A stretch of DNA of 64,000 bases from Coffea arabica. Lineage: Eukaryota; Streptophyta; Magnoliopsida; Gentianales; Rubiaceae. The translations under genes and the position numbers were made by a program. The stretch spans positions 4,898,001-4,962,000 of the forward strand of contig NC_092329.1 in NCBI RefSeq assembly GCF_036785885.1. The letters are read 5' to 3'. Positions 1 to 64,000 of this stretch are shown one piece after another. Each line of letters opens with the position of its first letter. Positions within the stretch are counted from its first letter, which is position 1. The notes beneath the pieces were generated by a model. That model was not told the origin of the DNA and did not search any database. It was given only the letters and a program-made list of their open reading frames with translations.

Positions 1-876
1 TTGCAGAAGACTTTCTGAGGTTTCTGACAATTTAAACGAGTTCTATTTAAAATTTAAAAAAGACACCTATCTCCATAGATATGATAATTTTAATAACTAA
101 ATCTTAAAATTTCAATTGACTTAGTCAAAATTTTAAATGAATACCCTAAAATGTCCCTATTTAATAGAGTCTAATTTAATGTCATAAACAATTGCAAGAT
201 AATTTATTTCAGTTGGTTGCAAGAAGAGATTTTTATGGGATTGCCAGTAATTGCAGCCACAATATCCTGGACCCTTATCGCCACGTTAAAGTGATGTTTC
301 CTTATAACCCTTTTGCGGGGTGTTATTCCTCCATGGAACATTTTGCTCTCGTGGTTTTGAATTTTGGTGTTCTTATGTAGAAAAACTTTTGTGAAAGAAC
401 TTCCACTAACCTTGACTTTGGTTATTGGGCAGTATTGGCTGACAAGTTTGAGGCTCTGAGTAATATATAGAAACTATGTACTGATGTAACGAGGCTGACA
501 AGTTATAGGCTTGATTTATTGTTTTTCTGGGCAGTATTGGCTGACAAGCTAATGGAGTTCTTCCCTGGGTGGTCTCCGAACCTTAGGGTCCTTTGTGAAA
601 CAGCCATAACGAATCAATGCAATGCTTCTTTCGCAACGTAGTCGCGTTTGGTAAAAGTTGCTATTAAAGATATGTTACGATACGATACACTAAGAATTAG
701 TTGGACGGAGTTTTTAAATTAAAAAAAAAAATGTTGGACGGAGTCTTCCTGTTAAAAAGGACAAAGGGAAAAAAAAGAAAAGAAAATAAAAGAAAAGAGA
801 AATGTTGAATGGAATTATCTTCAGTTCAATAGCCACAACAGCCGTTAAAAAGAAACACCATAATCTCAAAACTAAC
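1..876. other. Non-coding flank, paralogous to about 32,200-32,740
   Basis: No gene is supported here. The first 190 bases recur in diverged form at 1629-1930 and 32741-32960. The stretch from about 390 to 870 matches the DNA about 1.2 to 0.7 kb upstream of the second intact patatin gene (about 32,260-32,720). It is the outer part of the duplicated unit carrying the two intact patatin-like genes. Short open frames here are not conserved between the copies. Confidence 0.6.
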
Positions 877-1619
877 ATTGGGCTTGTTTGGCAAAGGAGT
901 TTTTGGCCAAATTTGTTTTCTATAAATTTTTTAACAACTTTAGATATAGTAACCTTAAAAAATTCCTCCAAATTTTTAAACTACGCATTTCAAAATATCC
1001 AAAACATCCAAAAAAAATTTCCTTTCCTCTTTTCTTCTTCCTCCTCAACCCACCATCACCTCCGTTGGCCACCTCTTCTGGTGCCGTTGCCAGCACCGGC
1101 CACCTTTTTTTTTTCTTTCTTTTTTTTTTCTCCCTCTTCCTTTCCTCCTCCTGTCCCCTCTCCTCTCCCCTCTCCCCTGCCACCTCTCTTTCCCCTCTCT
1201 CTCCCTCGCCACCCTTCTCCTACCCCTCTGCCCGATCTGTTGGGGCGACCAGATCATGTGGGAGGGGGGAAGGGAGGGGAAGGGTGGTGAGGGAGGGGGA
1301 AGGGGAAGAGACAGGGAGAAAGAGAAGAGAGGGAGAGAGAAAATTGTAAAAAAAATGTTTTTGCTGCTTGGTTCCGGTGGGGAAGAGAGAGGGAGAGGGG
1401 GAAAGGGAGGAGAGGGACAAGAGGGTGAGAGAGAAAAAAGGAAAAAATTTTGTTTCTGCTGTGGCTTGTTCTGGCGGAGGGAGGGAGAGGGGGAGGAGGA
1501 AGGGAGAAGAAGAAGAGAGGAAAAAAAAGATTTCCATCTTAAAAATTTTTTCTACAGCTTCTACGGTAGTAAAATTTTAGATAAATATCCAAAAAACTCA
1601 TTTGTTAAACGGACCAATT
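877..1619. mobile_element. Foldback (TIR) element with polypyrimidine/polypurine core
   Basis: Imperfect terminal inverted repeats of about 30 bases frame this segment: the left end begins GGGCTTGTTTGGCAAAGGAG and the right end is its diverged reverse complement, ending near 1619. The core is almost pure C/T from about 1021 to 1250 and almost pure G/A from about 1256 to 1540. The duplicate at about 32,722 lacks the whole segment, so that site looks empty. The low-complexity open frames inside are by-products of base composition. The superfamily is unclear. Confidence 0.6.
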
Positions 1620-2519
1620 CGAATGGATAATTGCAAAAGACTTTTTGAGGTTTCTGACAATTTTACCAAGTTCCGTTTAGAACTTAAAAAGTTACACTTA
1701 TCTCCATAGATTTGATACTTTTAATAACTAAATCTTAAAATTCCAATTGACTTGGTCAAAACTTTAAATGAATATCCTAAAATGCCCCTATTTAATAAAG
1801 TCTAATTTACTTTCATAAACAATTGCAAGATAATTTAGCACAATTATGAAGGACAATTGCCAAATTTTTTATATGTCTGATAAGAAACTATGACAATAAT
1901 TCTATTACTACAATAGGTGACTTTTTATGGTATTTTATTGTGAATATAAATTTCTATTGACATAATCTTTTTAGAGTTCATGGAATTTTGCGATGATAAA
2001 ACTACCATAGATTGGTAGTAGTTTAGGAGCTTTTTCATTTTCTTTTCAATTATTTTTGAATTTGAAAGCAGGAAAGAAAAGCTACTAGCAAAACAGTCAA
2101 GTTATATGAAAGTTTAACTTGTCAAATAAGATCACTCATTTGATATTTGGTTACAAATTATAATAGAGGCTAAGGGGGTTTTGATTGGGAAATATGAAAG
2201 GGAGGAATAAAAAGAGAAAAAAGAAAGCAAAAATATTTCTAACATACATTCTTGGTATAAGCATTGCAAATAATGGAGTTTCATTAAAATGTTAAAATTA
2301 GTAGGGTCATTTAAAATGAGCATGGGTGGTAGGTGTAATTTTTTAAAATTTCAATGGTGCTTATTAAAATTATTAGAAACATCATAGAGGTTTCAAAAAT
2401 TATCTTTTATTTAAAGTGATCCTGGTGCTTTGAATCTGAAATCTGTTTGGATGTTGTGTGTTTTGGGAGTTTGTGTAACACTCTATTGTAGATTAATGTA
2501 GAATTTTAACCAAAACATT

Positions 2520-2750
2520 CTTATTTTTTTCCTTTTCTTCTCTTTTTCTTTTCTTTCTCTATGTTTTTTTTTCCATTTCTTTTCTCCTTTTCTCTTCTTG
2601 TACACCACTGCTACTCTTCCTTCTCCACCTTCCTCTATTGCCGCCACTACCTTCCTCCTCCCCACCACTGTTGCCGTCACTGCTACCTCACTCTCCCTTT
2701 CTTTATGTCCCTCCCTCTCTCTCATCCTCCCTCTCTCCCTCCTTTCCTTC
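2520..2750. repeat. Pyrimidine-rich tract, split by a hAT element
   Basis: A C/T-rich stretch that continues at about 3375-3460 on the far side of the 2751-3374 element; the two halves were one tract before that insertion. Composition resembles the pyrimidine arm of the foldback element at 877-1619. No coding evidence. Confidence 0.5.
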
Positions 2751-3374
2751 TAGGGGTGGCATGGGGCGGGGGTGGGGCGGCGGACACCTCCCTCAACCCC
2801 CGCCCCGTTGCATTTTAATTCCCCCCACCCCCGTCCCCGGCTTCCCTCGCCCCGCCCTAGCCCTGCCCCGCTTCCCCCCGTGGGGTTAAAAAATTTTATT
2901 ATATAATTTCATTATAATTAAATTTGAGCAAATAATCAAGTACTAAAATATCAACACATCACCAAATTATTATTCATTATAATTTCACAATTGAAACTCA
3001 TAAAAATAATTAAACAAAGGTTATTTGAATACAATCTAATATGATAAAACAAATATAACTAAAATAATCAAGTTTTCACTTTTGATACAAATACAATCAC
3101 TAAATTATTATTGTGTTTTTTTTAGAAAAAAATGTTACTGTATTAAATATAGTTAGGAATTTAACATAAATTTATTAATAAATTTAGTATAAATAATTAA
3201 TAATTTTTATTAATAGACATGTATAATTAGTAGTATAATTGATAATATCATTATATACATAATTATGTACACATATATATATAAATATATATACGGGGGG
3301 AAAAATTCCCCCCGCTCCAACCCCGTCCCAATGACCCCCCGCGGGACGGGTGCCCGCTCCCATTATCATCCCTA
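2751..3374. mobile_element. Non-autonomous hAT-like element, copy 1
   Basis: The left end is TAGGGGTGGCATGGGGCGGG and the right end is its diverged reverse complement (...ATCATCCCTA). It is flanked by near-identical 8-bp direct repeats, TTTCCTTC (2743-2750) and TTTCCTCC (3375-3382), as hAT transposition makes. Both termini are G/C-rich and the middle is very AT-rich. The same family recurs at 14309-15083 with a closely related interior. No transposase is encoded. Confidence 0.75.
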
Positions 3375-3531
3375 TTTCCTCCTCCTTTTCCCCTTCCTCC
3401 CCTGCCCACTCTCCTTCCTCTTCCTTCATCATGCCTCTTTCCCGGCCCCTTTTGCTGCAACCTTTGCTCTAGTCACGTGACTATATCTAAAAATGGAGTT
3501 TCATTAAAATACTAAAACGGAGTTTTTTTTT

Positions 3532-4608
3532 GGTTAATTTCAGAAACACCCCTTGAGGGTTGTGACAATTTCACTTAGCATCCCTTAATTTTAAAAAATA
3601 TCACTTGCTTCCCCTACTTTCAACTTTTTGTAACATTATCAACCCATTTCAAAATATATTATTTAAAACTCAATTGGACAAAGAATATATTTTCATTTAA
3701 AAATATCCTTTTTTGTCCTATTTTTTTTTTCAAAATTGAAAGTATGTAATAAAAAATTGAATATAAAGACAAATTGTATAAATGTGTAATTTTGATAAAC
3801 ACAATATAACAATAGGTATTTTAATATAAAAAATTGGTTTTAAGAATATGTCCAAATTGTTTTCAAGCCAAAAAAGATTTTTTTCCTTTATTGTGAAGTG
3901 TTTTCGGTCAATTTGAGGAGTTTTTTCAAATTTTGACAGTTTTAAAATTTTCTAAATTTCTTGTTTAGATTGATGGCTTGAAAACTAGAAAAACTAGATA
4001 AAATGTTTATGTTTACAAACTCATTTGAGGATTTTTCAATGATAAAAATTATTTTTTAATTCAAAAGGTGCTTATGGATGAATTTAAAGATTCATGAATT
4101 GTGTACAAGTTTTTTGAATTTTCTATTTTCTGTCTAGATTAATGGCTTGAAAAATATAAATTTTTTAACTATATATTTAGAAACTTATTCAAGGTGCTTT
4201 TAAAGTGCAAAATGTTATTTTCTACATTGTAAAATTCTCAGATAACTTTAGAATCTCAAATTTTTATTATATTTCTTGGTGGCCTAATAACATTAAAATT
4301 ATTAATAGGTCGTTCAACCTTATTAACACCTCATAATTCATAATAAAAAAAATTATATCAGCCAAGTTTTTAAAAGGTAAGGGATTAATTAGATTTGTTA
4401 TGAAACTAAAATGGTTTACAAGAAAAGGGTAATGTTCGAATGAAAATATATTCTCTATCCACTAATGAGTTTTTTTAATAATATGCTTTGAAATGAGTTG
4501 ATAATGTTACATAAAGATAAAAATAAGGAAGGCAAGTAATATTTTTTCAAATACAAGGATGCTATGTAACATTGTTACAGATCTCAAGGGTGGTTTCTGA
4601 AATTATCC
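3532..4608. mobile_element. Long foldback (TIR) element
   Basis: The left end (GGTTAATTTCAGAAAC, then a TTGAGGGTTGTGACAAT-like stretch) is mirrored by the right end near 4571-4608 (ATTGTTACAGATCTCAAGGG ... GTTTCTGAAATTATCC). The interior is AT-rich and carries no gene. A solo LTR sits exactly at the right edge. The terminal motif resembles that of the element at 16972-17858. Boundaries are good to a few bases. Confidence 0.55.
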
Positions 4609-6045
4609 TGACAGGTTGTCGAAGCATGTGCAATAATAAATACCTGCTCAAACTAAAAGTAATTTCTGTAGATAGTGGTAAGCAGGGTCGAATCCACAGG
4701 GACTGGGAGTAATTGTTTCTTTTCAAATTCACAGTGACAAAGGGGGGTGTTTTTGTGTAGAAGGTGACACTCAAAGAAATCCAAATAAAATCTAAGAAAC
4801 TACTAAAAATTAAATAACAAAATATTAAAATCAAATGAGTAATAATTAAGGATCTAGCCAAGAAATAACTTCAGCAATGGTTCACCTAATTGATCATCGA
4901 TGCAAAGCCAATTCCAATTATTTACTAATAAATAGGTTATAACTGCCAAACAAGCGATGACAGTCAACCCCTCCTTACTGTGTCGATGATTAAGGTACGC
5001 CCGTTAATCACTGCTCTAATTGAGAAATAATCCTAGGTACGCCCATAGAATTTAATTCCCCAATTGCCTTACGTATTAGAGGAGCCCTATTCTAACCAAA
5101 TAACGCACTACCAGGGTTATTTTAATTAGCCCGCATATCCCCTGACACAAACCCAATCATGCCAGTTGTCACTATTTTGAGACAATTAAACAATTACGGA
5201 TTTAACGTCCCAATTGACAATAGATTATCAAATTAACTAATTATCCGGATCCAAGACAATCAATCAATTAAACAATCATAAGCACTGTAACCAGGGAATA
5301 TGCGAATATCAATAAATAAAAAGAAAAGATAAAATTGAATCGATCTCACAATTTTAGATGACTCAAAGCATCCGTTGTCCCTTGGCTAGAGTGGGGAGAT
5401 TAGTTCATAATTAATGAACAAAATCCACACAAAATCGAAACGACAACTGCGGCCTTTGTCCTTGCTTGTGCGAATTCAATTTGGCCGAATGAATGAAAGA
5501 AAAACGAGAAACTACAGTGTACGATTCAATTCTTCAAAAGGCTCTGACATGTGAGGGAACAAACTACCAAGAGCCCCACTAATATATGAAGAAGAAAAGT
5601 CAAAGGAACTAAGCTAAGTAGTCCTACGTACTAAGAAGATAAAATCTACTACTCAGGACTAAAAGAATGAAGAAAAGTCTAAAGCTCTCTCTGTGCTGTG
5701 CGGCGGCTCCCCCTCCGGAGAGGAAGATGATGTCCCCTTTTCCCTGCGCAATTTTCCTATATAAAGTAGTGTTCCTTGCGGCGGCTCCTGTGCAGAAAAA
5801 TGAAGACTTCGGCCCAATTTGCCCAACAAGGGCTCACGTTTTGTTGTTCCAAAAATGCCCCCGGGACAAGCTCTATCATCTGGACTCTTTTCCTGTCAAA
5901 TTAGCACCTGTTATTATATTTTCGTTCTACTCCCTGAAATAAATGCAAAATACTAAAAGTGAGTAGAATCCAGCAATTAATTCACATCGGGTCCGGTAAT
6001 AGGGAAAATTAATAATAAAATAAATGATAAAATTACAACCTATCA
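4609..6045 (+). mobile_element. Solo LTR, 1437 bp, copy 1
   Basis: It starts TGACAGGTTGTCGAAGC and ends ACAACCTATCA, so it has the TG...CA termini and short inverted end of an LTR. Perfect 5-bp target duplications TATCC lie at 4604-4608 and 6046-6050. There is no primer-binding site or internal domain, so it is an isolated LTR, the usual product of unequal recombination between the two LTRs of a full element. A diverged second copy lies in opposite orientation at 57416-58956, and an end fragment lies at 19432-19514. Orientation is assigned arbitrarily. Confidence 0.85.
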
Positions 6046-6479
6046 TATCCCTATTTCTTTCCCCAAATTTCAAGGGTGCTCACTAAAATTGTCAGGAATT
6101 ATCCCTTATTCAGAGTAATGGCAATGTGATGAATCTTGAATTATCATTTGCGAGCAGGGTTTTAGCCAGTCGCCGACGATTGCACTTATCCTAGAGAACA
6201 ATCAGAAAAGGAAACAATGAAACGAGATAAATAAGTTAAAGCTGGTACTACGTCCTTTTCTCCAGGGATACATAGGTAGGTGATGCGTAGCTATAAAAAG
6301 ATAACTAAAATGGTTTGTTCGAACAGTGTGTTTTTTTTAATAAAAATTTATTCATTTGCGTTATCAATACATTTTTCAATCACCTTTTTATTTCATATAT
6401 ATCATATCAAAAATGTGTTACAATATTTTTTCAAAAAATTATCCCAAATACTCTACCATCCATCCGAATAAGACACTTT

Positions 6480-6932
6480 ACTTCCTACCATAGTATAAGC
6501 CTACTGTTCGCACCAGCTTTTCAATGAAAAGTTGTCAAGTTTACTTTGCTCAAACAAAAAAACGTGCTTTTTTTTTTTGGCCTTTTTGTGTTTGCCTGGG
6601 GTAAAAATGAGCTAAGTGCTTCGAAGATCGAGTTGGAAAACACTTCGTCATGGATGCAGCACACAAAAGTTTCGATAATCACAGTGTACAAGTCTAAAAA
6701 GGGTCTCATTTTCTTCCTTGTTTTGTTTCATTTTAGTAGTTGAAATCTTCATTTTCTGAGCTCTCTTTCTCCTTCCTTCGTATTTACTTTACAATCTATC
6801 ATGGCAACAACCGTGAAAGCTTTGAAGCCGCAATCTTACGGAAATTGCATCACTGTCCTTAGCATTGATGGTGGAGGGATAAGAGGAATTATCCCTGGAG
6901 TAATCCTTGGATATTTAGAAACTGAGCTTCAG
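6480..6932 (+). pseudogene. Orphan patatin promoter plus exon 1
   Basis: The segment duplicates the promoter, 5' UTR and exon 1 (ATG 6801, exon to 6932, donor GTTTGA) of the intact gene that follows. It encodes the first 44 residues, including the oxyanion-hole motif DGGGIRG, and has the same start and donor. No exon 2 follows before the next copy's promoter begins near 7300. Relative to the intact genes it lacks about 15 bases that include TATAAATA; short CACT repeats flank the loss. It is probably non-functional, although splicing across to the downstream gene's exon 2 is formally possible. Confidence 0.8.
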
Positions 6933-7465
6933 GTTTGAAAATAATTAATCTCTCCAATCTTTTATTCACAAGAAATTAAAAGAAAATCTTTTTGAGCGTA
7001 ACTTCACAATCATGGACTCGACCTGCACGACTATTCCATGTACCAAAAAGAAAATCGAATTTCTCTTTGTGTTAATTCATTTCTTGATTGGCCTTGGTGT
7101 AAAGTTTAATTTACTTTCATAAAAAATTGCAAGATAAGTTAGCACAATTATGAGGGATGGGTGCCAAAGTTTTTATGCGTTTGATGAGAAACTATGACAA
7201 TAATTGTATTACAACAATAGGCAACTTTGTTCTGGGGATACATAGGTAGGTAATGCATCGCAATAGAGAGATAACTTAGTTTTAGGTATTTCCTGATGTA
7301 AATCTTGGGGGTTTTCCTATACCTTTGGATAAGCCTACTATATGCACCATCTTTTCAATGAAAAGTAGTTGAGTTTAATTTGCATAAACAAAAAACGTGC
7401 TTTTTTTTTTCTTTTTGTTTTGACGTGAATGAGCTAAGTACTTCGAAGATGGAGTAGGAAAACAC

Positions 7466-7473
7466 TATAAATA
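7466..7473 (+). promoter_or_regulatory. Putative TATA box of the first intact patatin gene
   Basis: TATAAATA lies 166 bases upstream of the ATG. The same octamer in the same context occurs before the duplicate gene (33272-33279) and is missing from the orphan promoter copy. The long T/C-rich stretch before the ATG is a plausible 5' UTR. Confidence 0.6.
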
Positions 7474-7638
7474 CCCCCACTTCGTCATGGATGCAGCACA
7501 CAAAAGTTTCAACAATCACAATATACAAATCTAAAAAGGGTTTCATTTTCTTCCTTGTTTTGCTTCATTTCAGTATTTGAAATCTTCATTTTCTGAGTTC
7601 TTTTTCTCCATTCCTTTGTATTTAACTTACAATCCATC

Positions 7639-9702
7639 ATGGCAACCACCGTATCAGCTTTGAAGCCTCAATCTTATGGAAATTGTGTGACCATCCTAAG
7701 CATTGATGGTGGAGGGATCAGAGGAATCATCCCCGGAGTAATCCTTGGATATTTGGAGACTGAGCTTCAGGTTTGAAAATAATTAATCTCTCCAATCTTT
7801 TACTCTCAAGAAATTAAAAAAAAAAATTTTGTAGCGTAACTACACAATCATGGACTCGATTTGCATGACTATTCCATGGACCAAAAGGAAAATTGAATTT
7901 CACTTTGTACTAGCTAATTCATTTCTTGAATGGCCTTGGTGTAGAAATTCTCTTTGTACATAATTCATTTTTGGAAGCCTCGGTGCAGAAATTGGATGGT
8001 TCGGATGCAAGACTTGCTGACTACTTTGATGTGATTGCCGGCACAAGCACTGGTGGCCTTGTGACTGCCATGCTTACAGCTCCAAATGAGAAGAAAAGAC
8101 CTCTTTATGCTGCGAAAGATATCAAGGACTTCTACCTTGAGGAGTGTCCCAAAATCTTCCCTCAATCAAAGTAGATATCTTAATTAGACTTTTTTTTTTT
8201 TTACCATATCTTAATTAGACTCGATCCATCTTCATTCCAAATAATTTAATGCGTACTAATTGACACGATTTTCGTCCATGACCAGTCATCTATTCAGTTG
8301 TATCGAAAGCGTGGTGAAATCAATGACAGGACCCACGTATGACGGGAAATATCTCCATAGCATGGTCCGGGAAAAGCTTGGCCAGACCAGAATGCACGAT
8401 ACATTGACTAATGTTGTCATCCCAGCTTTCGACGTCAAACTATCGCAGCCCACCATCTTTTCCAGCTATGCAGTTCGTACCAATTTAAGAAACCTTGGTT
8501 ATTTTAGTTAGACTATTGTTTACTTTCATCTCATCCAACAGAAATTAATATGGTTCGTGTTTTTAATGGCTCAGATGAAGCACTTTTCAAGTTTGGACGC
8601 CTTGCTCAGCGATATATGCATATCAACTTCGGCTGCTCCTACTTATCTTCCTGCCCACAAATTCGAAACTAAGGAACCTGATGGCAGCACAAGACAATTT
8701 CACATGATCGATGGTGGCATGGCGGCCAACAATCCGGTAAGATATTATACTTCATCTATCCCATGTTAATTTGAGAACCGTGCACTAATTATTTTATTAC
8801 AAAATTATTACTTTCCTCATGATTACTGCAATTCTATATCTGTCGACTGTATTTTCTTCAGACCTTAGTTGCTATGGCCCAAGTGACTAGGGAGATTAGT
8901 CGAGGAAATCCCGACTTCGCCTCTGTCGGTTCATCGGATTATAGTCGTTTCATTGTTCTGTCCTTGGGAACGGGTACTACAAAAGCGGAAGGGTTTGATG
9001 CTGAGGATGTTGCCAAGTGGGGACTTTTGTCTTGGCTGACAAATGCTAATACAACTCCTATAATAGATATATACACTCAAGCAAGTGGCGATATCGCTGA
9101 TCTTCATCTTTCCACTATTTTTCAAACTATGCAGTGTCAAGAAAATTATCTGCGAATTCAGGTAAAAGTCTTTGCGCTGTACTCTGTTATCTTTTTTTGC
9201 TTACACTTGAAAAAATAATTAAGAAAAAAAAATTGGAAGTAAAAAAGAAAGCAATATGACTTGTATTAGTACAAACCTTGAAGGCCCTGATTTATAGTTT
9301 TTCTGTCCTCCAAATAGTATATAAGCGTACACTTGTACATGCATATTTCAGGATGACACGTTATCTGGAGACCTGGGTTCTGTGGATCTTGCCACAAAGA
9401 AAAATTTAGAGAATCTTGTCAAAGTTGGGGAGAATTTGTTGAAGAAACCAGTTTCTAGGACTAATTTGAAGACTGGTGCTAGTGAGCCCGTGAACAGAGG
9501 CTCAAATGAGGAGGCTCTCAAAAGGTGCAAACCCTTTGATCTTTTGCTTACAATGAATTAATTCAAGTTATCCGCTCTTCGACTACCCTTTGATCTTTTG
9601 GTTTGAATATGTAGGTTGGCAGCAGCACTCTCTGAGGAGAGGCGCCTTCGTCATTCGAACAAGTCCAAGAATTTCTCTTCTCTGAATCCTCAACGCTGTT
9701 GA
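7639..9702 (+). CDS. Patatin-like phospholipase, intact 7-exon gene 1 (407 aa)
   Basis: Exons: 7639-7770, 7989-8170, 8286-8472, 8575-8736, 8862-9161, 9352-9524, 9615-9702. All introns are GT-AG and the phases join without a stop into 407 residues, the normal plant patatin-like size. Visible motifs are oxyanion-hole DGGGIRG (23-29), nucleophile elbow GTSTGG with Ser64, and catalytic Asp213 in [10 protein letters not shown]. Family members hydrolyse acyl esters of phospholipids and galactolipids with a Ser-Asp dyad. There is no signal peptide, unlike tuber storage patatin, so a cytosolic or membrane-associated lipase of the PLP2 type is likely. It is a recent duplicate of the gene at 33445-35803. 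Its C-terminus differs because the last exon reads on to SLNPQRC. Confidence 0.93.
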
Positions 9703-10546
9703 GTTAACTCGTCGCCTAAATATTAGTAATATACATATTGCATGTTGACTACGTATGTGTATGTGGAAAATAAATAAATCCCCGATCAGTGTCCGTACCA
9801 ATTCCGGGGAAGAGATCGGAATTTCCTTCCGGTATCAACGAAATTTGTTTTCAAGAATCTGTGCTTTGAAATTCGAATAATCAGCTTATTTATTGTTTTG
9901 TTTTTATACATTTCCAGTTGCTCATAATGATGAAATATTTATAAACAAATTCAGTAATACTGCAAATTAATCAACAAATGGTGAGACGAATGACAAACAA
10001 ATTTAGCAGATGAATGTACAAACTCTATTTGTACACAAGATGGATCAATCTTTTCCGAGTGATGGATTGATACAGAAATAAATTGCAGACAGCGAAAGAC
10101 AAATACGTCGCAATAAGGTGGACCTGCACTGGACGTACGCCTACTAGGATATAGGATGTACAACTAGTTTTTCAGGACTCCAAGATATCAGGATGTCCTC
10201 TACAGAAAATGCCCTACAAAGGTCCTTTTGCACCTTCACTGCCGAATAAGTATGTGCTTGGTAGTATCATGTCCTCTTACACCTAAAAAAATTAGGCCTA
10301 TTTCTCGGTCTTTTTGATTATCTAGCATTATGAAATAGAAAAACTACTCCTACTTCCTATCAACCTCGACAGAAAACCAGGAATAATCTTCTTTTACTTT
10401 CTATGCTAATTAATATCGCCCATCTTTCAAAATGTATAAACAATTCCAATTGTTAACTGCTATAAAAGAGCAGTACTGATTTAGTGGTTATATTACTGAC
10501 TATAGTAATTGCATATTCCTAACTACATGGAAAATGAATTTGTCTT
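9703..10546. other. 3' flank of the patatin gene, no further gene
   Basis: The first 300 bases match the 3' flank of the duplicate gene (about 35,805-36,060) and probably hold the 3' UTR. The rest shows no conserved frame or repeat termini. Confidence 0.5.
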
Positions 10547-11042
10547 TATTAGGGTATTAGACCAACTATTTGAAAAAGAAAAGACCAACAATTTAATAAA
10601 AAAAAAATCTAACACGAATGATGAGCAATGTACAAGAATTAATGTGGTTCGGCTTAATCACCAAGCCAACATCCACAGAAAGAAAAATTTGTTCTTATTA
10701 TGAGAGGAAAAACATCACAAGATTACAACTTGTTTCTCAATCCCCAATTCTTATATAACTCTCTCACCCACTAAGAACTCTCTCACTCCTTTATTGTGTC
10801 TTGTTGTAGTATGTCAATCTACCTATTTATAGAGAACATTACTTGGCCAAAAAATCAAATAACAATTGGAATGCAATATTAATTCCTAAATTTATACAGA
10901 ATAGGAAATAACATCTAAATCCTAAATCAAATAGGAGATTCCTTGATTACTATTTCAAGTAACTAAATCCAATTAGAAAACTAGTTACTTCCCGCACTAA
11001 ATAGGGATCTTGACTAAAAGAAATTAAATCAATTTCCTAACA
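10547..11042 (-). repeat. 3' LTR of the short Copia element
   Basis: It matches 12870-13361 over its whole length with scattered differences. The outer terminus reads TATTAGGG instead of TGTTAGG, so the TG end has mutated. The inner end is CTAACA. Confidence 0.85.
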
Positions 11043-11954
11043 AATCTCCACTTTGGCGAATATTCCTTTTAGCAAACACAGTAAATCATCCAAAAAACTC
11101 CATTTGGATTTTTCCACCAAATATCTTAGTGCCTAACTACACACCCGAATCAAGACGATTTTGTTTTCAATTGATTCAATCGGCAAATGAACGTGTGTAA
11201 CTAACCAAATCCAACATCTAATTGACTCGCGAGAGGGGTCTCAATTCACCCTTTCCCATAGCAGGACTTTCCTCTCATCACCATTTATAATTTGAAAGCA
11301 TTCCTGGATCCTCTTTTGCTCCCAATCCATTAAGGTATTCAAAAAGTACAAATTATCATACTTCTTCCCTATCAACAAGACCGTCTCGTCATGTGTGATT
11401 TTCAAGACTCCACCTACAGTCCAAAAATGGTAGCTCTTGGAGTTTAACTAGCTCAAAGAAATTAGATTCTTTCGTAACTTTAAGACATAAGTCACATCAC
11501 CCAAAGAACGAATATCTCCATTCAACATTTTAATTTTTACCTTTCTAACAACACCTTTGACTTCACAAGTAGATCTATCACCCAAGGACACAAAATCTGT
11601 CTTCTTTCTTTGGAGAGTATCAAAATAGTCTAACTTGGAGTAAACATGTGAAACACAATCAGAATCTAAAATTCAACCATCACGAGAAGAAGTATTATTA
11701 CCCTTGGAGATTGTGAGAATATCTCCATTCGATACATATCCAGCAACACCATCATATTCATTCTCATCATTTTGCTTTTGATGAGGGCAATATCTTTCGA
11801 TATGATCAAATTCATGACAACCAAAGCACTGGACTCTACCATTTCTCTTGACTTTTGGACCACCTGCCTTACATTCACCTCCAAATTATTTTTCTCTTTT
11901 ATTTTCACCTCGAGCAATTAACGCAACTTCTTGTATTACATCTTGGTTTGCCTT

Positions 11955-12096
11955 CAATGACGGAGCCAAGGGGGGCAGAGGGGGGCCATGGCCCCCCCTA
12001 AGTTTTGAGAATTTTAATTCATAATATGTAAATATGTGTGTAAAATAAAATTGGCCCCCCCTAAATTTTTTCAATTTTAGTTTATATTATGAGAGT

Positions 12097-12163
<67 letters not shown>

Positions 12164-12239
12164 TTAGTCATCTTTGAATGGAATTTCAATTTTGGCCCCC
12201 CAAAAAAAAAAATCCTGGCTCCGTCACTGTTTGCCTTCC
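11955..12239. mobile_element. hAT-like MITE nested in the short Copia element
   Basis: Ends are CAATGACGGAGCCA and its inverse TGGCTCCGTCACTG, bounded by perfect 8-bp duplications TTTGCCTT (11947-11954 and 12240-12247). The interior contains stretches of GGCCCCCC and an uninterrupted TA dinucleotide run at about 12101-12160. It is non-coding. It must be younger than the retroelement it split. Confidence 0.85.
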
Positions 12240-12247
12240 TTTGTTTT

Positions 12248-12742
12248 TCATGATCTAACAAAGAAGACAACACATTTCTCAAACTCTAAGATGTCCTTCC
12301 CATACAACAGGATCGTCACGACACTATTGTAAGAATCAGAGACTGACGTACGAAATAAAAGGGCATTATCTTTTTTCTCAATATCTACGCCAACCTTTTG
12401 GAGTTGATCCAAAATTCTATTGAATGTATTCATGTGATTTATGAGACTGCCACCCTTCTCCATCTTTAGTGTATAAAGTTGTCGCTTCAGATGCAACTTA
12501 TTGGATAAGCGTTTAGCCAGATAAAGCTTTTTCAATTTTTTCCAGAGGTTTGCTGTAGAATCTTCCTCATCTATCACATTATTTATAATGTTGTCCGCCA
12601 CATAAAGTCGAATCGTGCTCGCACACCTTGCGTCCAACTCCTCAAACTCATTATTCTTCATGTTTTCTGATTTCTTGTTCTTTCCATTCAACGCTTTTGT
12701 CAAATCTTGTTCAATTAAATATCCTTCAGTCTTCTTTGCCAA
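12248..12742 (-). pseudogene. Copia gag (UBN2-type) fragment
   Basis: An open frame of 164 codons on the minus strand resembles the Copia gag (UBN2) domain: an alternating charged N-terminus, then a stretch typical of capsid-like gag (LWKKLKKLY, then QLYTLKME and NTFNRILDQL). It ends where the hAT element at 11955-12239 interrupts it. Beyond that element the gag/zinc-knuckle region continues in broken form (CFGCHEFDHIERYCPH near 11,780-11,830). It would form particle structural protein; it cannot move the element alone. Confidence 0.7.
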
Positions 12743-12869
12743 AGAGTGAAATTTGTAGTTTCATTAAACAGTTGAATTGAAAACTGTATAGTTCCAAATC
12801 CCATGGTATACCACCACCCACTCAATTTCAAATAATTAACCAAAATCCTAATGGAGCTGTGATACCACT

Positions 12870-13361
12870 TGTTAGGATATCAGACCAACTATTTGAAAAA
12901 GAAAAGACCAACAATTTAATAGAAAATAATATCTAGCACAAATGATGAACAACGCACAAGAATTAACGTAGTTCGGTTTAATCACCAAGCCTATGTCCAC
13001 GGAGAGAAAAACTTGTTTTTACTATGAGAGAAAAAATATCACAAAATTACAACTTGATAACCACAACTCTTATATAACCCTCTCATCCACTAAGAACTAT
13101 CTCACTCCTTTTTTGTATTTTTTTGTAGTATGTCAATCTACCTATTTATAAAGAACATTATTTGGCCAAAAAATCAAATAACAATTGGAACCCAATACTA
13201 ATTCCTAGACTTATACAAAATAGGAAATAACATCTAAATCCAAAATCAAATAGGAGTTTTCTTGACTACTACTTCAAGTAATTAAATCCAATTAGGAAAC
13301 TAGTTACTTCCCACACCAAATAGGGATCTTGACTAAAAGAAATTAAACCAATTTTCTAACA
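12870..13361 (-). repeat. 5' LTR of the short Copia element
   Basis: Termini are TGTTAGG...TTCTAACA on the plus strand, next to the primer-binding site at about 12853-12867. It has clearly diverged from its partner, so the insertion is not recent. Confidence 0.85.
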
Positions 13362-13499
13362 GTCTTCTCTTTTCAAATTATATTGGTCAAGCTTGAACTT
13401 CATACTCCCAACATAGGCAAGGCCAAATTTGACCGAGATTTATTGACAGATGTCGAACTTGTGCAATAATAAATACTTACTCAATTAAAATACAAATTT

Positions 13500-14308
13500 T
13501 GTATATAGCGGTTCTCTCATTCTTGAATTGTATCACGTTAAAGCAGAAATTGTAGCTGAAGACTCGAATCTGTTGCAACTAATGGAGAATTAAACTCTGC
13601 AGCTACTAAAGAACTGAAAAATCACTTGTACAGGTTGCTTCTATAACTCAATTCCTGTGAGCTTCCCTAGTTTTTTCCTTCAAACATTAGAGGCATCTTA
13701 GTGTGACTTGACATCTAGCTATGTTTTTCTTTGGTTCGGCGGGTTTCTCAAGTGACCATAAAAAATGTTACTCATGTAATTGCTAAACAACGAAAGAGTC
13801 CTGACTCCAGTGTTTACTTTTTGTCCTGTGACATCCTTAACACAGACGTTGCATTCTTCGAGCCGGATAATTCCAAGTCTAGACTTTTTCATGAGAACAC
13901 AGGAGGGCCTGAATGTTTAGTGTTTGGAATGCATGAAAAAATTATTAGAGTATAGCATAGAAGCTGAGATCAAGACCCGCTGTAAGACGCCGTCTGTGAA
14001 ACATGTGTTGGATGAAATTCACGGCTTTGAATGAACAATATATGCAGTTGATCGTTGGATAAGGGTAACAAAATCTACCAAGGTGTCCTGGAAATTTTTA
14101 TTGACTTGCACAATTGATTATGAAATTAACGAGTCTCCAATGATCATCAAATCAAAAGACAGACATATGCAACTATCAATTTCAACTTGGTTCTAACGAA
14201 TGCTGAAAAGAGGACAATCTATGCATGTGACACGTCGTACAACGATAAGAAATTTTTGAACATAGGAACAACCATAAATGAAGGCTAAAGACTAAGACCA
14301 TAAATGAT
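13500..14308 (+). pseudogene. Unrecognised gene fragment, copy 1
   Basis: I do not recognise the family. This stretch is duplicated at about 15418-16230. An exon-like segment ends in NHLYR before a donor-like GTTGCT (about 13,634). A second exon-like segment reads QRKSPDSSVYFLSCDILNTD from about 13,788 and runs on to GMHEKII. Relative to copy 2 it has lost two bases near 13,947 (ATTATTAGAG for ATTATTACAGAG), which throws the frame into a stop. It is probably a broken gene piece. Confidence 0.5.
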
Positions 14309-15083
14309 TAGGGATGGCAACGGGGCGGGGGACCCCTCCCCCACCACCCGCCCCGTTGCCTATTAATTCCCCCCGACCCCCGCCCCGTCCCCCGCCTCCC
14401 ACTCCCCCCGCCCCGCCCCCCGCTTCCCCCGCGGGGGCACCCGCGGGGTTAATAAAATTTTATTATTGTTAAATTTTAATAAATAATCAAGTATTAAAAT
14501 ATCAACACATCATCAAGTTATTATTTATTGTAATTTTACAATTGAAACTCATAAAAACAATCAAACAAAAGTTATTTGAATACAATCCAACATGATGAAA
14601 TAAATACAACTAAAATAGTCAAGTTTTCACTTTTGGTACAAATACAATCACTAATTCATTATTGTGTTTGTGCTTTTTTTTTTAAAAAAAGTGTTATTCT
14701 ATTAAGTGTAATTAGAAATTTAGTATAAATGTATTAGTAAATTTAGTATAACTAATTAATAAATTCTATTAGTAGACATGTCTAATTATTCATATAATTG
14801 ATAATATCAATTATATTACATACACTAATATACATTATATAATACATCTAACTAATAATATCATTATCATAAGTTTATAACTAATTAAATTACATATTAT
14901 ATATATATTTATATATATATACTTTTTTTTTTGCGGGTGGCGGGGCGGGGGATGGGGCGGGGGTATACTCCCCCGCCCCGTTTCTAAACGGGGGGAAAAA
15001 ATTCCCCCCTGTCCCGCCCCAACCCCCGCCCCGATTGCCCCCCGCAGGGCGGTTGCCTGGGGGCGGGTGCATTGCCATCCCTA
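14309..15083. mobile_element. Non-autonomous hAT-like element, copy 2
   Basis: Termini are TAGGGATGGCAACGGGG and the inverse ...ATTGCCATCCCTA, with perfect 8-bp target duplications TAAATGAT (14301-14308 and 15084-15091). It has G/C-rich ends around an AT-rich core with the same internal sequence as the element at 2751-3374. It carries no transposase. It lies between the two copies of the unrecognised gene fragment. Confidence 0.88.
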
Positions 15084-15369
15084 TAAATGATGACTAAAGA
15101 CTGTTAACTTTATTGATGGAACTTTGTGATCAATGGCTCGATTTCTTGACCTTTGACATTTGCGTATAGGATCAATGCGAGAATTATACAACAGAAAGTA
15201 ACAACAAATGGACACATTGATAAGTTACGTGCAAACAGCCTTGTCTGTTGTATTGTCTTCATAATCCAATAATGCAGCTTCAGTGTTACAAAAATTTCTT
15301 CCTTTAACTTGTTATGTTCGTTATAGCGACCTGCTAAATGTAACTGTGTTAGCAGTGGACATGCAGTAC

Positions 15370-16230
15370 AGTTGAAATTTTTTGCAAATTGCTTTATATC
15401 CTGCTATCCTCCCGGTTCCCTCATTCTTGAATTGTACTACGTTAAAGCGGAAATTGCAGCAGAAGAGAAATTACTCGAATCTGTTGCAACTAATGGAGAA
15501 TTAAACTCTGCAGCTACTAAAGAACTGAAAAATCACTTGTACAGGTTGCTTCTATAACTCAACTCCTGTGAGCTCCCCATGTTTTTTCCTTCGAACATTA
15601 GAGGCATCTTGGTGTGACTTGACATCTAGCTATGTTTTTCTCTGGTTTGGCGGGTTTCTGAAGTCACCATCAAGCATGTTACTCTTGCAATTGCCAAACA
15701 ACGAAAGAGTCCTGACTCCAGTGTTTACTTTCTGTCCTGTGACATCCTTAACACAGACGTTGCATTCTTCGAGCAGGATAATTCCAAGTCAAGACTTATC
15801 CATGAGAACACAGGAGGGCCTGAATGTTTAGTGCTTGGAATGCATGAAAAAATTATTACAGAGTATAGCATAGAAGCTGAGATCAAGACCCGCTGTAAGA
15901 CGCCATCCGTGAAACTTGTGTTGGATGAAATTTCATGGCTTTGAATGAACAATATCTGCAGTTGATCGTTGGATAAGGGTTGCAAAATCTACCAAGGTGT
16001 CCTGGAAAATTTTATGAACTTGCATAATTGATTATGAAATTAACGGGTCTCCAATGATCATCAAATCAAAAGACAGACATATGCAACGATCAATTTCAAC
16101 TTGGTCCTAGCGAATGTTGAAAAGAGGATAATCTATACATGTGACACTCGTTGTACAACGTACAACGAGAGAAATTTTTGAACATGGGAACAACCATAAA
16201 TGAAGACTAAAGACTAATACCATAAATGAA
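15370..16230 (+). pseudogene. Unrecognised gene fragment, copy 2 (more intact)
   Basis: Homologous to 13500-14300. The first exon-like segment encodes ELYYVKAEIAAEEKLLE and ends NHLYR at a donor-like GTTGCT (about 15,545). The second, from about 15,665, reads VTIKHVTLAIAKQRKSPDSS through GMHEKIITEYSIEAEIKTR to LVLDEIS and a stop near 15,940. Codon-level conservation between the two copies suggests a real former coding sequence. No start, full gene or family can be assigned from sequence reading. It could be a captured or truncated host gene. Confidence 0.5.
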
Positions 16231-16971
16231 GACTAAAGACTAAGGAGGTTGCGTTTTAGACTCACTAATCCGGCTTAGTCAAAGACAAAGGGAATCAACT
16301 TATCCTCTAAATCAATGATAACCCAATAAATGAAAAGGGATTTACTAAAACCAGCGTCACTCTATAGTGACAGCTGGGGAAATCGTCTTCTATCCTTATC
16401 TGCTATAAATTTATTGATTTCAGATGGGGTATTGCAGCAATTAAATTAACAATGCTGCAGTTTTGTATTTGGGTTAAGTTCGGTTCATATATAATGATGT
16501 ACATTAACTTTATTCCAGCAACTGAGACTCTTATAATATGGAGATCAAAGGCAATCTTTTAATTTGCTCACAGCTTCGGAATGAATTCATATCACAATAT
16601 TAATGTGACAATAACCCGAGTGACATTCAACCACCCAGGACCGATATATCGATTACGACTTGGAACCTAACCATTAATAAATACATACTGCCTTGAGACG
16701 TTAATGATTGCAGCCTGTAATTTCTTTTGTACTCATTTTTTTGGTTTTTAGGTGTAGCAATTGATTCCTTAAAAAAAAAAAAAAAAGGGTGTAGCAATTT
16801 ATGGGAAAGCATTGTCTAAAGCTTACAAATTCTTTCTTTTTCCCTTTTTTTTTTTTTTTTATTTAACACTCCGCATGTGTAAGTGATGAATCCTACTCGA
16901 GTAGCTGTCACATAAGTTGATATGACAATTGAAAAGCCCTACAAACTCCTTCCCACCTCCCAAACAAAAAA
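16231..16971. other. Intergenic, nothing recognised
   Basis: AT-rich sequence with homopolymer runs (A run at about 16,770, T run at about 16,845). No conserved frame or element ends seen. Confidence 0.4.
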
Positions 16972-17858
16972 GGGTAATTTCACAAACCTCCCATGTATGA
17001 GGTTTGCCTTAATATCACTTAGTACCCTCATGGTTTTCAAAATATCTCTTACCTCCCCTTGATTGATATGTCTTGTAACATTGTCACCCCTTGTGCATTA
17101 AAACATTCATAGATAAGGAGAGATAATAATTTATTTTCATTTGTACCTTTTTGTTATCCTTTATATAAATATTAAAATAAACCTAATAAGTAAAAGACAA
17201 ATTGAAAGAGATGTAAGTGCAATAAAAAGAAGTTGCAGCAAATAAGTAATGTTATAACTTTGCAATGACAAATCATCTAACTCTAGGATTATAAAGACAA
17301 CAAGATAACAAAATAAAAAACACGAGTTCAATGGCAAAAGAAGCAATTTAAAGAGGAAATTAGTAGAAGATATTATTGCAAATCATAACAAGTTCTAATA
17401 TTAAAGACACTTTATAATTCACCAACAGCATTTAATATAAAAAATTGATATTATTAATTACAATAAGAAGACGACAATTAGGATTTTGAAAGCGAAAGAA
17501 ATCCAAATAAGTTATATTTGCTTCTAATGTCCATTTGATGTGCTTTTGATGTATTAGGTAATAGTAATGATAGATGTTCCCTATCTTTTATTACTATAAG
17601 ATAAAAAAAGTCACAATTACAAATGATAATTTTGTTAATTATTGTCCTGATATTTTTACTTTCCAAATTCTTTTTTTTTTGTGCAAATTTTAGTCAATCA
17701 ATTAAGGATTTCCAGAAGGGTAATATTGTCCATTTATTACCCATGATAGAGAAATCTTGTCTTGTTAATTTAACAGGGGAGGTAAAAGAGATTTTTGAAA
17801 CTATAAGGTGCTAACTGATACTAAGACAAATCTGAGGAGAGGTTTGTGAAATTATTCC
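16972..17858. mobile_element. Foldback (TIR) element
   Basis: The left end GGGTAATTTCACAAACCTCCC is mirrored at the right end by GGAGAGGTTTGTGAAATTATTCC. The following inner segments are also complementary (TTACCTCCCCTTGATT near 17,050 against GGGGAGGTAAAAGAG near 17,775). It is AT-rich and non-coding, and related in terminal motif to 3532-4608. No convincing target duplication was found. Confidence 0.6.
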
Positions 17859-19430
17859 AAAAAAATGGGCAATGAATAATAAAAAGAAATCGTAGAATTA
17901 GCTATACTGAAAAACAACTTTAAGCCAATTAAGAATAATACATAGAAAATTGGTGTTGTATTCTCATTGGTTGGATGAAAAGAGGAGGTCATGCATAGTA
18001 CCAACAACATTTGAGGAGAAATTTGAATTTATTCCTTTCGCGGATAAACTCTTAAATCTTAATTTTTTTTTGTAATGTAGACAAGAAGAAACTGTCAAGT
18101 TGTAAAACTCATGCTCTGCGCTCTAGTAAGATTTTTTTTTTGGCAAGTGTAAGGATTTGAATCAAAGATTTTCTGCATACAATCCCTCCTATTTTACCAC
18201 CTGATCTAACATTCCCCTACACTCTAATAAGAGTTAATTTCTAATAAACAACTTGTTTTCAATAATGTGAATTTACTTAATTGTATTGAAATCTCATATG
18301 ATTTTTATCATGTAATACTAAAACAGCAAGACTCCAGTATTGTCAATGCCAAGCTATAATTTGCACCAACGGAAGAGGCCAAAGGTGTCAAAGTTCCATA
18401 AAAGAAGGACTAATATGAGTCAGATAAAAAATTAAGGGACTAAATGTGAAATGCGTAAAAGCTGAAAAACTTACTACAAGTGACGAACTGAAAGACATGC
18501 TACTGGGAAGAGTTTAACAAAACTGTGTCGTTCGACAATTGAATCTTTTCAAAAGCCGCCGCTGTAGCCGTGGATTCTTTTTCTACTCCTTTTTACCTGT
18601 GACCTTTCGGAAATTAGAGGTGTGAATTGTAACAAGGGAAACTGAAGCTGGTGGGGCTATTAGAAATTGCGCCATCTTTTGACCGAAATGCCTTCATTTC
18701 TGTTTGATTTATTTTGGATCCTGTCTTTCTATTCCTTGGACTTTTTTTAATCTAATTTTTATGTGAATATCAGCTAGTGGATGACAATCTTGATTTTTTT
18801 TTTTTGGCCCCATTCCTTTTGTTTGGCGCTGGGCGCATCTGGAATCTCAAACGCTTATAAACTAACAACCTAATTTTTGTCCTTGTACAGGGTTCCAAAT
18901 ATACCAAAATTTAGTATAGAATTGGCTACAATTCCAGGCTATAGTACAGATACCTAAATAAACTTGAAAATTTTATCTGGAAAAGGGTTTGCTAATAGAA
19001 AAGGTGAATCTCCATTGGACATAGATAGCACGGTCCATGTGGCTTCTAGTGCTCGTTTTGCGACTATAACTTGATTTAGTTGCTTACACCTTTTTTTTTT
19101 TTTTTTTTTGGGTAATTGAAGATGCATTCAAAGGAAAATAAAGCAGTCTACAATATGAGATTAGTTTAGTACAGTCATCCTTGGTGTCGTAACACCTTGG
19201 AATCATGCTTAACATTTTTCCAATGTGAAATTAAATCACTTTGGTTTGGTTGTTTCTGAAGTTTGTGTGAACCAGAAGAAATTGATCAAAGCCAATTTAA
19301 CTTGTGTTCTGATTCTTCACTCCAAAATTTTGGTTGCCATGCAGTTTTATTCTTTTAAAACAAAAAAATTCATGTTTTTAATCTCTTTTTATTCCAAATC
19401 CCTATCACCAACACAAATTACCAAATATAA
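17859..19430. other. Intergenic, nothing recognised
   Basis: AT-rich DNA with T-runs (about 18,790 and 19,090). No gene, repeat terminus or patatin relic found. Confidence 0.4.
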
Positions 19431-19431
19431 T

Positions 19432-19514
19432 TAGAATCCATCAATTAATGCAATATTTGGTAAAATAAAAGAGAAAAATAATCATAAAATTAATGATAAA
19501 AATACAACCTATCA
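19432..19514 (+). repeat. End fragment of the solo-LTR family
   Basis: About 80 bases align with the last part of the LTR at 4609-6045 (TAGAATCCATCAATTAAT ... ACAACCTATCA). The rest of the LTR is absent, so this is a truncated relic. Confidence 0.55.
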
Positions 19515-19720
19515 AGAAGAAACAAGAAGGACTCATTTATTAGGTTTGGCATTTATTAACCTTGAATGCCCTACAACTTTGAGATAATTTTATTTTGACC
19601 CTTTATTGTTTTAATAAAGTATAATATTGACCCATTATATTTTCCAAATTATATTGTTTACCTATAACTTTTAAAAGTTTTTCAATAGAGTTCTTTTGGA
19701 CTAAATCTAAACTCATCAAA

Positions 19721-20803
19721 TCTTACATATATAAAGCACGAATAGCTGTGAACAGTGTTTGGTGGACCGGTTATGCCGTGATTTGTGTGAGCTTGAGGGG
19801 CATTTTGGTCTTTTGCTGATGGGTGGCATTGGTTTTTCTGGAATTTTATGATTCTTGGTTGCATGATTTCTTGGTTGCATGCTATTGGGGCAGCTTGGCG
19901 ACACGTTGATGCAGACAAGGCTTGGTCTCTTGCCATGCGGGCTCCGGTTCTGCTTGGTCTTTTGGAAGTTAATAATTTCTGCTGGCTAGTGGGCGGTGGG
20001 CGGTCAGTAGTTTTCTTTCTTCTCTTTTAGCTATCTTCTTCTTCTTAGTTTTCTTTGGCAGCTTCAGAAATGACTTGTAAAATTTTCTTTTGCTTTTGAA
20101 GTGATTCACTGTTTAGTTGGCTTTGCTGGAACCTTTCTTCTCTTTTAGCTTTCTTCTTCTTTTTAGTTTTCGTTGGTAGCTTCAGAAATGACTTGAAAAG
20201 TTTTCTTTTGCTTTTCAAGTAATTCGCTGTTTAATTAGCTTTCTTGGAAATTCGCTTCTGTCGGTGTGGTCCTCTTGTATAATTCACTTCAGACGTGTGT
20301 TTGGTTTCCCAATCTCTTGTATAATTGTAGTTGCTTTGGCTGCATTGGTGAGTAGGCGGTGGATAGTGTCCGCAGCAGTCTCTGGTTTTGTAGGGTGATG
20401 TCTTTACTTTCTCACCTAATTGATCTTCTGAGCAAGCTGTGTTTGGTGGGCCGGTTATACTGTGATTTTTGTGAACTTGAGGGGTATTTTGGTCTTTTGG
20501 CATTGGACGGCAATGGTTTGATGGAAATTCACTTCTGTCCGCGTGGGCCTCTTGGATGGAAACATTTTGGCGGTCAGCAATTTCCTCTCATTCTGTTCTT
20601 GGTTATGTGCTGAATCCAGTGCGTAACGCTTCAGAGTTTTGGGAGCTGTTACTTTTTCTTTTCTTCGCCTTCTTTACCCGGTGTGTTTTTCCCGTTCCTC
20701 ATTCTTCTTCTTAGCTTTTCTCTGGCCAGTGTTTTTTCCTTCCCTTGTTTTCCTATTACCGGTCCTACCTACCTGACGCATAGCGTCAGGGCAGAATACC
20801 TAG
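19721..20803 (+). mobile_element. Non-autonomous Helitron
   Basis: It begins TCTTACATATATAAAGC directly after an A and ends with a hairpin (CTGACGC-ATA-GCGTCAG) followed by GGCAGAATACCTAG, directly before a T. These are the Helitron hallmarks: 5' TC, 3' hairpin then CTRR, insertion between A and T without target duplication. It encodes no Rep/helicase. The interior has repeated modules (for example two TTTCTTCTCTTTTAGC-type blocks and two GGTTATxCTGTGATTT blocks) shared with the larger minus-strand Helitron at 37959-41205. Confidence 0.85.
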
Positions 20804-21457
20804 TATGTATATAACATTGTAAACCACCAACATGAGAGGAATTTTTATATATGATTTGTATTATATATGTGACATATTTATGACGTCATCCGATTCGACC
20901 CTGATCGAATCCGGTTGAATCCATTGACCCCTGACCCCATAACTCGATCGAGTCAATGTCTGGTCCGAGTCTGAAAACATATAGTCTTTTTGCCGCCAAA
21001 GAGATCAAGGACTTCTACCTTGATGACCCTTGCCCCAAAATCTTTCCCCAAGCAAGGTAAATTACCGTCTAAAAATTAATATATAGTATTAGGTGTACAT
21101 TCAATAAAAGAACTTCGTTGTATACTGTTTTCCAACATAATTTTAAGTATCCTAACACAACCACTACAAATTAGTAATTCTATTTCCATTCATAATATAC
21201 TCCTACTATGTATCGGTTGTACATTCAAGTAAAGAATTTTTATGTATACTTTTTTCCAATATAATTGTGTGTGAGTGCACTACTCCAACTACTTCAATGA
21301 ACTAATTCTATTTCCAGTCATGATCAGACACGTGGCGCTACTAGATCAAGCTGAAAAATATTTACAGCAGTGTCAGGACCCAAATATGACGGAAAATATC
21401 TCCATGATCTGCTCAAGGAAAGTCTCGGGGAGACCAAGTGGCATGAAACTCTATCAC

Positions 21458-21696
21458 TTGGATTAACTGTTTTTGGAGGTGTTTTTAAAAAATTTTACTA
21501 TAGCAGAGTTTTTATAATATATTTTAGGATATTTTTAGAAAATATTTTGGGATATTTAATAGTAGAAGAGTTTTTAGAATATATTTTGGAATATTTTTTT
21601 AATATTAAAAAAAATTTAGACTACTTTTTAGAGTAACTTTTAGGGTAATTTTAATAGTTTTTGAAAAATTAGTTTTTGAAAAATTCAGCAATCCAA
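21458..21696. mobile_element. MITE inserted in exon 3 of the broken patatin gene
   Basis: Ends TTGGATTAACTG and inverse CAGCAATCCAA interrupt the reading frame between HETLS and RDIKFIQPT. The interior consists of diverged repeats of a TTTTAGAATATATTTTGG-like unit. It is non-coding. Confidence 0.7.
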
Positions 21697-22451
21697 CCAG
21701 AGACATCAAATTTATCCAGCCCACAATCTTCTCCAGCTATGAGGTTGTTCTTGGTTAATCAAACCTTTCAATTTTTTACCATCATTTTCTCCTATATATG
21801 AAAACTCATTTTCTTGTTACACTTAAATGGTTCAGCTGAAACACCACCCAAGTCTAGATGCCTTTCTCGGAGACACATGCAAAGGAACTTCGGCTGCCCC
21901 TACTTATCTTCCTGCCCATCGTTTCGAAGTCCAAGATTCTGATGGCTGTGTTAGAAAATTTAACCTTATTGATGGTGGTGTCGCCGCCAATAATCCGGTA
22001 TCAATTCTCATCTTTCAGCTGCTATTTAATTCGATAAAAATGCACTGATTTAGCACAAGATCCATTAATCTGGTCACTAATTACTGTAAATATCCATTAA
22101 TTTAAATAATTTTTGCAGGCGTTAATTGCTATGAACCAAGTCACAAAAGAAGTTAGCCGGGGAAATTCTGACGTCTTCTCAATGAAACCACTTGAATATA
22201 ATCGCATCATAGTTTTATCACTGGGAACGGGTACCACTACCGCCAAAGGAGGAGGAAGGTACGATGCAGATGAAGCAGCCAAGTGGGGCATTGTGGGTTG
22301 GCTCACAAGTGATGGTTCAACTCCCCTTGTTGATGTATTCACCCAAGCAAGTTGTGATTTGGTCGATTTTCATCTTTCCACTGTTTTTCAAGCCCTTCAA
22401 TCAGAAGATAATTATTTAAGAATTCAGGTAGCTATCTGTGACTTAGGTTGC

Positions 22452-22587
22452 GTTTGGATTGCATTTTCCATGATTTTTCATGAAAAAATTACTGTAACAA
22501 TTTGATGTATGTGAGGAAAAAAAGGTAATTGGAAAATGTGATCACGGAAAACGATGTAATTTTCCGACGGAAAATCGCAGTCCAAAC
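22452..22587. mobile_element. 136-bp MITE in intron 5 of the broken patatin gene
   Basis: Terminal inverted repeats GTTTGGATTGCATTTTCC and GGAAAATCGCAGTCCAAAC frame a short non-coding interior. The TTGGAT-type ends resemble those of the MITE in exon 3 of the same gene. Confidence 0.7.
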
Positions 22588-23529
22588 AAGTCAATTATAT
22601 TTTCCTCATTTCTTTCTCATAACTAACACCTATTAAAATGAGAAAAGTCAGAGAAGCCGACATTTATTTTATTTTTTTCCCACGTGCATGTACAAGTAGA
22701 AGATCTTTAAACGATTCATGACTTTTTCTCCCCATATATCCGATTATGGATTTGGGGCAGGGATGGTCCTGAGCAGTTCACGGTCAAGATTTGGCCAAAA
22801 AAATTGTACGGTCCAGATCTTATCTTGTATCTCGTTTTTAATAACATGTGTGGGATTCACAAAATTTTGTTCTAAAATTATATGTTGTTGAAAGTAAGTT
22901 ATATCATGTACAAACAGAATTACGCCGTGTGGAAAATGCACATAACCTTCAGGTGCTTTGGTCCATCCAATTATGCATGCATGCAAGATGACACCTTTAC
23001 TGGCGAGTTGTCTTCGGTGGATATCGCGTCGGATGAAAATTTACAGAATCTCGTTAGGGTAGGTGAGGAATTGTTGAAGAAACCAGTTTCCAGGGTAAAT
23101 TTGCAGACTGGTGCTTTTGAACCTTTAAATAAGGGCACAAATGAAGACGCTCTAAAGAGGTATAATTATTATCTAGCTAATTAAAGCCCCTTTCTTTGGC
23201 TTACATTAAATTAACTTTGGGTTCTTAACCTCAAATCTAGTAAAATATGTATCTTAAGATATGGTTTTGGTTCATTGAAATTGAATTCATTTAGAAAATA
23301 AATGTTAAGATTTGATCATTTTAAAATTCACCTCCTTCAAATTCATAGATATATGGAACCAGAAAATTTACATCAAGGAGGGGAACTTTAACAATCCATA
23401 TTCAGTCCGAGAAACACTCGCAGAGTTCGACTCTTATTTGTAGGAAGAGACCTTGCCCGACTCATGTAGGGTTGCTGCAATGGTAAATCGTATTATTATA
23501 TATTCTCGTAGTATTCATCTTAGACTGAT

Positions 23530-23855
23530 ACTGGTTATGATAGCTGCATTTTGTGGCAGCATTTTCGTTACTTGTATCTTTCCAGGAGGTCTACACTAAC
23601 TTTGTGTGTCTAGAGACTGAACACAATTTTTGCAATGTGAAACTGCAGGAGAAACAAACACATCTTCTTGAATTTTAAATTAAACGAAAATAAAGTCAGA
23701 TAACAAGAGAAAATTTAGTAGAGAGCTTAAACCTGAAACTTGAAAGTTGACATCCACAGAAATTTGCACTTCACTTTATTCTTAAACAAAATAAATGATG
23801 CTTGGATACATTTATTTATTTAATGTGGAAGGAATGCTGGGGGAGAGTGTTTTAG
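23530..23855. repeat. Duplicated downstream flank of minus-strand patatin copies
   Basis: It aligns with 42745-43075, the DNA just downstream of the intact minus-strand patatin gene, and marks the downstream flank of the pseudogene that follows. Compared with that copy, the DNA between two A-rich runs is missing here (junction about 23,885), and in the intact gene that interval holds exon 7. Confidence 0.65.
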
Positions 23856-24056
23856 GATGAAAAAATTGAGATACGGACACGAGAAAAAAATTGTTTGTTA
23901 GACTAATTAATAATTTTTAGCGAAAAAAAAACTGTTTATGAAAATTGGAGCCTCAATTATATGACTGAAAGTACAATAACATTATTCGTGAGATAGTTTT
24001 TCTCCGTACCTTTTCAAACCTTCCCCATTTGTACCATCACTTTCTATCGTCTCAAC

Positions 24057-24488
24057 TAGGGGTGAAATCGAGCCGAGTCGAGCTCGAGTAGTAACGTACT
24101 CGAGCTCGAACTCGATGCTGACCTCCAGAGCTCGAGAAATAAAGATCGAACTCGACTCGATAGTAACATAAATAGGCTCGAACTCGACTCGATTGAGCTC
24201 GGCGTGCTATTCGAGCTCGAGTCCTCGAACTCGATTTCATCCTGCGCCCTTAACACGAGCTCAATATTGAGTCGAGTACTCGACTGGAGCTCAATTTGAT
24301 CATGCACCCCTACTCGAGCTACTCGACGAGCTAAAATTGCATCATCCTAACTACTCGAGATCGACTCGTTTCATATACTCGAGCTACTTGAGCTCGACTC
24401 GAGATCGAACAAAATCGATCTCGAGTCGAGTAGCTAATCAAGCTACTCACGAGCTCGATTCAAGCTACTCGATTGGTGTGCACCCCTA
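24057..24488. mobile_element. hAT-like MITE filled with TCGAGCTCGA repeats
   Basis: Ends TAGGGGTG and CACCCCTA are perfect inverses, and 8-bp target duplications GTCTCAAC flank them (24049-24056 and 24489-24496). The interior is a degenerate tandem array of CTCGA/GAGCTCGA motifs rich in self-complementary hexamers. It interrupts exon 6 of the patatin pseudogene. Non-coding. Confidence 0.85.
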
Positions 24489-25790
24489 GTCTCAACTAGA
24501 CCCGTCCCCAGATTTACCCTTGAAACGGGCTTTCTCAGCAATTCAGTACCTATAATGACCAAGTTATCCGAATTCTTCTTTGTAGCTATATCAACCGAAG
24601 ATACCGTCCCAATCAGTGTATCATCCTGAATGCGAAGATAGCTATCGTCAGAATGAAGAGCTTGGAAGACTTCAGAAATGTGTAAATCAACCATATCTGT
24701 ACTGGCTTGGGTGAATGCATCCACCAAGGGAGTGGAATGTCCGGAAAGTGACCATCCAAATACTCCCCATTTAGCAGCCTTTGCTGCATTGCACTTCTGC
24801 TGATCCTGTGCCTGTTGAGATCATAGAAAGCGGCAACAATCCATGGACTTAATTGGGAAGAATTCTGGATTTCCATGGAAGATCTGCTTAGTTACTTCGC
24901 TTCTGGCAACTGAGGCCTGCAGCCAAGAAATCAATGCATATTATTCTTTTAATTGATTTGTCGAACTTGTATATCAATTAATGTTTACAGATATAGGGTT
25001 CGAGTATCGCTACATGTGAGTTGTTGAGTCTGATTCCTTCTACTGTTTGTTCGTTGGTTGGTTATTTTATTCAATTATAAGCTGTTTGTATCGATCCCAG
25101 TATAATGGGTTTGTAGTCTTATAAAGTGCATTATAAATTTTTTTGCATATATTTCGGATTGATTGAGTTTTCTTCGGTAGATTTAATCTACACTCACCAA
25201 CCATGAAATAATTTTTTCCACTATGTAATGTATGCACTAAACAGTCTGCACTTATGAAATAAACTGATGTGTTATGTGTTCTAGTGCAAATATTGTAACC
25301 ACAACAGTCTGCATTCTGGAAATAAATTACCGATTTGTTATATTTTTTTCAGGGCTACTGATTATGTTACATATTCTGATGCAAAAACTGTAATCCATCA
25401 TTGGTAGGGTATTGTTGAAACTTATGATAATAGATTAGCTAATTTAAGTACACGAGTACCAGACCGGATTATTTGCAGCAACGCCACCATCGATAAGGTT
25501 GAATTCTCCAGCATTTCCAAGTTCATCATGATTCTGGAAGCTAAATTGGTGCATTTTGTTAATATAAGAGTTTTTTAAATCTATAATTGAATTCTTTCGT
25601 CAAATCTCAACATTAGTTCAAAACTTGAACTAGTTGGATAGCATAGCAGATCGGAGAGGATAAATATGCAAAAATATTTATAGAGTAACTCGTGTAATTG
25701 GTCAGATTTATAATTCATAGTGTAATCTTTCTTATTTTACAACTCTATTAAATTTAATAATTTTTTTAATTAGATATATCTGAAGTACCC

Positions 25791-26278
25791 AAACATATAA
25801 ATACATATAAATCCACAGGAACAATATCAAAAATTTGATATATGAGACAAAGGAAAAGAAATTTTCTTCTATTATTCAAAGGAGGTTGTGGCTACACAAG
25901 TACAAAAATAAAAAAGCAGAGGCTTTATACAACCTGTGTACCCCACGGACTTGCCCAACTTATTAGTACTACCAATATGGGAATTTATCCCATGTGACCA
26001 ACTTTTGACTTGCCAAAGAAACTAGCCAATAAAGAAATGACACGTGGCCAATAAAATAAAACTAACCAATCAATACTAGTTTGGTTTATATTTCTACATT
26101 GCCAACTTTTGACTACATGGAATTCTACATGGAATTTATATTTCTACATGGAATTAATCCCATGTGACCAACTTTTGACTTGCCAACGAAACTACCCAAT
26201 AAAGAAATGACACGTGGCCAATAAAATAAAACTAACCAATCAATACTAGTTTGGTTTATATTTCTACATTGCCTCCCT
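25791..26278 (-). repeat. 3' LTR of the Copia element, internally duplicated
   Basis: At 488 bp it is longer than its 322-bp partner because about 120 bases containing the outer LTR end are repeated with a period of about 180 (first unit ends at 26098, second at 26278, both ...GGTTTATATTTCTACA). Confidence 0.8.
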
Positions 26279-26536
26279 TAAATCAAGCTCCTCAAATTTG
26301 GTCATCCCCAACATCTTCTTCAACTTGACAAAAATATCCGTCTTTAATGTTTTGGTGAAAATGTCAGTTACTTGCTCTTCAGTTCTGCAATAATCGATTT
26401 CAATTTCCCTCTCTCAAACCAAACCACATATGAAGTGATATTTGATATCAATATGCTTGTTACGCCAATAGAGTACTGGATTCTTGGACAACTCATTTGC
26501 TGACTTACAATCACAATAAATTTTCGTAGGATCAAC

Positions 26537-27890
26537 CTATTTGTGTTGTAGGACACCAAGTATGCGACGTAACCACAAAACTTGAGTAGCACTGTTAGCT
26601 ACTGTAATATATTCCATCTTCGCTGTAGACAATGTAATCACCTGTTGCTTCTTCGAACTCCAGGAAAACACATCAGAACCAATAAAATATGCATAATCTG
26701 AAGTACTCTTTCTTTCTACTGTATCACCTGCCCAATCACTATCTGTGCAGTCAAACAATTCAACTGGATCATTTCTTGAATAAAAAAAATGCCATCACTG
26801 CGAATACCTCCAATATATCTCAAAATCCTCTTGGCTACCTGCAAGTGTGACTAAGGTGGATTTTTCATGAACCTGCTAATCAGACCAATAGCAAAATTGA
26901 TATCTGGTCTTGTAGACGTCAAATATCTCAAACTTCCAATCAGACTTTTAAAGTAGGTGGGATTCATATATCCATCAGTGCTTTCCTTGATCAATCTCAA
27001 TTTTTCTTCAACTGGTGTCATAATTGACTTTACTGTACCCATTTTAAACTTCTTTAAAATGTTACTTGCATATTTTTTTAAAGATATAAAAATTTTACTG
27101 TTAGACTGAAAGACTTCAATTCCTAAAAAATATAACATGAGTATCATATATGTCATCTCAAACTATTTAATCATAACTTTCCTGAATTCTGCTACCATTT
27201 CTGAATTATTCTCTAAAAAATGAGATTATCTACGTACAAGCACACAGTAACAATATCACCACGAATAGAAGATTTAATATATAAAGTGTGCTCATATGTA
27301 CACCTCTAAAAATCATGAATCAAAAATAGGAATCAATTCTTGTATACCACGCTTTTGGAGTTTGTTTCAATCCATATAAGGTTCTCTTCAATCTATACAC
27401 CTTATTTTCCTGACCTCTATTGACAAATCCTGCCGGCTGCTTCACATACATTTCTTCATTAAGAACTCGATTCAAGAAAGCTGACTTGACATTCATTTGA
27501 TAAATTTTTCAGTTATTTTGAACAGTTAGAGAAATTATTATACGAACTGTGTTAAACCTCACAACGAGTGCAAACACTTCAAAATAGTCAATCCCAAATT
27601 TCTGCTTGTATCCTTTCACCACTAGTCTCGCATTGTATCTATCAATTTCTCCATTGGATTAAAATTTTGTCTTGTACATCCACTTCACTCCAATGACTTT
27701 TTTACCAATTGGAAGAGAAGTAAGTTCTCAGGTGTCATTCTTCTCCATTGCACGAACATTTTCCTCCATTGCCTTCATCCAACGATTATCACTGGCTACT
27801 TCTTCATACACAACTGGGTCACAATCTGCAAACAAAGCAAAATTAACAATATCTTCGTCAGGAGGAATATCATCTAGTGTAATAACATAA
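26537..27890 (-). pseudogene. Copia reverse transcriptase and RNase H remnants
   Basis: Minus-strand pieces match Copia pol: [13 protein letters not shown] near 27,360, then 26851-27156 with LRYLTSTRPDINFAIGLISR, then 26537-26758 with DCTDSDWAGDTVERKSTSDY and LSTAKMEYI, the RNase H signature (usually STAEAEYI). Frameshifts and stops separate them, so no functional enzyme remains. Confidence 0.8.
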
Positions 27891-27913
27891 TCCTGCAGAC
27901 GAGCTGACATCTG

Positions 27914-29303
27914 TCACCGATGTTGGGGACGTCCATTTAACTCAGTTTGTGGATCTTCAGCAACTGATAATACCTGAATATCATAATTATCCTCCTCTTG
28001 CTGATAATTTAGAGTCACCCCTGCTGTTTCAAGATTTTCAGTAGACAAATCCCAAACAGTTCTTTCGTCAAAAGTCACATCTCTACTCACTATCACTTTT
28101 TTTGTCACAAGATTATATAACCTGTAAGTTCGAGAGATATCACTATAACCAATAAATACACACTTCTCCCTTTTACCATCAAGTTTCTTTCTTAATTGAT
28201 CAGGAAGATGGGAATAGATAATACACCCAAAAACTCTGAGATGACCGATAAATGGTCTTCTTTCATTCCAAACTCTTTCAGGAGTTTTTTCGGAAATACT
28301 TCTGGTAGGACATCTGCTTAACAGATAAATTGCACAAGAAACTGCATCTGCTCAAAATAATTTTAGCATATTTTTTACTTTCAATATACATTTCACCATA
28401 TCCATAACTGTCATATTCTTTCTCTCCACCACTCCAATTTGTTGGGGAGTGTACCTGGTAGTCAACTGATATTGTATCCTATTTTTCTCAAAAAAAAATC
28501 ATCACACACCAAATATTCTTGATTCCTATCTGTTCTCAAAATTTTAATCTGACATCCACTTTGTCTCTCAACAAAAGTTTTAAAAATTTTAAAATGTCAT
28601 AGGCATCAGATTTTTGTTTCAAAAAATACACCCAATCTTTTCTATTGAAATTATCAATAAAGGTAATAAAATACTTGCAACCACCATTAGAAGGAACCTC
28701 CACAGTTCATAAATCCGAATGAATAATTTCTAATGGTCTTCTGACCCTCCATGATTTGCCAATCTGAAAAGCATTCCTATGTTATTTTTTCAAAACGCAC
28801 ATATCACAGATTCTACCAGAATTTCTAATACTAGGCAATCCACCAACCATTCTTTTATCGGTCAAAAATTTTAAATTATCAAAATTCAAATGACCATATC
28901 ATATATGCCACAACCAATTACTGTTATCTATTATTATACTCAAATAAGAAAAATTGACACTACTCAAATTCAGTGGAAATAAGTGATTTGAAGTCATTGG
29001 TACACTAGTAATCATTCCAATATTTTTATCAAAAATAGTACAAACACCATTTCTGATACAAATATCATTTTTTTTCCTCAAACAATTAGCCTGTACTCAA
29101 CAAATTTTGATATAGCCAGGAACATAGAAAATATAAAAAATAAAATCAATAGACCTATTTTTCAAGTTAACAGAAATTTTTTCCTTGTCAATCACTGGTA
29201 AAACAGTGTTATTCCCAAATTCAACTTCATCACAGACAGATTTATCAATCTCAACAAATAATTCTTTCTTGTCAAACATATGGTTACTACAACTCTTATC
29301 CAA
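27914..29303 (-). pseudogene. Copia protease-integrase remnants
   Basis: Broken frames on the minus strand. A piece at 29097-29303 begins MDKSCSNHMF, the usual position of the Copia protease and gag-pre-integrase region. The stretch near 28,400-28,800 reads in pieces as an integrase core (SLEIIHSDL-like, DNFNRKDWVYFL, then NGVVERKN-like). The 27914-28108 piece (VIVSRDVTFDE) is the typical segment after integrase. Multiple stops. Confidence 0.65.
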
Positions 29304-29785
29304 GTATCATTTATTTTTATCAACCATATCAACAGCATTATGGGCTAATAATAAAGTTTCAGATTTTTTATTATTATCTTGCACCTGATTGTCAACAACA
29401 TTAGCCTGAAAATTTCTGTCTTCATTTTCTCCAAATCTACATTTAAATTGTCTATGACCTAATTTTTCATAATTATAACATTAAGCTCTTTGTCCAAAAT
29501 TATTTTGAAAATTATTCTGATTAAAATTATTTTTCTACCAAAATTACCACTTCTGCCTCTACCATAACCACCTCCAAAATTGAAATTATTACCTCTACCG
29601 CATCCAAGATTTGATGTACTTCCTCGGCCTCTATTATTGTTGTCACGATCACTTCTGTTATTGTAACCACCTCTGTTCCTTTGACTGGATTCGCCTTGCT
29701 CCATAACATTATTATTGTCTCTCAAATTCAACTGTACCTGCAACGTCTTTTTTACTGTATTTTTCTCCGGGGTATCTTCCAATTT

Positions 29786-30193
29786 TTAATTAATTCTTTG
29801 TTCGTGCAGAATTAATAACCCATGCAAATTTTCAATATTCAAATCCTTCAAATATTTCGTTTCTTGGATTACAGCTATCACATGATCAAATTTCATAGGT
29901 AGGGTATTGAGAATTTTCTCAACAAATGTTATGTCAAGAAGGTTATACTGATTCAGTTTCATCTCGTTTTTAATATCTGACAAACAAGAAAAATATGACT
30001 CAATAGACTCCGACTTTTCCATCGTCACGAGTTCAAATTTTCTCTTCAACATCATTAAATTATTTTGTTGGACCCTGCCAATCCCTTTGTATGTTTTCTT
30101 CAATATATCCCAAGCCTCTTTTGTCGTATTAGTTGTAGTAATTTTTTCAAAAATTGAAATGTCAATTGCCTGATGAATCTGTGACAAAGCCAA
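29786..30193 (-). pseudogene. Copia gag (UBN2) remnant
   Basis: A 135-codon open stretch with the plant Copia gag signature (EAWDILKKTYKG, then NNLMMLKRKFELVTMEK and LSDIKNEMK). The next open stretch downstream (29459-29782) is glycine/asparagine/arginine-rich, like the gag C-terminal nucleic-acid-binding part. The two are separated by a stop and the start is missing. It once encoded the particle protein. Confidence 0.75.
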
Positions 30194-30399
30194 ACTATCT
30201 TTCGCCTTATCATCCTCACTGGCATCTTGGGCAAGTGCAGATTCAATATATCGATGTAATTTTCATGCCTTGAGATGGGTTATCATTTATTTCTGTTAAA
30301 AATTGAAACTCCACATTTATTTTGAGTTTTTGAATAAAACAAATAATATTGGGGTTAAAGCTTGCTATATTTCAATCTACCATAACTTTGGTACCACTT

Positions 30400-30721
30400 T
30401 GAAAGACCCAAATAAATAAACACATATAAACCGACAGGACAGGAACAATCTCAAGAATTTGATATATGAAGCAAAAGGAAAGAAATTTTCTTCTATTACT
30501 CAAAGGAGGTTGTGGCTACACAAGTACAAAAACCAAAAAGCAAAGGCTTTATACAACCTGTGTATCCTACAGACTTGCCCAACTTATTAGTACTACCAAT
30601 ATGGGATTTTATCCCATGTGACCAACTTTTGACTTGCCAAAGAAACTAGCCAATAAAGAAATGACATGTGGCCAATAAAATAAAACTAACCAATAACACT
30701 AGTTTGGTTTATATTTCTACA
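30400..30721 (-). repeat. 5' LTR of the Copia element
   Basis: Plus-strand ends TGAAAGACCC...ATTTCTACA, next to the primer-binding site at about 30,380-30,398. It has several substitutions and small indels against the 3' LTR. Confidence 0.85.
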
Positions 30722-30927
30722 ATATCTGTGTCATATTCTTTGTATTTTCTACCATTGATATAGTTTTCTTTATCAAGCAAAAGAAAATCGTACTGGAAAT
30801 GTTTCCAACTAGTTTATTAATTACATTGGCTTCCGTTTTATTAAAAAAAAAAAAAAAAAATTGGAGTTGCCGATGTGCTGATGCATTAGTCGGAGAGACG
30901 AGCAATTATGGATTTCTTTTCCTGGGC

Positions 30928-32200
30928 CTGCATGCATATGGTGACGAATACAAGCCCAAATCAGAATTCTTTGTTTTTTCTAGCTAAAATAATAATATAT
31001 TATTAGATAGAGCAGGAAGTCAACACAAGCAGTTAAAATATCTGCAATGAGAACTAAAAAGAAACTCTACGATAAGCACACAATTCGATCACTCCAATAC
31101 CTTACAAGTCTTTTCTATTTGGTGCTATAATATCACATGATAAACAAATTGAAAATGTCAAACCAAACCATCAACTGATTAGTTTCTTCAGCTACATTTT
31201 CTTTTCTTTTCTTGTCTTTTTTTTTTTTTTTGTTTTCTGTTTGAACTCTTGATTTTACTGTTTACTTTTTCCAGGAATATCCTGATTAAAATCCCAGTTC
31301 AAACTACTAAAAATTGAAAAAATTGTTAAGAATTCTCCAATCTCCTCATTTGACACAGGGAAAATTAAAGGAAAAAGATTCCAAGAATCAGACCCATAAA
31401 AATATATTGTACATTAGATAGCTCCAAGTACATCCTTCTCCTGAGATGGTTTTTGATTTTGCTCAGTCGTTGATCGAGCTTGGTAAAATTCCTCCACGAG
31501 CATTATTTATTTGTCGGTGTAATCGAGAACCTCTAGCAGGGTCGGCGGCAGCCAGAGGCAAGATTCTAGGGGGCAACAATATATCTAGCCTAGCTAATCT
31601 CAAGTCAAAATGCATGATAATCTACAAGTCCAGATGCATGATCCTTGCAGTTCTTACATTTTGTCATGTGTATAAAGGTTTTTGTTTTGGGTGTTTCCTT
31701 CAACTTTCATTTTACTGTTTGCTTATTCAAGTGCATTGGATGCTAGGCCAAATATTCTTTTTTTTATTTGTCGCGACGATAGAATTTTTATAATTTAATC
31801 TAACCTAATCTAAAGAGAAGGGGAAGGGGAGGGGACTCGATATGAGTAGAAATTTTATCGAAAATAACCACTGAAAACCGTCACAAATTATGAACAAATT
31901 TTTGTGAAAGATAAGGGTCGAATCCTTGACCTCCCGCATCATTAAGGTTTGGCAGCGATCACCGGACCAAAGACCCAATGCCAAATACACAATGAACGAT
32001 AATGGCACAGCAGTGGACGTTGACGGTTGACCAGCTAATTACTTGATGCATGCACGATTCTATCATGCTTCATTTAAAGGCACATTTTTCTACACGTGTA
32101 AAACTTGAAGCCCTGGTGTAGACGGTCCTCAAATCATTGGGCATTTTCGAAATTATTTTAGTTTTTCTTTATTTCTTGTGGGGTAAGAAATTGTTATAGT
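30928..32200. other. Intron 3 of the dismembered gene, then unrecognised DNA
   Basis: Up to about 31,200 the sequence follows intron 3 of the minus-strand patatin gene (compare 54,590-54,640). Past that point nothing matches. The segment duplicated from the first patatin locus begins near 32,200. No gene seen. Confidence 0.5.
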
Positions 32201-33271
32201 TGGTAGGACAGACACACGAAAGTAAGCAATGGCGGCCACGTTGAAGTAATGCTTTAGAATATGAATGAACTTCCACTAATCTTGATTTTTGTTTTTTTGG
32301 GGCAGTATTGGCTGACACGTTTGAGGCTGTGAGTGAGATAAGAAGACTTGGAAAATGATGAGGCTTGATACTGTTTCGTTTCGTTCGAAAATTATATACC
32401 TGTATTAATTTAGAGAGGACAACATCATTAACAGAAGCCAGTGGAGTTTTTCTCCGGGCGGTCTCCGAACCTTAGGCATCGTCCATGACGGATCAATGTA
32501 ATGCTTTTTTCCTAAACAAACGTCGTCGTGCTTAGTAAAAGTTGCTATTAAAGATTGATAGGTTACGTACGATACGACCCACTAAGAATTAGTTGGACGG
32601 AGTTTTCCTGTTAAGAAAGGCAAAAGAAAAAGAAAAGAAAAGAAAAGAGAAATATTGAATGGGATAGCCACAGCCATTGAAAAGAACCCCATAATCTTCT
32701 CCAGTTTATTCTTTCAAAACTAACATTATTCAAAGGGAAAATTGCAGAAGCCTTCCTGTTGTTTTTGACAATTTCACTGTCAAGATTTTAAAAATTACAC
32801 TAATCTCCGTCAATTTAATAATATTAGTAGCAAAACCTTAAAATTTCTAATTGACTTGGTCAAAATTTTAAATAAATACTTTAAAATGTCCCTGTTTAGT
32901 AAAGTTTGATTTACTTTCATAAAAAATTGCAAGATAAGTTAGCACAATTATGAGGGATGGGTCCCAAAGTTTTTATGCGTTTGATGAGAAACTATGACAA
33001 TAATTGTGTATTACAACAATGGGCAACTTTGTTCTGGGGACAGATAGGTAGGTAATGCATCGCAATAGAGAGATAGCTTAGTTTAGGGATTTCCTGAGGT
33101 AAATCTTGGGGGTTTTCCTATACCTTTGGATAAGCCTACTACATGCACCATCTTTCCAATGAAAAGTAGATGAGTTTAATTTGCATAAACAAAAAACGTG
33201 CCTTTTTTTTTTTTTACTTTTTGTTTTGACGTTAATGAGCTAAGTACTTCGAAGATGGAGTAGGAAAACAC

Positions 33272-33279
33272 TATAAATA
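33272..33279 (+). promoter_or_regulatory. Putative TATA box of the second intact patatin gene
   Basis: TATAAATA in the same context and at a similar distance (173 bases) from the ATG as in the first intact gene. Confidence 0.6.
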
Positions 33280-33444
33280 CCCCCACTTCGTCATGGATGC
33301 AGCACACAAAAGTTTCAACAATCACAATATACAAGTCTAAAAAGGGTTTCATTTTCTTCCTTGTTTTGCTTCATTTTAGTATTTGAAACCTTCATTTTCT
33401 GAGTTCTTTTTCTCCATTCCTTTGTATTTAACTTACAATCCATC

Positions 33445-35803
33445 ATGGCAACCACCGTATCAGCTTTGAAGCCTCAATCTTATGGAAATTGTGTGACCAT
33501 CCTAAGCATTGATGGTGGAGGGATCAGAGGAATCATCCCCGGAGTAATCCTTGGATATTTAGAGACTGAGCTTCAGGTTTGAAAATAATTAATCTCTCCA
33601 ATCTTTAATTTTGTGTAGCGTAACTACACAATCATGGACTCGATTTGCACGACTATTCCATGGACCAAAAGGAAAATTGAATCTCTCTTTGTACTAATTC
33701 ATTTCTTGAATGGCCTTGGTGTAGAAATTCTCTTTGTACATAATTCATTTTTGGAATGGCCTTGGTGCAGAAATTGGATGGTTCGGATGTAAGACTTGCT
33801 GACTACTTTGATGTGATTGCCGGCACAAGCACTGGTGGCCTTGTGACTGCCATGCTTACAGCTCCAAATGAGAAGAAAAGACCTCTTTATGCTGCGAAAG
33901 ATATCAAGGACTTCTACCTTGAGGAGTGTCCCAAAATCTTCCCTCAATCAAAGTAGATATCTTAATTAGACTTTTTTTTTTTATACCATATCTTAATTAG
34001 ACTTTTTTTTTTATACCATATCTTAATTAGACTCGATCCATCTTCATTCCAAATAATTTAATGCGTACTATATCAAGAAACTCAAATTGTGTATGCTACT
34101 TTTAACTTACAATTGACACGACTTTCGTCCATGACCAGTCATCTATTCAGTGGAGTCGAAAACGTGGTGAAATCAATGACAGGACCCAGCTATGACGGGA
34201 AATATCTCCATTGCATGCTCCGGGAAAAGCTTGGCCAGAGCAGATTGCACGATGCATTGACTAATGTTGTCATCCCAGCTTTCGACGTCAAACTATTCCA
34301 GCCCACCATCTTCTCCAGCTATGCAGTTCGTACCAATTCAAGAAACCTTGGTTATTTTAGTTAGACTATTGTTTACTTTTATCTCATCCAACAGAAATTA
34401 ATATGGTTCGTGTTTTTAATGGCTCAGATGAAGCGCTTTTCAAGTTTGGACGCCTTGCTCAGCGATATATGCATATCAACTTCGGCTGCTCCTACTTATC
34501 TTCCTGCCCACAAATTCGAAACTAAGGAACCTGATGGCAGCACAAGAGAATTTCACATGATCGATGGTGGCATGGCGGCCAACAATCCGGTAAGATATTA
34601 AATCTCATCTATCCCATGTTAATTTGAGAGCCATGCACTAATTATTTTATTACAAAATTATTACTTTCCTCATGATTACTGCAATTTTATATCTGTCGAC
34701 TGTATTTTCTTCAGACCTTAGTTGCTATGGGCCAAGTGACTAGGGAGATTAGTCGAGGAAATCCCGACTTCGCCTCTGTCGGTTCATCGGATTATAGTCG
34801 TTTCATTGTTCTGTCCTTGGGAACGGGTACTACAAAAGCGGGAGGGTTTGATGCTGAGGATGTTGCCAAGTGGGGACTCTTGTCTTGGCTGACAAATGCT
34901 AATACAACTCCTATAATAGATATATACACTCAAGCAAGTGGCGATATCGCTGATCTTCATCTTTCCACTATTTTTCAAACTATGCAGTGTCAAGAAAATT
35001 ATCTGCGAATTCAGGTAAAAGTCTTTGCGCTAGCTGTACTCTTTTATCTTTTTTTTGCTTACACTTGAAAAAATAATTAAGAAAAAAAAATTGGAAGTAA
35101 AAAAGAAAGCAATATGAGCTATATTAGTACGAACCTTGAAGGCCCTGATTTATATATAGTTTTTCTGTCCTCCAAATAGTATATAAGCGTACGCTTGTAC
35201 AAACATGCATATTTCAGGATGACACGTTATCTGGAGACCTGGGTTCTGTGGATCTTGCCACAAAGGAAAATTTAGAGAATCTTGTCAAAGTTGGGGAGAA
35301 TTTGTTGAAGAAACCGCTTTCTAGGACTAATTTGCAGAGTGGTGCTAGTGAGTCCGTGAACAAGGGCACAAACGAGGAGGCTCTCAAAAGGTGCAAACCA
35401 TCGTCCTCAAGCCCTTTTTTCTTTTGCTTATCAAGTTACATTGATTTAATTCAATTTATCTACTCTTCGACTACCCTTTGATCTATTTGGTTTGAATTAC
35501 TTATTAGAAAACAGATTTTAAAATTCGGCACTCCTAGAATTACTTTATTTACAAATATATTAGTCCTAAAAACTGCCATGACTGACTATAAAAATTTTCA
35601 GATGTGATACACAAATCTGAAAAAAAAAAATTGATCTAACCAAAAAAAAAAAAGCAAAAAAATATTTACTGTTTTTTCAAAAATATCTAGATTTCTTGAA
35701 TTTGCTCAATCTTGCTTTTTAATTTGATCTTTGAATATGTAGGTTGGCAGCATCACTCTCTCAGGAGAGGCGCCTTCGTCTTTCGAACAAGTCCAAGAAA
35801 TGA
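33445..35803 (+). CDS. Patatin-like phospholipase, intact 7-exon gene 2 (398 aa)
   Basis: Exons: 33445-33576, 33771-33952, 34139-34325, 34428-34589, 34715-35014, 35218-35390, 35743-35803. All junctions are GT-AG and the joined frame is 398 codons plus stop. It has DGGGIRG (23-29), GTSTGG with nucleophile Ser64, and Asp213 in [10 protein letters not shown], the features of an active patatin-type acyl hydrolase on phospho- and galactolipids. No signal peptide or membrane segment. It is a near-identical duplicate of the gene at 7639-9702, and exon 2 differs by one residue (Ala51 to Val). The last exon ends early at SNKSKK, removing the extra residues of its twin. Intron 6 is longer. The shared TATA region suggests similar regulation. 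Confidence 0.93.
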
Positions 35804-36129
35804 TCTTCTGAAGGCTCAACGCTGTTAAGTGTGATAATTTATAATTGAAGCACTTGTCGTAAAAATATACATATTATACGTTGACTACGTATGTGTATGT
35901 GTAAAATAAGTAAATCCCCAATAAGTGTCCGTACCAATTCCGGGGAAGAGATTGTAATTTCCTTCCAGTGTTGCTGTAATTTATTTTCAATAATCAGGAC
36001 TTTGAAATTTGAATAATCAGCTCATTGTACCTTTTGTTTTCCAAAGTTCTTTCTTGCACATGAATTCGTTTACTTTATTAGTTACTCCACTATTCATTGT
36101 GTGAACTGTGAGGTCTTAAGATTTTATAA

Positions 36130-36575
36130 AAATGCAGTTTTGGTATCTAAAATTTGACATAGAAGCTATTTTTGGTCCACAAACTTCAGAAAAAAGCAAA
36201 TTTGATATCCAATCTTTCAACTTTTGAGCACATTTAATACCCTTGATGATTTTTTCCAAATTACTATCGAAATGAGTCATGTCATAGTCACATGTCTGTC
36301 AACTATTATGTTAAAAATGCTAAAAAATGTAAAATATCCTTCTGACACTAAGTATTGAGTTCAAGGACTACATTTCTTTTTACACAATAGTTACCGGATA
36401 TGTGACTATCACGTGACTTTTTCCGATAGTAATTTGCGAAAATTTCGTTAAAGGTACTAAATGTGCTCAAAACTTAAAAGATTGGATACCAGGTTTATTT
36501 TTGTCCAAAGTTCGGAGACTAAAAGCGCTCACAGATAACAAAATTTAAGTACCAAGATTGCATTTTTCTCTTAAT
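36130..36575. mobile_element. Foldback MITE
   Basis: The left end (AAAATGCAGTTTTGGTATCTAA) and the right end (TTAAGTACCAAGATTGCATTTT) are inverted copies. Inner parts are also complementary, for example ATCCAATCTTTCAACTTTTGAGC against CTCAAAACTTAAAAGATTGGAT. About 440 bp, non-coding. Confidence 0.65.
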
Positions 36576-36683
36576 TTCCTGCTGGCGTTGCAATTGAAAG
36601 TTTGGAAGCCGTTTATAGAAGTTATCAACATTCGCGTCCCCCCTACAACGATACAGAGGGAAAAAAAGATGCACCGAGATTAC

Positions 36684-36754
36684 CATTTTCAAGATAAAAG
36701 AGCTCGATGTCTTTAGCAGCGAAAACAGGACGCTTGTTTTCATCTGGAGCTGCT
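36684..36754 (-). pseudogene. Patatin exon 2 relic
   Basis: About 70 bases encode [20 protein letters not shown] and LENG, the second half of patatin exon 2, followed by a degenerate donor and sequence matching intron 2 of the intact minus-strand gene. The GXSXG part is gone: homology stops at about 36,754. It is most simply the displaced exon 2 of the dismembered gene at 24010-30927. Confidence 0.75.
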
Positions 36755-36793
36755 GTCGGTTCTGGACCAAAATAATCACATTGGTTAGAAGAA

Positions 36794-36832
36794 CTAGTTG
36801 ATTGGGCCTCACGCGTTGCGTGAGGTTGCCCA
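36794..36832 (-). mobile_element. Helitron 3' end (minus strand)
   Basis: On the minus strand a hairpin CCTCACGC-AAC-GCGTGAGG is followed by CCCAATCAACTAG and then T, the same architecture as the two complete Helitrons here. The matching 5' TC end, which would lie to the right, was not identified, so only the terminus is annotated. Confidence 0.55.
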
Positions 36833-37958
36833 GGCAGTGTACTTCTATTGTATCCAATATGTATATGTATGATAGTTGTTGGATAGAATTTGTTATATTG
36901 AAAGAGAACATTAGAGAGAATAGGTGGTGAAAAAGGAAAAATCAAAGGATGTTCGGATCTTAAATGATTCAGTTATACGTCTAGTTCATATACTTACGCG
37001 ATTATGCCTAAACAAACCAGTGATGGTACATGTGATTTAGAAATCATTTACTGCAATAGATGAAGCTAATATAAAGGTCTTTTTCTCTACTATAGTGAGC
37101 TGGTTTATTGTTGTTCCCCATGAATGCAAGAGGGAACGCATATTGGATATCTGGCCTTTGCAATGCCTTCAGGAACATGGCTCAAATAACATTCCGGTGG
37201 TTCTTTGAGTTTGAGCCACAAGACTTGATATTGAAAAGATAATAGATAGATGGGCACTGGTAACTATCATTGATGGCTATTCAATCAAGATGTTTAGCAG
37301 ATATTTTTCCTTTCAATCCGGAAAATTGTTGCCACATTGTAAAGATACATGGCCTTTCAATCTAAGCATATGCTATTTATTCACTCTGTTGTTCGCAATG
37401 TACAGAAAATTGGTTTACCATCGAATTTTTATGAACTGATTCTGCGACTTTAGGAGGAATTTCAATTGCATTTACTGCAATAGTGCACAGCTCATTGATA
37501 GAATTCCGCAGCAGAAGACAATGGCCAAATGCCGAACACCGCTCTATTTCTTTTATGATTACTGGTGATGTGTAGGTTTTTGAACCATGATCAAACCGAG
37601 CAGAAGAAGCCTCACAACAAAGCACTATTGCACCACACCATTAGTACTTTTTCCTTTTTTGGAGGGGGCGCACCATTAGCACTTGAATCCCAATTGTCGA
37701 GTAATTAATGGGCTGAAATGACGAAAAAGTCAATAACTCATACTATGTTGGCATTCCTCATAAAGGGGCAAAATAGGTACCAAGGGGTAGGATAGTAAAA
37801 CGCCATCACAATATCAAATCCCAGCCGACCGATCCTTCATCAGGACCTCACCATCACTTTAGCCTTTGCTGTGAAATTCCAAAAATGATCACACAGCCAA
37901 GGTGCCAATGGGGACGAAAGTCACTGTTCCTAACTCCATTCCCGCTTTTATTCTTTTA
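36833..37958. other. Intergenic, nothing recognised
   Basis: Possibly the body of the Helitron whose 3' end lies at 36794. No conserved frame, LTR or inverted repeats noted. Confidence 0.35.
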
Positions 37959-38057
37959 CTAGTTTTTAAGCCCTGATGCCATGCATCAGGTAGCTAAGAC
38001 TCGTTATTTTGCTGTTATATTTGTGTGTTTTTTTTCTTCGTTAGATAGAGTAGACAT

Positions 38058-38075
38058 GTGTGTGTGTGTGTGTTT
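38058..38075. repeat. TG dinucleotide microsatellite
   Basis: A short perfect TG run inside the 3.2-kb Helitron, near its 3' end. Confidence 0.7.
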
Positions 38076-38116
38076 TTTTTCCTAATTGCACAGATAAACA
38101 TGACCTTAAAATCGGG

Positions 38117-38280
38117 TTATCTAACATTCTTAATGTAGCATTAATCAGTAAGCAATGTCTAAAATTAGGCAGAACTAAAAGGCATGATTATCTAACATTC
38201 TTAACGTGGCATTTAACATTCTTAATGTAGCATTAATCGGTAAGTAATGCCTAAGATTAGGTAAAACTAAAAGGCATCAG
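38117..38280. repeat. Two-unit tandem repeat inside the Helitron
   Basis: A unit of about 70 bases (AACATTCTTAATGTAGCATT ... AACTAAAAGGCAT) occurs twice with a few substitutions, the second starting at about 38,211. An extra partial AACATTCTTAACGTGGCATT lies between. Confidence 0.7.
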
Positions 38281-41205
38281 GCTATACATGTACTGTGTAG
38301 CCTTGCTTATTAGTGACGTTACTTCTCTAAAATAAGCAATTTTGAAGCTGGCGATGAATTGCATGCTTTGGTGGTAGTAGCAGGATTGATCCTAGTTGGC
38401 AAGTAAGCTGTTATGCTGTAAATCTGCAGAATGTTAAAAGCATTATGATCTTAATTGTTGCAGTAAACATTCATAACAGAATGGCCACGAAGCCCAAATC
38501 ATACCAGAGTGCAATAAAACTACTACCTTTATTTGGCATTCCATGTAAATATGATCCTATTTAGAAATATCAAGTTACCAAAGGCATTAGAAATCATAAG
38601 TTCCTTCACATATGTCAGATAAGATCTACACAAACAATTGCTATTTTTTGACATCTTTTCTCATGATTAATAGGAAAATGCATTAAAGATCAAGAAATCA
38701 GGTGTACACCACACATCAATCGCACCAACATCCTACACACACACATGCATGCCTTCCCCCTGCCCTCACAAACAGACATGTGCATGTACCTATATATGCT
38801 ATATCCCCTTTTGTATTGAGAAAGATTTTTCCATGAAGACCCGAGTGTACAAAGTGAAACCAACAGAGAAGTAATTAGGAAGTTCAGCTAGTTATCTATC
38901 AAAATTTGAACAAAGGAAAATGCCCTATTATAAATGTTCCGTATGGTCTCCCAGCAACACTATAGATACATTCCCATATTTCAATAGACAGACTTCCCAC
39001 CAATATCAATAGCTAGATAGAGACAAAAAAGCATTCCAGAAAGGATGATACTATGAATGTAACTTGTACCTCATCTGAGGAGTTTGAGCGAAGCCACTAT
39101 TGAGCTGAATAACACCACACTTGGAAGTATCAGAGATACTGGAGATGAGTTTTACTTAAATTCTTAGATAATACAAGAAATTTGTTAGGAAACTTAAAAC
39201 TAAGTAAACCGTAATTCTAGTGATCAAAATTTGAAAAAATTAGGCCGAACCCATGACTGAAGCTTTCTATTAAATCATATTGAAAAGAATAAAAAAAATT
39301 TGGAAATAGAATAAATAATCCAAACATAACAAAGGTCACGGTACAAATCAATTTCATCCCTAAACAATAAGACGGTTATTAAGTTTAATCAACTTATCAA
39401 CTTTAGCTATGGTTGGGTTTCAAATTTGGCAAAATTTTTGGGGCAAAAAACAGGCTAGGAAGGAAATAAGCTAAAGCCTCAAGAATTAACTTCACCTGGT
39501 GCCAGCAAAATATTTTTACCCACCTTCAAGCAGCCCTCATAAGAGAGGATTGGCAGAGGGTTTGGAAAAGTGTGTAGAGCAACTTAGAGAGAGCAGCAAG
39601 AAAAAGCAAAGCTATCCGGTTGATTATTTCATGCGTGCCTTGAGAGTGTTCAACTGGAATGCGTCATCTCTCAGTAGGTGATTGAAAGGGCGGCGATTGT
39701 ATCAGTGTACTTCGATGGTGAGAGAACAGGGCACACCTGGTAAAGAAAGCCAAGAAAAGACAGAGAGGAAACAAGGCCGAAATTGCTGACTGCCAAAATT
39801 GCTCCCATCCAAGAATTCCATGCGGAAGAAAAGGAATGAAAAACACAACTTAACATTTAATTGAATATAATAAATCTAACATCTAATCCAGCCAAAGAAG
39901 AACAAGTAAACCAGAAACAAATCCCCGATGAAAAACACAACTTAACAAACCAGAAACAAATCCCAATAAAAAAAAAAGTAATAGTTACACCTATGCACCG
40001 ATGCGCAAACTTATGCGCAATTCAACCGCTTCTTCCTCGACTGAATTATCTGCAATCTAGTAGAAAATTCAATAGGAAAACAGGGGAAGGAAAAAACACT
40101 GGCCAGAGAAAGCTCAGAAGAAGAGCGAGGAACGGGAAAGACACACCTGGTAAAGAAGGCGAAGAAACAAGACCGACAACGAAGAAACAAGACCGACAAA
40201 AGAATAAGAAAAAGTAGCAGCTGCCAAAACTCTGAAGCGGTGCTCCTAAAACCAAGAATAGAACGAAGAAGAGGATGAGAGGAAATTGCCGACCGCCAAA
40301 ATTCCTATTTATCTTTGAACTCCAATCGAAGCCTTGTGGTTTCCAATGTCCCATGCAACTGTAAATCTCCCTCTAATGCCGATGGAAGGAGCTCTCCTCC
40401 TTCGTCGCCCTCTTTTCCACTTTCTGTAATGACATATTTAGTCAACCCCAACTCAAGAAAAAATCCAACCATTCACATGAAATTGAAAACCCATGCAATG
40501 ATAAAACCCAGAACACTTAAAAGTCAAAAAATAATAAGAAAAAGAGGCAAAACAATTAAAAAATGCAATTACGGAGATGAGATTAATTGGAAAAGTGTTT
40601 ACCTTTTTGTTGTGCGTGCAGGAAAAATATAGAGGCATTCTGCTGTAGATTTCTAGATAAGATTATGGAGGAAGACGCGTTGAAGGGAACAATTAAATAG
40701 GAAGCTGATGAGTGAAAAAAACTGGTAGAGAAGGCCAAGAGATGAACGAGAAAGGGCAATGGAGATTGCAGAGCTTTCAAGCGGTGGTGGTTCCATCGTT
40801 CCTCAAATCACGCCTGGTAAAAAAGGCCAAGAAAAGAAACAGAGGAAACAAGACCGAGAATGAGAGGAACTTTTCAAGACATTTCTGAAGCTACCAAAGA
40901 AAACTAAGAAGAAGAATAGAAGCTAAGAAGAAGAAGAAAGCTAAGAGAAAAGAAAGGATGTTGCTGACCGCCCAACCGCCCACTTACCAATATGAATTGC
41001 TGACTGCCAAAATTGAGAGCCACGCGGACAGAACGCCCCGCAAAGTTACAATCCAAGAAAGCCACGCGGACAGAATCAAATTCCAGCAGAGCCACTGCCA
41101 TCCATCAGCAAAAGACCAAAACGCCCCTCAAAGCCACAACAACCACGGGATAACCGGTCCATTTTTCACTGTTCACAAGCCGATTCACGCTTTATATATG
41201 TAAGA

Positions 41206-43104
41206 TTAGGATTTCTCCAATTAAATTCAACAAGGAAATTAACAATATTCACTTTACCTCAATATTGCATAAAAAATTATATAACTTGCACCATAAAAGT
41301 TTGTTTGGCATCGGTTGGACACAAAAGTTTTTTTTTTTTTTTTTTTTCTGAAAACCTCAGAGGGTGATACTTCTTTTTTATTTTGTTCAAAAAGCTTGTC
41401 AACGTTTTCAGCAGCCAGCCACTCACGAAAGTGAAATCAAAAGAAAAGTAAAAGCCCACTAGATATGGTATTGGTACAGGAGATGCATTTAACAAAGCCC
41501 ACTATATTATATCTTTGTTTTTTTTTTTGGTGAGAAAAATTTTGAATAAGTTCCACTCCAGCTATCACTAACGAATCATGACAATACCTCTAGGACCATA
41601 GGACAATACACTATACTCCCGTTCGTCCCACTTATTTAATCATATTTAGAGAATCCAATTTTTTAAAAATAATGGTTTGATTGTGATATTTGTGTTTCTT
41701 CTTTCAATTTTACCCTTACAAATTCAGAATTTAAATTTGAATGGTAGCATGCATATGATTAGAAAGAAAAATTATATTGAAAATACAGACTAAAAAGTGC
41801 TTTGACTTTTTCAAAATAACAAATGTTTCAGGACATTTTAAAATGAAAAGTATGACACTTTTAATGGAACAGAGAAAATATCTGTTCTGTTTACTTTCCA
41901 AGTTTGGGATTGTAAATAGGAGGTTTTAGACTTAAAAAAGAAAAAGTCAAAAAGGCATGTTTAATTCTTACGATGCTCTTACTTGCTGAGCTATTGAATT
42001 AAATTAACTAAACCTCAATTGCTTGTTTGACTGTCGCATATGTTGGTGGAAACACTCCAGGAAGCGAAGCGCGCCACAAGATACCTTCACAGTCCTCGAC
42101 GAATTTGGCTTTGCCCAATATGGTTCAGCTTTCCTGTTAGCAAAGTGAACCAAGTTCAGAAAAATATTTCTTTTTACTTCTAATTGTTTCATTACATTCA
42201 AGTTATTTGGTAGTTTTTTTATGTGATTGAGTTGTTTGTTTAATAATTATTTGTGTGGCTGTTTTGTTATCCACTAAGTCTGGTTACGTAAAAAAAGGGT
42301 ATTAATTGGAGTATTTCAGTCTAAAGATGAATTTATGGAGAGTTCATAGAAATTTAAAATATTGGGGTCTTTATTGTCGCGTGAGACGTTCTTTCTAATT
42401 TAAAATACGTTGTAATTGAGTTTATTCTTCTCTTTTCTCTCTCCCACACATATTTTTTGCCATCATTTAATCACGTCAAATCTACAAATTTGCAAACTTT
42501 TATTAGAGCTCATAAAATTGGAGTTATATATTTCTTGTTCAATAATGCATAAACATTATTTTGTTTTTTGATTATCTGCCTATGGAAAACGAAAACAGAA
42601 TGCACAGACTAGGGTAGAGGTTTTGAAGTTCGTATTTCAATCTCCTCTTTAATGTTACAACTGGCTTCTTAGATTCTGGCTTATCGGATCCGGTGGAGTA
42701 TAAATTGATTTTGCTTTCTTAATTTTTTCGCTGGGGAAAATTTGCTCATGAATGATAGTTGCATTTTTTTGGGCATGCATCAATTTCATTACTTGTATCT
42801 TTCCAGGTTTACACTAACTTTAATGTGTCTAGAGACTCAATACAATTTTTGCAACGTTGAAGGAGAAGCAAACTCATTTTCCTGAATTTCAACTCAGACC
42901 AACATAGAGTCGGATAACAAGAGGAAATTTAGTATCTGGCTTACAGTTGAAATTTGAAAGTTGACATCCACAGAAATTTACACTTCACTTTATTCTTGAA
43001 CAAAATAAAGGGTGCTTAGATACATTTATTTATGTAATATTGGAGGAATATGCTGGGGGAGTTTGTTTAAGGATGAAGAAATTGAGGTACAGAGACCAAA
43101 AAAA

Positions 43105-43135
<31 letters not shown>

Positions 43136-43194
43136 TGACTTGGATTGACAAAGTTGGGTAAAAAATAAAATGGATCGTTTTTGGCATTGCATGA
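41206..43194. other. Intergenic; contains relics of patatin flanks
   Basis: Bases about 41,390-41,480 match the region upstream of the intact minus-strand patatin gene (55,865-55,930: AAGCTTGTCAA(T/C)GTTTTCAGCAGCC), so an upstream flank of another copy once lay here. From 42,745 to 43,075 is the duplicated downstream flank, matching 23530-23855. An A-run with an AAG microsatellite lies at about 43,100-43,135. No gene otherwise. Confidence 0.5.
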
Positions 43195-46100
43195 TTAAGT
43201 GAGGGGTGGAGGTTTTGCAGTTTTGCTGGTTAAAGGAGATCTAAGCTCCCGTAGTCTTCTTTCCTCAGAAAGCAGCCTTGCGAACCTACAACAGATGGGA
43301 AGACAAATGAGTCATACTTTACAAAAATTACTCAAGGTTGGAAGATTAGAGAAATTGAGCCCGGTTACAATATTGCACAAATTAGATATATTGAATTGCT
43401 GAGTAGTTTTTGTGCGTGAAGGAGCTAGATGCTCAAGCCTTTGATAAAAAAAAAAAAAAGAACATTCTTTTGATAGACTAATAATTTGTAGCAAGAAAAC
43501 TGGTGAAGAGAATTAAAGCCTCAATTATATGACTGAAAGAATAACATTATTGGTGAAATTAATAGTTGCAAGATTGAGTCCACACCTTTTTAGAGCTTCC
43601 TCATTCGTACCGCCATTTGCTATTGTCTCAACTGAACCAGTCTGCTGATTGACCCTAGAACCGGGTTTTTTCAGCAGTTGGGTGCCTGTAATAACCAAGT
43701 TGTCCAAATTCTTCTTTGTTGCAATATCAACCGAAGAAACCGTCCCGATCAATGTATCATCCTGAATGCGAAGGTAATTATCTTCAGAGTGAAGAGCTCG
43801 GAAGACTTCAGAAATGTGCAAATCAACCATATCTGCACTGGCTTGCGTGAAAACATCCACTAAGGGAGTGGAATGACCGCTAATTAACCACCCGAAAACA
43901 CCCCATTTGGCAGCCTTTGCTGCATTGTATCTTTGCTCAACTTTTGCTGATCCTGTGCCTATTGAAATCACTAGAAAACGGCCATAATCCATGGGCTTAA
44001 TTGGGAAGAAATCTGGATTTCCGTGGAAGATCTGTTTAGTTACTTGGCTTATTGCAACCAAAGCCTGCCGCACCAAAGAAATCGATGCCAAATTATTCAT
44101 GTAATCCATTTATCAAACTTGTATATTGTAGTGGGGCCCAGACGCACATCGGCCCGGGCCACGAACAGCCCAGTCCGACCCACGAGCTCGGACTGGAGGT
44201 GATGGGCCACGGTTTCAGGTCGGCCCATGCAGGCGCCGCCTCTCAGGCGTAGGGGCCTGATGGGCTGCGAGGTCCGCATCCTTAGGCTTGTGTCATGGAG
44301 CCCTAGGAGTCATTCACTCTAGTAAGGACTCCTTGTCCTACCAGGAAGCTACTACCTGAGCATCTATAAATACTACACAAAAGAGAGGCACAAGGTACGC
44401 TATTCACAGCACAAGCACTACTCTTTACTTACGAATCTTCTTCTGACTTGATCGTCGGAGTTGCTACAGGGGACCTAGCCCCGCAGCTCGCCTGTGTGCA
44501 GGTCAGACCGCTCAGCTCGCCCTCCACGCATCTGGCCAGGTCGGACCTTCTCTTCGGCAGTCGCATCAATTGGCGCCGTCTGTGGGAACACGTTACTTCT
44601 CTTCGCGAATCATGCCGAAAACTAGGTCTCAAAGGAACGCTGGTGGATCCAAAGGGATGGAGCGAAGCGGCCCGCAAAACTCTCATCCGACACCTGAAGG
44701 AGCAGGGGCGGGGCCCTCACGGATCCCACCCGAACAGCTGGTGCAGACGGTGGCAGCAAACCTGCCCACCTTCGAGGCGATCATGGACTACCTCAAAGGG
44801 CAGTCGGGAGGTCATTCCGACAAGGAGCCTAAGGTACAAGGAGCCGACCTGTCAGGGTCCCGAACTGGGAGTCCCAATCACGGGGCCAAGCGGACGCATC
44901 GGGAACTCACGCGTGAGCAGGTCGAGGTTGTAGAGCCATCTCACAAGAATTCCCGAACTGAACATCCGGAGCCCGTCCGGAGGCTCTCCCCCCGGAGGGA
45001 GCGACAACAGGTACGGGACGAGCTTGACCTAATCCTCGACCCGGAGGCGGAGAGGTACATTGCTTCCCCCTTTGTGCTTGACATCGAGGAATACCAACTG
45101 CCCGCGAAGTTCAAAATTCCAACCATGAAACCTTACGATGCCACCACGGATCCGGAAGACCACCTGTTCGTATTCATGACGCAGATGCGCTTACAAACGG
45201 CCGCGGATGCGGTCAGGTGCAAGACCTTCCCGATGTTCCTAGAAGGAAGGGCTCGGCAGTGGTTTCAGGGGCTTCCCCCCAGATCGATCAGCTCTTTCAC
45301 CCAGCTCGCGCGAGCATTCTCGGCACAGTTCGTTTCCTCACGAGCCTTCTCTAAAAGCACCGCTCACCTTATGACCATCCAACAAAAGGTCGAGGAATCA
45401 CTGCGTGAATACATGGTGCGGTTCAATAACGAATCCCTCCAGGTCCGTGACCGAGATGACAAGGTGGTCATGGCTGCCTTCATTAACGGGCTACGGAAGC
45501 AGAAGTTATACACCGAGCTCGTGGAGAGACCGCCCAAATCAGTTAGGGAGATGCTGGATCGAGCTCATGAGAAGGCCAATGCTGAAGAGGCTAATCGCTT
45601 GAAGAGCGCTCAGGAGAGGCAGAGGGACGACAAGCGCCGAAGATTAACCGACCAAGGAGACGTTCGACGTGACCAAGGGCGGAAGCCTACCTATGACCAC
45701 CCGCCTAGAGGCCGACCCCTAGGGGGGGACAAGCCTTGGACTTCCCTCACGGCTCCCCGAGCTCGGGTCCTCGCGGTGATGGAGCAAGAGGGACTTTCCC
45801 GACCTCCCCGGCCCTTGGCCGGGGATAGAAACAGGAGAGATCAGGACCTGTACTGTGCGTACCACAGGGATGTGGGGCACGACACTGAAGACTGCCGCCA
45901 CCTTAAGAAGGAAATTGAAAAGCTGATCCGGAGGGGTCATCTTGGCCAGTTCGTCCGCGAGGGGCGAACTGATCAGAAGCAGGGAGGATTCAAACGAGAT
46001 CGGGCGTCCAGCTCGCACGACCGACCTCGGGGTCCTCGGGAGCGGACTCCGGTACGTGGGGTGCCGAATCTGGCGGGAGTAATCAACACTATTGCAGGGG

Positions 46101-49100
46101 GACCTGCTGGAGGGGATAGCCATTCGGCTCGGCGAAATAACAGACCTCCCCCCAGTGGGGAGAGCTCAAACAAGCGCTTAAAGATGTACGAGGAGATCGT
46201 CTATGGGCCGGAGGATGCGGTACCCTTAGCTTCCAATAACCACGAGGCAATAGTGATAGAAGTCGTCACGTGTAACTATAAGGTAAAAAAGGTGTACATT
46301 GACAATGGGAGCGCTATCGATGTGTTGTACTACAAGGCCTTCAGAGAACTGCAGCTGGAAGATAAGCAGCTCATCCCAGTTCATACTCCCTTAATAGGTT
46401 TTGCAGGTCCGCCGGTAAGGCCTGAGGGAATGATAACCCTCCAGGTCACTATAGGGGAGTCACCAAGGTGCCGAACTGTTTCGGTGAATTTCGCGGTGGT
46501 AAAGGAGCCGTCCTCCTACAACATGATATTGGGACGTCCAACCTTAAACGCACTCCGAGCTGTCTGTTCGACCTTACACCTCAGCATGAAATTCCCCACT
46601 CCCGAGGGAGTGGCCGAGGTGCAGGGGGACCCGGAGGTAGCTCGAGCCTGCTATATTGCAACCCTCAAGGGTAAGGAGAAGCTGGTGGCGCAGACAGTCC
46701 TTCTGGAGCCCTGGGAGCCTACTGAGAAGGAGGAGAGGTTGGAGACGGACGAAAATCTGCTTGAATTGCTTGTCAACCCCAAGCGACCTGATCGAGTGGT
46801 TAAGGCGGGATCTGGACTAAACGAGCAGGTAAGGAGGGCCCTGGAGTCCCTCCTGGAGGAGTACGCCGAGATCTTTGCTTGGAGTGCCGATGACATGCCA
46901 GGAGTTCCTCCCGAACTGGCAGTCCACAAGCTGCATGTGAATCCGAGCATCCGGCCAGTGAAACAGAAGAAGAGAAACTTTGCACCTGAACGCAACGAGG
47001 TCGTTAAAGAAGAGGTGGGCAAGCTGTTGGAGGCTAGAATTGTGAAAGAGATCCACTATCCGACCTGGCTGGCCAACCCGGTGCTGGTCAAAAAGGAGGA
47101 CAAGGCTTGGCGGATGTGCGTGGATTTCACCGACCTGAATAAGGCTTGCCCGAAGGATTGCTACCCTCTCCCTCGCATCGACCAGCTGGTCGACTCAACA
47201 ACTGGGTACGAGATCTTCTGCTTTCTGGATGCTTTCAAAGGGTATCACCAGATAGCTCTGGCTGAGGAGGATCAAGAGAAGACTGCCTTCATCACCGAAT
47301 ACGGTACGTATTGTTATACCACCATGCCATTTGAGTTGAAAAATGCAGGCGCGACCTATCAGCGGCTGGTCAATAAGCTGTTCAAAAACCAGATCGGCCG
47401 AAACATGGAGGTATACGTGGATGACATGCTGGTGAAAAGCCGAACTCAGGAGCAGTTCGTCGACGACCTCAGGGAGATCTTTGACGTCCTACGGAGCTCG
47501 CGGATGCGACTAAATCCCAAGAAGTGCACCTTCGGGGTCAGGTCGGGCAAGTTTCTTGGATACATGATATCAAAAGACGGAGTAAGGGCTAACCCCGACA
47601 AGGTAAAAGCCATCATGGACATGGCTTCTCCCCGAAGCATAAAAGAGGTTCAACGGCTAGCTGGCAGGATGGCGGCCTTGAACAGGTTCTTGTCGAAATC
47701 TGCAGTTCGGGGTTTCCCTTTCTTCAGGGCCCTGCGAAGAGGCCCTCAGTTCGAGTGGACCCCCGAGTGTCAGCAAGCGTTTGACCAGCTGAAAGCCCAC
47801 ATCGCGCGATTGCCGTCCTTGACCTCTCCTGCGCATGGAGAAACCTTATTTATCTATCTAGCAGTAGGGGAGGAGGCGATCAGTGCGGTACTAGTTCGGG
47901 AAGAAGGAAAAGTCCAGAAGCCTATATACTATGTCAGCCGAGCTCTGCAGGGCGCGGAGACAAGGTACACCTCGATTGAGCGATATGTCTTGGCGTTAGT
48001 TCACGCGGCTCGGAAGCTCAGGTCATATTTCCAAGCTCACCCTGTGGTGGTTATGACCGACCAGCCATTCAAGCAAATTCTTTCAAGGCCTGACGCCTCA
48101 GGGAGAATGGTGAGGTGGGCCATGGAGCTGTCCGGATACGACCTCGGCTACCAACCTCGCACGGCCATTAAGGCCCAAGCATTGGCAGATTTCATAGCCG
48201 AAGGGGTCTCCTTCGGACAACCGGAACCACAGGTCAAACGAACCAGAGACACAGCCGAGGCCCCGCAGGTCGGAGAAGCTGTCGAGGCCACACAGACCAC
48301 CCAGTCCCGAACGACCCAAGGCGTGGCAGAGGCCAAGCAGGCCGAAAAAGCTGCCCAGGTCGAGCGAGCCACCAAGGCTTTCGAGGCCGAGCAGGCGGAG
48401 GGACATGTCAAGGTCGGGCAGGCCACAAAGGGAGCTCAGGCCGGACAGATCGGAGAAGCAGCAGAGGCTGAACATGCCGAAGAGGCTGTCGAGATCGAAC
48501 AGGCCACTGGCGAAATTGATCAGATCATTCCAGTCTGGACCCTGTTCGTGGATGGGTCGTCAAGCAAGGAAGGATGCGGAGCAGGGCTCCTCCTGACTAG
48601 CCCTATGGGGGATGAGTTGGCCTATGCCCTGAGGTTTGATTTCAGGGCCTCTAACAACGAGTCCGAATACGAGGCCCTGGTCGCAGGGATGGTGATAGCT
48701 CGGAAGTTGGGGGCTGAGTCAATAGAAGTTTACAGCGACTCACAGCTGATAGTCAACCAGGTAGGGGGAAGTTACGAAGTTAAGGAGGAGCCCCTAAAAA
48801 GGTACGTCGCCAAAGTGCATGAGCTAAGGGCCCAGTTCAAGGTATTCGTGCTCAAGCAGGTCCCTCGGAGCCAAAATAAGAGGGCGGATGCCCTGTCCAG
48901 GCTAGCTTCCACCTCGGTTGGTACGTTGAACAAAGAAGTCTTGGTGGAAGTCGTCAGAAATCGGGCGTATGACCAGGTGGACTTGTCTGTTATTCAAATA
49001 GTGAGCTCATGGATGGATCCCATTGTACGGTGTTTAGCTAGTGGAGAGCTCCCTCAAGACCGGGTGGAGGCGCGAAGGGTCCTCCTCAGGTCGCGGGGAT

Positions 49101-52100
49101 ACGAGCTCTCGAATGGGGTGCTTTACAGGAAATCCTACCTACGCCCGTGGCTGAGGTGCATTACTCCGGAAGAGGGACACTACATCCTGCGTGAGCTGCA
49201 CGAGGGCATCTGTGGAAACCACGTCGGCCCGAGGGTTTTGGCCAAGAAAGGAATGCTGTCTGGTTACTACTGGCCGACCATGTTCTTGGATTCGATTGAG
49301 CTGGTAACTCGGTGCAAGTCCTGCCAGCTGCATGCGCCGATCCATCACGCCCCGACTCAGGAGATGATCCCTCTTCAGAGCCCTTGGCCTTTTTTCCAAT
49401 GGGGAATCGACTTGTTGGGTCCATTTCCCCGAGCTCCAGGGGGTTATGAGCATGTGGTTGTGGCTGTAGACTATTTCACCAAATGGGTGGAGGCCGAGCC
49501 CCTTATCACCATTAGCAGCAGATCGGTGCAGAAGTTCCTCTGGAAGAACATCGTTTGCCGATTTGGTATACCCCATGTCCTGGTCTCAGACAACGGACGC
49601 CAGTTCGCTGACGTTGCTCTTCAAGGTTGGTGCACGGAGCTCGGAATCCGGCAGCGCTTCACCTCGGTAGGCCACCCTCAGGCAAACGGCCAGGTCGAAA
49701 ACGTCAACAGGACCATACTGCACGGCTTAAAGACACGGATGGAGTCCGCCCGAACTGGGTGGTTGGACGAACTGCCGACCATACTGTGGGCTTACCGAAC
49801 CACTTCCCGAACTGCTACTCAGGAGACTCCTTTCGTGCTGACCTATGGAGCAGAGGCTGTGATCCCGGCGGAGATAGGTGTTCCTTCGAACAGGGTTCAG
49901 AACTTCATAGCTCAGGACAATGAAGAGGAGCTGCGTCTTAACCTGGACTTGCTGGAAGGAAGGAGAGAAGAAGCAGCTATACGCCTGGCCAAGTATAAGG
50001 GACAGATCGCGCGACACTACAATGCTAGGGTAAAGCCTCTGGCTTTTAAGCCAGGGGACCTGGTCCTGAGAAAGAACAGCGTAAGTCGGCTTCAGGGCAC
50101 TGGCAAGCTGGGTCCAAATTGGAAAGGACCCTATGTGGTGAAAGAAGCAGACCGAGCTGGATACTGCAGGTTAGCTCACCTCAGCGGGGAAGAGGTCCCT
50201 CGTACTTGGCACAATTCCAACCTGAGGATTTTTCGTTAGGCTCGCACATGACAGTTCGGCTAAAGGTCAAAACTTCGATTAATGTTGATGTATTTCGTTA
50301 ACAAGTTATTCTGTCTTAGAGTAGCTCGTTTAGGTCGGTATCGGGCCGAACGGGTGTATCTTGTGACAAAGTTTGTCGAATAAAACTAAGTATGAAGCAA
50401 AATTATGCAAAAGGCTTTTCATTGAATTCATCAAAACTGTTCAAAAGGGAGCCGAGCTCACACAAAAGAAATTGAGCGGGGGCAGAGCAAGGCTCGTACA
50501 AAAAGAACTGCCTGCCAACAGTTCGGGGCCTATCCTACGACCTACTCTAGTTCTCCCCCTCTTCTTCCTCCTGCTCGGATTCGGGGGTGGTCACAGGCAG
50601 TAGGGGGTCCGCCACCAGGTCGGCCAGCTTGCGCCCACGCGTGTAGCCCTCTACCAGACGGTCCACTTGCTCGATAGCCTGGGGGTTGTAGCTTGTGAAC
50701 TTTCCCAGGTCGAATCCAGGCAGACCCAGCTCTTGCACCTCCTTCAGGGCCAGGGAGTACCCATGATGGAGCACGGGGGTGTTCAGGGCAGCCAGGTCAT
50801 TCGTAAAGTCTGTCGACCTGAGATAGGTCCGTACTCCCTCTTGGCGACCTTCGGCCCTGGCCGCCTCGATCTGAGCAGACAACTCGGCGCTCTTTCTCTG
50901 CTCCTCCTTCAGCTGGGAGGACAGGTCGGAGTTTTTCTTCAGCTCCAGTTCGAAGCTTGAGTGCGCCTGGGCGAGCTGCTTTTTCAAACCTTCAGTTTCG
51001 ACCACGGCTGCTTCGTTTTGGCTTAGCAGTTTCTCGTTGGCAGCCTTTGTTTCGCTCATCAGGGGGAGCAGGCTCTCGTAGCGCTTTGCCAGCTCGGACC
51101 CGACCACATTCACCTGAGCCGCGCCTGTGTAATAGTAGTCGAGGAGGTCGGACGACTCCATGGCCTTAACCAAGTTGAAGTCTCGCGGTAGGATGGCCCC
51201 GTGGGCGAGCTCCCTGGCTGCATGTGGAAATTGGGCTCGATCGTTTATGGAGAGCCTCCACTGGGGACAGAAGTGCATTGGATGTTGGTGCGTGACCAAC
51301 CGCGTCTGCGGGTCGAACAGCAGGGTAGAGCTCCGGTGTTGCCACAGGTTAGGAGGAGCTCCGGCCCGGGCTTGCTCCTCGGCGGTGTTCACACCGTAGT
51401 GGACGTCCTGACCGGGCTCAGGCGTCGGCCTCTCTTCCTGAGCTGGGGACGAGGTCGTCTCCACCCTGGCTCTCTTGGCGGTCGTTTTCTTCTTCTTCTT
51501 TTTTTCAGCCTCTACGGGCTTAGAGGACTGGGCAGGAGCTGGCTGGAGCGGTGGAACCGGAGCCGAGCTGGCCGGGATGGCTACGGAGGGCTGCGGGGTG
51601 GTGCCCGGAGTGCTGGCGCCTCCGATGGTCAGAAGTGAAGAAAATCTCTTCACTGCACATGAAGAAGATCAGAAGGTCAGTGGAGGCCAAAAAAAAAAAA
51701 AAAAAAAAAAAAGAGGAAGAAAGGAAAGACTGAGGTCCAGGTCGATTACAGGCTGTCAGCTCGTCCGGCGATAAAGATTTATTTTCAGGCGAGGGATCTG
51801 AGGGATTAGCTCGGATCAGCCCCGCCGCCCAAAGCTGGGCATTGCTGAACTCTTTCACCTCCAGTTTCTCTTCCGAGCTGAGTAGCCGGTTGAGCTCGTT
51901 CACAGGGAGCGGGGACGGAAGTGGATCCGAGACCTGAGACTCCGCCCTCCAGGTCAGGGGGGGGAAGCCCAGGTTCTTCACAAAGAAGAAGTAACGCTTC
52001 CAGTCTTTAATTGAGGAAGGTGCTCCTGTGAACAGTTCACGGGTGGGGGTTTTTGCTCCACTTCTCCGGGCAAAATAGAACCACCCAGGCACCTTCCCGC

Positions 52101-55100
52101 TGACCTTCATCTGGAAGAAGGCTTGGAACAGGTCGTGAGAAAATGGGATTTCTAAGGCACGACATAGGATAAAGAAACCTATGATGGAGCGGACGCCATT
52201 GGGAATGACCTGGGTTATGCGGATGCCCCAGAAAGTGAGGATAAAGAAAAGGAAATCAGGGATAGGCAAGCGGAGGCCAGCCATTAGCTGGTCCCTGTAG
52301 ATCGCCACGAACCCGGGAGGAGGTCGGCTGGCGACCTCTCCGGGGTGGGCAGCCCTAGGTTCAAAATGGGCTGGGATTTCGTACTTTTCTACCAGCACGT
52401 CTACGTCCTTTTGCTCCAGGGCTGGGGGGATAGTGTCGACCTCTCCGAAGTCGCCACTAGGTCCTCCCGAGGTCCCTGCTGCCGTCTGGATCGGAGCTGC
52501 CTGTTCAGCAGCTCCAACTAAGGGCTGGGCAGGTCGCTCCACTGGGCTCATGTCTCTAACAGGAGGCTGGACGGAAGAAGGCGCGGGTATTGGCCCAAAT
52601 GAAATTGAAGGGGAAGAACTAAAGGAATCGGAGGAGCTGCTATCTAAGAATATGGGGCTAGACGTCCTATGCCTAGGGGCTGAGCTGGTGACGTCAGAAC
52701 TATCAGAACTATAAGAAGACATAAAAAGGAAAAGGGGAACTTACTGATGGGAGGAGATCGGATGAAAGGCTGATCTAAGGATAGCGCGAACTGACTCTGG
52801 ACTCCTAAAGCTGGGCGATCCGACGTGCTCTCGGGAGAAAGAAAGTGAAACAGAGAACTAAGGAGGGGAGGAGCGAACTGACAAAATGAAGGAAGGGGTG
52901 TGAAAATGACGCCCAAGAAACCTATTTATAGACAACTCACAAGGCGGGAAGATGAAGGGACGTGCATTTATTTGAACCGTTATGGGAAACCGTTCCTAAC
53001 CGTCGTAGCTGGCGGACGTGACGATCGAGGTGACTGACGCGAACCGACGCGACGGTTGCGTGCACCACTCTTAGACAGGGGCCCCACACCGAGCTGACGC
53101 GATGCCAGAAAGACGGCTAGACTCACGCGCACAGTCGATGACTCTAGACTAGAGGGGGGGCTAGTGTAGTGGGGCCCAGACGCACATCGGCCCGGGCCAC
53201 GAACAGCCCAGTCCGACCCACGAGCTCGGACTGGAGGTGATGGGCCACGGTTTCAGGTCGGCCCATGCAGGCGCCGCCTCTCAGGCGTAGGGGCCTGATG
53301 GGCTGCGAGGTCCGCATCCTTAGGCTTGTGTCATGGAGCCCTAGGAGTCATTCACTCCAGTAAGGACACCTTGTCCTACCAGGAAGCTACTACCTGAGCA
53401 TCTATAAATACTACACAAAAGAGAGGCACAAGGTACGCTATTCACAGCACAAGCACTACTCTTTACTTACGAATCTTCTTCTGACTTGATCGTCGGAGTT
53501 GCTACAGGGGACCTAGCCCCGCAGCTCGCCTGTGTGCAGGTCAGACCGCTCAGCTCGCCCTCCACGCATCTGGCCAGGTCGGACCTTCTCTTCGGCAGTC
53601 GCATCATATATCAATCAATGTTTTCATTTTCTTTTAATTTTTAATTTTTTCCCTTTTTCTCTTTGTCAGGTCTTGGGCAGTAAATGGGGCAATATGTAAA
53701 TGTGATAGTTTTTATGATCCTTAACAACCTGTCACTGGTCTATTACAAAGTCCATTATAAAATTTTCGCATTTAATTTTCCACTGTATATAATATATGTA
53801 TGTACTAAACCGTCTGCAAATTAGAAATAAATCACTGGCATGTTGTATATTCTAATGCAAAAATTGTAATCCAGCATATATAGGTAGAGGGAATCTCGAA
53901 ATTTAATAATCGTGAGTAGATCGAAGGCCATACCGGATTATTTGCGGCAACACCACCATCGATAAGATTGAACTCTTGAACATTTCCGAGTTCATCGTGA
54001 TTCTGGAAGTAATATGCAGGAAGATAAGTTGGAGCTGCAGACGTGCTGATGCATAAGTCGGATAGACGAGCATCCATGGATTTCTTTTCCTTGGCCTGCA
54101 TGCATATGGTTGGGAGTAGAAGTCAAAATCCCAATTCAAATGCTAAGGCATATTACAAATTCGAAAATTCTAAGGTTGGATATGTTCTTGTCCTACCCTG
54201 TGCTTTGAGTCTTAACTGTAGTACTACATAATAATTGATGCATGATTAAGGTCTAAAGTGGTCGGGCAAGTTTGCTCAAAAAAGTTGAGACTTTGGAACC
54301 ATGCGCTTGTTGCAATATGTGAATAATTGACTATAGCCACTACTCATGGGGGTTAAGTCCAAGGTCGTGAATAAATCTCCCCAATAATACTAAAGTTAAT
54401 TGGACTTCAAAGGCCTTCGGGTTCTCATAATTTAAATCTTCCACAGTCAATTTAACAGAAAGATTAGTTTTTTGTTTAATGTTTTTTTTTTTTTTGAAGG
54501 AACAAGAAGATTGTTAACTTGTGAAAAGCAAAGGCGTGACTAATAAACACTAAAATATTGCCGCTTAACGGGTAGCAGTTGTCAGTCAGAAATGTCAAAC
54601 CTAACCGTCAACAGATTGATTTGTTCAACTATTTTTTTTTTCTTTTTTCCCGGTGATAGGATAAGGTTTCACTTCTAGTCCGCATACAGAGAGAGACCTC
54701 ATAAGTTGAGAAAATTGTGGGCTGCAAATTCTTGATATCAAAAGTTGGAACGACGATATTGGTCAGGGTTTCATGCAACCGAATCTCGCCCAGTTTCTCC
54801 CTCACAACTTGGTGAAGATACTGGCCATCATACTTGGGTCCGAACAAAGCATTCAAAGCACTTCTTACTGATGCGAGTCTGCCCCTGTAATTGAAATTTT
54901 GGAAGCCATTTAACTGAGATAAGATCAAGTAGTATAAGTTTGTATTATCAGGAAAAGAGGGAAAAATTAAAAAAAAAAGAGAACAGATTACCACTTCTGG
55001 GGGAATATCTTAGGGCCGTTTTCAAGATAAAAGGGCTTGATGTCTTTAGCAGCAAATAAAGGACGCTTGTTTTCATCTGGAGCGGCTAACATGGAAGTTA

Positions 55101-55562
55101 TTAAGCCACCTGTGCTTGTTCCTGCTATCACGTCAAAGTAATCTGCAAGTCTTGCATCCTCCCCGTCCAGCTCCTATACATCAAATGATAGTGCATAAAA
55201 TTTCTCCTCGGATTGAGATAAGGTACATGAGCATATTTTTTTTTTTGGGCCGAGAAAGAAGAAGAAGGAAGGGAGATAGGACGGGTGAGGATCGAACTGC
55301 TCTTCTAAAACAAGAAGCAAAGACACTTAATCACTAGAAACGGTAATACTGAAATCTGCAAATATATATATGTATGCATACACACACATATATGTATGCA
55401 TGTATATAGTTTGAAAGTCACCTGAAGTTGAGATTCAAGGTACTCAAGGATTACGGCAGGAATCAGTCCTCTAATGCCACCTCCATCTATGCTAAGGATT
55501 GTGATTAGATTTCCATACGTCGGGGGCTGCATGGGGAGAAGAGATGATAGTACCCTCTCCAT
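43195..55562 (-). CDS. Patatin-like phospholipase with a 9.9-kb intron (412 aa)
   Basis: Exons on the minus strand: 55562-55422, 55173-54995, 54884-54698, 54095-53934, 44064-43586, 43285-43195. Every junction is GT-AG and they join in frame to 412 residues. Motifs are DGGGIRG (26-32), GTSTGG with nucleophile Ser67, and Asp215 in [10 protein letters not shown], so a Ser-Asp acyl hydrolase of the patatin type is predicted. Exons 5 and 6 of the plus-strand genes are fused here. Intron 4 (44065-53933) contains a complete Gypsy retrotransposon in antisense orientation; without it the intron would be about 0.4 kb. The start is set at 55562 by homology; an in-frame ATG at 55607 and one at 55532 are alternatives. 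Coding capacity is intact, but splicing across the insertion is unproven. Confidence 0.85.
44127..44568 (+). repeat. 5' LTR of the Gypsy element
   Basis: 442 bp, TGTAGTGGGG...CGCATCA, with a TATAAATA box at 44365-44372. It differs from the 3' LTR at two sites (CTCTAGTAAGGACTCC here, CTCCAGTAAGGACACC there). Confidence 0.95.
44365..44372 (+). promoter_or_regulatory. LTR TATA box
   Basis: TATAAATA in the 5' LTR, 196 bases before the LTR end; conserved in the 3' LTR. Likely core promoter for the genomic transcript. Confidence 0.6.
44569..44590 (+). promoter_or_regulatory. Primer-binding site
   Basis: TTGGCGCCGTCTGTGGGAAC begins at 44570, one base after the 5' LTR, and would pair with the 3' end of a host tRNA. 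Sequences of this form are common in Tat/Ogre-type elements; the tRNA should be confirmed. Confidence 0.75.
44612..50239 (+). CDS. Gypsy gag-pol polyprotein, uninterrupted
   Basis: The frame is open from 44570, but the likely start is the ATG at 44612 (MPKTRSQRN). Counting from 44570: gag with the [12 protein letters not shown] retrotransposon-gag signature; a CX2-type knuckle near [18 protein letters not shown]; protease with IDNGSA (Asp578); reverse transcriptase with [11 protein letters not shown] (Asp887) and YVDD (949-952); a first RNase H ending ADFIAE; an Ala/Glu/Gln-rich repeat linker of roughly 80 residues; a second RNase H from about 1323 ([26 protein letters not shown]); and integrase with an HHCC finger from about 1544 and DD35E at Asp1614, Asp1674 and Glu1710. 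All catalytic residues are present, so it may be competent. Gag, protease and pol share one frame. Confidence 0.93.
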   Translation: MPKTRSQRNAGGSKGMERSGPQNSHPTPEGAGAGPSRIPPEQLVQTVAANLPTFEAIMDYLKGQSGGHSDKEPKVQGADLSGSRTGSPNHGAKRTHRELTREQVEVVEPSHKNSRTEHPEPVRRLSPRRERQQVRDELDLILDPEAERYIASPFVLDIEEYQLPAKFKIPTMKPYDATTDPEDHLFVFMTQMRLQTAADAVRCKTFPMFLEGRARQWFQGLPPRSISSFTQLARAFSAQFVSSRAFSKSTAHLMTIQQKVEESLREYMVRFNNESLQVRDRDDKVVMAAFINGLRKQKLYTELVERPPKSVREMLDRAHEKANAEEANRLKSAQERQRDDKRRRLTDQGDVRRDQGRKPTYDHPPRGRPLGGDKPWTSLTAPRARVLAVMEQEGLSRPPRPLAGDRNRRDQDLYCAYHRDVGHDTEDCRHLKKEIEKLIRRGHLGQFVREGRTDQKQGGFKRDRASSSHDRPRGPRERTPVRGVPNLAGVINTIAGGPAGGDSHSARRNNRPPPSGESSNKRLKMYEEIVYGPEDAVPLASNNHEAIVIEVVTCNYKVKKVYIDNGSAIDVLYYKAFRELQLEDKQLIPVHTPLIGFAGPPVRPEGMITLQVTIGESPRCRTVSVNFAVVKEPSSYNMILGRPTLNALRAVCSTLHLSMKFPTPEGVAEVQGDPEVARACYIATLKGKEKLVAQTVLLEPWEPTEKEERLETDENLLELLVNPKRPDRVVKAGSGLNEQVRRALESLLEEYAEIFAWSADDMPGVPPELAVHKLHVNPSIRPVKQKKRNFAPERNEVVKEEVGKLLEARIVKEIHYPTWLANPVLVKKEDKAWRMCVDFTDLNKACPKDCYPLPRIDQLVDSTTGYEIFCFLDAFKGYHQIALAEEDQEKTAFITEYGTYCYTTMPFELKNAGATYQRLVNKLFKNQIGRNMEVYVDDMLVKSRTQEQFVDDLREIFDVLRSSRMRLNPKKCTFGVRSGKFLGYMISKDGVRANPDKVKAIMDMASPRSIKEVQRLAGRMAALNRFLSKSAVRGFPFFRALRRGPQFEWTPECQQAFDQLKAHIARLPSLTSPAHGETLFIYLAVGEEAISAVLVREEGKVQKPIYYVSRALQGAETRYTSIERYVLALVHAARKLRSYFQAHPVVVMTDQPFKQILSRPDASGRMVRWAMELSGYDLGYQPRTAIKAQALADFIAEGVSFGQPEPQVKRTRDTAEAPQVGEAVEATQTTQSRTTQGVAEAKQAEKAAQVERATKAFEAEQAEGHVKVGQATKGAQAGQIGEAAEAEHAEEAVEIEQATGEIDQIIPVWTLFVDGSSSKEGCGAGLLLTSPMGDELAYALRFDFRASNNESEYEALVAGMVIARKLGAESIEVYSDSQLIVNQVGGSYEVKEEPLKRYVAKVHELRAQFKVFVLKQVPRSQNKRADALSRLASTSVGTLNKEVLVEVVRNRAYDQVDLSVIQIVSSWMDPIVRCLASGELPQDRVEARRVLLRSRGYELSNGVLYRKSYLRPWLRCITPEEGHYILRELHEGICGNHVGPRVLAKKGMLSGYYWPTMFLDSIELVTRCKSCQLHAPIHHAPTQEMIPLQSPWPFFQWGIDLLGPFPRAPGGYEHVVVAVDYFTKWVEAEPLITISSRSVQKFLWKNIVCRFGIPHVLVSDNGRQFADVALQGWCTELGIRQRFTSVGHPQANGQVENVNRTILHGLKTRMESARTGWLDELPTILWAYRTTSRTATQETPFVLTYGAEAVIPAEIGVPSNRVQNFIAQDNEEELRLNLDLLEGRREEAAIRLAKYKGQIARHYNARVKPLAFKPGDLVLRKNSVSRLQGTGKLGPNWKGPYVVKEADRAGYCRLAHLSGEEVPRTWHNSNLRIFR
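50547..52722 (-). CDS. Antisense two-exon ORF of the Gypsy element (692 aa)
   Basis: Exon 1 runs 52722-51750 and exon 2 51652-50547. Exon 1 begins ATG with a Ser-rich N-terminus and contains a hydrophobic/aromatic block ([20 protein letters not shown] ... WFYFARRSG ... [10 protein letters not shown]) resembling the plant gypsy-type putative transposase family (Pfam Transposase_28). A 97-bp intron (donor GTAATC, T-run polypyrimidine tract, acceptor TGTGCAG) joins it in frame to exon 2, which is Ala/Glu-rich and probably coiled-coil ([20 protein letters not shown]) with an acidic end. Antisense ORFs after pol are known in Tat elements; the function is unknown. Since the element is antisense to the patatin gene, this ORF lies in the gene's sense. 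Confidence 0.75.
51653..51749 (-). other. Predicted intron of the antisense ORF
   Basis: GT at 51749-51748 and AG at 51654-51653 on the minus strand, with a pyrimidine tract including a run of about 23 T. Removal joins a phase-1 codon (T) to TG, giving Leu, and keeps both long frames open. Without splicing exon 1 runs on in a short Phe-rich tail to a stop. Confidence 0.65.
53150..53164 (+). promoter_or_regulatory. Polypurine tract
   Basis: AGAGGGGGGGCTAG lies directly before the 3' LTR and is the expected plus-strand primer. Confidence 0.75.
53165..53606 (+). repeat. 3' LTR of the Gypsy element
   Basis: 442 bp with the same termini as the 5' LTR; two substitutions relative to it. Confidence 0.95.
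55343..55411. repeat. AT/GT/CA-rich simple repeat in intron 1
   Basis: Interleaved ATAT, GTATGCAT and CACACA motifs in intron 1 of the minus-strand patatin gene, able to fold on itself. Confidence 0.5.
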
Positions 55563-55710
55563 TGTAAGTTGTAACTGGTTGTATTGTACCTGACTTTTGG
55601 AGATCAATTTTTTTGCTGAGTAAGGAAAGAGAATGATTGCCTTGGTTTGTGGAAAAACAAGATAAGAATTTTAAGTCTCTTGCTTTGTTGCCCGTGAAGT
55701 ATCTTAGTGC

Positions 55711-55717
55711 CTTTATA
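55711..55717 (-). promoter_or_regulatory. Putative TATA box of the minus-strand patatin gene
   Basis: TATAAAG on the minus strand about 150 bases before the ATG at 55562. The context differs from the plus-strand genes. Confidence 0.4.
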
Positions 55718-55932
55718 ACCCTCAAAACTCTAGGAAACTTCCTCGTAATTTTGTCTTTGATCGGCTAAGGATTTTAGGCTCTGGACGTAAAAGTAATCTT
55801 TTAGAAAACCTCCACGGTACGAGGATGGTGTTTTCTATTTTATATGTCTGAAAATTTGTGAAAGAAAGCTTGTCAATGTTTTCAGCAGCCACGAAAACGA
55901 AATCAAGAGAAAAGTAAAGCCCACTAAATACA

Positions 55933-56499
55933 AGGATTAACTCCACTTCCTTCCTCCAAACTTCTTCTATTTTTTCTACTTTGCAACCCAAATTTAAATT
56001 TTGAATCCTAACCTCGCAATTTTAGACACTTTACACTTTAAACTCTCAAGCCTGTTTCACTTAAGTCTAATTAATAATAAAGTTAGCAAAATTAACGGAA
56101 TAAAAGATCATACAAATTAGTGATAATATGCTGAAAGTAATCAAAAGAACCAAAGGGATCACAACTAGAACAAGCTGGTCAAAACTTTATCCCATTGTTA
56201 GCAAAATTAATAAGACAAAAGGCAATACAAATTAATGGCAATATATCATTTTGTTTTAGTTACAATCATTTTGCTGCTATTGACCACTTTCAATACATTG
56301 TCATTAGTTTGTATGATTCTCTGTTCTGTTAAATTTGCTAACTTTGTTATTTATTAGGCTTAGATAGGATAAATTTAAGAGTTCAAGGTGCAAATTATCT
56401 CAAATTGTGAATTTAGGAAATAAAATATTTAAAATTAAAGTTTATGGTGTAAAGTGAAAAGGTATCACAAGTTCAGAAGTAGAATGTGAAATTAGTTCT
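55933..56499. mobile_element. Foldback MITE, copy 1
   Basis: The left end AGGATTAACTCCACTT is mirrored by the right end (GAAATTAGTTCT). The inner arms (GTTAGCAAAATTAACGGAAT against TAAATTTGCTAACTTTG) are also complementary, with ACAACTAGAACAAG-like sequence in the centre. Homologous to 60252-60824. It lies upstream of the minus-strand patatin gene. Confidence 0.65.
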
Positions 56500-57415
56500 A
56501 AATGTAATACTGCAGGATGCAGATGTTAACTGAGTCTGCCGACTGAGAAGGAAAAGGAGATGCTTCAATCAAGTCGTTGTATTCAATGTTTTTTTTTGCC
56601 TCTTTTCTGGGTAAAGAAATAAATTTTTGACCATAATTTCGGAGAATTTGTAATCCACAAGGCACAGGATCAGAATATGCATTTAACACGTTGACGAATT
56701 TACCAGTTAGTTCTTGTCAATTTTATTCATCCGCAAGAGCATGCTGTCTTTGGCGATGATAACGAGCATTCATGCAGGTGTTAGTGCTGTAGTGGTATAG
56801 AGGCCAGGAAATGCTTATGTCTCTATCGCTGCAATACTTTAAAAAAATATAAATGACCAAGGCATATATGCCATATTTGACGACCTAGAAAACTCTGAAA
56901 GAGGCAAATTTGGAAAGTAATGCTGCGAACTTGAAGGAAAAATTCAATTGTTTGTTAGGTTCCTATCAGCAACTGATCAGAATAGCTTTCCTTGATTAGA
57001 AGGGTATGAAGCCAAGAAATATATATAGTCGTTATAAATTGATTCAATAAGTTAATCTGAGAAGTTTTAAATTATAAATATAGTCAATATAAATTGAACA
57101 ACAGGGATATTAATCACTTCAGGTTGAAAAATACGTAAGCTCTCCATATTTGGACAAAGTACAAAATAAATGCATCTTTCTTTCGTCCTCTTTTTTTTCA
57201 TGGGATAATTTAAAAAACTTCCCTAGAAGTTTTTAACAATCAGAACCATCTCCCTTGAAGTTAGGAAAATTACAGAAACCTTTCCTAGAAACTAAGCACA
57301 AAAAATACAGTGAATATCCTATATTGCCCCTATCTGATTCCTAAAACAAACCAAATGATAAAAGAATTTTAATATCACCATTTCATGTCGATAAAAACTT
57401 TAAGGTAAATCTTTT
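56500..57415. other. Intergenic, nothing certain
   Basis: A GGATAATTTAAAAAACTTCCC-type terminus near 57,203 resembles the foldback families elsewhere in the window; the rest is unrecognised. No gene. Confidence 0.4.
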
Positions 57416-58956
57416 TGATAGGTTGCGATTTTATTATTTATTTTATTATTAATTTCCCCTATTGCCTAATCCAACGTGGATTAATTGTTGGATTCTACTC
57501 ACTTTTAGTATTTTGTATTTATTTCAGGAAGTAAAATGAAAATATGATAACGGGTACCAATTTAACAGAAAAGGAGTCCAAATGATAGAGTTTATCCAGG
57601 GGCATTTTTGGAAAATAAGACAGTACGCCTAGTTGGGTAATTTCTGCGAAGGCAAGGACGGAACGAGGGCTGAAGTTTTTCTCTCGGCTGGGGGCGCCGC
57701 ACAGGGCATGAGAGTAGACTTTTAGATAGGAATACTTTTGGAGTTGCTTTTGTTGACTTTTCCTTGGTTGGCTTTTGCTTAGCTTCAATTCTCGTATGTC
57801 AATTAGCACAATTGAATGATTCCCTGTAGCTTTTCTATTTGACGTTGGCTTTTCGTCCTTTGTGGTTCTCCTGCCGCGTATGCTGGAACAATTGAAGGAT
57901 TTAATCATTCTAGGCAGTTTTCGCTTCCTATCATCGTTTGAAGCAAATTGAAATTTCCCAAACGTAGAAGATGGCCGCAGCTTTTGTTTCAATTTCGTAT
58001 GGCTTTTTCTCATAAAAAATGAACTAATCTCCTCACTCTAGTCAAGGAACAACCGAGGTTTTGATTTACCTAAAAATTATGAGATCAATTTAATTTTATC
58101 TTTTTCTTTTATTTATTGGTATTCGCATATTCTTTGATTGCAGTACTTGTGATTATTTAATTAATTGATTGTTTTGGATCTGGATAATTAGTTAACTCGA
58201 TAATCTATTGTCAATTAAGGCATTAAATCCGTAATTGTTTAATTGCCTTAAAATAGTGACAACTGGCATAATTAGACTTGTGCCAGGGAATACGCGGGCT
58301 AATCTAAAATAACCCTGGTAGTGCGTTATTTGGTTAGAATAGAACTCCTCTAATACGTAAGGCAATTGGAGAATTAAATCTTATGGGCATACGTAGGATT
58401 ATTTCTCAATTAGAGTATTGATTAACGGGCGTACCTTAATCACCGACACAGTAAGGAGGGGTTGACTGTCATCGCTTGTTTGGCAGTTATAACCTATTTA
58501 TTAATAAATAATTGGAATTGCTAGTGCATCGCTGATCATGTAGGTGAATCATTGTTGAAGTTATTTCTTGGCTAGACTTTTAATTATTATTACCTTGTTT
58601 TTAGTGAATTGTCATTTAATTTTTAGTTGGCTATTTTACTCTTAGTTGAATTGTTTTAATTGCCACCCTTTATAAAAAAAACACCCCCTGTGTTACTTTG
58701 GATTTCTAAAGAGACAAATATCCCCAATTCCTGAGGATACGACCCTATTTGACCTGTCTACAAATTCATAATTATTTGTGAAAAAAACCATCCTATTCGG
58801 GTATATCGGATCAAGCAAACTCTTCGCGAACAGGGTGAATCAAGTAACCCATTGCACACCTAGAGTCCCTGCTCCAGTACTTGGAATCGGGTTTTGGTTA
58901 CTTTAACTGGCAATTAGGTTTATTTTTATTATTATACAGGCTTCGACAGCTTGTCA
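57416..58956 (-). mobile_element. Solo LTR, 1541 bp, copy 2 (opposite orientation)
   Basis: The reverse complement aligns with 4609-6045 over its length. Ends on the plus strand are TGATAGGTTG and ...CGACAGCTTGTCA. Perfect 5-bp duplications CTTTT lie at 57411-57415 and 58957-58961. There is no internal region, so it is a recombination-derived solo LTR. Substitutions and indels against copy 1 are common, and the target duplications differ, so these are independent insertions. Confidence 0.85.
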
Positions 58957-60251
58957 CTTTTCAAAAAAAAAAAATAATAATTTATGTCTTGGAGGAATCC
59001 TTTCTTAGTGCTTGGGCCTTTCTTATATATATTTTTTCTTTGTTAAGTAATATTTGAAAAGACTACTTTTAACAAAAATGCATCCCTATTGGTTGGTGGG
59101 TTATTTGTAGAATTGTCCAAGAATTCACCTATAAGAAGTGAGAATGGAATATAATATACAAGATGAGATGTGTTAGTACTCTTGAATAAAAAGGTAGCAG
59201 TGAAAACAGGTATCCTTTTTTCTTCTTTAACCCCATTTTCCCCTTAGGATCTATATATTTTATGACGGATATTACAATCTTTTCATAACATAAAGAGAGG
59301 CAAGTATGAGCATTCAAAAGTTAGGGGAAGTGGCTGCAATTTAAAAGGGTACACACCTATTTACACGAAAAAATGACCAAGATGGTCTCATCTCATTTCT
59401 TGAAAAAGCACGACAACTTCCCACATAAAAATAATTGCCATGCAACTATACTTGTTCTGACTATATTATCCGAATATTTTAAGCTGGAAGCAGTCTAATA
59501 CAAGACGTTGTTTATCTCTATATGAAAGCAATACTTGCTTCATTTTGATGGTTTGGAAGTTTTCTTTTATTTAATTTTATCGATGGTTTGACAGTTGACT
59601 AAAAGATCAATCTAATCTCTAGATGCGTAGATGATGCAGTTACATGTCTGATATAATTTGTGGATAGACATTCTACAACAATGACCCCTCATAGATTTTT
59701 CAGTGGCAAGTTGTTTGTCGAATTAAATAAATGGCGGCTTTTCTGAAATTTAATCCTTCACCAGAGAACATATATTATAGTAGTACTTTTTAGTTCGTTT
59801 TCGGAGGCACGTATGACATATGGTACTTGTTTTTGTTTGAAAGGAAAACGTTGTTCAAAAACGTTGAATTGTCGCAACGATTTCCGATTGGTGCAGACGT
59901 GTCATGCCAATAAAAAAATGTAATGATTGTATAACTAAATAGCACAAAGCCTTATGCACGCACGTACGTAAGCTGTATCTGTAATTAATTAATGAAATTG
60001 ACCATCTTCTTCTTTTTGATCATCTCCCTGGTCAGGTTTCTTGGTGCATGGTCAGGTTAGCGATATCCATGGCTGCCACCTAAAGAAAGACCTTAATTAA
60101 ATTAACCTCGCAGGATAAAATCTGCATGCATTTGACAAATTTAGTGATACAGTCACGAGCGTCATTCTTTGAAGAATATATTATCATAGATTCATATGCG
60201 AATTTCTGAGTCTTACATTTAAGATTATTACGGGTTTTTCTTTTTAATTCT
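58957..60251. other. Intergenic, nothing recognised
   Basis: AT-rich sequence without conserved frames or element ends that I can support. Confidence 0.4.
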
Positions 60252-60824
60252 AGGACTAACTCCATTTTGCATCTTTGAACTTATACCACTTCCTCACTTT
60301 GCACGCTAAATTTTAATTTTGAATATTTTACATTTTAAACTCTCAATTTTTGCACACTTTACAGATAAATTCTCAAGTTTATTCCATTGATATCCAATCA
60401 ATAACAATGTTAGTAAAATTAATGGAGTAGAGGTTCGTACAAATCAATGATAATATGTTGAAAGTGATCAAAAGCAATAAGAGGATTGCAACTAGAACAA
60501 AGTGTATCATTACTTAGCAAAATTAATGAGATAAAGTATGATACAAAATAATGGAAATGTATCATTTTATTTTAGTTATGATATCTTTGTTTCTTTTGAC
60601 CACTTTCAACATATTATCACTAATTTTTATGATCCTCCATTCTATTAATTTTGCTAACATGGTTGTGTGTTGGACTCAAACGGAATAAACTTGAAAGTTT
60701 AGAGTGCAGAGTACTTAAAAATAAAAATTTATAGTGCAAAATGTTCCAAAATTAAAATTTGAGTGCAAAGTGAGAAAGCAGTACAAGTTCAAAGGTGCAA
60801 AGACAACAAAGCAAAGCTAGTCCT
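60252..60824. mobile_element. Foldback MITE, copy 2
   Basis: The left end AGGACTAACTCCATTTTGCA is mirrored by the right end (AAGCAAAGCTAGTCCT). TTAATTCT occurs on both sides and may be an 8-bp target duplication. The interior matches the element at 55933-56499. Confidence 0.7.
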
Positions 60825-61434
60825 TAATTCTCTAACTTGTTTTATCATATGCAAATTTCTGAGTCATGCATTATAAATTACTGCGCAATGACTAAGCATA
60901 GTTTATGTAACTTGAGACTTTGATGGTGAAAAAATTTGTGTTGCTATTTAGTCAAAAAAACATGCAGAATTAGCACCGGCTTTCTTCCCAAATTCTACTC
61001 GTGTTCATATTCGATCTCCTGAAGAGGAGCATACCATACTTGTCGGATTGTTAATTTTTTGATAGTAATACATATCAGTCATGTTAGGGGCTGTAGTTCT
61101 GAAGTTACGACTTAAACACAAAAATTAATTGTATTAACTAAAGTTGTTCTCATTGCTTAGTAGTATTCATCTTAATCGTTAAGCCGTACGTTACCAGTCA
61201 TGAATGGAATAATCTCTTGTTTTAATTATTTTGACAATCGACAGAATTGAATCCAATAAGATTATATAAGGAATTAGATGAAAAGGCCTGTTCCACCACT
61301 TCTAGGGCTTCATTAAACAATAAAAAAAAGAATAAATCAACGAATAAAACAATTATTTGGCATGCAATCAAATAATATGCTGTAACTCCAGACTTTCATG
61401 GCTTGTTGATGTGGTAAAAAATGGTTGTGTATCT
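60825..61434. other. Downstream flank of the partial patatin gene
   Basis: No gene or element identified; probably includes the 3' UTR of the gene ending at 61435. Confidence 0.4.
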
Positions 61435-63522
61435 CTAGGGGGTGATTGCTGCTCCCACCAACGCCTTGGACTGCCTTAGTTTTCTTTCATCTGACAGTAA
61501 TTTTGCAAACCTATGAAATAAGTGCATCCGGATGAAATTAGTTAGCAAAACTAATTTTGAAGAATTAAAAACAAAATAGTTTGTCGCAGTATGATGTCCC
61601 TCAGATCCATAGTCTCTACCTATTCAAAGCTTCTGCATTTGTTCCCCCATTATTGACAGGCTCAGAGAGGCCTGTCGCCAGATTAACTCTTGCAACCGGT
61701 TTTTCCAGCAAGTCTTCTCCAATTTTTGACAGTCTCTCAATATTCTTCTCCCCCGCACCATCGAGGCATCGTTCTGTCCCTGTTAATGCGTCATCCTAAT
61801 ATGCATTTATGCGCGTTTGATTAATTAGCTAGTTAAATTTCAGTAGCATTAAGAATTATCAGGAAAAGTTGAAGCCGTGCATTTAACAAATAAAAAAAAT
61901 ATATTGATAGGCATACTTGAATTCGGAGGTAATTATCTTCAGAATGAAGCGCTTGAAAATGTGAAGAAAGATGGAAATCGACCATGCTTGCAGTGGCTTG
62001 AGTAAATGCATCCACAATGGGTCTTGAACCTCCGCTAAATAACCAACCTAAAACACCCCATTTGGCAGCCCTTTTCGAGTTATATTTCTTCTGCACCTTC
62101 CCAGAACCTGTGCCTAGAGATATAACTAGGAAATGACAGTAATCCATTGGATTGATAGGAAGGAAATCCGGGTTTCTGCCAAAAACGTGTTTGGCAAGTC
62201 GGCTTGTGGCTATCTGTGACTGCAATCAAAGTCGAAGAAGTTTATGATATTGTCCTACTATCCTGACAACCTTTTATCATTTCATTTATTCGCGACCTTA
62301 TACCTTAAAACCAGAAGCAGGGTAATGATAAATCATCGGATAGTCTTTTCTACGAGCCATGTGAATAGGCTTATGCAAACTTGCAAAGTTCAAGGGTTAG
62401 GTTATGTCGAAAGGCATGGAACAAAGGAACCATGTGTGCACCAACGGATTACATGCACGTCACATTTATAAAATTTAGAGTTTAAACTTAAATTGAGATA
62501 GTGTATCATGTATCTAAACTCGTTAGTGTATATATATATTGTCTAAATCAGAATGTATAAATTTTTTTCTTCGAAAATGGTATGCCATATAGGCGCTGTA
62601 TATACTTCAGTACGTACCGGATTACTTGCAGCAACGCCACCATCAATAAGATTGAATTCGCGAACAATCCCGGCGTCATCCTTGGTTGTGAAATAATGGG
62701 GAGGAAAGTAAGTCGGAGTTGCAAAGGTGCTAACGCAGATGTCAGCTAACCGAGCATTCAACCCTGCAGAGCTGTAAGCCTATAACATGGTATGATCATA
62801 GTACTCCAGAATTTAGATAAAGTTGATCCTCATTTGTTTTAATTTATTTTTTGTGTTTTTTTCCTAGTTTCTGCACAAAGAAAGAGTGATTACCTCGTAA
62901 GAGGAAAAAATAGTTGGTTGCAGCTGCTTGATGTCGAACGTAGGAATAATAACGTTTGTCAAGGAATCAGTCATCCGCTTCTCACCGAGGATGTCTCTGG
63001 TGAACCTTCGAAGATACTTGCCGCTGTACTTTGGACCCGTTACCGATCTGACTGTATTTCTGATATATCTAGCAATTTTTCCCCTATCATTCACACATAC
63101 AAGAACAAAATAGTTATAACTTATCCTATGACCTTAAAGTGTAGAGATATTGCTTTATATATATATATAGTTTCTACTTATACTATTGATTGATGCAGTG
63201 TAAAGTTGCATTTTAGTGTAAATAAAAGAAAGAGTTTAGAAAGACATAAAATGGAGGAGAATTTATTGATATTAGAAACGGATCATAACTAACAAATCTT
63301 TCTACCCTAAGTAGAAACAAAAATGGTAAAGGCTAAGGTACCTTGTATGTGGAAAAATCTTAGCAATTGCTGTTTGTAGAAGTGGTTTATATCTTTAGCA
63401 GTATAGAGAGGACGGTTATTTTCATCTGGCGCTGTCAATAGCACAGTTGTAAGGCCACCTGTGCCTGTTCCGGCTATCACATCAAAATAATCTGCAATTC
63501 TTGCATCGTCGCCATCCACTTC
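61435..63522 (-). pseudogene. Patatin-like gene lacking the catalytic serine (exons 2-7)
   Basis: Exons on the minus strand: 63522-63342, 63083-62894, 62779-62618, 62219-61917, 61795-61620, 61510-61435. Exon 1 would lie beyond the window. Exon 2 reads GTGTGG where the family has GTSTGG: codon GGC at 63465-63463 replaces AGC, removing the nucleophile. Asp in [11 protein letters not shown] is kept. Exon 2 is 181 nt, one base short of the usual 182, so with the visible donor the join to exon 3 shifts frame. Exons 3-7 by contrast are fully open with canonical sites and a stop, and exons 5 and 6 are separate. It could be a young pseudogene, or a pseudoenzyme if an unseen donor restores the frame. 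Confidence 0.7.
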
Positions 63523-63645
63523 CTAGCAATATCATTTAGAAAACAGGAATGATCGTAACCAAGAAAAGAGTCAAGGAACGGGAATGCCCGACCAAAATCT
63601 GGATAAGCTAAGATGATTAAGCAGGCGAAAATCGCAACGGATCTT

Positions 63646-64000
63646 CTGTCCCACACTTTGTGCCACTCTCTGTCCCACTTTTTATTATATTGCTATTTCT
63701 CCTACATAAACATCATATTTTAGTTCTTTTTTGTTTCCTTAAAATCCAATAACTATTAATTCAGTAATACACAAAATTTATCAAACTCAAAAAATCAAAA
63801 TGCATAAAAAATGAGATTTTTTATAAATTTTCTACTGTATTTTTTAATTTTCTATTATATATTACTTTTTTGAAGCTGTTGTATTTATTTTTTATTGAAT
63901 TAATAGTTATTAGATCTTAAGGAAACAAAAAAGAACTAAAATATGATGTTTATGTAGGAGAAATAGTAATATAATAAAAAGTGGGACAGAGAGTGACACA
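63646..64000. mobile_element. Hairpin MITE, running off the window end
   Basis: A left arm (about 63,655-63,775: TGTGCCACTCTCTGTCCCAC ... TTAGTTCTTTTTTGTTTCC) is repeated as an almost perfect inverted right arm (about 63,893-64,000). The arms exceed 100 bases around an AT-rich loop. The left flank CTGTCCCACACTTTG at 63646 suggests the element continues past 64000. It lies where intron 1 of the partial patatin gene would be. Confidence 0.75.

Follow-up and report, generated by a model that had tools for sequence, protein, structure and literature searches.

Grapevine is reported to carry 2,697 introns of 3-100 kb, distributed over 2,563 genes; these large introns hold 591 complete LTR elements, and about 30% of the LTR pairs exceed 99% identity (PMC3058033). 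The intron described here shares with them a complete young LTR retrotransposon and GT-AG ends, but the grapevine elements are, in that report, mostly Copia and the introns EST-supported, whereas the coffee intron holds a Gypsy-type element and is known from DNA alone (PMC3058033). In rice, more than 10% of genes are reported to have intronic heterochromatin (PMC7145194). The heterochromatic introns handled by IBM2, EDM2 and AIPP1, as described for rice (PMC7145194) and Arabidopsis (PMC10241880), likewise combine a transposable element in the intron with intact exons. Among patatin-domain genes, human PNPLA3 is also on record with an intronic retroelement, a LINE-1 in intron 2 that is reported as clinically silent (PMC8536765); that insert, a 1,114-bp piece of a LINE in a human gene, has no kinship with the coffee event. 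Among the matches listed for a literature search on patatin and intronic retrotransposon insertion, no title concerned an insertion of this kind in a patatin gene of a plant. What the coffee locus offers is a natural matched pair on partner chromosomes of one genome: the copy of the gene on C20 has a complete recent 9.5-kb element in an intron that is free of it in the copy on C19; the cost of a giant intron is therefore directly measurable by comparing the reads of the two copies. Beyond this value as a matched pair, the insertion belongs to a common type of event, of which it is a clean case.

The window, that is, the whole 64-kb stretch of DNA that was analysed (C20:4898001-4962000), contains a patatin-like gene on its minus strand, spanning 55562-43195 and made of six exons that encode 413 codons and a stop. 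All five introns have GT-AG ends and the exons join in frame. The exons are as follows.

55422..55562, minus strand, patatin exon 1, with the ATG at 55562 and the motif DGGGIRG
54992..55173, minus strand, patatin exon 2, with the nucleophile motif GTSTGG
54698..54884, minus strand, patatin exon 3
53934..54095, minus strand, patatin exon 4, with DGGVAANNP at its C-terminal end
43586..44064, minus strand, patatin exon 5, starting with ALVAIS
43195..43285, minus strand, patatin exon 6, with the stop codon inside

The gene product matches the Pfam Patatin domain (E 1.1e-27). Comparison with the PDB matched 8 distinct sequences, one of them the solved patatin-17 (1oxw), to which the product aligns nearly over its full length (residues 16-397, E 6.6e-100); the product has 413 residues against 373 in the patatin-17 chain. 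In this alignment GTSTGG and DGG of the product stand opposite GTSTGG and DGA of patatin-17, and the two proteins thus have the same motifs. From the roles of the GxSxG and DG[GA] motifs, I take GTSTGG to hold the catalytic serine and DGG the catalytic aspartate. The gene is therefore predicted to encode a patatin-like acyl hydrolase, and the original prediction that six minus-strand exons join in frame with the catalytic motifs agrees with what was found.

Intron 4, whose limits are set by the exon boundaries at 53934 and 44064, contains a 9,480-bp LTR retrotransposon lying on the plus strand, hence antisense to the patatin gene. The parts of the intron and of the element are listed in order of position.

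44065..53933, minus strand, intron 4, now 9,869 bp; 384 nt in its native form, counting one target copy
44065..44126, minus strand, native acceptor-side edge of the intron, 62 nt including one copy of the target
44122..44126, target site duplication TATAT, left copy
44127..44568, plus strand, 5' LTR, 442 bp
44570..50239, plus strand, gag-pol open frame, pieces of which match Retrotrans_gag, RVT_1, RT_RNaseH, RVT_3, Integrase_H2C2 and rve (Pfam)
50547..51653, minus strand, second antisense ORF, without a Pfam match at E 0.01
51520..52722, minus strand (the direction of the gene), antisense ORF with Transposase_28 (TRP28; PF04195, E 5.5e-12)
52923..52930, minus strand, TATAAATA box, a candidate internal promoter toward exon 5, about 200 nt upstream of the TRP28 ATG
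53165..53606, plus strand, 3' LTR, 442 bp
53403, TATAAATA, TATA box of the 3' LTR, antisense to the gene and directed outward, to exons 4-1
53607..53611, target site duplication TATAT, right copy
53607..53933, minus strand, native donor-side edge of the intron, 327 nt including one copy of the target, with a G+C of 0.304 over 53612-53933

The element is complete: it has paired LTRs, which differ at 2 of 442 sites, TG...CA ends, a target duplication, and gag, reverse transcriptase, RNase H and integrase in an open frame, the RVT_3 match being a second RNase H domain. The piece of gag-pol expected to carry the aspartic protease had no Pfam match; a DNGS at 46301 may represent the protease motif. 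The claim of a whole young Gypsy-type element, placed in intron 4 and flanked by a perfect TATAT target duplication, is thereby borne out in all three respects. No Rfam family matched at gathering thresholds in the 64-kb window. An intron occurs at the same position in all five paralogues in the window that could be checked, both exons being present (121, 125, 125, 398 and 548 bp), one of the five being a broken copy. The acceptor-side edge retains a TTGAT that resembles a branch point, its A lying at -49. G+C is 0.557 in the insert and 0.310 in the native part of the intron.

In layout the element resembles the Retand lineage of plant Ty3/gypsy elements, with which it shares a single gag-pol frame, the range of LTR and internal lengths, and an antisense TRP28 ORF between pol and the 3' LTR, an ORF reported in 97% of Retand clusters (PMC11963269). 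The ranges given for Retand are 315-1,194 bp for the LTR, 7,380-12,869 bp for the internal region and 2,933-6,566 bp for the stretch from pol to the 3' LTR (PMC11963269). The LTR (442 bp) and the internal region (8,596 bp) of the coffee element fall inside these ranges, and its pol-3' LTR stretch, at 2,925 bp, lies 8 bp below the minimum. By its LTR and internal lengths and its antisense TRP28 ORF, I infer that the element is of Retand type.

The genome (1.198 Gb, 131 contigs) is probably that of Coffea arabica: hits of the family lie on paired contigs with numbers up to C22, and an exon of a methyltransferase gene on C17 matches two coffee enzymes in the PDB, the dimethylxanthine and xanthosine methyltransferases 2efj and 2eg5 (E 5.4e-61 and 3e-55), ahead of a next best match at 2.8e-15. 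A search of this genome located a partner of the patatin gene on C19. The C19 locus matches the flank on the exon 5 side up to 3572428 and that on the exon 4 side from 3572434, leaving 5 bp between, and the alignment is continuous across the joined empty site, where C19 reads CATAT and C20 TATAT. The 5-bp gap and the continuous alignment show that the insertion is clean, to a degree beyond chance. The C19 gene is intact and corresponds to its C20 counterpart exon by exon, with six exons and 413 codons; as the site on C19 is precisely empty and the gene there whole, the insertion postdates the parting of the two copies, which presumably are either subgenome partners or haplotypes. Their coding sequences show 32 differences, 14 synonymous and 18 nonsynonymous, giving a dN/dS of 0.39 (NG86) or 0.45 (YN00). 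The nonsynonymous rate is lower than the synonymous rate (Fisher p 0.010), and the pair was therefore under constraint. Divergence is uneven along the locus: 41 of 1,098 sites differ on the side of exon 5, compared with the lower share of 39 of 1,941 on that of exons 1-4 (Fisher p 0.006, upstream flank left out of the counts). Gene conversion in C19 was suspected from this unevenness, but the dispersed copies do not support it: the numbers of sites at which they agree with the window and with C19, respectively, are 15 and 12 for the copy on C8, 11 and 7 for that on C3, and 7 and 6 for that on C4.

The two LTR differences date the insertion to 0.17 My (interval 0.02-0.63) at a rate of 1.3e-8 per site per year, or to 0.32 My (interval 0.04-1.17) at a rate of 7e-9. 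Scaling to the C19/C20 divergence gives 0.66-1.0 My when the intron value of 0.027 and a split at 4-6 My are used (0.1-3.0 My for a split at 5 My), and about 0.4-0.6 My when synonymous divergence is used (ratio 0.094). Allopolyploidy is published at 350-610 thousand years (PMC11018527), and the age estimates place the insertion neither clearly before nor clearly after it. This recent date also affects the meaning of the open frame. Under a neutral-decay model in which 5% of substitutions are assumed to be nonsense and 10% frameshifts, a gene that died with the insertion would retain an intact appearance with a probability of 0.66-0.80 at 0.17 My and of 0.22-0.44 at 0.63 My. With so young an insertion, little about function can be read from the intact frame; it is weak evidence, and at the central age a dead copy would probably look just as intact. 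The description of the gene as otherwise intact therefore stands as far as the frame is concerned, which is whole, but loses much of its force as a hint of function.

I favour, with moderate confidence, the reading that the complete recent Retand-type element lying antisense in intron 4 is mostly tolerated, some normal mRNA being made at a lowered output. The donor of exon 4, the acceptor of exon 5 and the A+T-rich edges of the intron are native, and since splice sites and edges survive, splicing is possible; the giant intron would then most likely be removed and some normal mRNA produced. The output of the gene would probably be lowered, and would probably depend on whether the element is silenced and on host factors of the IBM2/EDM2 type, which allow transcription across introns with heterochromatin, while the intact C19 copy would buffer any loss from the C20 copy. 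Splicing with reduced output appears the most likely result because the native sites and edges are retained and because splicing often removes the intronic LTR elements described in the literature, the large grapevine introns being one precedent (PMC3058033). Three intronic insertions among eight homozygous ONSEN insertions with detected expression in Arabidopsis were spliced out whole (PMC12112155). LTR/Gypsy elements are described as under-represented in most splicing events that involve transposable elements (PMC10241880), a further point in favour. Against it stands the partial exonization reported for seven ONSEN insertions (PMC12112155). Transposable elements in rice introns are reported to show no strong orientation bias (PMC7145194), and the antisense orientation of the coffee element is therefore not a clear shield.

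Several features of the locus speak against splicing across the element. The acceptor side keeps only 62 native nucleotides, and the insert has a high G+C, which suits plant intron recognition poorly. Donor-like sites within the insert were also scored. On a rough donor matrix, all ten among the matches listed score higher (2.91-4.23) than the native donor of exon 4 (2.83), though the top score is rarer in the insert than in shuffled sequences (1 against a mean of 3.06). When the insert is read in the direction of the gene, two poly(A)-like words, AATAAA (2 observed, shuffle mean 0.82) and AAGAAA (4, 0.72), exceed their shuffle means; AATGAA occurs twice (1.13), ATTAAA once (1.18) and AATAAT is absent (1.12). 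Neither the word counts nor the donor-like sites carry a conclusion. The outward-facing TATA boxes, in the LTR and internally, could give rise to interfering transcripts.

It is also possible, though I regard it as rather unlikely, that the insertion has silenced or truncated the C20 copy. Transcripts would then end in the element, or heterochromatin together with antisense RNA from the 3' LTR would shut the gene down, and the C19 copy would carry the function. The length and G+C richness of the insert fit such an outcome, as do the excess of AATAAA and AAGAAA, the intact state of the C19 partner and the TATA box at 53403, which faces exons 4-1 in antisense. There is a published parallel in the antisense ONSEN at GER5, which is reported to give antisense transcripts (PMC10241880). 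Yet the splice sites of intron 4 are untouched, and the frame, for the little it is worth as evidence, is intact.

The antisense TRP28 ORF runs in the direction of the gene, and its promoter might start a chimeric transcript that is spliced into exon 5 and encodes the C-terminal part only. The equivalent ORF of the maize element Grande is reported to have its own promoter and to be transcribed (PMC7264820). In the coffee family, all 11 aligned copies contain TATAAATA as well as a GTAAGT that precedes the TRP28 ATG by 22 nt; this set excludes the C14:5.0M copy, in which only 1.9 kb separates the LTRs. However, 207 of the 442 upstream columns are invariant, and a run at least as long as the longest seen occurs in 1,048 of 10,000 shuffles; the conservation of the TATA block is thus not significant. 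In addition, such a transcript would have to cross more than 8 kb, and the first in-frame ATG leaves 165 amino acids without GTSTGG and DGG. I consider this origin of a transcript improbable. A combination of the two kinds of transcription, in which antisense RNA from the 3' LTR would cover exons 4-1 while chimeric transcripts from the TRP28 promoter would enter exons 5-6, seems more doubtful still; were such a two-way switch real, the patatin locus would be split into two element-driven units on one chromosome of the pair.

Finally, that the element was misplaced into the intron by the assembly is hardly credible: no evidence in support of such an artefact was found, the perfect target duplication, the TG...CA ends and the 5-bp gap at the C19 site all argue against it, and, because the nearest other LTRs in the genome are 92-96% alike among the 40 of 154 candidates scored, confusion between copies of the element is unlikely.

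Since 40 of the 154 LTR candidates were scored, the copy number of the element is a lower bound. Twelve LTR pairs, this element included, could be dated, which accounts for 24 of the 30 LTR loci fetched, the remaining 6 being without a fetched partner. Their K values range from 0.0036 to 0.0455, one pair being aligned over 275 nt only, and lie between 0.0036 and 0.0046 in five of the twelve, among them the element of intron 4. When polarised by 9 other LTR copies, its two LTR differences resolve into a C to T change in a CAG context in the 5' LTR and a T to A change in the 3' LTR.

The window is made up of a tandem cluster of patatin copies. Besides the six-exon gene that carries the retrotransposon in intron 4, the following copies were located:

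6822-9651, plus strand, patatin copy
20956-23178, plus strand, patatin copy
24455-36942, minus strand, broken sister copy of the six-exon gene
33466-35779, plus strand, patatin copy
61471-63522, minus strand, patatin copy

Two of these copies, at 7.7-9.7 kb and 33.5-35.8 kb, nearly duplicate each other. When exon 5 of the six-exon gene (43586-44064) was set against the paralogue stretches at 9161-9349 and 61917-61795, it was found to lack the intron that follows NYLRIQ in the paralogues. The broken sister copy lacks this intron as well, apparently because it was precisely lost in the common ancestor of the two. Exon 4 of the sister copy is interrupted by ~5.3 kb (25545 to 30856), and in-frame stops are present in the first half of this exon and in exon 5. 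Since both parts of exon 4 are also found, similarly spaced, on C19, the contig holding the element-free second copy of the locus, the split probably predates the intron insertion in the six-exon gene. The paralogue at 63352-63522 reads GTGTGG in place of the GTSTGG found in the six-exon gene and in two other copies, those near 8 kb and 33.8 kb; its nucleophile serine therefore seems to have been lost, making this paralogue a possible pseudoenzyme.

Pieces of the 3' part of the six-exon gene, intron sequence included, occur on three other contigs (C3, C4 and C8). Such dispersed pieces span, in separately numbered stretches:

L011, 1501-2127
L012, 1035-2288
L014, 1028-1702

The C3 piece is flanked on both sides by 148-bp inverted repeats (94%), an arrangement resembling that of a Mutator-type element with a gene fragment inside it.

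Within the retrotransposon, a GTAAGT donor-like site lies at 52744 (minus strand), 22 nt upstream of the ATG of TRP28, its antisense ORF. All 11 of the aligned family copies retain this site, a hint that the antisense gene has a spliced leader.

Over positions 43000-55562 the window and its C19 partner diverge by 3.7% on the side of the insertion that holds exon 5, against 2.0% on the opposite side (Fisher p 0.006); I sought a cause for this inequality across the interval and found none. Inverted repeat arms, 151-352 nt long and 73-87% alike, lie at 4773-6045 and 57416-58656, separated by ~51-53 kb.
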